Shown piece after piece: positions 1 through 64,000 of a stretch of DNA of 64,000 nt. Position 1 is the first letter of the stretch. Every line of letters starts with the position of its first letter. The position numbers were made by a program, and so were the translations under genes. Origin of the DNA: Microbacterium sp. 4R-513. Its GTDB lineage: Bacteria > Actinomycetota > Actinomycetes > Actinomycetales > Microbacteriaceae. The notes under the pieces are model-generated. The model worked only from the letters and a program-made list of their open reading frames with translations, was not told the DNA's origin and ran no database searches. Where the stretch lies: assembly GCF_011046485.1 (NCBI RefSeq), contig NZ_CP049256.1, positions 868,001 to 932,000 on the forward strand. Direction: 5' to 3'.

Positions 1-350
1 CCCTCGACCGGGCGGCGCAGCATCAGGCCGCCCCGCGCACCGTGCGGCGGGCGATCGCGCACATCGAGCAGCACGCGCGCGAGCCGATCACCGTCGACGA
101 CATCGCCGCCGCCGTGAGCATCTCGACGCGCGGGCTGCAGTACGCCTTCAAGCGCGCGCTGGACTTGACCCCGACGGAGTACCTGCGTCGAGTACGGCTC
201 GACGGCGCGCATGCCGAATTGAAGGCGGATGTCGCGGCATCCGTCACCGACATCGCCCGCCGCTGGGGCTTCGCCGGTCCCTCGAAGTTCGCGCGGTACT
301 ACCGCCAGGCATACGGCCGGAACCCGCGCGACACCGTGCGCATGGGCTGA
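1..350 (+). CDS. AraC-family transcriptional regulator, C-terminal part (truncated by window edge)
   Basis: The reading frame is open from base 3 and continues to the left of the window, so only the C-terminal DNA-binding part is present. It shows the two helix-turn-helix units of the AraC/XylS family: the first around ITVDDIAAAVSISTRGLQ, the second around SVTDIARRWGFAGPSKFARY, then the usual YGRNPRD ending. Family members activate or repress catabolic or stress genes through an N-terminal effector domain, which is not visible here. A GTG at 42 is an internal codon, not a start. The target is unknown. Confidence 0.85.
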   Translation, partial: LDRAAQHQAAPRTVRRAIAHIEQHAREPITVDDIAAAVSISTRGLQYAFKRALDLTPTEYLRRVRLDGAHAELKADVAASVTDIARRWGFAGPSKFARYYRQAYGRNPRDTVRMG

Positions 351-388
351 GCCGGCCGCGACGAAGCGCCCGGGCCCGACGGCGCGGA

Positions 389-1132
389 TCAGAACAACAG
401 GTAGACGGCGGCGACGATCGTGAGGATGTAGACCACGCGCTCGAAGACGGCCTGATTCATGCGGTCGGCGAGCAGTCGTCCGATGAGGGCGCCGACGACG
501 ACGGCGGGCACGAGCACGAGGTCGATGAGCAGCGTGTGCGTGTTGAGCAGTCCCAGGCCGATCGCGAACGGCAGCTTGGCGATGTTGACGATGGCGAAGA
601 ACCACGCCGCGGTCCCGAGGAACGCCTTGACCTCGAAGCGGGAGGCGAGGAAGTACATCGACATGACGGGGCCGCCGGCGTTCGCGACCATCGTCGTGAA
701 GCCGCCGAGGGTGCCGTAGCCGATGGATGCCGCGCGCCCGCCCGCGACGAGAGCCGCCGACCTCTCCGTGCGCCGCCGCAGCCAGAAGGTGAAGGCGACG
801 ACGATCAGCAGGATGACGCCGATCGTGCGCCGCACCCAGTCGTCGTCCGCGAGGGCGAGGAACACCGCTCCGACCACGAGCCCCGCGATGACGGCGGGGG
901 CCAGGCGCACGAGCGTCTTCCAGTCGGCGTGCCGGCGGTACATGAGGAGGGCGAAGGCGTCTCCGACGATGAGCAGCACGAGGAGCGTGGCGGTGGAGGT
1001 GCGCGCCGGCAGGACTGCCGCGAAGAGGGCGACGGCGAGCGTCGCGCCGCCGGGAAGCGCCGTCTTGGACAGGCCGACGACCAGCGCGCCGAGCGCCAGC
1101 AGGCACCAGAGGAACGGGGTGAGCTCGACCAT
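389..1132 (-). CDS. TauE/SafE (sulfite exporter-like) family permease
   Basis: This 247-residue protein is almost entirely hydrophobic, with about seven or eight predicted membrane helices separated by short Arg-rich loops. It has the TauE/SafE pattern: a first helix followed by GLSKTALPGG, and a second internal repeat with GGFTTMVANAGGPVMS near residues 140-160. The family exports or imports small sulfur-containing or organic anions across the cytoplasmic membrane; the substrate cannot be read from sequence. The ATG has no obvious ribosome-binding site. It is convergent with the AraC gene on the left, and nothing nearby names the substrate. Confidence 0.85.
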   Translation of the reverse strand: MVELTPFLWCLLALGALVVGLSKTALPGGATLAVALFAAVLPARTSTATLLVLLIVGDAFALLMYRRHADWKTLVRLAPAVIAGLVVGAVFLALADDDWVRRTIGVILLIVVAFTFWLRRRTERSAALVAGGRAASIGYGTLGGFTTMVANAGGPVMSMYFLASRFEVKAFLGTAAWFFAIVNIAKLPFAIGLGLLNTHTLLIDLVLVPAVVVGALIGRLLADRMNQAVFERVVYILTIVAAVYLLF

Positions 1133-1190
1133 CTAGGCGCGGCGGGCTCGGGTCGGCATGCGTTCCAGGCTAGCGGCGGCGCCGCCTCGG

Positions 1191-3392
1191 TCAGCGTCCG
1201 CCGAACTCGCGCACCTGCTTGCACACGACGTGCCCGCTCTCGAGGATCTTCAGCTCGAGGTCGAGCGAGGTCTTCTTGTCGGTCGCTCCTGCGACCTCCG
1301 AGCACCAGCGGTAATAGCCGGGCGTCGCGGCGCAGTAGGCGCGCTCGACCCGCTTCGCGATGTCGATGAGGTCGAGCATCCGGTCGCGCGGGAGGACGGC
1401 ATCCGTCCTCTCGGCGGTGTCACGGGCGGGCTTGGCGAAGCGCGTGATCGTGAGGCTGATGGGCTCGTCGTCGGAGTAGAACCCGGCGACGGTGACCTCC
1501 GAATATGTACCGGGATCGGGGTTCGTCACGAGGTTGTTCCCCAGCTGCACCGAAAGGGAGTAGCCGTAGACGTCCTGCGTGTTGAGCACCCGGGTGACGA
1601 TCACGGTGTTCGCGGCGACCTCGGAGTCCGTGTCGTAAGCCGGCACGATCGCGAGGCCCATCGCGACGGTCGTCTGGTCGATGCGGGCGAACGACCGCTC
1701 CTCGACCGCGCGCTTGTTCCACAGGCTCGCGTAGACGCCCTTGATCGCGCACCCGACGGACTTCGGCTTCACCTTGCGCTTCACCTCCCCGTCGTCGGCG
1801 TCGTCGTCGACCTCGACCAGGCAGGGCCCGATCGGCCGGTCGCGCTTCGTGGTGTCGGCGGAATAGCTGTCGTGCAGACCGGCGCCGTCGAAGTCCGGCA
1901 CGTCCTCGGCGTTGGCACTCGAGCGCACCTTGACCTTCTTGACGCCGGGCAGCACCTCGTCGAGCTTCGCGCGGACGGCTTCCAGCGCGCCCGGTGGGAA
2001 CGACGCCGCCATGATGCCGTCTTGGATCTCCTCGGTACGCCGAGCACGATCGCGGGGCGAGAGCAGCCCGGCCTGCTCGTCGGCGACGAATGCGTCGATC
2101 AGCGCGCGGACGTCGGTGTTCGGCGGGTGCTCGATGAAGTCGCGGTACGCCTGCAGCGGCACCGCGAAGCCCCGAGGGACGAGGTCGTACCCGCGCGCCT
2201 CGCTGGGCGAGCCGGCGTCGCCGACCCGGCCGAGCACGGCGCGATGGGCGAGGAAGCCCAGGTTCGCGGCCTTCGATCCGTAGCGGGCGGAGTGGGCGCG
2301 TGTCTGCCGCGCCGTGCCGGCGGCGAGCTCGTCGTAGGAGCGGATGACGGTCTCGGCCTCCCACTGCAGCCGCAGCAGCGGCCGCTGCATCCGCTCGGCG
2401 AGCTTGGCGGCGATCACGTCGTCGGTGGTCGGCTCGAGGGTGAAGTCGTCGCTGCCCACGACGAGGTGCACGGGCTGGCCGGCGAAGGGGGCGAGGCGCG
2501 GGTGGTCGGGCGACGCGTCGCGGAAGACGGCGTTCGGCGTCCGGCGCTCCTTGGACTTGAGGTTGACGTGCGAGTTGGTGTCCTGCACGGCCCGCGTCAG
2601 CACGCCGGCCACGACAGACAGGTCGAGGGGCAGTTCGTCGAAGACGGGGATGTCGGTCGCGGCAAGATCGTCGCCGTCGGTGGGGAAGATGCGGAGGTGG
2701 CCCCAGGCCTCGCCTGCGTTGAGCGGGAGGTAGCGGATGCCGCCGAGGATCCGATCGATCGACAGGTCGTCGACCCCGAGCGCCGCGAGCTGCGGGCCCA
2801 CGGTGGCGGTCGTCTGCTGGGAACCCGTCGAGACGAAGGCGAACCGCGCGCCGGCGATGCCGATCTGCGTCTTCACGAGCCCCACGGCCTCGACGACGAG
2901 CTCCTCGCGGATGACGTCCTGCGGATAGAACTGCACTCCGTAGACGGGATCGGATGCCCCGTCCAGGGCGTACGTGCGGACCGTGCCGGCGATGTAGCGC
3001 TTGTCGTTCGTGAAGTACGTCGCGGTGTTGAAGTCGCCGAGCGACTCCGGCACCCCGAACGTCTCGACGCCGAAGTAGTAGTGCGACTGGGCGGACGTCG
3101 GCACGCGTCCGTCGCGGGTGAAGTTGCCGTTGACGAATCGCACGACGGGGGCGTCGGCATCCCGACGGTCGACGAGGAATCGCGCCGCCCGCCCGTTGGC
3201 GACGAGGTCGCTCGCCGGCGTCGAGACCGACTCGAACGCGTCGGCGGAGTCGAGGCGCTCGATCGCGAGCGGGAGGGCCCTCAGCCTGGATTCGGGTGGG
3301 ACGAAGGGACGCGGGGCGTCGCGCCGGCGCGGCAGGAACGTCTCATCGGTCAGCGCGGCGGCGGACCGTTCGCGCGGCAGGAATCCCGTCAT
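1191..3392 (-). CDS. PEP/pyruvate-binding domain protein (PPDK N-terminal-like)
   Basis: A 733-residue soluble protein. The C-terminal half, from about residue 380, resembles the ATP-grasp nucleotide-binding domain of PEP synthase and pyruvate phosphate dikinase: YGSKAANLGFL near the front, then KVRSSANAEDVPDFDGAG near residues 485-505. The phosphohistidine and PEP-utilising domains of true PEP synthases are absent, so it is probably not a central-metabolism enzyme but a stand-alone phosphotransfer or ligase-like protein. The N-terminal 370 residues match no family I recognise. A good ribosome-binding site (GAGAGGGG) precedes the ATG. It is divergent from the tyrosinase operon across 228 bp, suggesting shared control. 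Confidence 0.7.
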   Translation of the reverse strand: MTGFLPRERSAAALTDETFLPRRRDAPRPFVPPESRLRALPLAIERLDSADAFESVSTPASDLVANGRAARFLVDRRDADAPVVRFVNGNFTRDGRVPTSAQSHYYFGVETFGVPESLGDFNTATYFTNDKRYIAGTVRTYALDGASDPVYGVQFYPQDVIREELVVEAVGLVKTQIGIAGARFAFVSTGSQQTTATVGPQLAALGVDDLSIDRILGGIRYLPLNAGEAWGHLRIFPTDGDDLAATDIPVFDELPLDLSVVAGVLTRAVQDTNSHVNLKSKERRTPNAVFRDASPDHPRLAPFAGQPVHLVVGSDDFTLEPTTDDVIAAKLAERMQRPLLRLQWEAETVIRSYDELAAGTARQTRAHSARYGSKAANLGFLAHRAVLGRVGDAGSPSEARGYDLVPRGFAVPLQAYRDFIEHPPNTDVRALIDAFVADEQAGLLSPRDRARRTEEIQDGIMAASFPPGALEAVRAKLDEVLPGVKKVKVRSSANAEDVPDFDGAGLHDSYSADTTKRDRPIGPCLVEVDDDADDGEVKRKVKPKSVGCAIKGVYASLWNKRAVEERSFARIDQTTVAMGLAIVPAYDTDSEVAANTVIVTRVLNTQDVYGYSLSVQLGNNLVTNPDPGTYSEVTVAGFYSDDEPISLTITRFAKPARDTAERTDAVLPRDRMLDLIDIAKRVERAYCAATPGYYRWCSEVAGATDKKTSLDLELKILESGHVVCKQVREFGGR

Positions 3393-3620
3393 GACGTGCC
3401 CCTCTCGGGCGCGGCAGCCCCCGATGCGCGCCTGGTCCGATGCAACCGCGACGCGCGTCCGCGGTCAACATCCGCGCACGACTTCGGGTGAGCGCCCGCA
3501 CGGCGAGTCCCGCTTCGGCCGCCCGACGACACGCGTCGGCGCGCACGAGCACTCTCCTCTCGACCCGCGGACGCGGCAGGGCTAGCCTGATCGCGGGGAG
3601 ACGGGCGTGGTGGGGTGGCC

Positions 3621-4871
3621 ATGAGCGTGACTGTGACGTTTCCGCGGTACGACGACCGCGGCCGGGCCTTCGTGACGTGGCGGCCCGTCGAGGTCAAGAT
3701 CGCCGTCAAGCCGCCGCAGGCGGGAGCCGCGCTGAACGTGCGGGTCTCGGCGCGGAGCGCCGCGGGCGGCGGCCGACTCGCCTTCGCCACATCGCTGACG
3801 CATGCGGGCGCGGCATCCGTCGATCTGAGCCTCCCCGCGAGCGGCTCGGCCGTCTCGGTCTGGGTCGGCGGAGCGTTCCCCGCGGCGAGCGCGGCCTTCG
3901 GCGACGTGACCGTCGAGGTGCGGGACCGCACGTCGAACGCGCTCCTCGCGAGCCACCCGACGATGGTGCGCGTCCGCAAGAACGCCGACCGCCTGACGAC
4001 GGCCGAGCGCGACCGGTTCCTCCGCGCGATGGCGGTGCTCAACGGAGCGGGCAACGGACGGTTCCGCGACTTCCGCGACATGCACGTCTCGGGGCCGCCG
4101 GATCGCGAGGCGCACGGCGGCACCGGCTTCCTGCCGTGGCACCGCATCTACCTGCTCGACCTCGAGCGCGAGCTGCAGGCCATCGACGGCGAGGTGTCGC
4201 TGCCGTACTGGCGCTTCGACCAGGCGGCGCCGAACGTCTTCACCCGGCAGTTCATGGGGGTCTCGGGGCCGCAGGACCGGGTGCAGTTCACGCCGACGAA
4301 TCCGCTCCGCGGGTGGGTCGCCGGTGCGCTGCCCGGAGTCGAGCGCGGTCCGGGGGTCGGCCCGCAGACGGTTCCGCTCGTGCGCACCGAGCAGCAGACC
4401 CTCGCGCTCGGCGGCTCGCCGGTCGCCGACTTCACCCCGTTCGCGTCGATGCAGGGCAATCCCCACGGGCGCGCGCACATGGCGCACCTGAGCGGCGTCA
4501 TCACCGACCCCGGCACCGCGCCGCAGGATCCCCTCTTCTTCCTCCTGCACTGCAACGTCGACCGCCTGTGGGCGAAGTGGCAGTGGGCGTTCCGGCGCCA
4601 CGATCCGGGCGCGGCCCGGGCCTACGCGATGAGCGCGACGCTGCCGGGCCACCGCATCGGCGACCGGCTCTGGCCGTGGGGCGGTCCCCTTCAGGCTCCG
4701 CGTCCGACGACGGCTCCGGGCGGTCAGCTCAACACCTCGCCGATGACGGATGCCCCTGGCCTGAGCCCGCGCATCCGCGACACGATCGACTACCTCGGCA
4801 CCGTCGCTCCGGCCCATCTGGGTTTCGCGTACGACGACGTGCCGTTCCAGCTGGTGGGAGCGAACCCGTGA
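3621..4871 (+). CDS. Tyrosinase-family type-3 copper protein
   Basis: A 416-residue protein with both copper sites of the tyrosinase/polyphenol oxidase family. CuA ligands are probably H155 (DMHV), H165 (EAHGGTG) and H174 (LPWHRIYLLDLE). CuB ligands are H282 and H286 (NPHGRAH) and H310 (FFLLHCNVDRLW). The family oxidises phenols to quinones with O2. Residues 1-115 form a beta-rich extension ahead of the catalytic domain that standard bacterial tyrosinases lack. There is no signal peptide. The ATG at 3621 is preferred; an in-frame GTG lies two codons upstream. A TAGCCT -10-like element sits upstream near 3583. The next gene overlaps its stop by 4 nt, so the two are cotranscribed. Confidence 0.88.
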   Translation: MSVTVTFPRYDDRGRAFVTWRPVEVKIAVKPPQAGAALNVRVSARSAAGGGRLAFATSLTHAGAASVDLSLPASGSAVSVWVGGAFPAASAAFGDVTVEVRDRTSNALLASHPTMVRVRKNADRLTTAERDRFLRAMAVLNGAGNGRFRDFRDMHVSGPPDREAHGGTGFLPWHRIYLLDLERELQAIDGEVSLPYWRFDQAAPNVFTRQFMGVSGPQDRVQFTPTNPLRGWVAGALPGVERGPGVGPQTVPLVRTEQQTLALGGSPVADFTPFASMQGNPHGRAHMAHLSGVITDPGTAPQDPLFFLLHCNVDRLWAKWQWAFRRHDPGAARAYAMSATLPGHRIGDRLWPWGGPLQAPRPTTAPGGQLNTSPMTDAPGLSPRIRDTIDYLGTVAPAHLGFAYDDVPFQLVGANP

Positions 4872-5767
4872 GCGACGACATCGAAGACCTGCGGAAGGCG
4901 TACGTTCAGGAGCTGACCGAGGAGCGCCGCGCGCGGCCGAAGCCGCTGAGCGCGCGCCGCGTCGCTGCCGCGCGCAGCCCCGAGATGAGCGACGAGGAGC
5001 TCGAGACGATGCTCGTCGACGCCGACACGTTCGAGACGGCGGTGCGCCTGCTGCTCGACATCCTCGCCGACGAAGCGGCGACGAGCGACCAGAAGCTGCG
5101 GGCCATCGAGCGGCTCGGCGGAGCAGCGTTCCAGCCGGTGCGCTTCGCGCCGTTCCACGCCGAGTTCGTCGAGCGGCTCCGGGAGCTCGCGGTCTCGGAC
5201 GACAAGCAGCTCCGCTTCCTCGCGCTCGACCGGCTGACCCTCGACGACGACGAGGTCGGCAAGCAGCTGCTGCGCGAGAGTCTCGAGGGCACGCGCAAGG
5301 CGCTCGTTCCCGCCGCGACCGCGACGCGCTTCCTCGCGCGGGACGAGCACGGCGACGCCGCGCCCCTCTTCCGTGAGCTCGCCCGGACGGGGTCCGCCCG
5401 GGTGCGAGAGGAGGCCCTCCGCGCCCTCGCCGCCGACCCCGACTCCGTCGGCCTCCTCTCCGAGATCTCCACCGACAAGACCGAGCGGCCGAAGGTGCGG
5501 GAGCTCGCCGCCATGAGCCTCAAGGCCGCCTCGCCCGAGGCGTTCGCGGAGGTGGCGCGGGGGCTCGTGATCGACGACGACGAAGACGACGCGCTGCGCA
5601 CCGCGACGCTCTCGGCTCTCGCCTTCACGCCCGAGGCGGGCGACGCCGTCGCCGGTCCGGCGTTCGACGCGCACCTCGACCGGATCAAGGGCGAGACCTC
5701 GTCGCGAGCGCTGCGCACTTCGATCGACCGCTTCACCGAGTCCCGCGCCCCCGAAGGGAACGGCTGA
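4868..5767 (+). CDS. HEAT-repeat-like helical scaffold protein in tyrosinase operon
   Basis: A 299-residue, strongly acidic, all-helical protein. From about residue 60 it consists of HEAT-like helical pairs, with repeats such as LRFLALDRLTLDDDEVGKQL and VREEALRALAADPDSVGL. No catalytic motif, signal peptide or membrane helix is seen. The GTG start overlaps the tyrosinase stop codon and has GGGAG at the right distance; the much longer open frame upstream is antisense or alternate-frame run-on. HEAT proteins usually act as protein-binding platforms. Its place between a copper oxidase and a SCO-like protein suggests it docks one or both of them; that is inference. Confidence 0.7.
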   Translation: MSDDIEDLRKAYVQELTEERRARPKPLSARRVAAARSPEMSDEELETMLVDADTFETAVRLLLDILADEAATSDQKLRAIERLGGAAFQPVRFAPFHAEFVERLRELAVSDDKQLRFLALDRLTLDDDEVGKQLLRESLEGTRKALVPAATATRFLARDEHGDAAPLFRELARTGSARVREEALRALAADPDSVGLLSEISTDKTERPKVRELAAMSLKAASPEAFAEVARGLVIDDDEDDALRTATLSALAFTPEAGDAVAGPAFDAHLDRIKGETSSRALRTSIDRFTESRAPEGNG

Positions 5768-5770
5768 CGG

Positions 5771-6712
5771 ATGCCGAGCCCCGTCGACGCCCTCATCGCC
5801 GACCTCCTCTCCCGGCCGGTGACCGCCGATCTGCTGCGTCAGGATGCCCCGCACACTGCGGGGCTCTCGGCCGCCGACGCCGAGCGCGTCCGCGCCCACC
5901 TGCTCGCCTCGTTCGAGGAACGCGGCATCCCGGGCCTGGCGGCCCGCGCCGTCGTGGCGGAGGAGCTTCGCACGAGCGCGAGCCCCATCGTGCTGGCGGG
6001 CGCGGCGCGCGCCGCGCGCAGCCTCGGCTCGGCCGTGGACGAGGAGTGGGCTGCGCTCCTGCGCGACGCCGCCGACCGCCTCGCGACGAACGACGTCTTC
6101 GTCCGCTGGCAGGCGGGCACGGTCGCCCCTTCGTGGATGCGCACGGCCCGCGGCGAGCTGCTCGCGACCCTCGAGGAGGTGCGAGCCCAGGCTGCGGCGC
6201 CCGTGAAGGGCTCGGGGGACGAGGCATCCGTCACCGCACTCGATGCCGAGGCGCTCGCGCGCGTACCGGTGGAGGACCAGGACGGCCGGACGGCGACGCT
6301 GGCCGACGCCCTCACCGGCCGCGAGACGGTGCTCGCCTTCTTCTACACGCGCTGCATGAACCCGGCGAGATGCTCCCTGACGATCACCCGGCTCGCGGCG
6401 GCGGCGCGCGCGGAGTCGCCCGCCGAACGCGCCCACCTCGCTGTGACGTACGATCCGGCCTACGACTCCCCCGCCCGCCTGCGTCGCTATGGCGCCGAGC
6501 GCGGCTTCCCCTTCGGGGACCGCGCCCGATTCTTGCGGACGACGGATGCCTGGCCCGACGTGAAGGCGATGTTCGGACTGCGCGTCGGCTACGGCCCGGT
6601 CACCGTCAACGAGCACGCACGGGAGCTGTTCCTCGTCAAGCGCGATCTCACGGCGCGCGGACTCGATCCGGACTGGCTCGCGAGCGCCGGGGCCGTCCCT
6701 TCGGCGGTCTGA
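5771..6712 (+). CDS. SCO1/SenC-like thioredoxin-fold protein (putative copper chaperone)
   Basis: A 313-residue protein whose C-terminal half (about 165-300) has the SCO fold: LAFFYTRCMNPARCSLTI carrying C195 and C201, and NEHARELFLVKRD carrying H282. This corresponds to the two cysteines and distal histidine that bind copper in SCO proteins. The cysteines are spaced C-x5-C, whereas classical SCO proteins have C-x3-C. The N-terminal ~160 residues are helical and unassigned. There is no export signal or membrane anchor, unlike cytochrome-oxidase SCO proteins, so it probably acts in the cytoplasm on the neighbouring tyrosinase. It follows the HEAT gene by 3 nt with GAAGGGA as ribosome-binding site. 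Confidence 0.72.
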   Translation: MPSPVDALIADLLSRPVTADLLRQDAPHTAGLSAADAERVRAHLLASFEERGIPGLAARAVVAEELRTSASPIVLAGAARAARSLGSAVDEEWAALLRDAADRLATNDVFVRWQAGTVAPSWMRTARGELLATLEEVRAQAAAPVKGSGDEASVTALDAEALARVPVEDQDGRTATLADALTGRETVLAFFYTRCMNPARCSLTITRLAAAARAESPAERAHLAVTYDPAYDSPARLRRYGAERGFPFGDRARFLRTTDAWPDVKAMFGLRVGYGPVTVNEHARELFLVKRDLTARGLDPDWLASAGAVPSAV

Positions 6713-6720
6713 GGCCTCCG

Positions 6721-7158
6721 CTACAGGGTCGGGATGTCGAGGACGCCCGGCTCGTCGGCCCACTCCTGGATGATCCGGTCCGACGCGTGGATGCACAGCA
6801 CTCGCAGCCGGCCCTCGCCGACGTTCGTGAACCCGTGCCACTGCCCCGGCCGCACGGTCGTCGTGTCGCCCTCCCGAGCGCGGAACACCCGGTCGCCGAG
6901 GCGGATCTCGGCCTCGCCGGCGAGCACGAACCACGTCTCGGAGTACGGATGCCGGTGCAGCCCCGGCCCCTGGCCGGGCTCGTTGTCGACGAAGAAGTAC
7001 GAGATGCCGGCGCCGTGGTCGGCGCCGATGAACATGCGCAGGCGCCCCCGGCCGGTGCGGAGCTCGTCGGCATGGACGAGCGTCCCCGGATCTGACGCCG
7101 CCTCGGGGTCGGCCGCGAGCGCGGCGATGAGGGCGAGTGTCTGTTCGGCGGTGTCCAT
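6721..7158 (-). CDS. Cupin-domain protein
   Basis: A 145-residue protein with one cupin_2 barrel. Motif 1 is GLHRHPYSETWFVLAGEAE (two His and one Glu as metal ligands) and motif 2 is RPGQWHGFTNVGEG (third His). Such small cupins are dioxygenases, isomerases or ligand sensors; the reaction cannot be deduced. The start at 7158 is chosen because GAGGAGG lies 6 nt upstream; a longer in-frame version would begin at 7215 without a site. It lies 73 nt downstream of efeB on the same strand and could be read through from the iron operon. Confidence 0.8.
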   Translation of the reverse strand: MDTAEQTLALIAALAADPEAASDPGTLVHADELRTGRGRLRMFIGADHGAGISYFFVDNEPGQGPGLHRHPYSETWFVLAGEAEIRLGDRVFRAREGDTTTVRPGQWHGFTNVGEGRLRVLCIHASDRIIQEWADEPGVLDIPTL

Positions 7159-7231
7159 GGCGGCCTCCTCTTCGATGCTTCCGCCAGTATCCACGCGGGC
7201 GCCGACAGGGTGCACCTTGACGTCGCCGGCG

Positions 7232-8557
7232 TCAGGCGAAGAGCTCGGCGCCGACGTACGACCCGGGCGTCGCCCCGCGCGGCACGGCCCACAGCCCCGA
7301 GCCGACGTGCCGGACGTACTCCGCCATGCGGTCGGTCGCGAGCGCCTTCTGCAGCGCGATGAACTGCTCGGGGCTGCGCTGGTATGACAGGAAGAAGAGG
7401 CCCGCGTCCAAGCGGCCGAGGTCGTTGTTGCCGTCGACGTAGTTGTAGCCGCGGCGGAGGATCCGGTTGCCGCCGTTCAGCGAGGGGTGGACGAGCCGCA
7501 CGTGGCTGTTCGGGTCGATGCGGGGGGCGCCCGAGGCATCCGTCGCCCGGAAGTCGGGCTCGGCGAACTCGCCGCCGCCCGAGAGCGGGGCCCCTTCGCC
7601 CTTGTCACGGCCGACGATCGCGTTCTGCTCCGAGAGCCGGACGCGGTCCCACGTCTCGACGAGCATGGCGATCTTGCGGGCGACGAGGTAAGACCCTCCC
7701 GCCATCCACGCGGGATCGTCGGATGCCGCGACCCACACATGATCGTCGAGCGAGGCCGTGTCGGTCGAGAGGATGTTGGCGGTGCCGTCCTTGAAGCCGA
7801 AGAGGTTGCGCGGCGTCGACTGATCGGTCGTCGTGCGGGACGTCCGGCCGAAGCCGAGCTGCGACCAGCGCAGGCGCGCACGGCCGAAGGCGATCCGGCT
7901 GAGGTTGCGCACGGCGTGCACGGCGACCTGGGGATCGTCGGCGCAGGCCTGGATGCAGAGGTCGCCGCCTGACTTGGCCGGGTCGAGGTCATCGCCGAGG
8001 AAGGCCGGAAGCCGCTCGAGCGAGGCGGGGCGCTGCCCGGCGATCCCGTAGCGGTCGGTGCCGTCGAGGTCGAAGAGGGTGGGGCCGAAGCCGAACGTGA
8101 TGGTCAGGCCGTTCGCCGCCAGGCCGAGCGCCTCTCCCGTGTCGTCGGGCGGCGCCTCGGGCGATCCGCCGACGGCGCCCGTCGCGCTCACGTCGAGGCC
8201 CTGGGTCATCCGCGAGGCCGCGTACGTCCAGTCCTGCAGCAGCGACACGAGGTCGTCGCGATCGGTGCGAGCCATCATGTCGAACGACGCGAAGTGCAGG
8301 TGGTCCTGCACGGGCGTCGTGATGCCGGCCTGGTGAGCGCCGTAGAAGTCGTAGGCGGATGCCGCGGCATCCGTCCGCTCCGAGCGCGCGACCGCCGCAG
8401 CCGTCGTCGCCCCGCCCGCGGCTCCGACCGCCAGGCCCGCCGCTCCCGCACCGAGCGCAAGGCCGAGGAGCCCACGCCGCGAGAGCCCGGACGGGCCGGA
8501 GGCGGGAGCGGGGCCGGGCGGGGCCTGGTCCGCGGCGGTCGAGGAGTCCTCAGTCAT
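7232..8557 (-). CDS. efeB: EfeB deferrochelatase / Dyp-type peroxidase
   Basis: A 441-residue heme peroxidase of the DyP family, the EfeB component of the EfeUOB ferrous-iron system. The N-terminus carries a twin-arginine signal (LSRRGLLGLALG, residues about 25-36) followed by an Ala/Gly-rich hydrophobic stretch, so it is exported folded with heme. The family signature GFKDGT is present, and a conserved His-rich heme segment (NSHVRLVHP) follows before GNRILRRGYNY. EfeB is proposed to oxidise Fe(II) or extract iron from heme outside the membrane. Its start lies 1 nt after the efeO stop, indicating translational coupling. Confidence 0.93.
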   Translation of the reverse strand: MTEDSSTAADQAPPGPAPASGPSGLSRRGLLGLALGAGAAGLAVGAAGGATTAAAVARSERTDAAASAYDFYGAHQAGITTPVQDHLHFASFDMMARTDRDDLVSLLQDWTYAASRMTQGLDVSATGAVGGSPEAPPDDTGEALGLAANGLTITFGFGPTLFDLDGTDRYGIAGQRPASLERLPAFLGDDLDPAKSGGDLCIQACADDPQVAVHAVRNLSRIAFGRARLRWSQLGFGRTSRTTTDQSTPRNLFGFKDGTANILSTDTASLDDHVWVAASDDPAWMAGGSYLVARKIAMLVETWDRVRLSEQNAIVGRDKGEGAPLSGGGEFAEPDFRATDASGAPRIDPNSHVRLVHPSLNGGNRILRRGYNYVDGNNDLGRLDAGLFFLSYQRSPEQFIALQKALATDRMAEYVRHVGSGLWAVPRGATPGSYVGAELFA

Positions 8558-8558
8558 G

Positions 8559-9788
8559 TCAGTCCAGCACGGTCACCGTGAGCTGCGAGAGCGGCTCGGC
8601 GAGGGCGTTGAGCAGGTCCGTGAGGGCGCGCTTGTCGTCCTCCGAGAGCTCGCGGTAGTTCACGAAGCCCGACGCCAGGCTGCCGTGCTCGGCGAGCGCG
8701 GCCTCGAGGTCGCTGTAGCCGCCCTCGATGTGCGCCACGAGCGCCGCACCGTCGTCGCCCTTCGCCTTCGCGAGGTCTTCGACGAGCGAGAACGCCATCT
8801 TCGACCCCTCGACGTTCGCGGCGAAGTCCGACAGGTCGGTGCCCGACCACCAGTCCTCCTCGCCCGTGATCTTGCCGGTCGCAACCTCGTCGAGGAGCGC
8901 GATCGCACCGTTCGAGAGTCCCGCGACGCCCTGGTCCTCGAGGGTCGACTCGAAGTCCTCGGACTGGACGTAGTCGAAGAGCTCCTGCACATCGGCGATC
9001 AGCTGGTCGCCGTACGACGCCCGCTCCTCGGTGGTCGACGGGCCCCAGTCCTGCCACGCGGGCGTCTCGCCGTCGGCGTTGAGCGCATCCTGCGCCGGCA
9101 CCCAGAGGTCCTTCTCGATGCGGTGGAAGCCCGTCCAGTCGAGGCCCTCGGCGACGGCGTCCACCTCGCGATAGTCGATACGCGGGTCGAGGTCGCCGAG
9201 CGCCTCGGCGATCGGCTCGATCCGCTCGTAGTAGGCGCGCACCTGGGGGAACTGCGTGCGGGCGGTCTCGTCGTCGCCCGACTCGTACGCCGTGACGAAC
9301 TCGTCCACGGCCGGGACGAGCCGGCCGACCTGGTCCTTCACGAAGGCGGCGTAGAGGTCGACCGCCTGCTTCTTCTGCTCGGCGTCGTCGCCCTCAGCCG
9401 CGACGCGGTCGCCGGTGACGGTGAAGGCCGCCCGACCGACGCCGTCGCCGACCATGCCCGGCTTGCAGAGGGTGTAGTACTCTCCCGGCTGGGCGACGAC
9501 GGTGAGCGTGCGCGAAGCACCCGGCGCGATGTTCTCGGCCTCGCCGACGATACGCAGACCGTCCTCGGCGAGGAGGTAGAACTCCGTCACCTGGTCGCCG
9601 GCGTTGGTGACGTCGAACGCCAGCGTGCCGCTCGTGGCGGTGGCGGACGAGACGGCGCAGCCGTCGGCGGTCGACGAGACCATGATTGCGTCGGATGCCG
9701 CGACATCCGTCTTGGCGACGCACCCGGCCAGCGCCACCGAACCGGCGGCGACGAGGGCGAAGGCGCCGAGAAGGCGGGGGGCGGTCAT
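8559..9788 (-). CDS. efeO: EfeO iron-uptake lipoprotein (cupredoxin + M75 domains)
   Basis: A 409-residue lipoprotein. A lipobox (VALAGC) puts the mature cysteine near residue 23. The N-terminal ~120 residues form a cupredoxin-like domain (FDVTNAGDQVTEFYLL, PGEYYTLCKPGM) and the rest is the helical M75/EfeO domain with the HxxE motif FHRIEKDLW. EfeO captures iron periplasmically or extracellularly and passes it to the EfeU permease. The start at 9788 has AAGGAG 4 nt upstream and overlaps the efeU stop by 4 nt. A longer open frame running back through efeU is spurious. Confidence 0.93.
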   Translation of the reverse strand: MTAPRLLGAFALVAAGSVALAGCVAKTDVAASDAIMVSSTADGCAVSSATATSGTLAFDVTNAGDQVTEFYLLAEDGLRIVGEAENIAPGASRTLTVVAQPGEYYTLCKPGMVGDGVGRAAFTVTGDRVAAEGDDAEQKKQAVDLYAAFVKDQVGRLVPAVDEFVTAYESGDDETARTQFPQVRAYYERIEPIAEALGDLDPRIDYREVDAVAEGLDWTGFHRIEKDLWVPAQDALNADGETPAWQDWGPSTTEERASYGDQLIADVQELFDYVQSEDFESTLEDQGVAGLSNGAIALLDEVATGKITGEEDWWSGTDLSDFAANVEGSKMAFSLVEDLAKAKGDDGAALVAHIEGGYSDLEAALAEHGSLASGFVNYRELSEDDKRALTDLLNALAEPLSQLTVTVLD

Positions 9789-10756
9789 GCTGCTCCTTGC
9801 TGCGTCGACGGCTGGACGGCCGTGGCGAGCGTGGTCGTGGAAGGGCTGGTGGGCGAGGACGTGGTCTCGCGGGCGGGCTTGGGCGACCCCTGGCGGAGGC
9901 CCCTCAGCCACACGGCGCCGACGATGACGATGTAGAGGGTCCAGGCGATGACCTGCAGCCAGGTCATCGCCGGCATGAAGCCGACGGTGGCCTGCAGGAC
10001 GGTCGCGAGGGCGCTGCCCGGCGGGATGGCGCCCGAGACGTCGAAGGCCCAGCCGAACGGGAAGCCGGCGAGCCCGACGGCGACGGCGCCGGTCGCGGGG
10101 TCGGTGGGGGCGGCCGCCGTGAACGGACCGGGGAGGACGCCGGCCTCCTGCAGGTCGTGCACGGCGTAGGCGAGCACGCCGGCCGCGACGACGATGAGGA
10201 ACGCGCCGGTCCAGGTGAAGAAGAGGCGGAGGTTCAGCCGCAGTGCACCCCGGGCGAGGAGCCACCCGAGCACCGCCGCCACGAGGAGGCCGAGGAGCGC
10301 CCCGAACAGGGCCTGCGGGGCGTCGCCGAACGACTGCACCATCGACCACAGCAACAGGGTCGTCTCGATGCCCTCGCGCGCGACGGAGACGAAGCCGATG
10401 ACGACGATCGCCCAGAGGCCGCCGGTCGCGAGAGCGCGGTCGACGCCGCCCTCGAGCGACTTCTTCATCGTGCGCGCGGTGCGCTGCATCCAGAAGATCA
10501 TCCAGGTCACCATGCCGACGGCGACGAGGGATAGCAGGCCGCCGATGAGCTCCTGCGCCTCGAACGTGAGGGCGTAGGCGCCGAACGTCAGCACGGCGCC
10601 GATCGCGAGGGCGAGAGCCACGGCGAGACCCACGCCGGCCCAGAGCCGGGGGAGGACGTCGCGCCGACCGAGGCGCGCGAGGTAGGCGACGAGGATGCCC
10701 ACGACGAGCGCGGCTTCGAGGCCTTCGCGCAGGCCGATCAGGAAGGTGGCGAGCAA
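9785..10756 (-). CDS. efeU: EfeU / FTR1-family iron permease
   Basis: A 323-residue membrane protein with seven or so helices. It carries the two REGxE iron-binding motifs of FTR1 permeases: LREGLEAALVVGI in helix 1 (residues 9-13) and AREGIETTLLL near residue 125. It transports iron across the cytoplasmic membrane in partnership with EfeO and EfeB encoded downstream. The best family-consistent start (LATFLIGLREGLE) requires a TTG codon at 10756 with no clear Shine-Dalgarno, so initiation may be weak or leaderless. The C-terminal tail after the last helix is short and polar. A DtxR/IdeR-like box lies 84 bp upstream. Confidence 0.92.
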   Translation of the reverse strand: MLATFLIGLREGLEAALVVGILVAYLARLGRRDVLPRLWAGVGLAVALALAIGAVLTFGAYALTFEAQELIGGLLSLVAVGMVTWMIFWMQRTARTMKKSLEGGVDRALATGGLWAIVVIGFVSVAREGIETTLLLWSMVQSFGDAPQALFGALLGLLVAAVLGWLLARGALRLNLRLFFTWTGAFLIVVAAGVLAYAVHDLQEAGVLPGPFTAAAPTDPATGAVAVGLAGFPFGWAFDVSGAIPPGSALATVLQATVGFMPAMTWLQVIAWTLYIVIVGAVWLRGLRQGSPKPARETTSSPTSPSTTTLATAVQPSTQQGAA

Positions 10757-10839
10757 GAGGGGGATCCAGTTTCGAGCGGGGAGTGGGAACGTGCGCTCCG
10801 TCGCGCGCAGCGGCCGCCGTTCACTATCCGGCGAGGGAG

Positions 10840-10858
10840 TGAGGGTAGCCTTACCTTT
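10840..10858. promoter_or_regulatory. DtxR/IdeR-type iron box upstream of efeUOB
   Basis: The 19-bp sequence TGAGGGTAGCCTTACCTTT matches the DtxR/IdeR consensus (TTAGGTTAGSCTAACCTAA) at 14 of 19 positions, including the central TAGCCT. It sits 84-102 bp upstream of efeU in the 185-bp region divergent from the tetR gene. DtxR-family repressors bound to Fe(II) shut off iron import in actinobacteria, which fits this operon. Binding itself is inferred. Confidence 0.6.
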
Positions 10859-10868
10859 CCCACGATAG

Positions 10869-13262
<2,394 letters not shown>

Positions 13263-13265
13263 GTG

Positions 13266-13297
13266 GTCGCGCCGTCCTTTCGCGGGGGCGGCGCGAC
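13266..13297 (+). terminator. Stem-loop after the MFS exporter
   Basis: GTCGCGCCG and CGGCGCGAC form a 9-bp perfect stem with a 14-nt loop, starting 4 bp after the MFS stop codon. There is no T-tract, as is common in high-GC actinobacteria. Confidence 0.5.
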
Positions 13298-13380
13298 AGC
13301 CCGGCGGGAGCGGCATCCAATAGTGTGAAGGCACGCCGCGCCCGCTTCGTGGAGCGGCCCGGTTCGGCCGAGGGGGCGGC

Positions 13381-14049
13381 ATGCATACGGTGCTGCTGCG
13401 TCTCGTGCCGATCGCCATCGCGGTCGCCTTCAGCACGGTGCCGATCATGTCGGCGCTCGTCATCCTCCTCTCGCCCTACGGGGCGCGATCGGCGGTCCCG
13501 TTCCTGATCGGCTGGGTGTCGGGGATGTTCCTCGTCGCCCTGCTCATGACCGGCCTCTCCCAGTTCCTCCCCTCGTACCGGATCCCCCGGCGCACCGAGC
13601 AGCTCATCGGCTGGCTCGAGATCGCGGTCGGTGCGGCGATCATCCTCGCCGGCGCCTGGACGCTCCTTCGTGCGCGCAGACGGGCGCAGGCGACGATCCC
13701 CAAGTGGATGCAGTCGATCGAGAAGCTCGGCCCCTGGTCGTCGCTCGGCCTCGGGCTCGTGCTGAACATCCGCCCGAAGGGCCTGCTGCTCGCGATCGCG
13801 GCGGGTCTCGCGCTCCGCGCCGACACGCGAACGCCGACCGAGGTGGCCGTGGCGCTCGGCGTCTACACGCTCATCGGCTCGTCGACCGTCGTCATCCCGA
13901 TCGTGGCGTCCGTCGTCGCGCGCAAAGAGGTGCAGCCGCGCCTTGTCACGGCGCGTGAATGGCTTCTCGGCCACGGCGAAGTGCTGACAGGGGCCATCCT
14001 CCTGCTGGTCGGCGTCGTCGTCGTCGTGATCGGCATCCAGCGGCTCTGA
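13381..14049 (+). CDS. GAP-family (Sap / sulfolipid-1-addressing-like) membrane protein
   Basis: A 222-residue protein with six predicted membrane helices in a LysE-like arrangement. It resembles the GAP family, whose mycobacterial members help move glycopeptidolipids or sulfolipids to the surface: an N-terminal helix with FSTVPIMSALVILLSP, a central polar loop around residues 95-120, and a conserved NIRPKGLLLAIAAG. GAGGGGG precedes the ATG. It stands alone between the exporter and the molybdoenzyme, and its cargo here is unknown. Confidence 0.75.
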   Translation: MHTVLLRLVPIAIAVAFSTVPIMSALVILLSPYGARSAVPFLIGWVSGMFLVALLMTGLSQFLPSYRIPRRTEQLIGWLEIAVGAAIILAGAWTLLRARRRAQATIPKWMQSIEKLGPWSSLGLGLVLNIRPKGLLLAIAAGLALRADTRTPTEVAVALGVYTLIGSSTVVIPIVASVVARKEVQPRLVTAREWLLGHGEVLTGAILLLVGVVVVVIGIQRL

Positions 14050-14144
14050 CACCCCTCGGAAGGCGACGCGCGCATCTCTGCGTCGTCGACGGCCGCTCGT
14101 CAAGGGCCTCCCGGATGCGCCCGCGGCGGACCGACCATGGCGGC

Positions 14145-16511
14145 ATGATCCAGCAGGACAGCTCGACGGGGGAAGCGGGCACCGACCGGGTGCGCGACGT
14201 CTGGGGCGGACGGACGCCGCACGCTCGCGGCGAGGCGTGGCCGGATCGCCTCGATCTGGCGCTCGCCGAGGGGCTCGCCGAGAGCGATGTGGACACGTGG
14301 GTGAAGTCGGCCTGCGTGCTCTGCAGCAACGGGTGCGGATGCGACATCGCCGTCAAGGACGGCCGCATGGTCGGAATCCGCGGGCGGACGGATGACCCGA
14401 TAAACCGAGGGCGCCTGGGTCCGAAGGGGCTGTTCGCGAGCTGGCAGGGGATGGATGCCAAGGACCGCCTGACGACGCCGCTCATCCGTCGCGGCGCCGA
14501 GCTGGTCCCCGCGACGTGGGACGAGGCGATGCAGGCCATCGTCGAGCGCAGCCGCGCGCTCCTCGACGAAGTCGGTCCTCTGAGCCACGGCTTCTACACG
14601 AGCGGCCAGCTGTTCCTCGAGGAGTACTACGCGCTCGCGGTGATCGGGAAGGCCGGCATCGGCACCCCGCATATGGACGGCAACACGCGGTTGTGCACCG
14701 CGACGGCCGCCGCGGCGCTCAAGGAGACGTTCGGCGCCGATGGGCAGCCCGCCTGCTACGAGGACGTCGAGGAGTGCGACGCGCTCTTCCTTTACGGGCA
14801 CAACGTCGCCGCGACGCAGACCGTGCTGTGGGCGCGGATCCTCGACCGGCTCGAAGGCCCCGAGCCGCCGCTGCTGGTGGTTGTGGATCCGCGCCGGACG
14901 CCCGTCGCCGAGCGCGCGACCGTGCACCTGCCGGTCCGCCCCGGCACCAACCTGGCGCTCATGTACGCGCTCATCCGCGAAGTGCTGCTCCAGGGATGGG
15001 CCGACGAGGACTTCATCGCCCAGCACACGATGGGCCTCGACGAGCTCCCCGAGCACATCGCCGAGTGGACGCCGGAGCGCGCGGCGGAGGAGTGCGGGGT
15101 CGAGGCATCCGACATCCGCGAAGCAGCTCGGATCTTCGGCACATCCGAGCGCGTCCTGTCGACGGTGCTGCAGGGCTTCTATCAATCGGCGCAGGCCACG
15201 GCGTCGTCGTGTCAGGTGAACAACCTGCATCTGCTGCGCGGCATGATCGGGCGGCCCGGGTGCGGCATCCTCCAGATGAACGGCCAGCCGACGGCGCAGA
15301 ACAACCGCGAGTGCGGCGCGGACGGCGACCTTCCCGGCTTCCGCAACTGGGACAACCCGGAGCATGTCGAGCAGCTCGCGGAGCTGTGGGGCGTGGATCC
15401 GCTCGTCATCCCGCACTGGGCCGAGCCGACGCACGCCATGCAGCTCTTCCGATACGTCGAGCAGGGGTCGATCCGCTTCCTCTGGATCTCGGCGACCAAT
15501 CCGGCCGTGTCGCTCCCTCAGCTCCCCCGCATCCGCGAGCTGCTCGGCACGACCGACGCGTTCATCGTCGTGCAGGACCTCTACCTGACCGAGACCGCCG
15601 CGCTCGCCGACGTCGTGCTCCCCGCCGCGGGCTGGGGCGAGAAGACCGGCACCTTCACCAACACGACCCGCACGGTGCATCTCTCCGAGAAGGCAGTCGA
15701 ACCGCCCGGCGAGGCCCGCGCCGACCTCGACATCTTCCTCGACTACGCCCGCCGCATGGACTTCCGCCGCCTCGACGGCAGCCCCCTCATCCAGTGGCAG
15801 GACCCGGAGGACGTCTACCGGGCGTGGCAGGAGTGCTCGCGCGGCCGCCCCTGCGACTACACGGGCATCTCGTACGACGACCTGCGGCGTGAGAGCGGCA
15901 TCCGCTGGCCGCGGCGGGAGGGCCAGACCGAGAGCATCGACCGCCTGTACGCCGACGCCGAGTTCTCGACGCGGGCCGATTACTGCGAGACCTTCGGCCA
16001 CGACCTCCTGACGGGGGCAGGCGTCGAGGTCGAGCCGTACAAGGCGGCGCGCCCCGACGGCCGCGCATTCCTCAAATCGGCGAAATACGTCGGCCCGCAC
16101 GAGCCGCCGGACGACGAATACCCGCTCGGCTTCACGACGGGACGGTCGGTGTACCACTTCCACACGCGCACGAAGACGGGCCGCACGCGTCAGCTCCGGG
16201 ATGCCGCGCCTTCCGTGTGGGTGGAGCTTTCGCAGACGGATGCCGAAGCCCACGGCATCGCGGACGGCGACGTCGTCGAGGTCAGCTCGCGACGGGGGCG
16301 GCTCGTCGCCCCGGCGCGCGTCACCGCGATCCGCCCCGGCGCTGTCTTCGCGCCGTTCCACTACGGGTACTGGGATGCCCCTCCCGGCGCCGAGAAGCGG
16401 CGCCCGACGGCCGCCAACGAGCTCACGATCACCGAGTGGGATCCGGTCTCCAAGCAGCCGGTCTTCAAGGCCGCGGCTGTGCGGGTGAAGCGTCTGGGAG
16501 GTGCGGAATGA
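14145..16511 (+). CDS. Molybdopterin oxidoreductase with N-terminal 4Fe-4S site (assimilatory nitrate reductase-like)
   Basis: A 788-residue member of the DMSO-reductase family. An Fe4S4-type motif lies near residue 50 (SACVLCSNGCGCDIAV: C-x2-C-x3-C, with a further Cys two residues on). The bis-MGD domain follows (GFYTSGQLFLEEYY, HMDGNTRLCTATA, QPTAQNNRECGADGD), then a C-terminal molydopterin dinucleotide-binding domain (TTGRSVYHFHTRTKTGRTRQ). There is no Tat signal, so it is cytoplasmic, as in assimilatory nitrate reductases. No nitrite reductase, nitrate transporter or electron-transfer subunit is nearby, so the substrate is uncertain. The start ATG lacks a clear ribosome-binding site. Its stop overlaps the next gene. 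Confidence 0.82.
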   Translation: MIQQDSSTGEAGTDRVRDVWGGRTPHARGEAWPDRLDLALAEGLAESDVDTWVKSACVLCSNGCGCDIAVKDGRMVGIRGRTDDPINRGRLGPKGLFASWQGMDAKDRLTTPLIRRGAELVPATWDEAMQAIVERSRALLDEVGPLSHGFYTSGQLFLEEYYALAVIGKAGIGTPHMDGNTRLCTATAAAALKETFGADGQPACYEDVEECDALFLYGHNVAATQTVLWARILDRLEGPEPPLLVVVDPRRTPVAERATVHLPVRPGTNLALMYALIREVLLQGWADEDFIAQHTMGLDELPEHIAEWTPERAAEECGVEASDIREAARIFGTSERVLSTVLQGFYQSAQATASSCQVNNLHLLRGMIGRPGCGILQMNGQPTAQNNRECGADGDLPGFRNWDNPEHVEQLAELWGVDPLVIPHWAEPTHAMQLFRYVEQGSIRFLWISATNPAVSLPQLPRIRELLGTTDAFIVVQDLYLTETAALADVVLPAAGWGEKTGTFTNTTRTVHLSEKAVEPPGEARADLDIFLDYARRMDFRRLDGSPLIQWQDPEDVYRAWQECSRGRPCDYTGISYDDLRRESGIRWPRREGQTESIDRLYADAEFSTRADYCETFGHDLLTGAGVEVEPYKAARPDGRAFLKSAKYVGPHEPPDDEYPLGFTTGRSVYHFHTRTKTGRTRQLRDAAPSVWVELSQTDAEAHGIADGDVVEVSSRRGRLVAPARVTAIRPGAVFAPFHYGYWDAPPGAEKRRPTAANELTITEWDPVSKQPVFKAAAVRVKRLGGAE

Positions 16512-16966
16512 ACCTTCCGGTGTACCTGTCGCTGCTCTCGCAGTCGGAGAAGACCCTCGCGGACTCCTTCCGGGTGGTCGCCGAGGCGCATGGCGACGAG
16601 CCCGACATCCACTTCCTCTGCATGTCGCTGGCCGACCAGTGCGAAGAGCACCAGGCGAAGCTCCAGCCGGTGATCGAGCGGTACGGCGAGGGATCCGACG
16701 ACGAGCCCGAGCGTCTGCACGCGGCGGGCGTGGGCGAGGCTCGCACCGGTCCGCTGGGAATGCTCCGCGACCTGCAGGACCTCTACCTGCTCGCCAGCCT
16801 GACCGACATCACCTGGATCGCCGTGGAACAGGCGGGGCAGGCGCTGCGCGATCGCGAGCTGCTGGAGGTCGTGTCCGCGTGCGACAAGCAGACGGCCGTC
16901 CAGCTGCGCTGGCTGAAGACCCGGATGAAGCACGCGGCACCGCAGGTGCTGATCGCTGCAAGCTGA
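16508..16966 (+). CDS. Small all-helical protein coupled to the molybdoenzyme
   Basis: A 152-residue protein predicted to form four long helices, resembling a ferritin-like or helical-bundle fold: SLADQCEEHQAKLQPVIERY in helix 2 and DKQTAVQLRWLKTRMK in helix 4. Its ATG overlaps the molybdoenzyme stop by 4 nt and has GGGAGG 6 nt upstream, so it is made in step with that enzyme. I do not recognise a named family. Candidate roles are a dedicated chaperone or accessory subunit, or a stand-alone ferritin-like protein; the scattered His/Glu residues do not form an obvious di-iron pair. Confidence 0.65.
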   Translation: MNLPVYLSLLSQSEKTLADSFRVVAEAHGDEPDIHFLCMSLADQCEEHQAKLQPVIERYGEGSDDEPERLHAAGVGEARTGPLGMLRDLQDLYLLASLTDITWIAVEQAGQALRDRELLEVVSACDKQTAVQLRWLKTRMKHAAPQVLIAAS

Positions 16967-16994
16967 CGCCGCGTCCCGCTCGCCGGGCAAAGAG

Positions 16995-17026
16995 AATCGC
17001 CCTGCGCCGATCGGCGCAGGGCGATT
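16995..17026. terminator. Perfect 32-bp palindrome, bidirectional terminator
   Basis: The arm AATCGCCCTGCGCCGA is followed directly by its exact complement, making a 16-bp stem with no spacer (about 4 nt would loop). It lies between the stops of two convergent genes, 28 bp past one and 10 bp past the other. The AA...TT ends give a short U-run on both transcripts, as expected for a two-way terminator. Confidence 0.85.
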
Positions 17027-17035
17027 GCTCAGGAC

Positions 17036-17206
17036 TTACTTGAAGGCGTCCTTGACGTTCTCGCCAGCCTGCTTCAGGTTGGCCTTCGTCTGGTCGGCCT
17101 GACCCTCAGCCTCGAGGCGCTCGTTGTCCGTAGCGTCGCCGACGGCTTCCTTGGCCTTGCCGCCCGCCTTCTCAGCGGTGTTCTTGATCTTGTCGTCGAG
17201 TCCCAT
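17036..17206 (-). CDS. CsbD-family stress-associated protein
   Basis: A 56-residue, highly charged, glycine-poor helical protein with the CsbD pattern: MGLDDKIKNTAEKAGGKAKEAVGDAT, then ERLEAEGQADQTKANLKQAGENVKDAF. CsbD proteins are abundant general-stress proteins of unknown biochemical role. The start at 17206 is preferred because AAGGAG lies 5 nt upstream; a longer frame from 17248 has none. It is transcribed alone and ends at the palindromic terminator. Confidence 0.9.
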   Translation of the reverse strand: MGLDDKIKNTAEKAGGKAKEAVGDATDNERLEAEGQADQTKANLKQAGENVKDAFK

Positions 17207-17322
17207 GTCGTCTCCTTGATCTCGATCGGTTTGACCGGCTGATTCCACGGTAGGAGTCTGTTCGCCACACGGCCTGGGGTTGCGCGAAGGCTCATCTTGG
17301 GGTACCGCGGCGCGGCGACGGC

Positions 17323-17949
17323 CTACCAGGTGGACACGTACTCCGAGAGGCCCTGCGCGGCCGAGTGCTCGATGAGCGGGAGCCCACGGCTGACCGCCTG
17401 GTCGATCCGATCACGCACGGCGCCGTCGCGCAGCACGGGGCCGTCGAAGTCGCTCGTGCTCGCATAGACGCCGAGCGGGAGCGTGAGCGACTGGAAGAAG
17501 CCGAACAGCGGACGCAGCTGGTGCTCGATGATGAGCGCGTGCCGCTCGCCGCCTCCCGTTGCGGCGAGGAGCACCGGCTGACCGATGAGGGCGTACTGCT
17601 CGACGAAGTCGAACAGGTGCTTGAAGAGCCCGGTGAACGAAGCCCGATAGACGGGACTCGCGACGACCAGCAGATCGGCGGTCTCGATGAGCCGGAGGGC
17701 TTCCCGCACGTCCGCGGGAAGCTCCTCACGCGTCAGTGCCCCCGCGAACCGCGGCCCGATCTTGGCGATCTCGATGAGGCGCGTCTCGATCGGCACGTGC
17801 TCGGCGACCGTGTCGAGGATGGCGCGGACGAGCGCAGTGGTCTTGCTCGGTTCCTGCAGCGACCCCGAGACGCCGACGACCCGGAGCGGCCGTCGCAGCG
17901 GGACGGGGCTGTCGCTGCGGGTGGGGATCAGAGCCGGCGTCGTGGTCAT
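17323..17949 (-). CDS. NADPH-dependent FMN reductase-family flavoprotein
   Basis: A 208-residue flavodoxin-like reductase. VVGVSGSLQEPSKTTAL near residues 23-40 binds FMN phosphate, and VVASPVYRASFTGLFKHLFDF near 110-130 is the FMN/dimer segment of the NADPH-dependent FMN reductase (MsuE/SsuE-like) group. Such enzymes supply reduced flavin to two-component monooxygenases or reduce quinones; no partner is adjacent. The start at 17949 is supported by a TACCGT element exactly 6 nt upstream, implying a leaderless transcript. Confidence 0.85.
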   Translation of the reverse strand: MTTTPALIPTRSDSPVPLRRPLRVVGVSGSLQEPSKTTALVRAILDTVAEHVPIETRLIEIAKIGPRFAGALTREELPADVREALRLIETADLLVVASPVYRASFTGLFKHLFDFVEQYALIGQPVLLAATGGGERHALIIEHQLRPLFGFFQSLTLPLGVYASTSDFDGPVLRDGAVRDRIDQAVSRGLPLIEHSAAQGLSEYVSTW

Positions 17950-17955
17950 GCACCG

Positions 17956-17961
17956 ACGGTA
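17956..17961 (-). promoter_or_regulatory. -10 element of a leaderless promoter (FMN reductase)
   Basis: TACCGT on the minus strand is separated by 6 nt from the ATG at 17949, and there is no Shine-Dalgarno. The geometry is identical to six other genes in this window. Confidence 0.5.
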
Positions 17962-18112
17962 GGTCGGGGCAGGGCGGCCGCGCCCTGCAGATCGACACAC
18001 GCCGTCATGCGCGCACACGCCGCGTAATCGTGCGGTGCCGCGCCTCCACCTGTCCGAGCGCCGTTAGCGTGGCGGGAGGCCGTGTCCGGCATCCGCTCCC
18101 GAAAGGCACTCC

Positions 18113-19126
18113 ATGAAAGCTGTCACGTACTCCTCCCGCGGCGCCTCCGACGTGCTGACCGTCATCGACCGCGACGAGCCGCACCCGGGCGCCGGCGAGG
18201 TGCGCGTGCGGATCCACGTGTCGGCGGTCAATCCGACCGACTGGAAGGCGCGGCGCAGCGGCGGGGCGCTCGACCAGCCGCAGGTCCCCAACCAGGACGG
18301 CGCGGGCGTCATCGACGAGGTGGGCGAGGGCGTGGAAGATCTGCGCCCGGGCGACCGCGTCTGGGTGTGGGATGCCGCGTACCGCCGCCCCGACGGAACG
18401 GCCCAGGAGCTCGTAGTGCTGCCGCGACGCCAGGTCGTCGTGCTGCCCGAGACCGCGAGCTTCGACCTCGGCGCCTCGCTCGGCATCCCGGCCCTCACAG
18501 CCCACCACGCGCTCGCGGCGAGCGCGCAGGGCCCGTCCGAGCTCGCGGCGGGCTCGCTCGCCGGTCGCACGGTCCTCGTCGCGGGAGGCGCCGGTGCCGT
18601 CGGGCACGCCGCCATCCAGCTCGCCGTGTGGGCCGGGGCGACCGTCATCGCGACGGTCAGCAGCCCCGAGAAGGGCGCGCTCGCGCGCGCCGCCGGAGCC
18701 CACCACGTCGTCGACTACACGGCATCCGATGCCGCCGCCCAGATCTCGGCGCTCGCCCCGCGCGGCGTCGACATCGTCGCCGAGGTCAACGTCGCCGCCA
18801 ACGCGGCGCTCGATGCGGAGGTCGTGGGCGTGAACGCCGTCGTCGCCTCGTACGCCGATGCCCCTGGCGCTGACGACGTGTCGATCCCGATCCGCCCCAG
18901 CATGGCCAAGAACATCCGCTGGCAGTTCCTCTTGACCTACACGATCACCGACGAGCAGAAGGATGCCGCGGTGCGGGCGGTGGCTGCGGCCGTCGCCGAC
19001 GGAGCCCTCCCCGTCGGCGAGGAGCACGGCCTCCCGATCGCGCGCTACGCGCTCGCCGAGACCGCCCAGGCGCACGACGCCGTGGAGGGCGGCTTCGTCG
19101 GCAAGGTCCTCATCGACGTCGTGTGA
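18113..19126 (+). CDS. NADPH:quinone reductase-type (zinc-independent MDR) oxidoreductase
   Basis: A 337-residue medium-chain reductase. The N-terminal GroES-like domain has EVRVRIHVSAVNPTDWKAR and the conserved NQDGAGVIDEVGEGV. The Rossmann domain has VLVAGGAGAVGHAAIQLA near residues 160-178. Zinc-ligand cysteines are absent, as in quinone oxidoreductase/zeta-crystallin-type enzymes, which reduce quinones or enones with NADPH. GAAAGG precedes the ATG. It is divergent from the FMN reductase, and both may serve redox detoxification. Confidence 0.87.
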   Translation: MKAVTYSSRGASDVLTVIDRDEPHPGAGEVRVRIHVSAVNPTDWKARRSGGALDQPQVPNQDGAGVIDEVGEGVEDLRPGDRVWVWDAAYRRPDGTAQELVVLPRRQVVVLPETASFDLGASLGIPALTAHHALAASAQGPSELAAGSLAGRTVLVAGGAGAVGHAAIQLAVWAGATVIATVSSPEKGALARAAGAHHVVDYTASDAAAQISALAPRGVDIVAEVNVAANAALDAEVVGVNAVVASYADAPGADDVSIPIRPSMAKNIRWQFLLTYTITDEQKDAAVRAVAAAVADGALPVGEEHGLPIARYALAETAQAHDAVEGGFVGKVLIDVV

Positions 19127-19135
19127 CGCGCCCGC

Positions 19136-20170
19136 TCAGCCCGCCCCGCCGGAGCGGGGCGCCGCGGTGGACTCGCGGATCACGAACTCCGGCTCGACCC
19201 GCTGCCGGTGCGGGACGTCGCGCCGTTCGACCGCGTCGAGCACGGCCCGCATCGCCGCCTCGCCGAGCGCGGCGAAGTCCTGCCTCACCGTCGTGAGCGG
19301 CGGCAGGAAGTGTCGCGACTCCGGGCTGTCGTCGTAGCCCACGACGCTCATGTCGTCGGGCACCCGGATGCCGCGGGTCCAGAGCCCGTGCATGAGTCCG
19401 AGCGCCATCTGGTCGTTCGACGCGAAGACGGCGGTGACCTCGTCGATGAGGGGATGGCTCGCACCCACCTCGTAGCCGAAATCCGACGACCAGTCGCCGA
19501 CCAGCAGCTGCGCATCGAGTCCGCGCGCGTCCATCGCGCGCCGCCAGGCGCTCTCGCGCGCGAGCGCGTCGAGCCAGTCCAGCGGACCGGCGAGGTGGAG
19601 CACCGACCTGTGGCCCAGCTCGGCGAGGTGGTCGACGACCATCGCCGAGCCGGCGCCCTGATCGACGGCGACCGTGCGGACCGACGCGTCGCCGTCGTAG
19701 TCGCCGACCACGATCGTCGGCACGGGGACCGCCCGGCCGCTGAGCGTGCCGAGCGATGAGAGCCGCGGCGCGATCATGCAGATGGCGTCGACCTCGTGCT
19801 GAGCGAGCTCCGAGAGCGCCGTCGCAGCCGTCACCTGCTGGTGCCCCGAGATCGAGAAGGCCTCCACCGCGAAGCCGACCTCGCGAGCGGCGCGCTCGAT
19901 GGCCAGCAGGGTGTTCTTCGGACCGTAGTGCTCCGCGGCATCCACGATCACCCCGATCCGGCGGGACTGCCCGGACGCCAGCGCGCGGGCGGTGGAGCTG
20001 GGCTGATACCCGAGCTCGGCGATCGCCTGGAGCACGCGCTCGCGCGTGGCCTCCCGGATGTTCGTCTGCCCGTTGATGACCCGCGACACCGTCATGTGCG
20101 AGACACCCGCGCGCGCGGCGACGTCGTAGATGCTCGGGCGCCCACGAGCGCGGGTCGATTCGTCAGGCAC
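19136..20170 (-). CDS. LacI-family transcriptional regulator
   Basis: A 344-residue regulator. The N-terminal helix-turn-helix and hinge are clear: SIYDVAARAGVSHMTVSRVING and ELGYQPSSTARALASG. The periplasmic-binding-like sugar domain follows, with VFASNDQMALGLMHGL near residue 245. The GTG start at 20170 has AAAGGA 7 nt upstream. A LacI-type palindrome lies 46 bp upstream, indicating autoregulation. No sugar operon is adjacent, so its main targets lie elsewhere. It is convergent with the quinone reductase, with only 9 bp between stops. Confidence 0.9.
   Translation of the reverse strand: MPDESTRARGRPSIYDVAARAGVSHMTVSRVINGQTNIREATRERVLQAIAELGYQPSSTARALASGQSRRIGVIVDAAEHYGPKNTLLAIERAAREVGFAVEAFSISGHQQVTAATALSELAQHEVDAICMIAPRLSSLGTLSGRAVPVPTIVVGDYDGDASVRTVAVDQGAGSAMVVDHLAELGHRSVLHLAGPLDWLDALARESAWRRAMDARGLDAQLLVGDWSSDFGYEVGASHPLIDEVTAVFASNDQMALGLMHGLWTRGIRVPDDMSVVGYDDSPESRHFLPPLTTVRQDFAALGEAAMRAVLDAVERRDVPHRQRVEPEFVIRESTAAPRSGGAG
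19143..19160. terminator. Possible short terminator hairpin between convergent genes
   Basis: GCCCCGC and GCGGGGC form a 7-bp stem with loop CGGA. It lies just past the quinone reductase stop and inside the last codons of the LacI gene, so one hairpin may serve both transcripts. There is no T-tract. Confidence 0.35.
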
Positions 20171-20215
20171 GGGTCATTCCTTTGCGAGGGCGGGGCGGGA
20201 GTCCCGGCGCGAAAC

Positions 20216-20229
20216 CGGGAGCGCTCCCG
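20216..20229. promoter_or_regulatory. LacI-type operator upstream of the LacI gene
   Basis: CGGGAGCGCTCCCG is a perfect 14-bp palindrome with the central CG typical of LacI-family operators in actinobacteria (GGGAGCGCTCCC type). It lies 46 bp upstream of the regulator start, suggesting negative autoregulation. Confidence 0.65.
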
Positions 20230-20347
20230 AGCGTAGTTCGCAACGCATCGTTATCAGCATTTCTCACCCCAGGAAGGGGGAGTGTCAAGGGATGCGCCGA
20301 CCGACCTCGCGAACCGCCCGTGCCCGTGCACGCGGAGGAGCCGTGGT

Positions 20348-21130
20348 TCAGGGCACCTCGATCGAGATGTTCGCGCGCTCGTTGCCCGGCGTCGGAGCCA
20401 TCGACGCCCAGAAGTCCGACGCACGCATCCACGCCGGAAGACCCATCGGCAGGTCGCGGCTCGGGATCTCGGGCAGCTCGTCGGGCGTGAAGTCGCTGCC
20501 GTAGAGCACGAGCGGCTTCGCGACGTCCGGATGCTGGACGTTGGCGTGGAGGGCCTGCAGCGCGACGTTCCAGTTGTCGAGCAGCTCGGCGCGCGTGATG
20601 GGTCCCTGAGGCTTGTCGGCGGTCGGGTGCAGGGCCCGATGGTGGAACGCCGTCACCGTCTGCCCCACCGGCGTCGCCCTGAAGGCCGTCCACGCGGCGA
20701 ACGCAGGATTCCCGAAGGTGACGACGGCCTCGATCTTCCCCCCGGCGAACGCCGCCTCGAACCACTTGTTCCGGTAGGCCTCTATGTCGGGATCGCTCAG
20801 GTGCGGGAGGGCCATGTTCTGGTTGTAGATGCCGTAGAGGAAGGCGTTGATCATGAGGTACCGGCGCGTGAAGCCCAGCTTCTCGACGAAGCCCTGCACA
20901 CGCCGTCCCGCCTGTCCGGACAGGATCCGCCTCGTGACCGCCTCGGTCTGGGCGGGGTCCTGCCCGACCACGAGCAGCCGCGCCGACCCGTCCGCGCGAC
21001 CGCGGTAGAAGATGGGCCCCCATAGCGACCGGAACCCGTCGCTCCCCTTGAACACCGTGTCGTCGGGGTAGTTGCGGCACAGCGCCTTGAAGGCGCCCTT
21101 CGGCCCGCTGTCGAACGCATCCGTGATCAT
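20348..21130 (-). CDS. Uracil-DNA glycosylase superfamily protein
   Basis: A 260-residue protein with the UDG-superfamily layout: LLVVGQDPAQTEAVTRRIL near residues 55-72, YLMINAFLYGIYNQNMAL near 95-112, and VVTFGNPAFAAWTAF near 140. The last corresponds to the GNxA-type segment of the fold. The family removes uracil or other damaged bases; some members lack catalytic residues and act otherwise. The exact subfamily is uncertain because no classical GQDPYH or HPSP motif is present in full. The ATG at 21130 is used; an in-frame GTG four codons upstream is also possible. Confidence 0.72.
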   Translation of the reverse strand: MITDAFDSGPKGAFKALCRNYPDDTVFKGSDGFRSLWGPIFYRGRADGSARLLVVGQDPAQTEAVTRRILSGQAGRRVQGFVEKLGFTRRYLMINAFLYGIYNQNMALPHLSDPDIEAYRNKWFEAAFAGGKIEAVVTFGNPAFAAWTAFRATPVGQTVTAFHHRALHPTADKPQGPITRAELLDNWNVALQALHANVQHPDVAKPLVLYGSDFTPDELPEIPSRDLPMGLPAWMRASDFWASMAPTPGNERANISIEVP

Positions 21131-21223
21131 GGCGGCCCCCACTTCGTCGACCCCCAGGGCTTGGTCTAGTGGATGCCGGGGGCCGGCGCAAGACCGCCGG
21201 GCGCGGGACGAGAGGCCCCCGCC

Positions 21224-22402
21224 TCAGTCGTCCCCGGGATCTGTCTCTTCGCCGGACGGCTCCGGCTCCGGCTCCCCGGGATTCGGCGAGGCCAGGGCGC
21301 TCTTCAGCTCGGCGATCGCGTGCTCCAACGCCGCGATAGTCACGGCATCCACGGTTCCGGTCGGCGGAACGCCGAGCTCGGTCTGGAATGCCATGACCGC
21401 CTCGGTGAGGGCGGGGGTCCACACGCCGTCGACCGGTCCGTCCCAGAAGCCGACGAGCTTGAGGGTCTGCTGGACGGCTGCCGTGGTGGCGAGCGAGGCA
21501 TCGGCAGCAGCACCTCCAAGCGCGGCGAGGCGAGCCTGCAGAGCCTCGGCCGTCGCCTTGTCGACCGTCCCCGTCACGGGGAGACCGTTCGCGGCCTGCA
21601 GATCCTGGACCGCTTGCACCGTGAGCGGGCCGTAGATGCCATCGACCGGTCCCGTGTAGTAGCCGGCCGTCGCGAGATCCTGCTGGAGCGCCGACGTGTA
21701 GGCCCGGACGGATGCCTCGGCCTCCATCTGTCCCTCCTCCGACAGACACCCGGCATCCGCGAAGAGCCTCAGCCACGCCAGCTCGAGCGCGACGACCGCG
21801 CTGTTGAACTGCTCGGAGGCCTGATTCAGCGGCGTCTCGTCGGTGATCCCTGCCTGCGCGTCGGCGAACTGCTGCTCAGCCTGCTTCACCCGATCGACCG
21901 TCGCAGCCGGTGCGAGAGGCGTCGGGGTCGGCTGATCAGGCACAGCGGCATCCTCGCCGCCGTCGCCGGCGTCTTCGGTCTCTCCCGCTTCGGCCTTCGC
22001 GAGCGCTGCGCGCGCGGCATCCAGCTCCACCTGCGCATCCGACAGGGCCCGCTGCGCCTCGAGCGCCCCTTCTGCGCTGTCGAACGCGTCTTCCCGCGGT
22101 TGAGCGAGGTCCGCACCGGCGTCCCGCACCTCGCCCACGGTCGGGGCCGTCTCGACGATGACATCGCCGTAGCGGTCGAGCGCCATGATGTACGTCTTGC
22201 TCTCGTCGCAGAACTCCGCGGACGCGGCGGTGAGGTCGGCCTGTGCCTCGGCGACCGCCTTCTCCTTCGACGACACGCGGGCTTTGGCGACGTCGACGCT
22301 GCTGACGCTGCCGGCGCAGCCGGCGAGCGAGACGGCTCCGATGACGAACCCGAGGGCCGTGACCATGAGAAGGCGTGGAGCGCGCGTGCGGGGCATCTTC
22401 AT
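21224..22402 (-). CDS. Lipoprotein with two C-terminal peptidoglycan-binding domains
   Basis: A 392-residue exported lipoprotein. The signal ends in SLAGC (lipidated Cys near residue 29). Residues 35-130 and 180-230 are helical and likely coiled-coil (KAVAEAQADLTAASAE, RALSDAQVELDAARAALAKA), split by an acidic Pro/Thr-rich linker. Two PG_binding_1 repeats follow: DLATAGYYTGPVDGIYGPLT and TLKLVGFWDGPVDGVWTPAL, each ending in a TGTVDxxT segment. It would link membrane to cell wall. The start at 22402 has GGGAGG at a good distance. The C-terminus is an acidic Pro-rich tail. Confidence 0.85.
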   Translation of the reverse strand: MKMPRTRAPRLLMVTALGFVIGAVSLAGCAGSVSSVDVAKARVSSKEKAVAEAQADLTAASAEFCDESKTYIMALDRYGDVIVETAPTVGEVRDAGADLAQPREDAFDSAEGALEAQRALSDAQVELDAARAALAKAEAGETEDAGDGGEDAAVPDQPTPTPLAPAATVDRVKQAEQQFADAQAGITDETPLNQASEQFNSAVVALELAWLRLFADAGCLSEEGQMEAEASVRAYTSALQQDLATAGYYTGPVDGIYGPLTVQAVQDLQAANGLPVTGTVDKATAEALQARLAALGGAAADASLATTAAVQQTLKLVGFWDGPVDGVWTPALTEAVMAFQTELGVPPTGTVDAVTIAALEHAIAELKSALASPNPGEPEPEPSGEETDPGDD

Positions 22403-22556
22403 GAGCGGACCTCCCGATCGATGGCCAGGACCTTCGCCGATGATGACAGCACGCACGGCGCGTGCCGGGGCCGCCTCATCCGAATCGGCTGACCTCCGCG
22501 CGAGACGGCCGGAGGTCGCCAGTCGCTCCCCCCTCGCGGGAGACGAACCGACGATC

Positions 22557-22562
22557 TAGGTT
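22557..22562 (+). promoter_or_regulatory. -10 element of a leaderless promoter (aldo/keto reductase)
   Basis: TAGGTT ends 6 nt before the ATG at 22569, and there is no Shine-Dalgarno between them. Confidence 0.5.
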
Positions 22563-22568
22563 CGAGAC

Positions 22569-23426
22569 ATGACGACGAGCGTCGAACTCTCGAACGGGCT
22601 CGGGATGCCGCAGATCGGCCTGGGCGTCTACCTGGTGTCGGACGTCACGGTGTGCGAGGCGAGCGTCAGGACGGCCTTGCAGACGGGTTACCGGCTCATC
22701 GACACGGCATTCGCGTATCGCAACGAGGCCGCCGTCGGACGCGGCATCCGCTCGTCCGGCGTGCCCCGCGACGAGATCTTCCTCACGACGAAGCTGTGGC
22801 CGTCGGACTACGCCTACGAGAAGGCCGAGGCGGCGATCGGCGGCGCTCTCGAGCGGCTCGACTGCGGGCCGATCGACCTGCTGCTGCTCCACCAGCCGGT
22901 CGGCGACGTCCAGGGCGCGTGGCACGCGATGGAGGAGGCGGTCGACAACGGCGTCGTCCGCTCGATCGGCGTCAGCAACTTCACCGTCGACGACCTCGAG
23001 AAGCTGCTGCCGGAGGCGCGCATCGCGCCGGTCGTGGATCAGGTCGAGCTGCACCCCCACTGGCAGCAGCCGGAGCTGCTCCCCTACCTCGCCGAGAAGG
23101 GGATCGTCGCCGAGGCTTGGTATCCCATCGGCCACGGGTCGAAGAAGCTCGTCGACGAGCCGCCGATCGTCTCGGCGGCGCGCGCGCACGGCAAGTCGGC
23201 CGTGCAGGTGATCCTGCGCTGGCACGTGCAGCGGAGATTCGTCGCCATCCCGAAGTCGACGAACCCTGCCCATATCGCCGCGAACCTCGATGTCTTCGAC
23301 TTCCAGCTCACGCCCGGCGAGATGGCGGACATCGACGCCCTCGGGAAGGACCGCCCGATGTTCCGGATGCCTCGCTGGCTGATGTCGGCCGTCCTGCCTC
23401 TGGCGCGCCCGCGTCCCCGGCCGTAG
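22569..23426 (+). CDS. Aldo/keto reductase
   Basis: A 285-residue NADPH-dependent aldo/keto reductase of the 2,5-diketo-gluconate reductase-like group. The catalytic tetrad is complete: D45 and Y50 (LIDTAFAYRNE), K75 (LTTKLWPSD) and H108 (LLLHQP). The cofactor-binding end has FVAIPKSTNPAHIAANL. It reduces aldehydes or ketones; the substrate cannot be named. The last 20 residues are unusually Pro/Arg-rich. The gene appears leaderless and is followed 74 nt later by the phosphatase gene. Confidence 0.93.
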   Translation: MTTSVELSNGLGMPQIGLGVYLVSDVTVCEASVRTALQTGYRLIDTAFAYRNEAAVGRGIRSSGVPRDEIFLTTKLWPSDYAYEKAEAAIGGALERLDCGPIDLLLLHQPVGDVQGAWHAMEEAVDNGVVRSIGVSNFTVDDLEKLLPEARIAPVVDQVELHPHWQQPELLPYLAEKGIVAEAWYPIGHGSKKLVDEPPIVSAARAHGKSAVQVILRWHVQRRFVAIPKSTNPAHIAANLDVFDFQLTPGEMADIDALGKDRPMFRMPRWLMSAVLPLARPRPRP

Positions 23427-23488
23427 CGCCGCTCCTTCGGGCACTCGGCGGGGCTTGTCAACCCGTGGGCGCCGTCCCGCCGCCGACC

Positions 23489-23494
23489 TAGCCT
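23489..23494 (+). promoter_or_regulatory. -10 element of a leaderless promoter (histidine phosphatase)
   Basis: TAGCCT is followed by 6 nt and the ATG at 23501, with no ribosome-binding site. Confidence 0.5.
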
Positions 23495-23500
23495 GAGACC

Positions 23501-24232
23501 ATGGCGGTGACGGACCTGTGGCTCGTGCGGCACGGAGAGAGCGTCGCGAACATCGCGGCGACTCGCGCTGAGCGCGAGGGGCTCGAGCGGATCCCCATCG
23601 ACATCCGCGACGCCGACGTGCCCCTGTCGCCGACGGGGCGCGAGCAGGCGCAGGCCTTAAGCACGTGGTGGGCGGCGAACCGGGATGCGGTCGACGTCTG
23701 CTGGGTGTCGCCGTATCGCCGGGCCCGCGAGACCCTCGCGATCGCCCGCGGCGACGATGACGACCATGCAGCGGCGATCGTGGACGAACGCCTGCGCGAC
23801 CGTGAGCTCGGCATCCTGGACCTGCTCACCCGGCGGGGCGTCGAGCACCTGCATCCCGAAGAGGCGGACCGCCGCCGCCACCTCGGCAAGTTCTACCACC
23901 GGCCGCCCGGCGGCGAGTCGTGGGCGGATGTCGCGCTGCGCCTGCGCTCGTTCCTGCGCGACGAGCTGCCCCGGTGCGAGGGCGGCGGCCTGATCGTGGC
24001 GCACGACGCCGTCGTGATGATCCTGCTCTACCTGCTCCTGCCGCTCGAAGAGGCCGAGCTGCTCGACTTCGCGGCCTCCCACACGGTGCTCAACGCATCG
24101 GTCACCCAGCTCACCCGCGACGACGAGAGCGGGGGCTGGCGGCTCGCCGAGTTCGCGGGCGTCGGCCATCTGCAGGTCGAGGGCGCTCCGGTGACCGTCC
24201 ACCCGGGGAACCCGGATGTCGAACCCGAGTGA
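23501..24232 (+). CDS. Histidine phosphatase (phosphoglycerate mutase-like) family protein
   Basis: A 243-residue enzyme with LVRHGESVAN at residues 7-16, where H10 is the phosphorylated nucleophile. The second catalytic His lies in GLIVAHDAVVMILLYLLL near residue 167. The ERL-type segment (DERLRDRELGILD) is present. Members are phosphatases for sugars, nucleotides or proteins. The C-terminal ~40 residues extend beyond the minimal fold. The gene overlaps the next by 17 nt, so it is cotranscribed with NnrD and a hydrolase. Confidence 0.9.
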   Translation: MAVTDLWLVRHGESVANIAATRAEREGLERIPIDIRDADVPLSPTGREQAQALSTWWAANRDAVDVCWVSPYRRARETLAIARGDDDDHAAAIVDERLRDRELGILDLLTRRGVEHLHPEEADRRRHLGKFYHRPPGGESWADVALRLRSFLRDELPRCEGGGLIVAHDAVVMILLYLLLPLEEAELLDFAASHTVLNASVTQLTRDDESGGWRLAEFAGVGHLQVEGAPVTVHPGNPDVEPE

Positions 24233-25067
24233 GATCACCGTCACGCCGGAGCTTCTCCGCGCGTGGGGGCTTCCCGATCCCGGCGACTCGAAGAAGTCCC
24301 GGGGCCACGTCGTCGTCGTCGGGGGCTCGCGGCGCTCGCCCGGAGCGGTGTTCCTGGCCGGCGAGGCGGCGCTCCGCGTCGGCGCGGGGCGGCTGGCCGT
24401 GGTCGTGCCCGCATCGGTCGATGCACAGCTCAGCGTCGTGATGCCGGAGGCCGCCGTCCACTCCCTCCCCGAGGACGCGGACGAGCCCCTCGGCGACGGA
24501 CCGCGGCGCACGATCGAGTCCGCCGAGGCGGTCCTCGTCGGACCCGGGTTCGACGACCCGGACGAGACACGGGCGACCCTCCTCGCCGTGTCCCGGCTCG
24601 AGGTGCGCTGTCTCGTGCTGGACGCCTATGCCCTCGGCATCCTCCCCCGCGTCGACCGCACCGCGCTGCCGCGCGACCTCGTCCTCAATCCGAATCACGA
24701 GGAGGCGGCGATCCTCCTCGACCGCGACCCCGACGACGGCGAGGTCGATCTCGTCGAGATCGCCCGCCGGTACGACGCCGTCGTCAACTGCTACGGCCAC
24801 GTCGTCGCGCCGACCGGCGAAGCGTGGGATGTTCCCGGGGGAGGGCCGGGCCTCGGCACCTCCGGCAGCGGGGATGTGCTGGCGGGTGCGATCACCGGTT
24901 TCGCCGCCCGCGGCATCGCGCCCGCACAGGCGGCCGTGTGGGGAGCCTGGGCGCACGCTCGGGCGGGCGATCTGCTCACCGAAGACGTGGGCATCGGGTT
25001 CCTCGCGCGCGACATCCCCTTGCAGCTGACTCGCGCCCTCCGCGACCTCATGCGAGCGGAGGCCTGA
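24216..25067 (+). CDS. nnrD: ADP/ATP-dependent NAD(P)H-hydrate dehydratase
   Basis: A 283-residue carbohydrate-kinase-fold enzyme that repairs hydrated NADH or NADPH. Family marks are RGHVVVVGGSRRSPGAVFLAGEAALRVGAG at residues 30-58, NPNHEEAA near 163, and the GLGTSGSGDVLAGAITG phosphate/catalytic loop near 210-226. The epimerase domain (NnrE) that is fused to it in many bacteria is absent, so this is the stand-alone dehydratase. It begins inside the end of the phosphatase gene and is followed 4 nt later by a hydrolase. Confidence 0.9.
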   Translation: MSNPSEITVTPELLRAWGLPDPGDSKKSRGHVVVVGGSRRSPGAVFLAGEAALRVGAGRLAVVVPASVDAQLSVVMPEAAVHSLPEDADEPLGDGPRRTIESAEAVLVGPGFDDPDETRATLLAVSRLEVRCLVLDAYALGILPRVDRTALPRDLVLNPNHEEAAILLDRDPDDGEVDLVEIARRYDAVVNCYGHVVAPTGEAWDVPGGGPGLGTSGSGDVLAGAITGFAARGIAPAQAAVWGAWAHARAGDLLTEDVGIGFLARDIPLQLTRALRDLMRAEA

Positions 25068-25071
25068 ACCC

Positions 25072-25836
25072 GTGACGACCTCGCAGACGCGCCTGGACAT
25101 CGGCCGCCTCGCCTTCCGGGTGCTGGCGAGCCCGGGACCGTCCGGCAGCGAGCGGCCGCCCTTCGTGCTGGTCCACGGGATCGGGATGTCGCACCGCTAC
25201 CTCTCGAAGCTGCACGACCTGCTCGCCGCCGAGGGCCCGGTGTACTCGATCGATCTCCCCGGGTTCGGCGGCCTGCCCAAGCCCGGCCACGACGTCGACG
25301 TCTTCCAGATGGCGACGGCTCTGGGCGAGGTCATCGCCTCGCTCGACGTCGTGCCGGTCGTGCTGGTCGGGCAGTCCATGGGCTGCCAGTGGGTCGTTGA
25401 GGCGGGTGCCCAGAGACCGGACCTCGTGTCCCACGTCGTGGCGATCGGGCCCGTCGTCGACGAGTCGCACCGCACGGCCGTCGCGCAGACCGTGGCACTC
25501 GCGATCGACTCGCTCGGTGAGCCGCCCAACGTCAATGCGCTCGTCCTCACCGACTACATCCGCTGCGGCGTGCCGTGGTACCTCGCGCAACTGCGGCACA
25601 TGCTGGCCTATCCGATCGAGGACCGCGTCACCGCCCTGACGATGCCGCTCCTGCTCGTGCGGGGTGGCAGGGATCCCATCGCCGGCCAGGAGTGGTGCCG
25701 CCGGCTGCGCGACCGCGCGAGCAGCGCGCGGCTCGTCGTGATCCCGGGGCACTTCCACAATGCGCAGCAGTCGGCACCCCGCGCGATGGCGTCCGCGATC
25801 GAGGCGCACACGCTCGAGGTCAGCGCGCGATCCTGA
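25072..25836 (+). CDS. Alpha/beta hydrolase
   Basis: A 254-residue alpha/beta hydrolase. The HG oxyanion segment is VLVHGIGMSHRY, the nucleophile elbow is VGQSMGCQW near residue 105, and the catalytic His is in IPGHFHNAQQSA near residue 226. The acid is probably D in VRGGRDPIAGQ near 200. It has no signal peptide. The GTG start lies 4 nt after nnrD. The substrate cannot be deduced; ester or C-C hydrolysis is possible. Confidence 0.88.
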   Translation: MTTSQTRLDIGRLAFRVLASPGPSGSERPPFVLVHGIGMSHRYLSKLHDLLAAEGPVYSIDLPGFGGLPKPGHDVDVFQMATALGEVIASLDVVPVVLVGQSMGCQWVVEAGAQRPDLVSHVVAIGPVVDESHRTAVAQTVALAIDSLGEPPNVNALVLTDYIRCGVPWYLAQLRHMLAYPIEDRVTALTMPLLLVRGGRDPIAGQEWCRRLRDRASSARLVVIPGHFHNAQQSAPRAMASAIEAHTLEVSARS

Positions 25837-25842
25837 CCCCGG

Positions 25843-27882
25843 TCACCACCACGAGCGGCCGCGGAGAATGTCTCCGAAGTCCTCCGGCGTGCCGCGGCCC
25901 GTGTGGCGCGAACCGAGGTAGCTGTCCACGACGGCGCGGCCCAGGTCGTCGAGTTCCGGGGCGACTACCTGCCCGCCGGCGCGGCGCGCGAGGGCGTCGA
26001 TGAAGCGGGCGAGCCCCGGGTCGTCTCCGAGCCGGAAGAACGTCGTCTGGGCACCCAGCCGCTGCACGGTGTCGAGCTCGCGCACCGTCGCGGCGACCGT
26101 GCGCGGGTCGGGCGGGTAGGCGAAGACGACATGCCCGTCCGCTTCGAGGTGCGACGTCGGCTCGCCGTCGGTGACGACCAGCAGCACCGGCTGGGCGACC
26201 GGGTTGCGGCGAAAGTGCCGCTGCGCGAGCAGCAGGGCGTGGTGGAGATTCGTGCCCTTGTCCCACACGGCGTCCTTCGCGGTGAGCTGCTCGATGTCCA
26301 TCACCTCGGCGTAGCGGGCGAAGGCGATCAGCTGCAGGCTGTCTCCGCGGAACCGGGTCGAGATCAGGTGGTGGAGCGCGAGCGCCGTCCGCTTCATCGG
26401 CACCCAGCGGCCGTCCATCGCCATCGAGAACGACGTGTCGACGAGGAGCGCCACGGCGGCCTGGGTGCGCTCCTCGGTCTCGACGACCTCGACGTCGCTC
26501 GTCTCGAGACGCACGCCGGCAGAGGCGTCGCCGCCGTCGGCCACCGTGCGGAGCACGGCGTTGGAGACTGTGCGCGGGATGTCCCACGGCTCCGTGTCGC
26601 CGAAAGCCCATTCCCGCGTCGCACCGGTGCGATCGCCGGCCGCTCCGGCGTTGCGGGTCTCGCGGCGCCCGAGCCGACCGGACTGCCGCGTCGCAATGTC
26701 GCGGAGGAGCGCCCGCCCGAGCTGCCGCATGGCCCGCGGGGTCAGCCGCAGCGCTCCGTCGGAGGCTCGCTGCAGCATCCCGGTGTCCTTCAGCTCCTGC
26801 TCGAGGTCCCGGAGCGTCCGCGCGCTGACGGCGGCATCCTCGCCGATGAGACGTTCGAGGGCGTCGAGGTCGATGTCGTCCATGCGGGCGCCCGGGTACA
26901 TCTGGCCGAGCTGATCGGTGAGCGAGTCGAGGTCGGAGAGATCCTGCATGACGCCGGTCGCCTCGCCCAGGCCGGTCGGCTCGTCTCCCGAGAAGGATGC
27001 CGAGCCCGTCCAGTCCTCGCCGGGCCGGAGCGAGCGCAGGTTGTCGTCGAGCCGCGAGAGGGACTGCACGAGGTCCGGCGAGCCGAAGGCCTGCGCGGCC
27101 AGGTTCAGGAGCTCGTCGCGCTGCTCGGGGGTCATCGAGTTGAGCATGCGCTGCGCCGCCGCTGAGCGCTCCGCCAGGGCGTCCATCAGCTCGTCGAGGT
27201 TCTGCGGGTTCTCGGGGAACTGATCCCCGTGCTTGCGCATGAACTCGTCGAAGTCCTCCTGCGTGTCCTCGCCGAGGCGGCGCTTCTCGAGCAGGTCGTT
27301 GAGGTCGTTGAGCATGTCGCGGATGGCCTGGCGATCGGCATCCGTCGCATTCTCGAGGGCGTTCTTCATGCCCGCGAACCGCTGATCGAGCAGCTCACGG
27401 CCGAGCAGCTCGCGGATGCGGTCGTAGTCGGCGCGCGCCGCGGGACTCTGCCAGTCGTAGTCGGCGAGGTCGTTGACAGCCGCCGCCGTGCTCGGCGGCA
27501 GGTTCTCGAGGCGCATCTCGGCGAACGCGCGGGCGTCGTCGTCGAGGTCGACGTCACGCACGAGATGCTTGCGCTCCTCGAGCACAGCGTGATCGAGCAG
27601 CTTTCGGATCTCCTCCAGCGTTCCGTCGAGCCGGTGCCGCCGGAGCAGCTCCGCGCGACGCTCGCGCACGCGCCGGGCGAGGTCGTCGAGTCCTTCCCGG
27701 TCGCGCTCGCCGCGCCGCAGATACTCCCGCATCGCCCGCTCGGCCGACGTGCCCGACATGACGTCCTGCCCGATGGCCTCCAGCGCCGCCTGCACCGCCA
27801 CCGGCGGCGCGAGCGGATCGCCCCCCGCGTAGCGGCCGTACCGCGACGTGTGGGCGGGCGAGCGGTGGAAGCTCCGGACCAT
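25843..27882 (-). CDS. VWA-domain protein, partner of the AAA+ ATPase (ChlD/CoxE-like)
   Basis: A 679-residue protein with a long helical N-terminal region (about 1-450, rich in Arg, Asp, Glu and Leu) and a C-terminal von Willebrand A domain. The MIDAS motif DTSFS lies near residue 485 (AVALLVDTSFSMAMDG), with the metal-site threonine in KGTNLHHALLLAQ and VTDGEPTSH further on. It pairs with the MoxR/ChlI-type ATPase 33 bp upstream on the same strand. Such pairs work as chaperone-like machines that insert metals or activate enzymes. The client is unknown. A good ribosome-binding site (GGAAGG) precedes the ATG. Confidence 0.85.
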   Translation of the reverse strand: MVRSFHRSPAHTSRYGRYAGGDPLAPPVAVQAALEAIGQDVMSGTSAERAMREYLRRGERDREGLDDLARRVRERRAELLRRHRLDGTLEEIRKLLDHAVLEERKHLVRDVDLDDDARAFAEMRLENLPPSTAAAVNDLADYDWQSPAARADYDRIRELLGRELLDQRFAGMKNALENATDADRQAIRDMLNDLNDLLEKRRLGEDTQEDFDEFMRKHGDQFPENPQNLDELMDALAERSAAAQRMLNSMTPEQRDELLNLAAQAFGSPDLVQSLSRLDDNLRSLRPGEDWTGSASFSGDEPTGLGEATGVMQDLSDLDSLTDQLGQMYPGARMDDIDLDALERLIGEDAAVSARTLRDLEQELKDTGMLQRASDGALRLTPRAMRQLGRALLRDIATRQSGRLGRRETRNAGAAGDRTGATREWAFGDTEPWDIPRTVSNAVLRTVADGGDASAGVRLETSDVEVVETEERTQAAVALLVDTSFSMAMDGRWVPMKRTALALHHLISTRFRGDSLQLIAFARYAEVMDIEQLTAKDAVWDKGTNLHHALLLAQRHFRRNPVAQPVLLVVTDGEPTSHLEADGHVVFAYPPDPRTVAATVRELDTVQRLGAQTTFFRLGDDPGLARFIDALARRAGGQVVAPELDDLGRAVVDSYLGSRHTGRGTPEDFGDILRGRSWW

Positions 27883-27915
27883 CAGCGGAGCCTTCCCCGA
27901 TGCACCGGCCGCGAC

Positions 27916-29307
27916 TCATCCATAGACGGTCTCTCCCGCCGCGCTGTCCTTGCCGATGCGCCGCTCCAGGTAGAGCGACTCGAGCAGCAGCTCGAGCGCG
28001 CCGGCACGCTCGCCGGGCGTCTGGGCGTCGAGCCGTTCGGCGACCTGGTCGTAGAGGTCGGACTCGCCGAGGATGGGCATTCCGGCGAGCACCTCGGCCG
28101 CGGGCACCTGCTCGCCGGTCATGACGGTCGAGCCCTCGTGCAGCGCCTCGACGAGAACCCGCGAGTCGAGCCCCCGCAGGTGCGCGCGGGCCGTGTCGGC
28201 GACGGCGGTGCGCAGCAGGTGCTCGAGGATGGCGCGCTCTCGGCCCTCCTCACCGGTCTCGAACTCGATCTTGCCGCCCAGCACCTCGACGGCGGTCTCG
28301 AGGTCGACGGGACGAGCGACCGCGACCTCTTCGTGCTGACGCGTCGCGCGGTGAAGGGCCGCCGCCGCGATCGTCTCCGCGCCGGCGATCGAGAACCGCG
28401 CCGAGACGCCCGCGCGCTGGTCCACGGCATCCGATTCCCGCAGATTGCGCGTGAACCGGGCGAGCACCTCGAGGAGGTGCTCGGGAACCTGCGCGACGAG
28501 GTCGGCCTCCTGCCGGATGACCGCGATCTCCTCGTCGATGGTCTGGGGGTAGTGCGTGCGGATCTCGGCGCCGAACCGATCCTGCAGCGGTGTGATGATG
28601 CGGCCGCGGTTCGTGTAGTCCTCAGGGTTGGCCGTCGCGACGACGAGCACGTCGAGGTCGAGCCGCAGGAGGTAGCCGCGGATCTGGATGTCGCGTTCCT
28701 CCATGACGTTGAGGAGCGAGACCTGGATCCGCTCGGCGAGGTCGGGAAGCTCGTTGATCGCGACGATCCCGCGGTGGCTGCGGGGGACGAGGCCGAAGTG
28801 GATCGTCTCGGGGTCGCCGAGCGAGCGACCCTCGGCGACCTTGATCGGGTCGACGTCTCCGATGAGGTCCGCGACCGAGGTGTCGGGGGTCGCGAGCTTC
28901 TCGGCGTACCGCTGCGATCGATGCCGCCACGTCACCGGAAGATCGTCGCCGAGCTCGCTCGCACGACGGACGGATGCCGGCGTGATCGGGTGGAACGGAT
29001 GCTCGCCGAGCTCGGAGCCTTCGATGACGGGAGACCATTCGTCGAGGAGGCCGACGAGGCTGCGCAGCAGGCGCGTCTTCCCCTGCCCCCGCTCGCCGAG
29101 GAGGACGACGTCGTGACCAGCGAGGATGGCGCGCTCGAGCTGCGGGATGACGGTGGTGTCGAAGCCGTGGATCCCCGGCCACGGATCGCGGTCCTCGGCG
29201 AGCGCGGCCAGCAGGTTCTCGCGCAGCTCGATCCGCAGGGGACGGAAGGTGTGCCCGGAGGCGCGCAGCTGTCCGGTCGTGGTGATCGCGGAAGGCGACG
29301 GTGTCAT
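27916..29307 (-). CDS. MoxR/ChlI-type AAA+ ATPase
   Basis: A 463-residue AAA+ ATPase. Walker A is LLGERGQGKTRLL near residues 69-80; the Walker B-equivalent region is GIVAINELPDLAERIQVSLLNVMEE, with Asn where many have Asp; sensor 1 is VVATANPEDYTNRG. These are marks of the magnesium-chelatase I / MoxR clade. I place the start at 29307 (MTPSPSAI...), because TACTCT lies exactly 6 nt upstream in the leaderless geometry. A start at 29337 would add ten residues and has neither promoter element nor ribosome-binding site. It is cotranscribed with the VWA gene. Confidence 0.88.
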   Translation of the reverse strand: MTPSPSAITTTGQLRASGHTFRPLRIELRENLLAALAEDRDPWPGIHGFDTTVIPQLERAILAGHDVVLLGERGQGKTRLLRSLVGLLDEWSPVIEGSELGEHPFHPITPASVRRASELGDDLPVTWRHRSQRYAEKLATPDTSVADLIGDVDPIKVAEGRSLGDPETIHFGLVPRSHRGIVAINELPDLAERIQVSLLNVMEERDIQIRGYLLRLDLDVLVVATANPEDYTNRGRIITPLQDRFGAEIRTHYPQTIDEEIAVIRQEADLVAQVPEHLLEVLARFTRNLRESDAVDQRAGVSARFSIAGAETIAAAALHRATRQHEEVAVARPVDLETAVEVLGGKIEFETGEEGRERAILEHLLRTAVADTARAHLRGLDSRVLVEALHEGSTVMTGEQVPAAEVLAGMPILGESDLYDQVAERLDAQTPGERAGALELLLESLYLERRIGKDSAAGETVYG

Positions 29308-29313
29308 GACGAG

Positions 29314-29319
29314 AGAGTA
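29314..29319 (-). promoter_or_regulatory. -10 element of a leaderless promoter (AAA+ ATPase)
   Basis: TACTCT on the minus strand ends 6 nt before the ATG at 29307. This element decides the start of the ATPase gene over the longer open frame. Confidence 0.5.
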
Positions 29320-29453
29320 GGTCTGCTGAACGGTCATGTGGGCCGGATCCGAGGAAATCTTGTTTCGGCCGGTGACGTTGCTCCCGGTGGGCGGGCCGCA
29401 TTCCGCTCTACCGTCGCTTCCGACGGCCCTCGGCCCGCTGCGAAAGGGAACGA

Positions 29454-30179
29454 ATGAGCACTCTCGACTCCGCCCGGCACGACGACACGGTGCTCGACAA
29501 CCCGGCGTGGCACGCCCTCACGGGTCCGCACGCCCATTTCGCGATCGGCGGCGATCTCGTCCGCCGGTATCCGGAGGACGTCGCGCCGTTCGTCGCCGTG
29601 CGCACGTGGGAGGACCCGCGCGTGTGGGACGCGCTGGCCGAGCTCGCCGGCCCGGGTGCCGAACTCGGACTGTCCGGCAGCCCGTCCGCTCCCCCGGCCG
29701 GATGGGAGGTGCTCGGCGAGGGCGAGGGCGTGCAGCTGGTCGAGACGGATGCCTTGCGCCCGCGCCCCGACGACGAGGCGATCCTTCTGGGCGCCGACGA
29801 CGTGCCCGAGATGCTGGCACTTGTCGAGCGGAACCAGCCCGGCCCGTTCCGGCCGCGGACCTATGAGCTCGGCCGGTACATCGGCATCCGTCGCGAAGGG
29901 AAGCTCGTCGCGATGGCGGGCGAGCGCCTGCATCCCGAGGGGTGGACCGAGATCAGCGCTGTGGCGACGGATGCCGAGCACCGCCGACAGGGTCTCGCCT
30001 CGCGACTCGTGCTCGACGTGGCGTACCACATCCGCCTTCGGGGCGATCGCGCGCTCATGCACGCGGCTGCCGGGAACGTCAACGCGATCGCGGCCTACGA
30101 GAAGCTCGGCTTCGTCGTGCGCAAGCACACCGTGTTCTCGGCCGTGCGCACTCCCGAGGGCGTCCTCGCGGATCGCTGA
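29454..30179 (+). CDS. GNAT-family N-acetyltransferase
   Basis: A 241-residue protein whose C-terminal half is a GNAT domain. EISAVATDAEHRRQGLASRLVLDVAYHI near residues 165-192 contains the acetyl-CoA pyrophosphate loop (R-x-x-G-x-A), and NVNAIAAYEKLGFVVRKH near 207-224 is the conserved motif B end. The N-terminal 110 residues are a divergent extra domain of the FR47-like group. The acceptor is unknown. AAAGGGA precedes the ATG. It is divergent from the AAA+/VWA operon. Confidence 0.87.
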   Translation: MSTLDSARHDDTVLDNPAWHALTGPHAHFAIGGDLVRRYPEDVAPFVAVRTWEDPRVWDALAELAGPGAELGLSGSPSAPPAGWEVLGEGEGVQLVETDALRPRPDDEAILLGADDVPEMLALVERNQPGPFRPRTYELGRYIGIRREGKLVAMAGERLHPEGWTEISAVATDAEHRRQGLASRLVLDVAYHIRLRGDRALMHAAAGNVNAIAAYEKLGFVVRKHTVFSAVRTPEGVLADR

Positions 30180-30389
30180 GGCCGCCGCACGACGCGACCG
30201 CGGAGCCCGCCGGCGGGTTGCGGCCCGGCGGGTTCCCGCCCCTGTCGCGTATCCGCCGACCGAGTCGATTGACCCGTTCGGCGCGGCGCTGGGAGATTCG
30301 ACCCGAGCCCGAGGGCCGCGCATCCGCGGGTTCTCCGCGCTCGTGCCGGTGTCGACGCCGACATCGGTCCTGATCCCCCCAGGAGCACG

Positions 30390-33300
30390 ATGAGCACACG
30401 CATGAAGCTCGCCTGCGCCGCATCCGCGGCGCTGATGTCGGTCGCGATAGCGGCCGGGCCCATCGGGACCGCCGCCGCCGCGACGCCGGCGCCGCCACCC
30501 GATCACCACGCCTCCGCCTCCCCCGATCCTGACGGCCCGCTCTCCGCAGGGCGGCATGGTCTGAAGGATGCGGGCGCGTCGTCGGCGGGGGTTCAGCGGC
30601 AGTCGGCCGACGACGGCGACCTGTACCTGCCCCCGGCGGATCCCGGTTTCCACACCCTCGACTCGACCGGGTCGTCCGACGTCGTCGTCGCGAAGCTCGG
30701 CGACGCCGACACGAGGCTCCTGCAGCGGGCCGAGGTGGAGAAGGCCAAGACCGTCACGGTCCTCCTGCTCGCGCGAAGGAACGCCGTCGACGACGTCGTC
30801 GCGGCCGTGCTCGATGCCGGGGGAACTGTCGGGTCGGTCACAGAGAAGCTCGGATACGTGCGGGCGACGGTGCCCACCGACAGCGTTCCCGACCTCGCCG
30901 GACTGTCGGGCGTCAAGGCGATCGACCTGAACCGCACCTATCGCGTGCCGGCGCCCGATCTCGCCGCCGGTGCCGCAGCGCCGTCGCTCCGTGGCGCCGC
31001 TCCGGCCGCACCCGACGCGAGCACCCCCGCAGCGAACCCGTATCTGCCGATCGACGAGACGGGCGCGACGGCGTTCGTGAGCGCACACCCCGAGTGGGAC
31101 GGCCGCGGCACCGTCGTCGGCGTGCTCGACACGGGCGTCGACGTGGAGCATCCCGCCCTGCAGACGACGAGCGACGGCAAGCCGAAGATCGTCGACTGGG
31201 TCACCTCGACGGATCCCATCCAGGACGGCGACGGCTCGTGGGTCGAGATGTCGGCCACCCGGAGCGGTCCGTCGTTCTCCTACGGGGGATACTCGTGGAC
31301 CGCGCCGGCGGGCGAGTTCCTCGTGGGCTACTTCTACGACCTCGCGACGTCCGGCAGCGACTTCGCGGGAGACCTCAACCGCGACGGAGACGTCTACGAC
31401 GCGTACGGCGTGCTGTACGAGCCGTCGACGCACAGGATCTGGGTGGATGCCGACGACAACCACGACTTCACCGATGCCCCGGCGATGGCGCCGTACGCGG
31501 TGGACCGTCAGGTGGGCCACTTCGGTGCGGACGATCCGGCCACGCCCCAGAACGAGCGCATCCCGTTCGTCGTGCAGTATCGCGACGACGTCGACCTGTC
31601 GCCGCTCGGTCAGCCGGGTGAGACGGGAACGTTCGTCAACATCGGCCTGCCGTCCGCGTCGCACGGAACCCACGTCGCGGGCATCGTGGCGGCGACGTCG
31701 ATGTTCGGCGGCGAGATGCACGGCGCAGCGCCCGGCGCGCAGATCGTGTCATCCCGGGCGTGCACCTTCGAGGGCGGCTGCACGCAGGCCGCACTGACCG
31801 AGGGCATGATCGACCTGGTCCTCAACAGGCACGTCGATGTCGTGAACCTCTCGATCGGCGGACTGCCCGCCCTGAACGACGGCTCCGACGTCGTCGCCGA
31901 TCTGTACGGCCAGCTCATCGACGAGTACGGCGTGCAGATCATCGTCGCCGCGGGCAACGACGGCCTCGGAAGCAACACCGTCAGCTCTCCCGCGGTGGCC
32001 GGCGAGGCCATCGCGGTCGCGGCATCCGTCAGCTCCCGCACCTGGTGGGCTGACTACGGAGCCACCGTGACCGCGGAGCAGGGCATCTTCGGCTTCTCGT
32101 CGCGCGGTCCCGCCGAGGACGGCGCTCTCGCGCCCCAGCTGTCCGCGCCCGGGGCTGCCGTCTCGCCGATCCCGATGTGGCTCGCCGGAGAGTCGGTGCC
32201 CGAGACGGGCTATGAGCTGCCCGCCGGCTACGGCATGCTGAACGGCACGTCGATGGCCGCCCCGCAGGTCGCCGGCTCCGCGGCCCTGCTCCTGTCGGCG
32301 GCCGAGGCCGGCTCTCTGACGATCTCGCCCGCCGCCCTCAAGACGGCTCTGACCGGCACGGCGAGGCTGATCCCCGGCATCCCGACCGCGGCACAGGGAG
32401 CCGGCCTCATCGACACCGTCGCCGCGTGGAAGCAGCTCGCGAAGAAGGTCTCGATCAACGACCTCCGCATCGCAGCCCCCGTGTGCAGTGCGCTGTCGGG
32501 CCTGCTCGAGAAGCCGGACACCGGCACGGGCGTGTACAACCGCTGCCTGCCCTCCGAGGGCGGCCAGGTGACCGGCACGGAGAAGGCCTACAAGGTCGGC
32601 GTCACGCGCACGAGCGGACCGACGGGGAGTGTCTCGCACCGCGTGGGCTGGATCGGCAACGACGGCACGTTCAGCGCGCGTTCGACCCTGCCGCTCAAGA
32701 AGGACAAGACCGCCGACATCACGGTGACCGCGCTCGCCAAGACCTCGGGGGTGCACAGCGCCATCATGACGATCGACGACCCCGCGACGAACGGCATCGA
32801 CCAATTCGTCGCCGTCACCGTCCTGGCTACGGCACCGCTCGCCGGTCCGTCCTACTCCGTGAGCGATTCGGGCGTCCTCGCCCGAGGCGGCACGACGTCT
32901 CTGCTCGTTCCCGTGCCGGAAGGCGTCGAAGCGCTGCAGCTGACGCTCGAGGGGATCGCGGACGGCAGCCAGGTGCGCATCCTCCCGATCGATCCGGAGG
33001 GCATGCCTGCCGACAGCAACGCGAGCAATCACTGCTACACCGGCTACGCCGACCCGTCGGGCTGCGAGGCCACGGCTCGCCCGGTGTACCGCCCGATGCC
33101 CGGCATCTGGGAGTTCGTGATCGAGGCGCGGCGCACGTCGGCGACCGACGCGAACACCTACACCGCGACCGTCTCGCTGCAGGGCATGAGCGTCAACCCC
33201 GGTTCGACCACGATCGACGCGGTGACGATGAATGCGCCGACCGCGGTCAGCCTGTCGGGCACGAACTCGTTCGGACCCGTCGAGGCGCATGTGGCCGAGG

Positions 33301-34790
33301 GTGAGATCGGGACCGTCGTCAACCTCTTCTCGACGGTCGCGCAGGGCGAGATCACCGCCAATCAGCTCTACGTCCCCCGCCAGGCGACGCGGCTCGACGT
33401 CACGCTCACTCCGCGCGAGCCGGCCGACCTCGACTTCTACGTCTACTTCCGCGGCAGCCCGATCGGGCAGAGCACGACGACGGGCGACTCACCGGAGCGG
33501 ATCGTGATCGACGACCCCGAACCCGGGACGTACGTCATCGTCGTGGCCGGAGTCGCGGTCGCGGGAGAGAGCGTGACGTTCGACTACCACGAGGAGATGT
33601 TCTCGCGGGGCCAGGGCACCGTCGCGCCGACGTCGGACACGACGTTCGCGCTGGAGGCGGGCGAGTCGATGCCGGTCGAGGGAGCGGTCACCGTGACGGC
33701 TCGCCAGCTGACGGGCGAGCCCATGGTGGGGCGCGTGCGGGTCGCCAACGAGTACGGCACGATCATCGGGGCGGCCGCCGTGCGGATCACGACGGTCGAG
33801 GTGCCGAAACTCGATCTGGTCAGCTGGGCCGCGCCGTTCGTCGGCTCGGCCCTGACCGACGACGGTGTCGTGGCGGGCGATCGGCAGAAGGACGCCAAGA
33901 TGACGCCGACGACGTGGACGCCCGAGGATGGCTTCGTCGATCTCGACATGGACGGCGGGGAGTACGGCTCGGCGCTCGGGATGAACGAGGACCGCACCGC
34001 CGTCGGGGTCGTGAGCGACGACACCGGGAACTTCGTCCCGGCACAGTGGGCGGCCGACGGATCGCTCGAGGTGATCGGCGTGCCCGACTGGCGGCCCTAC
34101 TGGGGCGGCTACGCGACCGACGTCAACGAGGACGGCACCGTCGTCGGGTTCGCCGAGCTCACGGAGCAGGATGCCGAGGGCACCTGGCACAACTACAGCG
34201 ATGCCTTCGCCCGCACGGCGGACGGCGCGTTCGTCCCGCTCGAGCACCTGTCCACCGACCCGTCGGCGACCCAGCCGCGTGCCGTCAACGCCGCGGGCAC
34301 GGTCGTCGGCGGCTCGGTGACCGCGGAGCACGATCCGCACGCGGTGATGTGGGATGCCGCGACCGGCGCTCTGCGCGACCTCGGCACCCTCCCGGGCCAC
34401 GGGGCCGCGACGGCGATGGACGTGAACGCCTCCGGAACCGTCGTCGGGGTCAGCGGCGACGACGCGTTCGTGTGGACCGAGACGACCGGCATGAAGCGCC
34501 TCGCGGACTACGGCTACGACGCGGCCGCGGAGAAGGTGACCGACGACGGCTGGGTGCTCGGCGTCGTCGAGCTCGCGCCCTACTTCGCCGTCTCGGCGAT
34601 GTGGGATCCGCAGGGGCGACTGTGGGACCTCTCCGGCATGGTGCCGCTCGGGTCCGACGAATGGTTCATGCCGACGTACAGCTTCGACATCAACAACCGC
34701 CACCAGCTGATGCTGTACGGGGAGGGCGGACCGGACTCGGCATGGTCGAGCTCCGTGCTGCTCGCCATTCCCGAGTCGCTGCGCGAGTAG
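30390..34790 (+). CDS. Large secreted S8 (subtilase) peptidase with C-terminal HAF-type repeats
   Basis: A 1466-residue secreted protein with a Sec signal ending near residue 30 (PIGTAAAA). A propeptide follows to about 190. The subtilase triad is intact: D247 (GVLDTGVDVEHP), H425 (SHGTHVAGIVAA) and S621 (LNGTSMAAPQVAG). The D-to-H gap of ~178 residues carries a large insertion, as in tripeptidyl-peptidase-II-type enzymes. Beta-rich domains follow to ~1150, then a C-terminal region of HAF-type repeats (ALGMNEDRTAVGVV, AVNAAGTVVGGS, AMDVNASGTVVGVS, each near a MW or FVW motif), which may form a propeller. There is no LPxTG or membrane anchor. AGGAG precedes the ATG, and a strong terminator follows. 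Confidence 0.9.
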   Translation: MSTRMKLACAASAALMSVAIAAGPIGTAAAATPAPPPDHHASASPDPDGPLSAGRHGLKDAGASSAGVQRQSADDGDLYLPPADPGFHTLDSTGSSDVVVAKLGDADTRLLQRAEVEKAKTVTVLLLARRNAVDDVVAAVLDAGGTVGSVTEKLGYVRATVPTDSVPDLAGLSGVKAIDLNRTYRVPAPDLAAGAAAPSLRGAAPAAPDASTPAANPYLPIDETGATAFVSAHPEWDGRGTVVGVLDTGVDVEHPALQTTSDGKPKIVDWVTSTDPIQDGDGSWVEMSATRSGPSFSYGGYSWTAPAGEFLVGYFYDLATSGSDFAGDLNRDGDVYDAYGVLYEPSTHRIWVDADDNHDFTDAPAMAPYAVDRQVGHFGADDPATPQNERIPFVVQYRDDVDLSPLGQPGETGTFVNIGLPSASHGTHVAGIVAATSMFGGEMHGAAPGAQIVSSRACTFEGGCTQAALTEGMIDLVLNRHVDVVNLSIGGLPALNDGSDVVADLYGQLIDEYGVQIIVAAGNDGLGSNTVSSPAVAGEAIAVAASVSSRTWWADYGATVTAEQGIFGFSSRGPAEDGALAPQLSAPGAAVSPIPMWLAGESVPETGYELPAGYGMLNGTSMAAPQVAGSAALLLSAAEAGSLTISPAALKTALTGTARLIPGIPTAAQGAGLIDTVAAWKQLAKKVSINDLRIAAPVCSALSGLLEKPDTGTGVYNRCLPSEGGQVTGTEKAYKVGVTRTSGPTGSVSHRVGWIGNDGTFSARSTLPLKKDKTADITVTALAKTSGVHSAIMTIDDPATNGIDQFVAVTVLATAPLAGPSYSVSDSGVLARGGTTSLLVPVPEGVEALQLTLEGIADGSQVRILPIDPEGMPADSNASNHCYTGYADPSGCEATARPVYRPMPGIWEFVIEARRTSATDANTYTATVSLQGMSVNPGSTTIDAVTMNAPTAVSLSGTNSFGPVEAHVAEGEIGTVVNLFSTVAQGEITANQLYVPRQATRLDVTLTPREPADLDFYVYFRGSPIGQSTTTGDSPERIVIDDPEPGTYVIVVAGVAVAGESVTFDYHEEMFSRGQGTVAPTSDTTFALEAGESMPVEGAVTVTARQLTGEPMVGRVRVANEYGTIIGAAAVRITTVEVPKLDLVSWAAPFVGSALTDDGVVAGDRQKDAKMTPTTWTPEDGFVDLDMDGGEYGSALGMNEDRTAVGVVSDDTGNFVPAQWAADGSLEVIGVPDWRPYWGGYATDVNEDGTVVGFAELTEQDAEGTWHNYSDAFARTADGAFVPLEHLSTDPSATQPRAVNAAGTVVGGSVTAEHDPHAVMWDAATGALRDLGTLPGHGAATAMDVNASGTVVGVSGDDAFVWTETTGMKRLADYGYDAAAEKVTDDGWVLGVVELAPYFAVSAMWDPQGRLWDLSGMVPLGSDEWFMPTYSFDINNRHQLMLYGEGGPDSAWSSSVLLAIPESLRE

Positions 34791-34799
34791 TGGCCTTCC

Positions 34800-34840
34800 G
34801 CGTCCCGCCGGGTCGGCATCGTGCCGGCCCGGCGGGACGC
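34800..34840. terminator. Strong stem-loop between convergent peptidase and exporter genes
   Basis: GCGTCCCGCCGGG and CCCGGCGGGACGC make a perfect 13-bp stem. The 15-nt loop itself folds (CGGC with GCCG). It begins 10 bp after the peptidase stop and ends 44 bp from the exporter stop. Confidence 0.75.
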
Positions 34841-34883
34841 TCGGCGCCGGCTCGGGCGCTCGTGCGTCACGCCCCGCGGGCGA

Positions 34884-36245
34884 TCAGAGCGCCGGCCGGC
34901 GCATCCGGTTCGAGAGGCTCGAGCCGGCCAGGACGCCGAGGGCGATCGCGACCATCGTGGAGAGCGTCGCGATGAGCGACGCCCCGGCCGCGGTGTCGCC
35001 GCCGAGGAGGTCGGCGACACCGGCCAGACCCAGAGCTCCCGGCACGAGCAGGGCGAAGGCCGGCGTGAAGCTCACGAGTGCCGCAGGGCCGGTCGGCTGC
35101 CGGGCGATGAGCGCCGTGACCGGTGTGACGACGAGCGCGCCGACGAAGGCCGAGAGGACTCCGCCGACGAGCAGGTCGCCGAGCACCTGCGAGGCATAGG
35201 CGACGTAGACCACGAGCAGGATCCACGGGATCGCCCGACGTGGCGCGCAGCGGTGCACGCAGACCGCGACGCCGAAGACGGCCACGGCGATCCACGGTGC
35301 GAACGGACCGAGCAGGTCGGGATGCCGGCTGAAGTCGAAGTCCGGGACGCCGACCACCGCCGCGGCGGCCACGATGCCCGCGCCGAGGAGGACGAGCTGC
35401 ATCGCACCGGCCGCTGCCCGCGCGGCTCCGCTGATCATGTGCCCCATCGACAGCTCGAGCACGGCGGTCGTGAGCAGCGCGCCGGGCAGGAGGACCACGA
35501 GCGGAGCCAGAAGGGCCGCGAGGATGCCGGACCCCCACCCCGCTCGCAGAAGCAGGAAGACCGCGAGCGCGACGACGAACGAGATCGCCACGGTGATCAG
35601 CGCGCCGTAGCGTCGGGGCACGCGCTCACTCACGAGAAGCGCGGCGCCCGTGATCAGACCCAGTCCGGCTGCGAGCGACACTCCGGCCCAGGTCGCGCCG
35701 AGCAGAACGGCGAGCGCCGCGCTGAGGAAGCCGTAGCCGATCACGCGGGCGTAGGGCCGATAGGTGTGCGGCATATCCCGGATGCGATCGATGCGCACGA
35801 GCGTCGATGCCGGATCGATGACACCTGTGCGCGCGGCATCCACCGTCCGCTGCAGTTCATCCATCTGAGACAGCAGCAGCTGGCCGCCCTCGCTGACGAC
35901 CGCGCCGGTCCGGTGCTCGCCGCCGCCGCGAGCCGAGACGAGGAGCGCGTTGGGGAACACGACGGCTTCGCTCTCGGGCAGGCTGTTGACCCGCGCGACG
36001 TCGCCCAGCACGTCCTGCACCGTCTCGACCGAGTAGCCGGCCTGGGTCATGGCGCTTCCCAGCGCCTCTGCTGCTGCCAGCGTCGTGACCGCGTCCGGTG
36101 CATCGGTCGGAGCGACCGGCATCGACCCGGTGATCTGGGCCGCGCGTGCACTCGCGCTGATGTCCCGCTCCGCCCGGTGCCGCAGCGACAGGAGAATGAC
36201 GGCGGCCACGAGGAGCACGCCGATGGCGATGAATGTCGAGATCAC
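34884..36245 (-). CDS. ThrE-type threonine/serine exporter family protein
   Basis: A 453-residue membrane protein. A short N-terminal helix is followed by a soluble domain (about 30-170) of the ThrE/DUF1212 type, with AEALGSAMTQAGYSVETVQDVL, then about ten membrane helices. The second half has the ThrE-C pattern, LIARQPTGPAALVSFTPAFALLVPGALGL. Family members export threonine, serine or similar small amino acids. The GTG start has GGGAAG only 3 nt upstream, a tight spacing, so the exact start is uncertain. It is 58 bp downstream of the PPK2 gene. Confidence 0.82.
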   Translation of the reverse strand: MISTFIAIGVLLVAAVILLSLRHRAERDISASARAAQITGSMPVAPTDAPDAVTTLAAAEALGSAMTQAGYSVETVQDVLGDVARVNSLPESEAVVFPNALLVSARGGGEHRTGAVVSEGGQLLLSQMDELQRTVDAARTGVIDPASTLVRIDRIRDMPHTYRPYARVIGYGFLSAALAVLLGATWAGVSLAAGLGLITGAALLVSERVPRRYGALITVAISFVVALAVFLLLRAGWGSGILAALLAPLVVLLPGALLTTAVLELSMGHMISGAARAAAGAMQLVLLGAGIVAAAAVVGVPDFDFSRHPDLLGPFAPWIAVAVFGVAVCVHRCAPRRAIPWILLVVYVAYASQVLGDLLVGGVLSAFVGALVVTPVTALIARQPTGPAALVSFTPAFALLVPGALGLAGVADLLGGDTAAGASLIATLSTMVAIALGVLAGSSLSNRMRRPAL

Positions 36246-36303
36246 GGTCTTCCCAGCGTCGGTGCATCCTCAGGGCGACGCGAACGTGGACCTGGGCCCG
36301 TGC

Positions 36304-37128
36304 CTACTTGCCGAGCTCGGCCGCGATGTCGGGCACGAAGTTGAACTTGTCGATGGGCGGCCGATCGTAGTCGTCGGCCTTCGGACGATCGGGGATCGAG
36401 ATCTGCTCGGGCTCGAGGCGCTCGTACGGGATTCTGCTGAGGAGGTGGCTGATCGAGTTCAGACGCGCGCTGCGCTTGTCGTCGCTCTCCACGACCCACC
36501 AGGGCGAGCCCGGGGTGTCGGTCGCGGCGAACATCGCATCCTTCGCGCGCGAGTAGTCCTCCCACCGGAGGATCGACTCGACGTCGGTGGGTGAGAGCTT
36601 CCACCGGCGCATGGGGTCTTCGAGCCGTGAGACGAAGCGCGCCTGCTGCTCCTCGTCCGAGACCGAGAACCAGTACTTGATGAGGATGATGCCGTCCTCG
36701 ATGAGGAGCTGCTCGAGGATCGGCGTCTGCCGGAGGAAGGTCTGGTACTCCTCGTCCGAGCAATAGCCCATGACATGCTCCACGCCGGCGCGGTTGTACC
36801 AGGATCGATCCATCAGCACGATCTCTCCCTTCGCAGGGAGGTGCTCGATGTAGCGCTGGTAGTACCACTGGCCGCGCTCGCGCTTGGACGGCTTGGTCAG
36901 CGCGACCACGCGGGCGTGACGCGGGTTGAGGTATTCGGTGACGCGCTTGATCGCGCCGCCTTTGCCCGCGGCATCCCGGCCCTCGAAGATGACCAGCACG
37001 CGGGCGCCCGCGGAGGCGACCCAGCGCTGCATCTCGACCAGTTCGATCTGCAGGCGCTCGAGCTCCTCTTTGTACAGCTTCTTGTCGAGTCGTTTCACGG
37101 ACGACTTGCGTGAGCTCTTCTTGGACAT
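36304..37128 (-). CDS. ppk2: Polyphosphate kinase 2 (PPK2)
   Basis: A 274-residue PPK2-family kinase that transfers phosphate between polyphosphate and nucleotides. Walker A is EGRDAAGKGGAIKR near residues 50-62, Walker B is LMDRSWYNRAGVEHVMG near 107-123, and the lid region has PMRRWKLSPTDVES near 175. Single-domain length (~270-300) fits class I PPK2, which mainly makes GTP or ATP from polyphosphate; the class assignment is inference. The start at 37128 has GGAGGAG upstream. A longer open frame to 37605 is spurious. Confidence 0.93.
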   Translation of the reverse strand: MSKKSSRKSSVKRLDKKLYKEELERLQIELVEMQRWVASAGARVLVIFEGRDAAGKGGAIKRVTEYLNPRHARVVALTKPSKRERGQWYYQRYIEHLPAKGEIVLMDRSWYNRAGVEHVMGYCSDEEYQTFLRQTPILEQLLIEDGIILIKYWFSVSDEEQQARFVSRLEDPMRRWKLSPTDVESILRWEDYSRAKDAMFAATDTPGSPWWVVESDDKRSARLNSISHLLSRIPYERLEPEQISIPDRPKADDYDRPPIDKFNFVPDIAAELGK

Positions 37129-37401
37129 GTGCTCCTCCAACTCGCGGCTCTCGGGGGGATGAGCCGCCTGGCATCGCACCGGGATCACTTGTGCCGCCGA
37201 ACGTCTCTGTGGGCGGCGCGACGACGGATCCCCGGCGAGGGCCAGGGGGAAACTATCACGCGGTGTCGGGACGCTCGGGGGCTGGCAGGCACGCCCGAAA
37301 TGGGGTACGCATCTCTCGGTTACACCCGTCGCCGGCTGTGCGCAACCCGCGTGATCGGCGGGTCGATCCTCGCCTAACCTGCCCGGCGGAAGGAGCACAT
37401 C
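37129..37401. other. Intergenic region between ppk2 and the 58-residue protein gene
   Basis: The largest gene-free stretch (273 bp) separates two divergent genes and must hold both promoters. A TAACCT element near 37375 precedes the small gene by a leader of about 20 nt. I see no long dyad or RNA-gene-like structure. Confidence 0.5.
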
Positions 37402-37578
37402 GTGACGAATGCCTCCAAGCCGGAGCCGACGCCGGAATTCAGCAATCCCGCGAGCGAACTCAAGACCGACGTGATCAAGGACGTCGAGCGCGAGCACACC
37501 ATCACCGGCGACGTCGTGGGTCCTCGCAGCACCGACATCCCGCCGGAGAAGTCCGACAAGGGCGAGCCCGACGCCTGA
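37402..37578 (+). CDS. Small acidic protein of unknown function (58 aa)
   Basis: A 58-codon gene starting with GTG, preceded by AAGGAG 7 nt upstream and a TAACCT promoter-like element. The product begins MTNASKPEPTPEF and ends DKGEPDA. It is rich in Asp, Glu, Lys, Pro and Ser with no Cys, no hydrophobic stretch and no recognisable fold, so it is probably disordered. It is divergent from ppk2. Its ribosome-binding site and codon use (mostly G/C in third positions) argue that it is real. I do not recognise a family. Confidence 0.6.
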   Translation: MTNASKPEPTPEFSNPASELKTDVIKDVEREHTITGDVVGPRSTDIPPEKSDKGEPDA

Positions 37579-37620
37579 CGCGCCGCGGCCGAACTCCTGC
37601 GTCAACCGGTTGCAGGGCGC

Positions 37621-38292
37621 TCACTCGTAGGTGTCGGTCCAGGACGCGATGTCCACGCCGTGGTTGTCCGGCGACGCCAGTGACCACCAGGCGGGGGCGT
37701 GCGAGTCGTCGACGAGCCTTCCGCCGGCGGCGAGCGCGGCATCCACCCGTGATCGCGCCTCATCGGCCGGCACGAACACATCGAAGTGGGTCCGACCTCG
37801 CGCGGGCGCGTCCCCGGAGATCGGGTTGAAGGCGAGCTGCGGACCGCTGCGCAGCGGATCGACCGCATCGGTGTCCCCGAACGCCTCGTAGCCGAGCGCC
37901 GCCAGGAAGAACGGGCGGACGTCCGCCTGGGAGTGCTGGGCGACGTAGATGCCGACGGATTGCGCCCGCGACGGATCGGCGGAAAGGCCGAGCTTCGCCG
38001 CCGACCGCGACACGGCCGCCGCGAACTCACCCGCAGCCTCGGGGATCCCCTCGGGGTCGCGGTACGGGATGCGCACGATGACACCCTCCGGACGCAGGTC
38101 GACGTCGGGCCGGATGCCGAGACGCTCGGCCGCCTCGACGATCGGGGAGATGAGGTCGGCTGCCGCCGACAGCGAAGTCGCGGCGAAGACCGCTTGCGGG
38201 CCCGTCGCCGTGACACGCCAGTCCGAGACGCCCGGCGCCCGGTGGAACTCCGCCGCCGAGATCAGCCCGGCCCCTGTCGTCGACTCGTCCAT
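37621..38292 (-). CDS. Pterin-dehydratase-like / VOC (glyoxalase) fusion protein
   Basis: A 223-residue protein of two parts. Residues 10-105 resemble pterin-4a-carbinolamine dehydratase: VSDWRVTATGPQAVFAATSLSAAADL followed by RPDVDLRPEGVIVRIPYRD, in place of the HHPDVD catalytic site. The catalytic histidines are lost, so dehydratase activity is doubtful. Residues 115-223 resemble a VOC/glyoxalase half (GRTHFDVFVPADEARSRVDAALAAGG, then SLASPDNHGVDIASW). The ATG at 38292 is chosen because GGAAGGAG lies 6 nt upstream. The function is unknown; ligand binding or resistance is typical of VOC proteins. Confidence 0.72.
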   Translation of the reverse strand: MDESTTGAGLISAAEFHRAPGVSDWRVTATGPQAVFAATSLSAAADLISPIVEAAERLGIRPDVDLRPEGVIVRIPYRDPEGIPEAAGEFAAAVSRSAAKLGLSADPSRAQSVGIYVAQHSQADVRPFFLAALGYEAFGDTDAVDPLRSGPQLAFNPISGDAPARGRTHFDVFVPADEARSRVDAALAAGGRLVDDSHAPAWWSLASPDNHGVDIASWTDTYE

Positions 38293-38417
38293 GAGCAACT
38301 CCTTCCCACCCGTCGGACCGCCCCGCCGGTCGCAACCGGTGGCGCCGTGCGGACCCTACGGTACTCGCGGGGTCCCGCCCGCATATGATTCGGGCTGAGG
38401 CTCACAAAGGAGACGGA

Positions 38418-38981
38418 TTGTCAGAGGCAGGCTCTCGAACCACGTGGGTGCTCGTGGATGGCGAGAACATCGACGCGACATTCGGCACGTCCATCCTGAA
38501 CCGGCGTCCGCAGCCGGACGAACGGCCGCGATGGGATCGCCTCGTCGCCTTCGCAGACGGGGCGTGGCGACAGCCGGCGCGCGGCGTGTTCTACCTCAAC
38601 GCCTCCTCGGGCATTCCGATGCCGTTCGTCCAGGCCCTCAAGGCGATGGACTACATCGTCGTCCCGCTCTCCGGGGAGCCGGACGAGAAGGTCGTCGACA
38701 TCGCCATCCAGCGCACGCTGCGCGCACTGGAGAGCCGTGCGGCCGATGTGATGCTCGTCAGCCACGACGGCGACTTCATCCCCGAGATCTCCGCGCTGAT
38801 CGGGCCGGACCGGCGGGTCGGCGTCGTCGCGTTCTCGGAGTTCCGCAACGCCGGCTTCAACTCGATCCCGGGCCTCGAGAAGTTCGACCTCGAGTACGAC
38901 GCGCGGGTCTTCGACGCCCCACTACCGCGCATCCGGGTGATCCCGATCAGCGAGTTCGACCCGGGTATGTTCCTCTCCTGA
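38418..38981 (+). CDS. NYN-domain (LabA/DUF88-like) putative nuclease
   Basis: A 187-residue protein with the NYN PIN-like fold. WVLVDGENIDATFG at residues 9-22 gives the first acidic residues, and DVMLVSHDGDFIPEISALIG near 114-133 gives the second acidic cluster. NYN proteins are metal-dependent RNases or related. The start is set at TTG 38418, because AAAGGAG lies 5 nt upstream; an in-frame ATG at 38385 lacks a site. It is divergent from the VOC gene. Confidence 0.8.
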   Translation: MSEAGSRTTWVLVDGENIDATFGTSILNRRPQPDERPRWDRLVAFADGAWRQPARGVFYLNASSGIPMPFVQALKAMDYIVVPLSGEPDEKVVDIAIQRTLRALESRAADVMLVSHDGDFIPEISALIGPDRRVGVVAFSEFRNAGFNSIPGLEKFDLEYDARVFDAPLPRIRVIPISEFDPGMFLS

Positions 38982-39008
38982 TCAGAGGACTTCCGGGTAT
39001 ACGAAGGC

Positions 39009-40718
39009 CTAGCCGCAGTTCGGGCGGCAGCCGCGCTGCGTGACCGCGTCGACCAGCACGGTGCTGATGTCGGTCGGCTGCAGCGCCTGATACGCCGCGC
39101 CATCGGTTGCCGCGGCGATCTGCTCGAGCGCGGCCTGATCGGTGTCCGGCCCATAGCCGATCGCGATCACCGCAACCGGCTTCGCCGGATCCCGCAGCTG
39201 CTCGAGCTCCGCGAGAAGCCCCGGAAGGTCGAGGCCCTCGTCGTCCTCGTTGACCCCGTCGGTGTTCAGCAGGACGAGATTGATCTGCCCGGGCACGTAC
39301 GTCTCGCGCATGTACTTCACGGCCGCGAGCACGCTGTCGTACAGTCCCGTCCCGCCGCCGACGAGGCTGTCGAGCCCGTTCGCGGTGTCGATGGTGCGCT
39401 GCTTGTGCGCGGGGTCCCCGAGCGGGCCGAACGGCACGACCTCCTGCCAGTCCTGGCCGCCGATGCGGCGGCTCGAGAACACCCAGGTCGCGAGCGAGGA
39501 CTCGTCGGAGAGCGAATTGACGGCGCGGACGGCGGCCTCCTCGAACAGGTCGATGCGTCGCATGTCGGCGGTCACCGGCTGCAGCATGGAACCCGAGACG
39601 TCGTTGAGCGACAGCATCCGGGACGGGGCGGTGAGCACCTGCCACGTGCGCAGCGCCTCGGCCTGATTCACGCTGTCCATCGGGTCGGATGCCGCGACAG
39701 CACCGTCTTCCTCCGCCGTCTTCGAGTCGATCGCAGCTCCGTCCGCACCACGCAGGCCGTGCGCGGCGAGGAGGTCGCTGCGGTCCACCATCGCGGCGGA
39801 GAGGGCCTTGACTGCGGCGAGCGTGTCGTCCGAGGCATCCGCGAGGCTCACGACCGGGACGCTCACCGTGGGCTTGACGTCGGCGGGGAAGATCGGGACG
39901 AGCGGCGCCTTCGCGTCCTGGTCGTAGTCCAGCAGCGCCTGCTCGGTGGTGACGGCGATCGTGGGAGCCGTCGCGGCGGAGGTGGCAGCGAGCGCGTCCG
40001 CCGCCGTCGGGACGACACCGGTGTCGAGGCCGAGGACGAGCCCCGTGAAGGCACGGGCGTCTCCGCCGACCGCGGTCTGCAGGGCGAGAAGCGCAGCGGA
40101 ACTGGACGCGACAGTCAGAGGATCCGGGAGGACCGCGGCGACCGAGCGCCCCGCGAGGCTCGAGAAGCCCGCCTCTTCCGCTCCGAGTGCGGAAGCGGTG
40201 GCCTCCGTCGCGGCGAAGACCACGGGCGTGCTGGCGACGGCATCGCCGACCACGAGCTCCGCCGCGTCGACGCCCGTGAGCTTCGCGAGCCCGGTGGCCC
40301 GCGCCGGCCACATCCCGGAGTCGGGGACCCAGACGTCGAAGTCCGGGGCCGTCCCCGCGGCCAGCGCTGCGGCGGTGACCGCGCTGTCCTCCGCCCGGAT
40401 CGTCACCTCGGGGCAGTCGGTGCGCGACCCGGCGAGGTCGGCGACGACCGCTCCGACGGCTCCCGAGATCGCCGGATCCGCGGTGATGCGGAGGCTCGTC
40501 GCGAGGCACTCGCCCGTCGACGCGGGCGCCTGCTCGGGCTCACCGGCCGTTCCGCGCATGAAGACGACACCGAGCACGACGGCGAGCGCTGCGGCGAGGA
40601 CGAGGATGACGCCCAGGAGGATCAGCGAACGTCTCCGCTGCTGCGCTGCGCGCGCCGCGGCGCGCGTCGGCGAGTCGGCGCTGGTGGGCGCGGTCGGCTG
40701 CACTCGGACCACAGGCAC
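39009..40718 (-). CDS. Membrane-anchored substrate-binding / VWA hybrid protein
   Basis: A 569-residue protein. One membrane helix near residues 32-52 (SLILLGVILVLAAALAVV) anchors an outside part. Residues 65-330 resemble a periplasmic solute-binding fold of the extracellular-solute family (SLRITADPAISGAVGAVV, APDFDVWVPDSGMWPARAT). Residues 370-560 are a VWA domain with MIDAS motif DVSGSM and ALEQIAAATDGAAYQAL at the end. The best start is GTG 40718; no other start codon lies between it and the upstream gene. Such hybrids are seen in actinobacteria without a firm role. Three dyads lie just upstream. Confidence 0.75.
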   Translation of the reverse strand: MPVVRVQPTAPTSADSPTRAAARAAQQRRRSLILLGVILVLAAALAVVLGVVFMRGTAGEPEQAPASTGECLATSLRITADPAISGAVGAVVADLAGSRTDCPEVTIRAEDSAVTAAALAAGTAPDFDVWVPDSGMWPARATGLAKLTGVDAAELVVGDAVASTPVVFAATEATASALGAEEAGFSSLAGRSVAAVLPDPLTVASSSAALLALQTAVGGDARAFTGLVLGLDTGVVPTAADALAATSAATAPTIAVTTEQALLDYDQDAKAPLVPIFPADVKPTVSVPVVSLADASDDTLAAVKALSAAMVDRSDLLAAHGLRGADGAAIDSKTAEEDGAVAASDPMDSVNQAEALRTWQVLTAPSRMLSLNDVSGSMLQPVTADMRRIDLFEEAAVRAVNSLSDESSLATWVFSSRRIGGQDWQEVVPFGPLGDPAHKQRTIDTANGLDSLVGGGTGLYDSVLAAVKYMRETYVPGQINLVLLNTDGVNEDDEGLDLPGLLAELEQLRDPAKPVAVIAIGYGPDTDQAALEQIAAATDGAAYQALQPTDISTVLVDAVTQRGCRPNCG

Positions 40719-40753
40719 TCCGTCGGACGGCGGGTTGGGGAGCCCGTCTGCGG

Positions 40754-40814
40754 GATACGACGTCGTATCGGGGGAAATACGCCGGCGTACGTGGGGGATA
40801 CTCCAACGGAGTAT
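40754..40814. repeat. Three tandem operator-like dyads upstream of the SBP-VWA gene
   Basis: Three palindromes lie in a row: GATACGACGTCGTATC (40754-40769, perfect), TACGCCGGCGTA (40778-40789, perfect) and ATACTCC-AAC-GGAGTAT (40798-40814, perfect arms). Centres are about 22 bp apart, two helical turns. Half-sites share ATAC(G/T)(A/C)C, and G-runs separate them. The frame through this segment has no start codon, so it is very likely regulatory DNA, not coding sequence. A -10-like TATACT on the minus strand overlaps the third dyad. Confidence 0.65.
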
Positions 40815-40860
40815 AGGCGACGGCGTGTCGGGGATCGGATGCCTCGTCCGTCGAGCTCCC

Positions 40861-41787
40861 TCAGGCGGTCCGATCCGGGCTCGGCGCCGGCCTCCCCCGC
40901 GCGATCTCCCCGGTCTCATCCTCGAGCCAGCGGCGGAGGAGGAACGACACCCACGACCGATAGGGTCGCCATGCCTCGGCGATGCGGGCGTGTTCGGCGG
41001 GATCATCCGTGCCATAGAGGGTCGCCATGGCCCGGGCCAGTCGTGGCTCGTGCGCCGGTAGCACATCCGACTGCCTGACGCCCCGGACGAGGATCAGCTC
41101 GGCCGAGAAGGGTCCGATGCCGGGTATCGTCTGAAGGCTCTCGAGCGCCTCGGCGACGGGCGCGGCCGCGAGGCGGTCGCTGTCGAGCGAGCCCGAGGCC
41201 GCTGCCTCGGCGACCAGGTGCAGCGCACCGAGCTTCTGTCCCGTCAGGCCCGGAAGCGTCTCGGCCGAGAGGATCGCCTCGGGCCCGGGAAAGGCCGCGA
41301 GCTCGCCGCCGTCGGGGAAGCGGAAGCGCTCACCGTGCTGCTCTGCGATGCGGCGTTTGATCGCCGCCGCCTGGGTCATGCGGATGCGTCGGCCGATGAT
41401 GGTCCACGCCGCCGCCTCCCACGGGGTAGGGAACTGCACGGGCCGCAACCCCGGATATCGGGTGCGCAGCTGTGCGATCAGCGGGTCGCGCGCGCCGATC
41501 TCAGCGAAGGGGTCATCGAGGACGTCGAGGTTGAGGATGCGGACGAGGTCGTGCCGGATGGCCTGCACTCCAGCGCCCGACGGGTCGTGCACGACCTCGG
41601 CTTCGAGCGCGTCCTCGCGCTGGCTGACTCGGACGGCGACGGGCCGCCACGTGCGGTCGAGCGCGAACGCGAGGTCGAGTCGCCCCGTGTCGTCGCCGCC
41701 CTCTCCCGCGGGGAAGGCCATGACGAAACGCGATGCCGCGGCGAGCGAGTAGCCCGCGGGACGCGGGAGGGCGATCGTCTCGGTCAT
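40861..41787 (-). CDS. AlkA-like DNA-3-methyladenine glycosylase (HhH-GPD)
   Basis: A 308-residue protein of the HhH-GPD superfamily. The helix-hairpin-helix is LQTIPGIGPFSAELILVRGVRQSDVLP near residues 220-246, and FPTPWEAAAWTIIGRRIRMTQAA near 115-137 is the front of the GPD domain. The family removes alkylated bases. After SDVLPA the sequence reads HEPRL, so Glu seems to stand where AlkA has the catalytic Asp. No ribosome-binding site is visible, and the start at 41787 rests on family length. Confidence 0.8.
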   Translation of the reverse strand: MTETIALPRPAGYSLAAASRFVMAFPAGEGGDDTGRLDLAFALDRTWRPVAVRVSQREDALEAEVVHDPSGAGVQAIRHDLVRILNLDVLDDPFAEIGARDPLIAQLRTRYPGLRPVQFPTPWEAAAWTIIGRRIRMTQAAAIKRRIAEQHGERFRFPDGGELAAFPGPEAILSAETLPGLTGQKLGALHLVAEAAASGSLDSDRLAAAPVAEALESLQTIPGIGPFSAELILVRGVRQSDVLPAHEPRLARAMATLYGTDDPAEHARIAEAWRPYRSWVSFLLRRWLEDETGEIARGRPAPSPDRTA

Positions 41788-41926
41788 GCGCGGTCGTCGA
41801 CGGTGATGGCGGATACGGGGCCGGTCAGGGTCATGACGCGTGTCCTCTCGTCTGAACAGCATGCCTGGTCGCCGACAGGAGCGCGATCCTGCAGGGGCTC
41901 GAGGAGCGACGGCCTGCGGAGCGGGT

Positions 41927-43552
41927 TCAGCGGAGGCTGCTGACCCGATCCACGACGGGACGCCCGTCGACGAGGGTGAGCAGGACCTCAGCGCTGCCGA
42001 GGGCGACAGGGTCGACGGTACGAGGGTCCCGATCGAGCACGGTCACGTCCGCAACGGCGCCGACCTCGAGCATCCCGCCGCGGCTCCCGATCGTCCGGTA
42101 CGGCTGGGTGGTGAGACCGCGCAGCGCATCCATCGCATCCAGTGCCTGCTCCGGATGGATGGCCGCGGCATCCGCGTCGTCATGCGGGCGGCGCAGCTGC
42201 GCGTCGGCGAGGATGGCGACGGCGTCGCTCGGTGCGACCGGCCAGTCCGACCCGAGGGCGAGCGGGATGCCCGCGCGGACCAGGTCGCGGCTCCGGAAGC
42301 CGCGCGCCGCGCGCTCCTCGCCGAGCCGGCGGGACCAGTTGTCACTGCCGTCCGCCTTCGTGAACAGCGTGCAATGCGTGGGCTGCATGCTCGCCGTCGC
42401 CCGGGACCGCACGAAGACCTCGAGCGAGGCATCCGTCATCGTCTCGATGTGCTCGACCCGGTGCGTCGCGACGCCCGGGGGCAGACCGTCGATCGTGCGG
42501 ACGACGAAGTCGATGCCCGCATCGCCGATCGCGTGCGTGGTCGTCGGGACTCCACGCCTGTGCAGTTCGGTCATCGCCGCGCGGTAGTGCTCGGGATCGA
42601 GCCAGAGGGAGGCGGTCGACTCGCCGAGGCAGTCGGGCTCGTGGAGCCAGGCTGTGCCGTTGTCCACCGTGCCGTCGATCATGAGCTTGACACCCTCGAC
42701 GACCCACCGGCGCCCGCGCGTACCCTGCAGCGCCACGAGCCGCTCGACCTCCGCGACCGGCGTCCCGGGCTCGAACCACGGCGAGAGCCGCAGCCGGATC
42801 GGCAGATCACGATCGCCCTCGATCCGCTCCAGCAGCTCGATGGTTCCCGGCGCCAGGTCCTGCACCTGACCGGAGGTGAAGCCCGCTCGGGCCATACGCA
42901 GCAGGATCTCGTAGAGGAGCTCGGCCCGCTCTTCGAAGCTGAGCTCCGGCAGGACGCGCTCGACCAGACCGAGCGCCTGCATCTCGAGCAGGTATCCGGT
43001 CGGGCGGCCGTTCTCATCGGTGACGACGCGCGAGGCGTCCGTGAACGCCGCACCCCCCTCGACCCCGGCGATCTCCAGCGCGCGCGATGAGGCGATCGCC
43101 GCGTGCGCGTCGAACAGCCGGACGAAGGCCGGGCGTCGACCGGCGACCGAGTCCAGGAAGGCGTTCGTCACCTCTTCGTCGCCGAAGACGTTGGGGTCGA
43201 GCCCCCATCCGAGGAGCCAGTCGTCGCCTGTCAGCCTGTCGAGTTCGGCGGTGAGCGCGGCACCCACCTCGCTCAGGGTGCCGCAACGGCTGAGGTCGGC
43301 GCCGCGGGTCAGCGACAAGCCGAAGACCGGATGGATGTGGCTGTCGACGAAACCCGGCAGGATCGCCGCATCCGACAGCTCGATCACCTCGGACGACGCG
43401 TCGACGAGGGGCGTGAGCTGTTCGCGGTCGCCGAGGGCCAGGACCCGCCCGTCGGCGATCGCGATGCCTTCGGCCTCGGCCGGCGTGCGGTCGTCCTCCG
43501 CCATCGTGATCACCGTCCCGAAGATCACGATGTCCGCACGTGCCGCGTTCAT
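41927..43552 (-). CDS. Amidohydrolase (YtcJ-like, amidohydrolase_3 family)
   Basis: A 541-residue metal-dependent hydrolase. The HxH metal motif is FVDSHIHPVFG near residues 68-78. The rest of the TIM barrel includes EGVKLMIDGTVDNGTAWL near 292, THAIGDAGIDFVV near 345, and the catalytic Asp in LALGSDWPVAPSD near 448. YtcJ-like enzymes cleave amide or ester bonds in unknown natural substrates. It overlaps the permease stop by 4 nt (ATGA) and has GGCGGAGG upstream. With the APC permease it probably forms an uptake-and-hydrolysis pair. Confidence 0.9.
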   Translation of the reverse strand: MNAARADIVIFGTVITMAEDDRTPAEAEGIAIADGRVLALGDREQLTPLVDASSEVIELSDAAILPGFVDSHIHPVFGLSLTRGADLSRCGTLSEVGAALTAELDRLTGDDWLLGWGLDPNVFGDEEVTNAFLDSVAGRRPAFVRLFDAHAAIASSRALEIAGVEGGAAFTDASRVVTDENGRPTGYLLEMQALGLVERVLPELSFEERAELLYEILLRMARAGFTSGQVQDLAPGTIELLERIEGDRDLPIRLRLSPWFEPGTPVAEVERLVALQGTRGRRWVVEGVKLMIDGTVDNGTAWLHEPDCLGESTASLWLDPEHYRAAMTELHRRGVPTTTHAIGDAGIDFVVRTIDGLPPGVATHRVEHIETMTDASLEVFVRSRATASMQPTHCTLFTKADGSDNWSRRLGEERAARGFRSRDLVRAGIPLALGSDWPVAPSDAVAILADAQLRRPHDDADAAAIHPEQALDAMDALRGLTTQPYRTIGSRGGMLEVGAVADVTVLDRDPRTVDPVALGSAEVLLTLVDGRPVVDRVSSLR

Positions 43553-45003
43553 GCCGCCTCCGCCGCTTCCTGCCCGCCGATGCGGGCGAAGACCTCTGGA
43601 CGCCGGCGTTGGAGGTGGAGGGCATAGACCGCTCCGCCGATGAGCACCGCCGGCACGACGGCGAGGATCACCTCGTTGACGGCTGAACCGGCGGCCGTCA
43701 GGTAGTCGATCGTGATCACGAGAACGGCCAGCAGGGCGGCCATCGCCACGATCGAGAAGATCGCCGCCGGCAGGACGTACGGCTTCCTGGGCAGATGGCG
43801 GTTCTTCAGGATGAAGATCAGCACCGAGATGGAGGCGAGCAGCTGCAGCGTGATGATGCCGTAGACGCCGGGCGAGTTGACGAGGATCACGAGCTGTGTC
43901 AGCGGATCGAGGCCCGCCGTGCCGAACGCGATCACGACGACGATCGCGACGGCGGTCTGCAGCAGGCCCGCCATCCACGGGGCGCCGGTGCGGTTGGTCC
44001 GTCCGAAGAAGCCCGGCAGAATGCGGTCGCGCGAAAGCGCGTAGCTGTACCGGTTGATCGCGTTGTGGAAGGCGAGCTGCCCCGCGAAGATGCTCGTCAC
44101 GATCAGGATGAACATCGCGGCCACGCCCCAGTCGCCGACGTACTGACCCATGGCCGTGAAGAAGAACGCTGCCGGGTCTTCGGCGATGACGGCCTGCACC
44201 TGCGCGTCGCCGAAAGCCTGGATCACGAGCCACAGCGTGCCGGTGTAGAAGATGGCCAGGAACGCGACGGAGATGTAGGTCGCTCGCGGGATCGACCGCT
44301 CGGGGTTCTTGGTCTCGTTGCGGTACAGCACCGTGGATTCGAAGCCCATGAAGGCGGCGAAGCCGAAGCCCAGGATCGCGAACATCGACGGCGTGAAGAC
44401 GTTCCCGGGCGCGAACGTACCGAATTCCAGTTCGCCGGCGCGCTGGGTCAGGATGCCGATCGCGAGGATGACCAGCAGGACGGTCTCGAGCACGAGGAGG
44501 ACGCCCAGCACCTTCGCCCCGACATCCACCCCCGCGGCGGCGAGTGCGAACACCAGGACCGCCCCGATCACGGCGACCACCCACCACTGGATGTCTATGC
44601 CGAACACCGTGGCGAGCATCCCCTGCGCCATCACCCCGAAAAGACCCCAGAGTCCGATCTGCAGCACGTTGTACGACACCCAGGCGAGGAAGCCGGCGGC
44701 GAGTCCGACCACCTTGCCGAGGCCGACCGCGATGTAGGTGTAGAAGCCGCCCATCGCGGTGAGGTTCTTGGCCATGTACAGGAAGCCGATGGCGAAGATC
44801 GCGAGGACGACACCGGCGATCGCGTACACGAGCGGGGCGGAGACGCCGCCGATCAGGACGGCAAGGGGTCCGATTCCGGCGAGGACGCTCAGCGGTGCGG
44901 CGGCGGAGATGACCAGGAAGACGACTCCCCACGTGCTCAGCGCCGCCTTCTTGAGCGATCCGGTCTTGGGCGCCTCGTCGAGGAGGGTCGAGTCCAAAGT
45001 CAT
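43549..45003 (-). CDS. APC-superfamily amino acid/amine permease
   Basis: A 484-residue membrane protein with about 12-13 helices. It has the APC pattern: VVFLVISAAAPLSVLAGI in helix 1, ILGFGFAAFMGFESTVLYRNETKNPERSIPRA around residues 225-255, and YSYALSRDRILPGFFGRTN near 320. It imports amino acids, amines or related amides by cation coupling. The start at 45003 has AGGAG 6 nt upstream. The coupled amidohydrolase suggests an amide-containing substrate. The promoter lies opposite a LacI-type operator. Confidence 0.9.
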   Translation of the reverse strand: MTLDSTLLDEAPKTGSLKKAALSTWGVVFLVISAAAPLSVLAGIGPLAVLIGGVSAPLVYAIAGVVLAIFAIGFLYMAKNLTAMGGFYTYIAVGLGKVVGLAAGFLAWVSYNVLQIGLWGLFGVMAQGMLATVFGIDIQWWVVAVIGAVLVFALAAAGVDVGAKVLGVLLVLETVLLVILAIGILTQRAGELEFGTFAPGNVFTPSMFAILGFGFAAFMGFESTVLYRNETKNPERSIPRATYISVAFLAIFYTGTLWLVIQAFGDAQVQAVIAEDPAAFFFTAMGQYVGDWGVAAMFILIVTSIFAGQLAFHNAINRYSYALSRDRILPGFFGRTNRTGAPWMAGLLQTAVAIVVVIAFGTAGLDPLTQLVILVNSPGVYGIITLQLLASISVLIFILKNRHLPRKPYVLPAAIFSIVAMAALLAVLVITIDYLTAAGSAVNEVILAVVPAVLIGGAVYALHLQRRRPEVFARIGGQEAAEAA

Positions 45004-45081
45004 GTGCAACTCCTGTGGTGAATGACTTCTCAGCGGTCGGGCGCCGCCGTCTGTTGAAAGAGTGTGCACTACGATCGGCCG

Positions 45082-45103
45082 CTTGCGCAATCGATTGTGC
45101 AAG
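45082..45103. promoter_or_regulatory. LacI-type operator between the permease operon and its regulator
   Basis: CTTGCGCAATC and GATTGTGCAAG form a 22-bp dyad with one mismatch pair. It has the central ATCGAT of many LacI-family operators. It lies midway in the 147-bp divergent region and overlaps the -35 position of the promoter whose -10 is at 45125. Confidence 0.7.
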
Positions 45104-45124
45104 AATGCTCAGGAATCGTCCGCC

Positions 45125-45130
45125 TAGTAT
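45125..45130 (+). promoter_or_regulatory. -10 element of the LacI/DUF3237 promoter
   Basis: TAGTAT lies 21 bp after the LacI-type operator and 20 bp before the ATG at 45151, leaving room for the GGGGAGGAG ribosome-binding site. Confidence 0.45.
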
Positions 45131-45150
45131 CGCTCGCGGGGAGGAGTCCG

Positions 45151-46179
45151 ATGGCTGCCACGCGTCCGGCCACACTGCAAGAGGTGGCCGACCTCTCCGG
45201 AGTGTCACGAGGGACGGCATCCCGAGCTCTCACCGGTGTCGGCCGCGTCTCGGCCGAGACCCGCGCGCGGGTGATCGCAGCCGCCGCTTCGCTGAGCTAT
45301 TCGACGAACAGCGGCGCGCGAAACCTGCGTCGGGCCCGGGCCGGATCGATCGGCCTGTGGCTTCCGCGGGGGCTGAGGTTCATGGACTACTACATGAACT
45401 TCGCGTTCGGCGTCGCCGAGAGCACGCAGGACCGCGAGCTGACCGTCTCGCTCATCTCGGGCGATTTCCCCCCGGCGAAGGCGAACAGCATCCACGTCGA
45501 CGGCTTCGTGATGGCGGACGTCGACGGGGGCGACGAGCTCGCCCGTGCCATCCTCTCCTCCGGCCGGCCGGTCGTGACTTCCGAACTCGTCCCGCCCGGG
45601 ATGCCGCAGCCCACCGCCACGGTGGCAGCCGATCATCAGACGGCGACACGGATGCTGCTGGGCGGCCTCCGCGCGGGCGGTGCCGGCTCGATCGCCGTGC
45701 TCACGCCGACCGTCGACCAGATGTGGGTCGTCGGCGTGAACGACGCTGCCGGAGCCTGGTCTGCCGAAACCGGAGTGCCTCTGAGACTCGTCCCGCTGGA
45801 CGGCATCCCGACCGCCCCGCAGATTCAGCGCATCATCGGCGATCTGATCACGACGACGCCCGACATCGACGCGATCGTCTGCATTCCGGAGGGCCTCGGC
45901 GTCGGCATCCTGTCCGCCCTGCGCGAGTTGGGACGCAGCGTGCCCGAAGACATCCAGGTGGTGTCGTTCGTCGACAACGCGACGCTGCCGATCGTCCAGC
46001 CGCCGATCTCCGCGCTCGACCTGCGGCCGCGCGAGGCGGGCCTGCGCGCCGGCGAACTGCTGATCTCGCTGATCGAGGGCGAACACGAAGCCACCTCGGC
46101 GCCCACCCGGATCGAGTGGTTCGACGTCGTCTATCGCGAGCGCGAGTCCACCCGCCGCGCCCAGAGGACAGCGCCATGA
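45151..46179 (+). CDS. LacI-family transcriptional regulator (amidohydrolase/permease locus)
   Basis: A 342-residue regulator. ATLQEVADLSGVSRGTASRALTG at residues 7-29 is the helix-turn-helix, followed by the hinge YSTNSGARNLRRARAGSIGL and a PBP-like ligand domain (IVCIPEGLGVGILSAL near 255). The ATG at 45151 has GGGGAGGAG 4 nt upstream, better than an open frame from 45064. It is divergent from the APC permease/amidohydrolase operon and overlaps the next gene by 4 nt (ATGA), so it is cotranscribed with DUF3237. Confidence 0.9.
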   Translation: MAATRPATLQEVADLSGVSRGTASRALTGVGRVSAETRARVIAAAASLSYSTNSGARNLRRARAGSIGLWLPRGLRFMDYYMNFAFGVAESTQDRELTVSLISGDFPPAKANSIHVDGFVMADVDGGDELARAILSSGRPVVTSELVPPGMPQPTATVAADHQTATRMLLGGLRAGGAGSIAVLTPTVDQMWVVGVNDAAGAWSAETGVPLRLVPLDGIPTAPQIQRIIGDLITTTPDIDAIVCIPEGLGVGILSALRELGRSVPEDIQVVSFVDNATLPIVQPPISALDLRPREAGLRAGELLISLIEGEHEATSAPTRIEWFDVVYRERESTRRAQRTAP

Positions 46180-46637
46180 CCGTCGACCCGCCCGTGCCGT
46201 CGCTCGAGTACGCGTTCGAGGTCGTCGCCGACCTGGGGCCGCTGGAGGATCACGGGATGACGCGGGCCGGGCACCGTCGCATCATCCCGGTCGTGGGGGG
46301 CTCGATCCGCGGTGCGTTCACCGGCAAGATCCTCCGCGGTGGCGCCGACTGGCAGACGGTGCGGCCGGACGGATCGATCGAGATCGACGGCCGGTACAGC
46401 GCTCGGGCCGACGACGGGTCGCTCCTCTACATCCGCGCGCGCGGCGTGCGCAGCGGCGACCCGGCCGTGCTCGAAGCACTGCTCGGCGGGGCCGACGTCG
46501 ACCCGGCCGCCTATTACTTCCGCGCAGCGCTCACGCTCGAGTCGGCCGATCACCCCGAATTCGAGAGCTCGGTGTACGTCGCGTCGTACGTCCGCGAGGC
46601 GAATCGGGTCCGCTACGTCGCCTACCGCGTCAGCTGA
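46176..46637 (+). CDS. DUF3237 (UPF0311) family protein
   Basis: A 153-residue beta-barrel-like protein. Family marks include RRIIPVVGGSIRGAFTGKILRGGADWQ near residues 34-60 and IEIDGRYSARADDGSLLYIRARGVRSG near 69-95. The biochemical role of DUF3237 is unknown; members often sit in catabolic loci. Translation is coupled to the LacI regulator, unusual for a catabolic protein unless the two act together. Its last codons form the first copy of a 23-bp tandem repeat. Confidence 0.88.
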   Translation: MTVDPPVPSLEYAFEVVADLGPLEDHGMTRAGHRRIIPVVGGSIRGAFTGKILRGGADWQTVRPDGSIEIDGRYSARADDGSLLYIRARGVRSGDPAVLEALLGGADVDPAAYYFRAALTLESADHPEFESSVYVASYVREANRVRYVAYRVS

Positions 46638-46674
46638 CCCGGCTCGCCGGCCGCGTCACCTGACCCGGCTCACC
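46626..46674. repeat. Tandem 23-bp direct repeat at the end of the DUF3237 gene
   Basis: Copy 1 (46626-46648) and copy 2 (46652-46674) are both CGCGTCA-(G/C)-CTGACCCGGCTC-(G/A)-CC, with two mismatches and period 26. Copy 1 contains the DUF3237 stop codon; copy 2 contains the stop of the truncated epimerase on the other strand. It looks like a duplication scar. Confidence 0.75.
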
Positions 46675-46972
46675 TCAGCGAGCGGCCGAAGCCTCCGCGT
46701 AGGCAGATGCCCACCGCACCGATGTGGAGCAGGTAGTACGCGCGGCGCACGCAGCGCTCCACGTCCTGGTAGTCGGTGAGGTCGTCGAAGATCACCTCGA
46801 GGTTCTCCATGTCCTCGTAGCGGCGGATCACCTCCCGGTCTCGTCCGGTCGGAAGCACCAGCGCGATCACCTCGAATCGGTCCGCCCGTTGGCGGAACTC
46901 CTCGAGGACCTTGCGTCCCCAGTTCCCGGCGGCGCCGGTGAGGAAGACGCGTGTGCGCGAGTCGGGGTTCAT
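46670..46972 (-). pseudogene. Truncated NAD(P)-dependent epimerase/reductase
   Basis: Only the first ~85 residues of a Rossmann epimerase/dehydratase are present: VFLTGAAGNWGRKVLEEFRQ at the cofactor loop, then DLTDYQDVERCVRRAYYLLHIGAV. Homologues run for ~300 residues or more, with the YxxxK catalytic pair well beyond this point. After HIGAV the sequence turns to GICLRGGFGRSLR and stops inside copy 2 of the duplicated end of the neighbouring gene. The front end is well kept (ATG with AAGGAG at 46972), so the loss is probably recent. It follows the fusion glycosidase by 72 nt in the same operon. Confidence 0.75.
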
Positions 46973-47044
46973 ACGCGGTCTCCTTGGGTTCACGTCTGCT
47001 TCTTCGGGCGCATGCCCGAAGCTATCGGCGCTGGAGCGCGATGC

Positions 47045-50000
47045 TCAGGGAGTGAGGCTGAGCGCGACGAGCCGGTCCAGGGCGTCTTCGGGGATCTCGA
47101 CGCCGGGGAATCGGGCGAACTGTCCCATGGGCATCGACTCGACCATCTTGAGCATGTGGCCGTTGTCCTCGGCGGCGGCCATCTGCTCTGGAGTCGCGTT
47201 GGCCATCATCGCCTGCATGAGCGCCGGTCCAACGGTCGGGTGGCCGAACCACTGCGCGACGGTCGAGTCCAAGGTGAGCGGCTCCGGCCGATCCGTGTCG
47301 CCCTCGAGGTCCAGCGGAACGGAGTCCACGATCTCGGCGGACGACCGCCCGAGCTCGATCCCGTAGGTCCCCGGCTGCACGCGCCAGCGGTCCTTGACGG
47401 TGTCCCAGTACGCGAACGCCCGGCGATCCACCGCCAGCTCGACAGTTCGCACTTCGCCCGGCTCGAGGTGCACCTTCTGGAACGCGGCGAGCTCCCGTAC
47501 CGGCCGCCGCACCGGCGACGGCGGGGGCGCTACGTAGACCTGGACGACGTCGGCGCCGGCGACCGGCCCGGCGTTGCGCACTGTGACACGGACGGCCGCG
47601 CTGTCGGACCCGGTCATGACGACCTCGAGTGCTTCATGGGTGAACGTCGTGTAGGACTGGCCGTGCCCGAACGGGTACCGGACCGGTTGCTCAGCGGAGG
47701 TGTAGTACCGGTAGCCGACGAAGACGCCCTCGCCGTAGCGGACGATCTCGTTCTCTCCCGGGAAGTTGAGGAAGGAGGGGTTGTCCTGCAGCCGGAAGGG
47801 GATGGACTCGGCCAGTCGGCCGGACGGGTTCACCGCCCCTGTGAGGATGTCGGCGAGGGCTCCGCCGACGGCCTGCCCTAGCGCCCAGCCTTCGACGATG
47901 GCGTCGACGGAGTCGTGCCACGGCTCGAGCGTGACGACACCGCCGTTGGAGAGCACCACGACGGTGCGACCGGCGCGCCCGGCGACTGCCTCGATCAGAG
48001 CGACGTGGTCGGCCGGAAGGTCGATGTCCGTCCGGTCGAAGCCTTCGGACTGGTCCCTCTCGGAGAGCCCGACGAAGACGACGGCGACGTCCGCGGCCGC
48101 GGCCGTCTCGGCGGCTTCTTCGCGCAGCCGTGCCCCATCGAGGTCGCCGTCGCGGTCGCCGGGATATCCAGGCGAGTACGAGACGTTCTCCTCCCCCAGC
48201 GCCGCACGGAGCTCGGCGAGAGGGATGTCGAGCCGGGTCGGGTTGACGTGGGAGCTGCCGCCGCCCTGATACTGCGGCTCGGCGGCCAGGACGCCGAGCA
48301 CGGCCACCTTCTGCCCTGCCCGCAGCGGCAGTGTCCGGTCCTCGTTGCGGAGGAGCACGACACCAGCGGCTGCCGCCCGTCGGGCCAGCGCGTGGTGCGC
48401 CTCCTCGTCGAAGGTCGATGGTTCTTGAGACAGCCGGGTGCGGTCGGCGAGGTTCGCCACTCGTGCGGCGGCGCGTTCGACGACGTCGCGGTCGAGGCAT
48501 CCGTCGCGGAGCGCCTGGAGGATCGCGTCGGTGCCGTCATCACCGGTGCCGGGCATCTCGAGGTCGAGCCCGGCGCGCAGCGCCTCGACGCGGTCCTTGA
48601 TGGCGCCCCAGTCGGAGACGACCAACCCGTCGAAGCCCCATTCGTCGCGGAGAAGCTCGGTGAGCAGCCACCGGTTCTCGGACGCGAACACGCCGTTGAT
48701 GGCGTTGTACGAGCTCATCACCGACGTGGGCGCCGCCTCCTTCACGACCCGCTCGAAGGCGGGCAGGTAGATCTCGCGGAGGGTGCGCGGGTCGACCTCG
48801 GCGCTGACCCGCATACGGTCGGTCTCCTGGTTGTTCACCGCGAAGTGCTTCAGCGAGGTGCCGACGCCGGTGGATTGCACGCCGTGCACGTACTCGGCAG
48901 CGAGGATGCCCGTGAGCAGCGGGTCTTCGGCGAGGTACTCGAAGGTACGGCCGCCCAGCGGCGACCGCTTGATGTTGATCGCCGGGCCGAGGAGCACGTT
49001 CACGCCGAGCGCCCGGGCCTCCTCTCCCAGTGCGACCCCGACTTCGCGGATCAGCGCGGGGTCCCACGTGGATCCCATGGCGACACCCGGGGGGAAGCAG
49101 GTCGAAGGCAGCGAGTCGTTGAATCCGAGGTTGTCGGCGGCGCCGTCCTGTCGGCGCACACCGTGCGGACCGTCCACCATCACGATCGACGCCACTCCCG
49201 CGCTGTCGCGGGTCGACCAGAAGTCACGGCCCGAGAGCAGCGCCGCCTTCTCGCTCAGCTCGCCGTCGTCCGCCGTCGGCTGCGGAGCGGTGTAGATGTC
49301 GGCGGGAATCTCCTCGCCGGCGTTCAGCGCGGCGAAGCCCCGCTCGAGGTCGGCTAGCACCGCGGCCGGATCGGGCAGCATGCCGGTGATCTGGCGCGGG
49401 GTGACCTCGTCCTGCCCGCGCAGACCGCCCGACATGTGCTCGGCCGCGCCCGGCACCCACTTGGCGATGACACCGGTGAGCACCTTCAGCGCCGGCTTGT
49501 GGTCGGCGATGTCGGCCATGCGCGAGTCGACCGTGAACTCGCGCGCCGATTCCTCATCGACCTCGAACGGCTCGGTCCACTCGTGCGCGCCCGCCGTCAC
49601 CTCGAGGGCTCGTCCCGACGGAAGCACGACGTCGGCGGTGACACCCACCGGGATCGTCGCCGAGACGTGGAGCTGGCCGTCGGCCAGATCCCACCCGGCG
49701 GTCGCGGTGCCGTACGGGGTCAGAAGGGTGGCGCGCGCGGAGGTGAGGCCCAGGCGCGGGGGCTGGGGAGCCACACGGATGCGTCGATAGCCCGGCGCCG
49801 CAGGCGCGAGGCCGGCCACGACGCGGTGCATCCAGTCGGCGACCGCCCCGAAGGCGTAATGGTTGAACGAGGTCATGCCGCCGGGGTTGACGGTCCCGTC
49901 GGGCAGCAGGGAATCCCACCGCTCCCAGATGGTGGTGGCACCGTGCTCGACGGTGTACAGCCAGGACGGGGCATCCGTCTGCAGCAGCAGCCGGTACGCG

Positions 50001-52105
50001 ACGCCCGCGTGACCGTTCGCGCTGAGCGCATCGGTGACGATCGGGGTGCCGATGAACCCGGTCGCGATCTTGTAGCCGTTCCCTGCCACGATCTCCGCCA
50101 GCCGATCCGCGGCGCGCTGCCGCTGATCGGCGTCCGCGATGAGATCGAAGCTCAGCGCGAGGGCGTAGGCGGTGGCCGAGTCGGACAGCAGCCGCCCCGA
50201 GGGCGAGACGTACTCGCGAACGAACGCCTCCTTGACCTCATCAGCGAGCGCACCGTATCTCTCCGCCTCGTCGGTACGTGCGAGGAGGGCCGCGGCGTCG
50301 GCCACGATGCGCGAGGACCGGGCGAAGTAGGCCGTGGCGACGATCTCGGGATAGGTCTGCGCCTGTTCGGGGCGGTTGGCCGGCGCCGTGGGGTCGAGCC
50401 AATCGCCGAACTGGAAGCCGGCGCTCCATACCCGGTCCGGTCCCGCGGCTGCGGTGACTTCGTCGACCCAGGCGGCCATGCTGTCGAACTGGGACTCGAG
50501 GACGCCGAGATCGCCATAGGCCTGATAGATCGTCCACGGCACCACTGTCGCGGCATCCGCCCATCCGGCGGTGGGTCCGGTGTAGCCGGTGACGATCGCG
50601 GGCACGACCATCGGCGTGCCGCCGTACTTCTTCTGCTCCGCGGCGAGGTCTTTCAGCCACGAGACGAGGAAGCCGGCCGAGTCGTAGAGGTAGGCCGCCG
50701 TGGGGGCGAACACCTGCAGATCACCGGTCCAGCCGAGCCGCTCGTCGCGCTGGGGGCAGTCGGTGGGGATGTCGACGAAGTTCCCCTTCATCCCCCACAC
50801 CACGTTCTCGTGCAGCCGGTCCACCAGCGCGTTGTCGGTCTCGAACCAGCCGGTGCGGAGCAGATCGGAGTGCATGACCTCAGCGGTCACGGCTGCGGGA
50901 TCGAACTCGCCCGGCCAGCCGGTGACCTCGGCGTACCGGAAGCCGTGGAACGTGAACCGGGGCGCCCACGTCTCCTCGCCGTCGCCGGCGAGCGTGTAGG
51001 TGTCGGTCGCCTTGGCTCCCCGCAGGGGTTCGACCGCGAGCTCACCGTGCTCGAGGACCTCCGCGTGCCGGAGGGTGATCGTCGTGCCGGCCTCGCCCGA
51101 GACCGTGATTCGCAGCCGGCCGACGAGGTTCTGCCCGAAGTCGAGGATCGTGGTGCCCGATGGGGAGACCAGCACGTTCTGCACCGCGCGGGTTTCGACG
51201 ACTCGTACGGGCGGCCCATCGGGTGCGACGAGCGCCACGTCACTCAGCTCGCGCACCGCGACCGCAGTCCACCCGTCCAGGTGCGCGTCGATCGCCGACC
51301 ATGCCGGGTCGAACTCCCGGGCGTCGTAATCCTCACCGTCGTAGAGGTCGGCGGCCTGGATCGGGCCGGTGCCGGCCAGCCAGTCCGAACCGGAGGCGAC
51401 GGTCTGGCGGGTGCCGTCGGCGTAGTCGATCTCCAGCTGGACGAGCACGCCGAGGTCCGAGCCGTAGAGCGCCTTCTTGCCACCCCAGCCGAGATGGCCG
51501 CGCCACCACCCGTCGCCGAGCCACGCGCCGACGACGTTGTGTCCGGCCTGAACGAGATCCGTCACGTCGTAGGTGCTGTATCGAAGCCGCGACTCGTACG
51601 CGGTCCAGCCTGGTGCGAGCTCGTCGTCGCCGACCCGCCTCCCATTGAGCTCGAGCTGGAACAGGCCGTGACCCGTGGCGTAGACCCGCGCCCGGACCAC
51701 CTGGGCCCGTTCGACGGCGGTGAAGGATCCGCGCACGAGCGGCGACGCGATGGCCGAATCCGCCGGACCGATCATCTGAGCGGACCAGTCGGATGCCTCG
51801 AGCAGACCGGCCTCGACGGTCGCCCAGTCGCTCCATCCACTGGTGGACCCGTCGTGGCCGTGCACGCGCACACGGACCTCCCGCCGCTCCCGCGAACGCA
51901 GCGCATCGAACGGCCACGGTACGAGCACGGACTCGCCAGCATCGATGCGGATGCTCTCACCGTCACGTTGCTGAACCTCGTAGGCGGCCTGCGCCCAGCC
52001 CTCCGGGGCATCCGCCGTGATCCACGACAGTCGGGGTGCGGCTTCGCCGATGCCGAGGGCATCGCGGTGGTGCTCGAATCGGACGGGCGTGACGGTGAGA
52101 GACAT
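47045..52105 (-). CDS. Fused alpha-L-rhamnosidase (GH78) - beta-glucosidase-type GH3 enzyme
   Basis: A 1686-residue bifunctional glycosidase without signal peptide, so cytoplasmic. Residues 1-850 are a GH78 alpha-L-rhamnosidase: beta domains, then DCPQRDERLGWTGD (putative acid E455) and TTIWERWDS (putative base E728). Residues ~855-925 are a small helical module. Residues ~940-1610 are GH3: SLKHFAVNNQETDR, VVSDWGA (nucleophile D1165) and SEGFDRTDIDLP (acid/base region), then a fibronectin-III-like domain (VQVYVAPP). A second copy of the helical module ends the protein. It would remove rhamnose and then beta-linked glucose from rhamnosyl-glucosides. It is 26 nt downstream of an MFS transporter. 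Confidence 0.92.
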   Translation of the reverse strand: MSLTVTPVRFEHHRDALGIGEAAPRLSWITADAPEGWAQAAYEVQQRDGESIRIDAGESVLVPWPFDALRSRERREVRVRVHGHDGSTSGWSDWATVEAGLLEASDWSAQMIGPADSAIASPLVRGSFTAVERAQVVRARVYATGHGLFQLELNGRRVGDDELAPGWTAYESRLRYSTYDVTDLVQAGHNVVGAWLGDGWWRGHLGWGGKKALYGSDLGVLVQLEIDYADGTRQTVASGSDWLAGTGPIQAADLYDGEDYDAREFDPAWSAIDAHLDGWTAVAVRELSDVALVAPDGPPVRVVETRAVQNVLVSPSGTTILDFGQNLVGRLRITVSGEAGTTITLRHAEVLEHGELAVEPLRGAKATDTYTLAGDGEETWAPRFTFHGFRYAEVTGWPGEFDPAAVTAEVMHSDLLRTGWFETDNALVDRLHENVVWGMKGNFVDIPTDCPQRDERLGWTGDLQVFAPTAAYLYDSAGFLVSWLKDLAAEQKKYGGTPMVVPAIVTGYTGPTAGWADAATVVPWTIYQAYGDLGVLESQFDSMAAWVDEVTAAAGPDRVWSAGFQFGDWLDPTAPANRPEQAQTYPEIVATAYFARSSRIVADAAALLARTDEAERYGALADEVKEAFVREYVSPSGRLLSDSATAYALALSFDLIADADQRQRAADRLAEIVAGNGYKIATGFIGTPIVTDALSANGHAGVAYRLLLQTDAPSWLYTVEHGATTIWERWDSLLPDGTVNPGGMTSFNHYAFGAVADWMHRVVAGLAPAAPGYRRIRVAPQPPRLGLTSARATLLTPYGTATAGWDLADGQLHVSATIPVGVTADVVLPSGRALEVTAGAHEWTEPFEVDEESAREFTVDSRMADIADHKPALKVLTGVIAKWVPGAAEHMSGGLRGQDEVTPRQITGMLPDPAAVLADLERGFAALNAGEEIPADIYTAPQPTADDGELSEKAALLSGRDFWSTRDSAGVASIVMVDGPHGVRRQDGAADNLGFNDSLPSTCFPPGVAMGSTWDPALIREVGVALGEEARALGVNVLLGPAINIKRSPLGGRTFEYLAEDPLLTGILAAEYVHGVQSTGVGTSLKHFAVNNQETDRMRVSAEVDPRTLREIYLPAFERVVKEAAPTSVMSSYNAINGVFASENRWLLTELLRDEWGFDGLVVSDWGAIKDRVEALRAGLDLEMPGTGDDGTDAILQALRDGCLDRDVVERAAARVANLADRTRLSQEPSTFDEEAHHALARRAAAAGVVLLRNEDRTLPLRAGQKVAVLGVLAAEPQYQGGGSSHVNPTRLDIPLAELRAALGEENVSYSPGYPGDRDGDLDGARLREEAAETAAAADVAVVFVGLSERDQSEGFDRTDIDLPADHVALIEAVAGRAGRTVVVLSNGGVVTLEPWHDSVDAIVEGWALGQAVGGALADILTGAVNPSGRLAESIPFRLQDNPSFLNFPGENEIVRYGEGVFVGYRYYTSAEQPVRYPFGHGQSYTTFTHEALEVVMTGSDSAAVRVTVRNAGPVAGADVVQVYVAPPPSPVRRPVRELAAFQKVHLEPGEVRTVELAVDRRAFAYWDTVKDRWRVQPGTYGIELGRSSAEIVDSVPLDLEGDTDRPEPLTLDSTVAQWFGHPTVGPALMQAMMANATPEQMAAAEDNGHMLKMVESMPMGQFARFPGVEIPEDALDRLVALSLTP

Positions 52106-52131
52106 CGGCGACGGGCTTTCTTCGAGAGGTG

Positions 52132-53472
52132 TCAGCGGACGGAGCGGATGCGGAGTACGACGGCGCCCGCGAGGACCACGGAGACCGCGGCGACGATGAA
52201 CAGCAGCGTGTAGTTGCGCTCATCGCCGGTGACGCCGATGAGCAGGATCCCGGAAGCGACGAGCGGGGCGATCGACTGCGGGATGGAGGTGGCGAATCCG
52301 GTGATTCCCATGAAGCGGCCGGCGTCCGTCTCCCGCTCGGGAAGCACGTCCAGCAGCAGCGCCTGGTCGACCGCGGCGAACAGGCCCAGTCCGACCGAGG
52401 CGATGAGCGACCCGGTGATGAGCAGGGCCAGGCCAGGGGCGAACGCCTGCAGCAGCATCCCGACCGCCATGATCAGGCCGCCCAGCAGCACGAACAGACG
52501 GCGTCGCTTGAGACGGTCGGAGAGGAAGCCGCCGCCGATCGCCCCCAACGTCACGGCGAGGATGCCGCCCAGGCTCAGTGTCGCGATGATGCCGGCGACG
52601 GACTCCACGGCGATGCCGAGCCGGTCGGCGAAGAAGAAGGCCGTGTACGTCGTGTTCAGGGTGATGCCGGTGAAGAAGAGGAAACGGCTCAGCCAGTTCC
52701 ACGAGAAGTCGGGGTGCTTGCGCGGGTTGTAGACGTACTTCGACAGGAGTTGGAGGACAGTGATGGGGTCCTTCGGCAGCGGACGGCTGTCGTCCTCATG
52801 AACGAGCGTGACGAACAGCAGGACGAACAGCACTCCCACCGCACCGGGGACCAGGAAGAGAAGCAGGGGGTCGCCGGTGAAGAACTGCGCGAGGATCACG
52901 CCGAACACCGGGGCGATCTGAGTCGCGAAGCTCGTCAACCCGGCCACCTTGCCCCGCTGCGACTCGGGCAGGCGGTCGGCGGTGGAGATCTGCAGGTTGC
53001 TGAGCGTCGTGCCCCAGCCCCACTGGGCGAGGATCCAGCCGAGCCCCACGACGAGGACGTTCGGTGCGACGGCCATCACGACCAGCGAGAGCACGCCCAC
53101 GAGCATGCCGCCGATCATGAAGGGCCGGCGACGTCCGATCCGCGTGCGGGTGCGGTCGCTCCAGATCCCCATGAACGGCGAGGTGAGCATCACGAAGAGG
53201 GCGCCCGCGCCGGTGATGAACCCCAGATACTCGGGATGACCAGGTGCCAGCGTGTTGACCCGGATCGTGAGCGAGATCGCCAGCGGAGTGATGAAGGCCA
53301 TGAAGACGCCGAACTGCGCCAGCACCATGAACCAGATGTAGCGAGCGCCCACCTTGGGCAGCTCGGGAGCGGCGCGTGCCGCCTCGTCGAGCTCGACAGC
53401 GTTCACCGTCGGCGGCGGCAGGGTCGCAGGGAGAGGTGTGATGAGCGGTTCATCGTTGGTGGTAGGGCACAT
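52132..53472 (-). CDS. MFS transporter, probably glycoside/sugar uptake
   Basis: A 446-residue MFS permease with 12 helices. Motif A-like segments are GIWSDRTRTRIGRRRPF after helix 2 and GGFLSDRLKRRRLF after helix 8. The overall pattern (long central loop with PKDPITVLQLLSKYVYNPRKHPDFSW) resembles MFS members found with glycoside hydrolases. The 40-residue N-terminal arm is soluble and Pro-rich. GGAG lies 7 nt before the ATG. It heads the operon containing the GH78-GH3 enzyme and faces a LacI regulator, so it probably imports the intact glycoside. Confidence 0.88.
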   Translation of the reverse strand: MCPTTNDEPLITPLPATLPPPTVNAVELDEAARAAPELPKVGARYIWFMVLAQFGVFMAFITPLAISLTIRVNTLAPGHPEYLGFITGAGALFVMLTSPFMGIWSDRTRTRIGRRRPFMIGGMLVGVLSLVVMAVAPNVLVVGLGWILAQWGWGTTLSNLQISTADRLPESQRGKVAGLTSFATQIAPVFGVILAQFFTGDPLLLFLVPGAVGVLFVLLFVTLVHEDDSRPLPKDPITVLQLLSKYVYNPRKHPDFSWNWLSRFLFFTGITLNTTYTAFFFADRLGIAVESVAGIIATLSLGGILAVTLGAIGGGFLSDRLKRRRLFVLLGGLIMAVGMLLQAFAPGLALLITGSLIASVGLGLFAAVDQALLLDVLPERETDAGRFMGITGFATSIPQSIAPLVASGILLIGVTGDERNYTLLFIVAAVSVVLAGAVVLRIRSVR

Positions 53473-53501
53473 CGGGCGGACTCCATTGTCGGGTTCGATT
53501 G

Positions 53502-53515
53502 CTAGCGCGTGCTAG
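53502..53515. promoter_or_regulatory. LacI operator 1 between the glycosidase operon and its regulator
   Basis: CTAGCGCGTGCTAG is a 14-bp dyad, imperfect only in the centre. It is 30 bp upstream of the MFS start and so should control the glycosidase operon. Confidence 0.6.
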
Positions 53516-53543
53516 TGGCTGCTCAGGATGCTACGTTATCTGC

Positions 53544-53559
53544 ACTAGCGCGCGCAAGT
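53544..53559. promoter_or_regulatory. LacI operator 2 next to the LacI gene
   Basis: ACTAGCGCGCGCAAGT is a 16-bp dyad with one mismatch pair. It shares CTAGCGCG with operator 1; centres are 43 bp apart. It lies 16 bp upstream of the lacI start, suggesting autoregulation and possible looping. Confidence 0.6.
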
Positions 53560-53575
53560 CCAAAGGAGGGACAGG

Positions 53576-54568
53576 ATGCCGAGCCCGACGACCAAACGAG
53601 TCACAGCGGCCGATGTCGCCCGGTCGCTGGGCCTGTCTCGCGCCACCGTCGGGTTCGTGCTCAATGACACTCCCGGCCAGACCATCCCCGCTGCCACCCG
53701 GAACCGCGTGCTGGCGGAGGCCAAGCGGCTCGGCTACCGCGCGAACAGCGCTGCGCAGGCCCTCGCGAGCGGGAAGAGCCGGATCATCCTTCTCGTGCTG
53801 CCCGACTGGCCGCTGGACTACAGCATGCGCACGCACCTCGACGAGGCATCGCTCGCGCTCGACGAGGCGGGCTATTCGCTGGTCACGATGACCCCTCACC
53901 CCGGCGGGCAGGCGCGGCCGCTGTGGGAGACCCTGCGTCCGGACGTCGTCATCGGCATGGCCCCGTTCACGCGCGAGCAGCTCGACGAGATCCGCGGCAG
54001 TGGAGTGCAGCAGATCATCCCGCCGGTCGCCGCGGGCGAGGAGGGCGCTGTCGGCGACCTCGGATTCGCCGAAGGTCCGCGACTGCAGGTCGAGCATCTT
54101 CTCGGAAGCGGACGCAGAAGACTGGCGTTCGCAGGGTCCGCCGACCCGCGGATCACGGACCTCGTCACGCAACGATGCGAGCTCGCCCGTCGGACCCTGT
54201 CGACGCAGACCGGCGCTGAGTTCGTCGCCGAGGCCACCATCACCGAGGAGAACGCCGCCCAGACTCTGCACGCCTGGATGGACCGAGGCGTCGATGGGGT
54301 TGTGGCCTACAACGACGACATCGCGGCGATCGTGCTGAGCGCCGCGTTGCGGTCGGCCATCCCCGTCCCCGAACGCCTCGCGATCGTCGGCCACGACGAC
54401 ACCCCGCTCGCCGCTCTTCTCGTACCGTCGCTCTCTACGGTGCGAGTCGACAACGCGGGGCTCGGTCGGTTCCTGGCCGAGCTCGCTCTCAGCGCAGCGA
54501 CCGGCTCCGCTCCGCCGCTCGCCGGCCCCGAGACCGACGCCTACCTCGTGGTCCGCGAGACGACCTAG
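53576..54568 (+). CDS. LacI-family regulator of the rhamnosyl-glucoside locus
   Basis: A 330-residue regulator. The helix-turn-helix is VTAADVARSLGLSRATVGFVLND at residues 8-30, followed by the hinge RANSAAQALASGKSR and the ligand-binding domain (VAYNDDIAAIVLSAAL near 240; VGHDDTPLAALLVP near 275). AAAGGAGGG lies 5 nt before the ATG. It is divergent from the MFS/GH78-GH3 operon across 103 bp with two operator-like dyads. The likely inducer is a sugar or glycoside from that pathway. Confidence 0.9.
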   Translation: MPSPTTKRVTAADVARSLGLSRATVGFVLNDTPGQTIPAATRNRVLAEAKRLGYRANSAAQALASGKSRIILLVLPDWPLDYSMRTHLDEASLALDEAGYSLVTMTPHPGGQARPLWETLRPDVVIGMAPFTREQLDEIRGSGVQQIIPPVAAGEEGAVGDLGFAEGPRLQVEHLLGSGRRRLAFAGSADPRITDLVTQRCELARRTLSTQTGAEFVAEATITEENAAQTLHAWMDRGVDGVVAYNDDIAAIVLSAALRSAIPVPERLAIVGHDDTPLAALLVPSLSTVRVDNAGLGRFLAELALSAATGSAPPLAGPETDAYLVVRETT

Positions 54569-54603
54569 AGGTCCCGATGGCGCTGGGCACCAGTGCTGCG
54601 GGC

Positions 54604-54631
54604 AAAAGAAAACCCCTGCTATGCAGGGGTT
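54604..54631 (-). terminator. Rho-independent terminator of tRNA-Ser
   Basis: AACCCCTGC and GCAGGGGTT form a 9-bp stem with a 3-nt loop, followed on the minus strand by TTTTCTTTT. It begins 4 bp after the CCA end of the tRNA and also faces the end of the LacI gene. Confidence 0.9.
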
Positions 54632-54635
54632 CTCA

Positions 54636-54726
54636 TGGCGGTGACGGTGGGATTTGAACCCACGGTAGGGGGTTACCCTACACAACTTTTCGAGAGTTGC
54701 ACCTTCGGCCGCTCGGACACGTCACC
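54636..54726 (-). tRNA. tRNA-Ser (anticodon CGA)
   Basis: A 91-nt class II tRNA on the minus strand, including an encoded CCA. The acceptor stem is GGTGACG/CGTCACC with discriminator G. The anticodon stem is CAACT/AGTTG with loop CTCGAAA, giving anticodon CGA, which reads UCG. A long variable arm (GTAGGGT...CCCTAC) is typical of serine tRNA, and the T arm has GTGGGTTCAAATCCCAC. A TAAACT -10-like element lies 8 bp upstream at 54734-54739. Confidence 0.97.
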
Positions 54727-54778
54727 GCCGAAGAGTTTACGTCACGCCGCGCGGCATCGCGAATCGGCGCCGCAGGCG

Positions 54779-54832
54779 GTCTCCGTCATCAAGAACGGAG
54801 ACGGATGCCGCCGCCCGCGGGCTGCGGCATCC
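54779..54832. other. Two abutting strong hairpins upstream of ldh
   Basis: GTCTCCGT/ACGGAGAC (54779-54802, 8-bp stem, 8-nt loop) is directly followed by GGATGCCGC/GCGGCATCC (54803-54832, 9-bp stem, 12-nt loop that can itself pair). They lie between the divergent tRNA and ldh genes. Function unknown; they could insulate the two transcripts. Confidence 0.45.
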
Positions 54833-54908
54833 CTCCGCTCTCTCGACGTGGAGACGGTGCGCTCACCGGCCCTGGCATGCCGCGCGGGCCCACTGCCAGA
54901 CTGACGGC

Positions 54909-55862
54909 ATGAGCGTGATCGAGAACTCGAAGGTGACCGTCGTCGGAGCGGGAAGCGTCGGCTCGAGCGCCGCGTACGCCGCGCTTATCCGCGGGTCGGC
55001 ACGCCACGTCGCCCTCTACGACATCGCGACCGAGAAGGTCGAGGCCGAAGTGCTCGACCTCGCGCACGGCACGCAGTTCACGGGGTCGAGCGACATCATC
55101 GGGGGCAGCGACCTCTCGGTCGTCGAAGGCTCGCACGTCGTCGTCATCACGGCCGGCGCCAAGCAGAAGCCGGGTCAGACGCGCATCGAACTCGCCGGTG
55201 TCAATGCCGGCATCATCCGCTCGATGATGCCGCAGCTCCTCGAGGCTGCGCCCAACGCCGTCTACGTCATCGTGACGAACCCGTGCGACGTGCTCACGGT
55301 GCTCGCGCAGGAGGCGACGGGGCTTCCGCCCGAGCGGATCTTCGCGTCGGGCACCGTGCTCGACACCTCTCGCCTCCGCTGGCTGCTCGGGAAGCGCGCG
55401 GGCGTCTCGACGAGCAGCGTACACGCCTACATCGTCGGCGAGCACGGTGACACCGAGTTCCCCATGTGGTCGGCCGCGACGATCGGCACGGTGCCGATCC
55501 TCGAATGGAAGAACCACGGACACCCGCCGATGACGGTCGACGAGCTCGACGCGATCGCCGTCGACGTACGGGACGCCGCGTACAAGGTCATCCAGGGCAA
55601 GGGCGCGACCAACTACGCGATCGGCCTGTCGACGGCGCGGATCATCGAAGCGATCCTCAACGACGAGCACGCGGTCATGCCGGTGTCGACGGTGCTGAAC
55701 GACTTCCACGGCGTCGACGGCGTGGCGCTGTCGGTGCCGTCGATCGTCAGCGCGTCGGGTGCCATGCCGATCCGCGAGACGCGGTTCTCGCCGAGCGAGC
55801 TCGGGCTGCTGCGACGCTCGGCGGACGCCCTGCGGGACGTCGCCACGTCGCTGCGCGCCTGA
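54909..55862 (+). CDS. ldh: L-lactate dehydrogenase
   Basis: A 317-residue NAD-dependent L-lactate dehydrogenase. The cofactor loop is VVGAGSVGSSAAYAAL at residues 11-26; the catalytic His is in IVGEHGDTEFPMWS near 177; substrate Arg is in TNPCDVL and KQKPGQTRIEL contexts. Length and motifs match bacterial Ldh rather than malate dehydrogenase (Q at the pyruvate-specific QKPG position). It reduces pyruvate to L-lactate. No Shine-Dalgarno is seen and CAGACT lies 6 nt upstream, so it may also be leaderless. It is convergent with the SRPBCC gene. Confidence 0.93.
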   Translation: MSVIENSKVTVVGAGSVGSSAAYAALIRGSARHVALYDIATEKVEAEVLDLAHGTQFTGSSDIIGGSDLSVVEGSHVVVITAGAKQKPGQTRIELAGVNAGIIRSMMPQLLEAAPNAVYVIVTNPCDVLTVLAQEATGLPPERIFASGTVLDTSRLRWLLGKRAGVSTSSVHAYIVGEHGDTEFPMWSAATIGTVPILEWKNHGHPPMTVDELDAIAVDVRDAAYKVIQGKGATNYAIGLSTARIIEAILNDEHAVMPVSTVLNDFHGVDGVALSVPSIVSASGAMPIRETRFSPSELGLLRRSADALRDVATSLRA

Positions 55863-55882
55863 GCGCCGCCCGACCCGCTCCG

Positions 55883-56332
55883 TCAGCTCAGCTCGCGGGC
55901 GAGGTTCGCGAGCGACGACGCCATGCCGTGGGCATGGTCCTGCGGATCGATGCCCGTCGGCACGTCCGTGGCCTCGACGGTGACGAGGGTTCCCTCGCTG
56001 TGCCGCTCGAACGTCCACGTCATCGTCATCGTGCCGGCGAAGGCGGGATCGTCGGACGGAAAATCGATCTCCTCGACGATCCGGTGGGGGCGGCTGACTT
56101 CGACGCGACGCACCTCCGCGATGTCGGATCCCTCGGATGCCTTCCCGCCGCCTTCGGGCGGCTCGTCGTACGTGAGCACGAGCCGGTATCCGGCCTCGGC
56201 GTCGAATCGATCGAAGCGGCCGGTCATGCCCTCGGGCGGCAGCCACGCGAGCATCCTCTCCGGTTCTGTGAAGGCGACGAAGACCTCGTCAGGTGCCGCG
56301 GCGACGAGCCGAGAGGCGGAATCCACGCGCAT
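55883..56332 (-). CDS. SRPBCC (AHSA1-like) family protein
   Basis: A 149-residue START/Bet v1-like protein of the AHSA1 group: VAAAPDEVFVAFTEPERMLAWLPP at residues 10-33 and GTMTMTWTFERHSEGTLVTVEATDVPTG near 98-125. The fold binds hydrophobic ligands; the ligand is unknown. It has the leaderless element TAGGGT 6 nt upstream and is divergent from radA, whose promoter is of the same kind 50 bp away. Confidence 0.87.
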   Translation of the reverse strand: MRVDSASRLVAAAPDEVFVAFTEPERMLAWLPPEGMTGRFDRFDAEAGYRLVLTYDEPPEGGGKASEGSDIAEVRRVEVSRPHRIVEEIDFPSDDPAFAGTMTMTWTFERHSEGTLVTVEATDVPTGIDPQDHAHGMASSLANLARELS

Positions 56333-56338
56333 GGCGTC

Positions 56339-56344
56339 ACCCTA
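56339..56344 (-). promoter_or_regulatory. -10 element of a leaderless promoter (SRPBCC gene)
   Basis: TAGGGT on the minus strand ends 6 nt before the ATG at 56332, with no ribosome-binding site. Confidence 0.5.
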
Positions 56345-56378
56345 CGCCGAGCCGCGGACGGATGTCGCGACCCGCGAT

Positions 56379-56384
56379 TAGCCT
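56379..56384 (+). promoter_or_regulatory. -10 element of a leaderless promoter (radA)
   Basis: TAGCCT is followed by GAGGGG and the ATG at 56391. GAGGGG could act as a Shine-Dalgarno, but it abuts the ATG, too close for normal use. Confidence 0.5.
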
Positions 56385-56390
56385 GAGGGG

Positions 56391-57755
56391 ATGGCGACCC
56401 GAAGGCCCACGACCGCGCCCTACCGGTGCACCGAGTGCGGATGGACGACGGTCAAGTGGGTGGGCCGCTGCGGCGAGTGCCAGCAGTGGGGCACGGTCGT
56501 CGAGGCCGCCGAGCAGACCGGCATCGTCCGGTCGATCACGCCGGTCTCGCCGTCGGCCGACCGCGCGGCGCGCCCCATCACGCAGCTCACGACGAGCGAG
56601 GCGCCGCGACGCACGACGGGGGTCGGCGAGTTCGACCGCGTGCTGGGCGGCGGGCTCGTGCCGGGCGCCGCCATCCTGCTCTCCGGCGAGCCGGGTGTCG
56701 GCAAGTCGACTCTCCTCCTCGAGGTCGCGGCGCAGTCCGCGCGTGCGGGCCGCCGCGTGCTCTACGCGTCGGCCGAGGAGTCCACGGCGCAGGTGCGCCT
56801 CCGCGCCGAGCGGACCGGTGCGCTGCACGACGAGCTGTATCTCGCGAGCGAGATCGATCTCGCGACGATCCTCGGCCACGTCGACGAGGTGCGCCCCGAC
56901 CTTCTCATCGTCGACTCCGTGCAGACGGTGTCGTCGGCGATGTCCGATGGCACGGCCGGTCACCCGTCGCAGGTGCGGGAGGTGGCATCCACCCTCATCC
57001 GCATCGCGAAGGATCGCGGACTTCCCGTCGTCATCGTCGGCCACGTGACGAAGGACGGCTCGATCGCCGGTCCGCGCATCCTCGAGCACCTCGTCGACGT
57101 CGTGTGCCATTTCGAAGGCGATCGGCAGACGTCGCTGCGCTTCGTGCGCGCGCTCAAGAACCGCTTCGGGCCGACGGATGAGGTCGGATGCTTCGACATG
57201 ACCGGCGAGGGCATCGCCGAGGTGCCCGACCCCAGCGCGCTCTTCCTCGGCCGCGGCAGCCCGGAGCCCGGCACGTGCGTCGCGATCGCCCTGGAGGGTC
57301 GGCGGGCGCTGCCGGTGGAGGTGCAGGCGCTCACGATCCGCACATCGGCGCCGAACCCGCGGCGGATCGTCAACGGGGTCGACGGTGCGCGCGTGGCGAT
57401 GGTGCTCGCGGTGCTCGAGAAGAAAGCGGGCATCGTCACGAGCGACCAGGACGTCTACGTCTCGACGGTCGGCGGGGTGCGGTTCACCGAGCCCGCGGCC
57501 GACCTCGCGATCGCGATCGCGATCGCCTCCTCCGTCAGCAACCGGTCGACGCCTCGCACGCTCGCAGCGATCGGCGAGCTGAGCCTCGCGGGCGAGGTGC
57601 GGCCGGTCACGCAGGCTCCGCAGCGGCTCAGTGAGGCTGCGCGCATGGGCTACACCGTCGTGATCGACAACCGCTCGAACACTCTCCGTGGCGCTCTCGA
57701 CGACGTACGCGTCCGCGTCACGGCTGGTCCGGCCGCGGACGTCCCGGCGTTCTGA
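56391..57755 (+). CDS. radA: DNA repair protein RadA
   Basis: A 454-residue RecA-like branch-migration protein. The N-terminal zinc finger is CTECGWTTVKWVGRCGEC (four Cys, residues ~11-28). Walker A is GEPGVGKST near residues 99-107, the RadA motif KNRFG lies near 255, and the Lon-like C-terminal domain carries VSTVGGVRFTEPAADLAIAIAIASS. RadA speeds branch migration and processing of recombination intermediates, usually with RecA. Length and motifs are standard. Confidence 0.97.
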   Translation: MATRRPTTAPYRCTECGWTTVKWVGRCGECQQWGTVVEAAEQTGIVRSITPVSPSADRAARPITQLTTSEAPRRTTGVGEFDRVLGGGLVPGAAILLSGEPGVGKSTLLLEVAAQSARAGRRVLYASAEESTAQVRLRAERTGALHDELYLASEIDLATILGHVDEVRPDLLIVDSVQTVSSAMSDGTAGHPSQVREVASTLIRIAKDRGLPVVIVGHVTKDGSIAGPRILEHLVDVVCHFEGDRQTSLRFVRALKNRFGPTDEVGCFDMTGEGIAEVPDPSALFLGRGSPEPGTCVAIALEGRRALPVEVQALTIRTSAPNPRRIVNGVDGARVAMVLAVLEKKAGIVTSDQDVYVSTVGGVRFTEPAADLAIAIAIASSVSNRSTPRTLAAIGELSLAGEVRPVTQAPQRLSEAARMGYTVVIDNRSNTLRGALDDVRVRVTAGPAADVPAF

Positions 57756-57808
57756 CACGGCGCTGCCCGAGGACGGCGACGTGGCATTCCACGCTGATGC
57801 TCGCCCCC

Positions 57809-57814
57809 TACGCT
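57809..57814 (+). promoter_or_regulatory. -10 element of a leaderless promoter (glycosyltransferase)
   Basis: TACGCT ends 6 nt before the ATG at 57821, which selects this start over one eight codons upstream. Confidence 0.5.
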
Positions 57815-57820
57815 GGGGTG

Positions 57821-58501
57821 ATGCGCCCCGTCACCGTTGTCATTCCCTGGCGGCCCGCACCGTCGCGTGTGCCTGCATTCGAGTTCGTGCAGGAATGGTA
57901 CTCCCGGTTCCTTCCTGACTTCGCCCTCCGCACGATCGACACCGACGACGACATCTTCTCCCTGGCCGCGTGCCGTAACCGGGGAATCGCCTCAGCCGAT
58001 CCCGACCAGGTGGTGGTGGTCGCCGATGCCGACACCGTTCCCGAGCCGACCGCGCTGCGCGAAGCGGTCAGCGCGGCGCGCACCAGCGGCCGCGTACATC
58101 TGCCCTACACCGAGTACCGCTGGCTCGGAAGGACCGGCGACGCGCAGCTGCGCTCCGGCCTGGCCGCCGAAGAGTGCGACCACGAGCTCGTGGTCGGTGC
58201 CTGCTCGGGCGTGTACGTGACCACCCCGCGCACATGGGCGCGCCACGGCGGCCAGGATGAGCGATTCCGCGGCTGGGGGTTCGAGGACGCCGCGTGGTAC
58301 ATCGCGCACGAGACGCTGCTGGGCGCTCCCCCGGTGCGTCACGAGGGTCGCGTGTACGCGCTTCACCACCAGGGCGAGGTGCGTGCCGGCACGCAGTACG
58401 ACGCCAACGCGGCGCTCATGGAGCGCTACCGCTCCGCCGGGGGCGACGTGCTCGCGATGTCTCAGCTGGTCGCGGGCGCAGCGGTCGTCAGCAGTTCGTA
58501 G
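57821..58501 (+). CDS. GT2-like glycosyltransferase with galactosyltransferase C-terminal motif
   Basis: A 226-residue soluble GT-A enzyme. VTVVIPWRPAPSR starts the nucleotide-sugar fold, VVVADADTVPEP near residue 66 carries the DxD metal motif, and ERFRGWGFEDAAWYIA near 150 is the GWGxED motif of the beta-1,4-galactosyltransferase-type C-terminal region. Acceptor and donor are unknown. The 3' end overlaps the next gene, on the opposite strand, by 40 bp. Confidence 0.85.
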   Translation: MRPVTVVIPWRPAPSRVPAFEFVQEWYSRFLPDFALRTIDTDDDIFSLAACRNRGIASADPDQVVVVADADTVPEPTALREAVSAARTSGRVHLPYTEYRWLGRTGDAQLRSGLAAEECDHELVVGACSGVYVTTPRTWARHGGQDERFRGWGFEDAAWYIAHETLLGAPPVRHEGRVYALHHQGEVRAGTQYDANAALMERYRSAGGDVLAMSQLVAGAAVVSSS

Positions 58502-59769
58502 GCGATCGCCGGACCCGGCCGGTTGGTCTGCTCACTCGCGATCGACCGCAGCAGCGGCATGCCGGCCCGTCCCCTCACCTGGCGGAGAGCCTCGACGAGC
58601 TCGGTGACGCCGGCCGCATTCGGATCGAGAGCGCGCCCGACACCGCAGCGCTCGATCGCGGCGGCTGCGGCGAACTGATCCGTGGAGAACGGCAGCACCA
58701 GGAGCGGCACGCCCTGGCCGACGGCCTCGGTGACCGAGTTGTTGCCGCCGTGGGTGACCGCGACCTGCGCTTCCCCGAGCAGCCGCACCTGGGGCAGATA
58801 CTCGCGCACAAGCCAGTCGTCCGGGATGGGTCCGAGCTCTTCAGCCGGGCTCGCACCGGTCGCGATCGCCGCCGTCATGCCCAACTGCCTGAGGGCGTCC
58901 GCCACGCGACGAAGCACGTCGCCGCGCACCGACAAGAAGGTGCCGAAGCTGACGTAAGCGAAGTCCCCCGCGGTCGCGAGCCACTGCTCCACCTCGTCGT
59001 CGATCGGTTCCACGCGGCGCGTCGAACCGAGGAAGACGTGGGGCGGCGGCAGCATCCGTCCGTCTCCTTCTGCGAGAGCTGAAGGGTAGTTGAACATGAC
59101 GAGGTCGCCGTGCTCGCCGAACGCATGATCGGTCACGGGGGCCGATGGATCGAGCGCCTGCGCAGCGCGATTCCACTCGGACGTGAACCGCGCCGACACC
59201 TCGTCGCACAGGACGCGAAGGGCTGCGAGCTCCTCGGGTGCGGGCGAAAATGCCCGGGGCCAGAACGGCGGAAAGCCATACACCTCGCCGGAGACCGGCA
59301 GGGCGCTCGGGTGACCCAGTACGACATCCGCGTACGGCACGCCGGCCGTCCGCAAGGCCAGCCGCGCACTGAATGCCAGGTGATCGACGATGATCGCATC
59401 GGGCCGGACGGCCTCGACCGCGGCGAGCGTGCGGCGGCCCGCATCCACCGGCTCCCACATGAGATCGGTGAGGCGCTCCGTCGCCTGATAGCTGAGTGTC
59501 GGCACCATCCCGCGGCGGGTGGCGGCGAAGAATCCACGCAGCGAGTCGGACTCGTCCCGGGGCTGATCCTCCGCGCGGCTGAGACGTGGGTTGCTCCCCC
59601 GCCCGAGCGGGAGGTCGTAGCGCTCCAGGCCGAACTCGCGAACGATGGGATCGGTCGCTGGTCCCGTGGCGACCACGACCCTCTCGCCCCTGTCCCGCCA
59701 CGCGGTTGCGAGCGTCACCAGGGGGAGGAGGTGCGACGCGTAATCAGGGCTGATGACGAGGAGGGTCAC
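58462..59769 (-). CDS. UGT/MGT-type GT-B glycosyltransferase
   Basis: A 435-residue GT-B enzyme of the UDP-glycosyltransferase/macrolide-glycosyltransferase group. The donor signature is AVTHGGNNSVTEAVGQGVPLL near residues 335-355, and the N-terminal fold begins LLVISPDYASHLLPLVTLA. Such enzymes decorate small molecules, lipids or antibiotics. The GTG start overlaps the stop of the HEAT-GT gene upstream (GTGA), so both are cotranscribed. Confidence 0.85.
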   Translation of the reverse strand: MTLLVISPDYASHLLPLVTLATAWRDRGERVVVATGPATDPIVREFGLERYDLPLGRGSNPRLSRAEDQPRDESDSLRGFFAATRRGMVPTLSYQATERLTDLMWEPVDAGRRTLAAVEAVRPDAIIVDHLAFSARLALRTAGVPYADVVLGHPSALPVSGEVYGFPPFWPRAFSPAPEELAALRVLCDEVSARFTSEWNRAAQALDPSAPVTDHAFGEHGDLVMFNYPSALAEGDGRMLPPPHVFLGSTRRVEPIDDEVEQWLATAGDFAYVSFGTFLSVRGDVLRRVADALRQLGMTAAIATGASPAEELGPIPDDWLVREYLPQVRLLGEAQVAVTHGGNNSVTEAVGQGVPLLVLPFSTDQFAAAAAIERCGVGRALDPNAAGVTELVEALRQVRGRAGMPLLRSIASEQTNRPGPAIAYELLTTAAPATS

Positions 59770-61919
59770 AGCACCGCCCCAGCTGCGCGCACCAGTTCTC
59801 GCTCGTCGCTGGCCACCGCGCCGTACACGGGACCGAGGGCGGCGGCCATCGCCTGGATCGTGAAGCGCGTCCGGACCATCTCGTGCCCCGCCTCGGCGCG
59901 CGCCTCGTCCGACACCGCCGCCGCATCGAGAGCCGCGGCTACTCCGGCCTCGAGCCGACTCGGGTCCCAGGTCTCGGCGAGCACCCCCGTGACCCCGTCC
60001 TTCACGTACGTCGCGGGGCCGCCGCCGTCAGGCGCGACCACCATGAGTCCGGTCGCGATCGCCTCGAGCAGCGCGATCCCGAATTCCTCCTTGACGCTCG
60101 CGCAGACGTAGACCCCGCCTGCGCGGCTCAGACCCGGCAGCCCGAAGCGCGCCGCCGCGAGCCACAGAGCGGCCACATCGTTCGGCCGGTGGCCGGGCAG
60201 GATCAACCCCGCGCGAGCGCGGTCGGCGGCCGGAACCGCGACGGCGATCCGGTCGAGCTGCTCCCGCTCATCAAGCGACGGGCAGTCGAGATCGCCGCCG
60301 ACGATGACCAGGTTCGCACGGTCCCGCAGCGGCCCCGAGGCCCACGCCTCGGCGAGAGTCGCCATGCCCTTCACGCGGTGCATTCGCCCGAGGGTCACCA
60401 CGAGCGGCAGGTCGCGTCGTTCGACCTCCAGCTGCGAGACCAGCTCGCGCAGTTCGGCGATCGCCGGTGCCGGTGGGGCGCCGGCGGCGTGGGCGCGCGC
60501 GGCCACGATCGCATTTTCCACGACCTCGAGGTCGACGCCTTCGGCCACGATCGTGTGACGCTCGGGGTGCGAGGTGATGTCGATGCCGACGAGCTGGCTC
60601 ATGTCGCGTTGCAGTTCGGGTCGCGGGAACAGCACCGTGTGGGCCGCGTTCGAGGCGAGGCTCTGCACCAGGCGGGTGCGGAACCAGAAATGCTCCCGCA
60701 GGTCGACCTCGCCGAAGTCCTCGCGCGTCAGGGAGCCGGCGCGGTCGAGCGAGCGGATCACGGCGTGAGGGTCGGGGGCGACGGTGAACACGATCGGGAT
60801 GCCGAGCTCGCGCGCCACGTCGGCGGCCGCGAGGCTGCCGACATCCGCCATGCGCAGGTGCAGCAGATCCACGGGGCCGGCGGCGCGCAGGATACGACGG
60901 ATGCCTCGGCGCGCCGCGACGCGCAACGGCCAGGCCGCGGCCGACGGCACCGGCTCCGGGAGCAGGGGCACTCGGCCGTACACGTGCCCTGACGTCGTCG
61001 ATCCGATCTCGAGGAGGTCCTCCGCGGCCTGGGCGACCGGACCGCGCGACAGAGTGATCACACGCTCGACGCCGGTGCTCGGGTCAGCGACGAGCGCGTC
61101 ACCGAGACGCACGAGCAGCGTTGCGATCCCTCCGTTGTCGCCGGCCCCGACCGAAGCGAGCGATGGGTCGATGTCGGCGTGCAGGAACAGCTGGGCGATC
61201 GTGAGACCCCCCGCGTCGCCCCGGCGCTCGTCACGCGCCCCATCCAGGTCGATCAAGGCGAGCCGGGCGGTGTCGGCCGGGCGCCCTTGTTCGCCGGCGA
61301 GCTGCTCGAGCACGTCTCGCACCGCTGTGGCGCCTGGACGCTGCCCGAGCGCGGCGATCGCGGCGACCCGCACATCCACATGCTCGCGCTCGTCGCGCGC
61401 GGTCTCGACGAGCACCCGGGTGGCGATCGCGGGTCGCACCAGGCCCAGCGTCTCGACCAGGCGGGAACGCGCACCGCACTCTCGCGTCGAGTGGAGCGCC
61501 GTCTCGAGGCTCACGGCGAGGGCGTCGGGCGCGGCCTCCGACCACTTCTCCAGAGTCTGCTGCGCGAGCATCCCCGTGAATCCGCCGGCGGCGACCTGGC
61601 CGATGAGGCGGCCCATCGCGTCGAAGCGGGGAAGCCCCGAACCCAGGGACCACGCCGCGTGCTCGCGGATCGTGGCGCGCTCGTCCGAGAGCAGCGACAC
61701 GAGCAGGCGCGCGGCCTGCTCGTCGAACATCTCGGCGAGCGCGTGCACCGCAGCGATCGCGGCGATCTGATCGTCGCCGGTCAGCGCCGACGCCAGCACG
61801 CGGAGGGTGCGGACGCCCGGGTCCCGTCCGGCCTCGAACGCGAGGTCGTCGGCCAAGCGCATGGCCTCAACGATCCCGGGGGCGCCGCGGACCGCATCCA
61901 ACGCCGTCTGCACACCCAT
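59766..61919 (-). CDS. HEAT-repeat / GT1-type glycosyltransferase fusion
   Basis: A 717-residue protein. Residues 1-235 are HEAT-like helical repeats (AAIAAVHALAEMFDEQAARLLVSLLSDE, ATIREHAAWSLGSGLPRFD, HVDVRVAAIAALGQRPGA). Residues 240-700 are a GT-B glycosyltransferase with VVTLGRMHRVKGM near 520 and EEFGIALLEAIATGLMVVAPDGGG near 625, the E-x7-E donor motif. The HEAT part may bind a partner or membrane-bound complex. The start at 61919 gives the complete first repeat; the open frame to 62399 is spurious. It faces the pyruvyl transferase gene. Confidence 0.85.
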   Translation of the reverse strand: MGVQTALDAVRGAPGIVEAMRLADDLAFEAGRDPGVRTLRVLASALTGDDQIAAIAAVHALAEMFDEQAARLLVSLLSDERATIREHAAWSLGSGLPRFDAMGRLIGQVAAGGFTGMLAQQTLEKWSEAAPDALAVSLETALHSTRECGARSRLVETLGLVRPAIATRVLVETARDEREHVDVRVAAIAALGQRPGATAVRDVLEQLAGEQGRPADTARLALIDLDGARDERRGDAGGLTIAQLFLHADIDPSLASVGAGDNGGIATLLVRLGDALVADPSTGVERVITLSRGPVAQAAEDLLEIGSTTSGHVYGRVPLLPEPVPSAAAWPLRVAARRGIRRILRAAGPVDLLHLRMADVGSLAAADVARELGIPIVFTVAPDPHAVIRSLDRAGSLTREDFGEVDLREHFWFRTRLVQSLASNAAHTVLFPRPELQRDMSQLVGIDITSHPERHTIVAEGVDLEVVENAIVAARAHAAGAPPAPAIAELRELVSQLEVERRDLPLVVTLGRMHRVKGMATLAEAWASGPLRDRANLVIVGGDLDCPSLDEREQLDRIAVAVPAADRARAGLILPGHRPNDVAALWLAAARFGLPGLSRAGGVYVCASVKEEFGIALLEAIATGLMVVAPDGGGPATYVKDGVTGVLAETWDPSRLEAGVAAALDAAAVSDEARAEAGHEMVRTRFTIQAMAAALGPVYGAVASDERELVRAAGAVL

Positions 61920-62034
61920 GTCGGACCCCGTCTTCCGCTTGCACCGCACCGGAGGTCTCCGATCGTAGCCCGCCCGGGTGAGCGGAGGGGGTGGGCTAGC
62001 GTGAACAGGTTCGCGGTGCGGGAAGAGAGATTTG

Positions 62035-63213
62035 ATGCGGGTTGTCGCTCTGGGGGATGTCGGAGTCGTCGACGACATGATGCACATCGGCGATGAGGCG
62101 ATGTTCCACGCCGCGCGCGATGAACTCGACGCCCGCGGCGCGACGCTCACGGCGGTCTCGTCCGCGCCGGCAGAGACGGCCTCGCGGTACGACATCGAGG
62201 CCGTGCCCCGCATCCGCTTCGATGGACTCGATCGCGACGCGGCCGAGGCTCGGCTCGCCGCGGTGACCGGGTTCGCGGAAGGTCGTGACGCGCTCGCGAC
62301 CGACGACACGGCAAGGGCGGTCGTGGATGCCGTGGCCCGCGCGGACGGCGTCCTCATCGCGGGCGGCGGGAACCTCGCTTCGACCTGGCCGCTGCACATC
62401 TACGAGCGGGCGGCGCTCGCCGGCGTGGCCGCACGGCTGGGTCGGCCGGTCGTCGTCACGGGTCAGACGCTCGGACCCGATCTTCAGGGGCGAGACGTCG
62501 AACTCGTTGCGGAACTGGTGCGTTCGGCACGCCTGGTCGGGGTACGCGAGTCCGCGTCGCAGCGGCTCGCCCGAACGCTCGGAGCGCCGGCGGTCAGGCT
62601 CGGAGTGGACGATGCGTCGTTCGTCGGACCGGCCGAGCGCGACGACGCCGTCCACGACGGCGTGCTGGTGAGCCTGTCGCTCTCGCTGGGCGACGCCCCG
62701 CGAGCCGAGACGGTCGAGCGGATCGCTGCTCTCGTGGATGCCGCCGCCGACGTCGCCTCCGGACCGGTGCGCTTCCACGCCCATTTCGGTGCGCTCAGGG
62801 GTGGCGAGCCCCGCGGCGACGCCGTCCTCCACGAGGAGGTGCGCGCACGCATGCGCACTCCGTCGAGCGTCGTGCCGACAGGACACGTGCTGGGCGCGGC
62901 ATCCCTCGCCCGCTCGTCCGCGCTGCTCATCACGGGCCGCTACCACCCGGCCGTGTTCGCCGCGGCGGCGGGGGTCCCCGTCGTCGGGCTCGTCACCAAT
63001 GAGTACACCGCCGTGAAGCAGCGGGGAGCGCTCGGGCACTGGGGACAGGATGCGACCGTGCCGATCACGGCCGCCCACACGGACGGCATCCCGCGGATGC
63101 AGGACCAGTGGCGGGATCGCGAGCGCATCGCCGCCGAGGCCCGTGCGCGTGCAACCCGGCACCGCGCCGAGTCGCGAGAGTGGTGGGATGCTGTCGCCGA
63201 AGCCCTGAGCTGA
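62035..63213 (+). CDS. Polysaccharide pyruvyl transferase family protein
   Basis: A 392-residue protein of the pyruvyl transferase (CsaB/PssM-like) family. VVALGDVGVVDDMMHIGDEAMFHAARDEL opens the fold, GVLIAGGGNLASTWPLH lies near 104, and the conserved TGRYHPAVFAAAAGVPVVGL near 300-320 carries the catalytic His. Members move pyruvate from PEP to sugars in cell-wall or capsule glycans. The ATG at 62035 is preceded by GGGAAGAGAG. It is divergent from the HEAT-GT/UGT operon, so the set may build or modify one glycan. Confidence 0.85.
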   Translation: MRVVALGDVGVVDDMMHIGDEAMFHAARDELDARGATLTAVSSAPAETASRYDIEAVPRIRFDGLDRDAAEARLAAVTGFAEGRDALATDDTARAVVDAVARADGVLIAGGGNLASTWPLHIYERAALAGVAARLGRPVVVTGQTLGPDLQGRDVELVAELVRSARLVGVRESASQRLARTLGAPAVRLGVDDASFVGPAERDDAVHDGVLVSLSLSLGDAPRAETVERIAALVDAAADVASGPVRFHAHFGALRGGEPRGDAVLHEEVRARMRTPSSVVPTGHVLGAASLARSSALLITGRYHPAVFAAAAGVPVVGLVTNEYTAVKQRGALGHWGQDATVPITAAHTDGIPRMQDQWRDRERIAAEARARATRHRAESREWWDAVAEALS

Positions 63214-63298
63214 GAATCCTGCATAGGATCGACGAGGATTCACGGAGCCATCGAGAATACTCCGCTCCTGCAACACCACACACAAGGATGCGTCGCCC

Positions 63299-63835
63299 AT
63301 GGATTCGTTCCGTCCCGACAGCACGGAGCCCGTCGCCGGCAGCGCGGAGGCCGTCGATCGGTCACCGGCGGACTACCTCGCCCGCGCAGTCGACCTCGCC
63401 ACGCGGAATGTGAGCGCGCAGGGCGGACCCTTCGGCGCCATCATCGTGTCGGCCGACGGTCGGGTGTTCGAGGGGGTCAATCGGGTCACCGCCGACCTCG
63501 ACCCGACAGCGCACGCCGAGGTCTCGGCGATCCGTGCGGCGTGTCGAGGACTGGCGACCTTCGACCTCACGGGCGCGACGCTCTATTCCAGCTGCGAGCC
63601 CTGCCCGATGTGCCTGTCCTCATCCCTGTGGGCCCGCATCGAGAGGGTCTACTTCGCGGCGACCCGCAGCGACGCCGCCAACGCGGGCTTCGACGACGCG
63701 CTCTTCCACCGCTACTTCGAGGAGGGATCCGATGCGGGCGCGATCATGCCTGTGGTCGGAGTAGACCTCGGCGAGGGTCGTCCGGTCGAACCCTTCACGG
63801 CGTGGAACAGGTCGCTCTCGCGCATCGACTACTGA
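63299..63835 (+). CDS. Nucleoside/guanine deaminase (cytidine deaminase-like fold)
   Basis: A 178-residue zinc deaminase. Zinc ligands and catalytic Glu are H72 and E74 (TAHAEVSAIR) and C102 and C105 (SSCEPCPMCLSSS). The GGPFGAIIV segment and C-terminal length fit guanine deaminase (GuaD) or related purine deaminases more than cytidine deaminase. The ATG has AAGGA upstream. An XdhC-like gene end on the facing strand supports a purine-catabolism setting, but the exact base is not certain. Confidence 0.85.
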   Translation: MDSFRPDSTEPVAGSAEAVDRSPADYLARAVDLATRNVSAQGGPFGAIIVSADGRVFEGVNRVTADLDPTAHAEVSAIRAACRGLATFDLTGATLYSSCEPCPMCLSSSLWARIERVYFAATRSDAANAGFDDALFHRYFEEGSDAGAIMPVVGVDLGEGRPVEPFTAWNRSLSRIDY

Positions 63836-63894
63836 GCGGACGCTGCGCCTGCTCGCCGACCATGCTCGTCGAGCGCAGGCATCCGCTTCGGTGA

Positions 63895-64000
63895 TCAGGG
63901 ACGAGCGGATGCCGCGGGCGCCTGCACCTCGATGAGCTGAAGGATGCGCGCCGCGACGCTGACCGCGATCGCCGCGGGGTCCTTCGACGCGATGCCTGGG
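63895..64000 (-). CDS. XdhC-like protein, C-terminal end (truncated by window edge)
   Basis: The last 35 codons of a minus-strand gene that starts outside the window. The tail reads PGIASKDPAAIAVSVAAR and then ILQLIEVQAP, resembling the C-terminal end of XdhC/CoxI-family proteins (I-x-x-x-x-P-x-E-I-A-V-S-I-x-A-x-I). XdhC inserts molybdenum cofactor into xanthine dehydrogenase. A neighbouring purine-type deaminase fits. The fragment is short, so the call is tentative. Confidence 0.5.
   Translation of the reverse strand, partial: PGIASKDPAAIAVSVAARILQLIEVQAPAASARP

Follow-up and report, generated by a model that had tools for sequence, protein, structure and literature searches.

A GH78–GH3 fusion protein of Microbacterium sp. 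4R-513 as the covalent form of a recurrent LacI–MFS permease–GH78–GH3 cassette

The fused gene and its neighbourhood

The window, the whole 64,000-nucleotide stretch of Microbacterium sp. 4R-513 DNA analysed here, contains a gene that joins a GH78 and a GH3 glycoside hydrolase in one chain, together with a permease gene, a divergent LacI-family regulator gene and the remnant of a short-chain dehydrogenase/reductase (SDR) gene (Table 1). A sequence-only reading had proposed a single polypeptide at positions 47045–52105 without giving its strand. The gene lies on the minus strand, its 1686 codons are open from ATG to stop, and no stop or frameshift interrupts the frame between residues 850 and 940. 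The GC content by codon position of the minus frame (0.724/0.498/0.887) favours this frame as coding. A plus-strand ORF at 49436–52213 (0.866/0.522/0.717) has the look of a shadow frame and was rejected as a gene. A tRNA-Ser gene just past the LacI gene (54636–54726, minus strand) is a possible island border, and a UDP-glycosyltransferase-like gene lies at 58465–59769 (minus strand), with a 78% identical copy near the fused locus L068 (14792–16093).

Table 1 Features of the fused gene and its surroundings (positions in the window; residues of the 1686-residue chain)
Feature	Positions	Strand	Evidence
SDR gene remnant, N-terminal ~100 aa	46670..46972	minus	likeness to the SDR after GH3 in some cassettes
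GH78–GH3 fusion, 1686 aa	47045..52105	minus	single open frame and Pfam
Ig_Rha78A_N, residues 5–103	51797..52093	minus	Pfam
Bac_rhamnosid_N, residues 135–304	51194..51703	minus	Pfam
Bac_rhamnosid concanavalin-like domain, residues 315–412	50870..51163	minus	Pfam
GH78 6-hairpin catalytic domain (Bac_rhamnosid6H), residues 417–763	49817..50857	minus	Pfam, 1e-125
Bac_rhamnosid_C, residues 765–835	49601..49813	minus	Pfam
GH78 C-terminal helical extension and linker, residues 848–945 (helices within 863–928)	49271..49564	minus	
Glyco_hydro_3 N domain, residues 1001–1219 (D1165 in VVSDW)	48449..49105	minus	Pfam, 1.2e-41
Glyco_hydro_3_C, residues 1249–1465 (E1354 in SEGFDR)	47711..48361	minus	Pfam, 7.7e-53
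Fn3-like domain, residues 1519–1589	47339..47551	minus	Pfam
GH3 C-terminal helical tail, residues 1596–1686	47048..47320	minus	profile comparison and model
MFS permease, 26 nt upstream of the fusion	52132..53472	minus	Pfam
LacI-type operator-like palindrome CTAGCACGCGCTAG	53502..53515		
Second operator-like site CTTGCGCGCGCTAG	53545..53558		
Divergent LacI-family regulator	53576..54568	plus	Pfam

Both palindromes lie in the gap between the regulator and permease genes, 43 bp apart. Three exact matches to the pattern CTWGCNCGNGCTAG occur in the 3.91-Mb genome, none of them outside these two sites; read backwards as a control, the pattern gives twelve. Within the window, four matches with at most one mismatch were found against 0.48 expected. 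Judged by exact matches, which would miss deviating sites, the regulator seems to serve its own operon alone.

The architecture is widespread in sequence databases. A whole-protein search returned 2815 relatives, and among the 120 matches listed, 100 carry both domains, some of them as fragments; some of the corresponding NCBI records are named 'family 78 glycoside hydrolase catalytic domain'. Holders among these listed matches include Microbacterium, Leifsonia, Agromyces, Nocardiopsis, Tessaracoccus, Glycomyces, Actinomyces and [Pseudomonas] boreopolis. Scoring the two or three best candidates per genome, so that all counts are lower bounds, we found an intact fusion in at least 12 of 366 genomes of the genus (this one included), and in at least one of 150 family-sample and one of 396 phylum-sample genomes, each time the present genome. 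The sequence-only reading knew of no described natural single-chain enzyme of this kind. Neither a natural GH78–GH3 chain nor an assay of one was found among titles and abstract openings listed from an open-access library, but the databases already contain the architecture. The fusion is real and recurrent. That a sequencing or assembly error, or a chance junction, joined two genes is virtually inconceivable given the intact copies in 12 genomes of the genus and in named records from Microbacterium, Leifsonia, Agromyces and Tessaracoccus.

Two gene models in the databases begin inside the fused frame, and the architecture may therefore be under-annotated. P0122, which represents this genome in the protein collection, is a 778-residue model starting at M909, and P0127 from Microbacterium bovistercoris is a 725-residue model. 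Such models would agree with a GH3 enzyme made also, or mainly, from an internal start, with the fused chain as the minor product. However, P0127 exactly matches a stretch of the longer open frame of the 1679-residue fusion P0032, no stop separates the halves, and the linker region (residues 831–950) retains ~46–88% identity in the alignment of class-A fusions, the window's own class (see below). We therefore regard two proteins as the main product as very improbable. High-identity 'stand-alone' GH3 proteins were likewise rejected as proof of split genes, P0127 being a fragment of P0032.

Domains, active sites and C-terminal modules

The expectation of a complete GH78 and a complete GH3 enzyme in one chain agrees with the full Pfam domain sets found for both. 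The GH78 set passes the Pfam cut-offs, the 6-hairpin domain reaching 420 bits against a cut-off of 24.5, and the GH3 half contains the N, C and Fn3-like domains. All motifs quoted in the sequence-only reading are present: CPQRDERLGWTGD at residues 450–462 and TTIWERWDS at 724–732 in GH78, and SLKHFAVNNQETDR, VVSDWGA at 1162–1168 and SEGFDRTDIDLP from 1353 in GH3. E455 and E728 align with E636 and E895 of the Streptomyces avermitilis α-L-rhamnosidase (PDB 3w5m), which we take to be its catalytic pair, and hence assign the same roles to E455 and E728. In the GH3 half, D1165 is presumably the nucleophile and E1354 the acid/base residue. All four residues are invariant in 96 of 96 aligned fused proteins longer than 1450 residues, a set that includes the present protein and omits five shorter ones of the list.

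The nearest PDB sequences are the Aspergillus terreus rhamnosidase 6gsz for the GH78 half and 5wab, 7ms2 and 8j9f for the GH3 half. AlphaFold models of residues 1–945 (pLDDT 79.7, pTM 0.80) and 836–1686 (pLDDT 83.0, pTM 0.79) were compared with known structures using Foldseek. The GH78 model resembles 6gsz (44% identity) and 3w5m (35%), and the GH3 model resembles PSTG1 (46%), 7ms2 and 5wab. The pLDDT of the GH78 model falls below 50 at residues 444–465 and 724–746, where the catalytic motifs sit, and the assignment of the GH78 active site therefore rests on the sequence alignment.

The regions that follow the two catalytic halves, residues 848–945 and 1596–1686, are helical in the AlphaFold models. 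Profile–profile comparison relates them with a probability of 91.6% (E 8e-7, score 38.6), and 30 column-shuffled controls scored at most 17.0. On this comparison, the GH78 extension and the GH3 tail are homologous modules. No Pfam model matches them at E 0.001. A joint module profile, built in part from the two fusion regions themselves, finds both places in this genome; weaker matches are the end of another GH78 at 1666623 (E 0.008) and two places with E 0.036 and 0.27. Assembly is one possible role of the module. A different GH78 of the same genome (2058999–2061603) gives matches in three pieces in different frames and is possibly broken.

Fused and split cassettes

The fusion represents, with its two enzymes covalently joined, a recurrent cassette: LacI–MFS permease–GH78–GH3. 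Among the named loci fetched with the GH3 half (the best 80 of 447), eight are fused, all with MFS and LacI genes; in seven, GH78 and GH3 are encoded by separate genes, GH78 lying upstream in the same orientation; 64 lack a GH78 immediately ahead of GH3; and one, L078 from an Ancrocorticia MAG, has an interrupted fused frame at 1850–8727. In L078 the GH78 gives two matches ~4.7 kb apart, as if split by an insertion. Together with 12 loci from the genus search, five of them in common, the eight named loci make 15 distinct fused loci. The permease next to the fusion, already part of the sequence-only reading, is found in all 15, and a LacI gene in all eight fused loci fetched with long flanks.

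We compared these with 14 split loci: the seven named ones, six chosen from the family and genus samples for their side-by-side genes, and one plasmid locus. An MFS gene is present in all 14 (on the other side in L149, and with another GH78 in between in L082), and 12 also showed a LacI gene, the exceptions being L084 and L089. Taking the nearest start codon as the start, the GH78 stop overlaps the GH3 start in 12 of the 14, by the four bases ATGA in nine and by one base in three. In L152 the two genes share a frame with a 15-nt gap between them, and the spacing in L084 is 0.75 kb or more. The most natural reading of the fusion is therefore a translationally coupled pair made covalent. The exact operator-like pattern occurs in 14 of the 15 distinct fused loci and 11 of the 14 split loci, being absent, among the fused and split loci searched, from L047/L071, L076, L084 and L155; thus both forms seem to answer the same signal. 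The pattern is also found in L079 and L137, two GH3 loci with LacI genes and no GH78 beside GH3.

The plasmid locus, L155, is on pLRE138 of Rhodococcus erythropolis R138 (NZ_CP007257.1), a strain from hydroponic potato pots. Here the split cassette reads LacI, rhaI, rhamnulose-phosphate aldolase/dehydrogenase, rhamnulokinase, MFS, GH78, GH3. Relatives of these rhaI (74%) and aldolase (77%) genes occur in the present genome near 1.66 Mb and are not neighbours of the fusion, which lies near 0.92 Mb. On an L. plantarum plasmid (L156, NZ_CP042259.1) the order is GH3–GH78–MFS, beside rhamnose catabolism genes. Of the 22 cassettes searched, nine have an SDR gene after GH3: five of the eight named fused loci (L067, L070, L071, L072 and, at 1.5 kb, L077) and four of the 14 split ones (L076, L147, L149 and L151). 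The full-length form in L067 is NAD-dependent epimerase/3-beta-HSD-like, has ~490 residues and carries a Cys-rich C-terminal motif. Only a remnant is present in the window, and this copy of the cassette may therefore have lost a step.

In a GH78 tree of 84 hand-chosen rows, fused proteins fall in class A (the window's class; support 100), in a class B clade, in two class C rows placed among split-cassette GH78s, and in a clade X that includes [Pseudomonas] boreopolis. With hand-chosen rows, quick trees and groups named after the trees were inspected, AU tests on 21 of the 26 class-A proteins of the tree set, three of the four B, both C and four of the six X proteins rejected A and B as one group (p 7e-98) and all fused GH78s as one group (p 4e-49), and rejected A and X weakly (p 0.027). 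B and C are separated by starred branches only. These topologies suggest apparently at least three independent fusions, A, B and C, with different GH78 lineages, and X is likely a fourth. One old fusion followed by many separations would be compatible with the clade tests, but it requires more events.

Separation has probably occurred as well. The fused clade also contains stand-alone class-A GH78s, so that the class-A fusions alone are not a clade (p 9e-6); loss or separation of the GH3 half is likely. A search with such stand-alone proteins, P0105 among them, gave two matching genomes among 297 of the order, both fused, and a search for B-type fusions gave no full-length match among 297 genomes of the order. 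The class-A GH3 halves, set against 17 non-fused GH3s read from loci rather than from database rows and against the other fusions, do not form one clade (p 3e-55), so that halves also appear to have been exchanged or separated again. The GH3 trees do not match the GH78 trees, which we count against the explanation preferred below.

Candidate function and comparison with known systems

The GH3 half had been called a β-glucosidase. It is a complete GH3 enzyme, but this specificity is not secure. The best NCBIfam model is that of an exo-α-(1->6)-L-arabinopyranosidase (NF041610; 865 bits, below its cut-off of 1300); β-glucosidase models rank after it, likewise below their own cut-offs, and the nearest solved structures carry β-glucosidase names. 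The proposed cytoplasmic location is in keeping with an N-terminus that, inspected by eye only, has no visible signal sequence. The gene context points to rhamnosides as substrates. Flavonoid rutinosides and neohesperidosides, chacotriosides and saponins would all fit as candidates. Saponin and glycoalkaloid glycosides fit as well as rutinosides, because a GH78–GH3–GH2 cluster has been published for α-chaconine and α-solanine (PMC9597252).

The best explanation, and in our judgement a probable one, is a cytoplasmic, LacI-controlled, two-headed exo-glycosidase for imported plant glycosides. We infer both activities, their order of action, the import of the intact glycoside, the regulation and the substrate class. 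The MFS permease would import an intact plant O-glycoside, from which the GH78 half would cleave the terminal α-L-rhamnose. The GH3 half would then cleave the exposed β-D-glucosyl, or α-L-arabinopyranosyl, group from the aglycone. GH78 enzymes hydrolyse with inversion and GH3 enzymes with retention, and the two steps would proceed accordingly by inversion and then retention. Released rhamnose could enter the genome's own rhaI/rhaDE-like route, and LacI regulation would make the enzyme inducible. In favour of this explanation are the complete domains, the invariant catalytic residues, the permease and regulator beside the fusion, the overlapping split genes, the shared operator-like pattern and the rhamnose catabolism genes of pLRE138. 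Counting against it are the distance between the rha genes and this operon, the insecure GH3 specificity, the reduced SDR gene and the occurrence of the operator-like pattern near GH3 genes lacking a GH78 neighbour in L079 and L137.

Alternatively, the fusion may merely fix a 1:1 ratio and co-expression. The halves would then be independent, perhaps acting on different glycosides, with GH3 as an α-L-arabinopyranosidase or general β-glucosidase and no sequential action on one substrate. The arabinopyranosidase model as the best match for GH3 agrees with this, as does the coupling by overlap that already exists between the split genes. In addition, PMC9597252 describes the GH78 enzyme RhaA and the GH3 enzyme GluA as broad in activity and each alone as yielding the aglycone solanidine, which could make a second active site dispensable. 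Against independence, the sharing of regulator site and permease, together with the recurrent joining of these two enzymes, suggests a single substrate class. We consider independent halves possible but rather unlikely.

The two-headed exo-glycosidase might, as a special case, channel its substrate, the rhamnose-free intermediate passing from GH78 to GH3 within the protein. The several fused lineages and the homologous helical modules at both C-termini are consistent with such passage; in the models, however, ~16 residues without predicted helix or strand lie between the GH78 module and the first GH3 helix. Channelling seems to us distinctly unlikely. The same low expectation attaches to a more elaborate proposal, in which GH78 and GH3 would assemble physically via their C-terminal modules, and translational coupling followed by repeated independent fusion would lock a channelling assembly.

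The locus seems to encode a natural 'naringinase-type' enzyme in one chain, and it can be compared with split relatives, coupled gene pairs and apparently at least three separately fused lineages. This lets the gain from fusing consecutive glycosidases (ratio, stability or channelling) be tested directly. Such a protein may also serve one-protein deglycosylation of flavonoids, saponins or potato glycoalkaloids.

Among known systems, rutinosidase (α-rhamnosyl-β-glucosidase, EC 3.2.1.168) removes the whole disaccharide with one active site and contains no GH78; it would share the kind of substrate with the fusion. The rhamnosidases 6gsz and 3w5m have the same GH78 fold but no GH3 partner in the chain, and the NF041610 model describes GH3 alone, over 738 positions, in contrast to a two-enzyme chain. 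The PDB entries of PSTG1 (8j9f, 9lql) are GH3 enzymes like the GH3 half, and the sequence alignment of PSTG1 with it includes the tail. Judging from the names, PSTG1 appears to be the sesaminol-triglucoside β-glucosidase of Paenibacillus sp. KB0549, described in PMC3622683 as an intracellular enzyme for a plant lignan triglucoside; unlike the fusion, it is a stand-alone tetramer that prefers the β-1,2-glucosidic linkage.

The closest published counterpart is the RhaA (GH78)–GluA (GH3)–GalA (GH2) cluster of Glutamicibacter halophytocola S2 and Arthrobacter sp. S41, which strips sugars from potato glycoalkaloids (PMC9597252, PMC10653915). Like the cassette, it has GH78 and GH3 as neighbours, with consecutive locus numbers in S2, and its reported gene sizes (2487 and 2340 bp) are similar to those of the pLRE138 split pair (2499 and 2241 bp). 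Unlike the fusion, it is described as separate chains with an additional GH2 (PMC9597252). A Pfam scan of 14 window ORFs gave no GH2, nor did five further ORFs scanned in the Arthrobacter locus L076, where an SDR and an alpha/beta-hydrolase gene follow GH3. The GH78–GH3 adjacency of the RhaA–GluA type is present as a fusion in the window and as adjacent genes in its split relatives.
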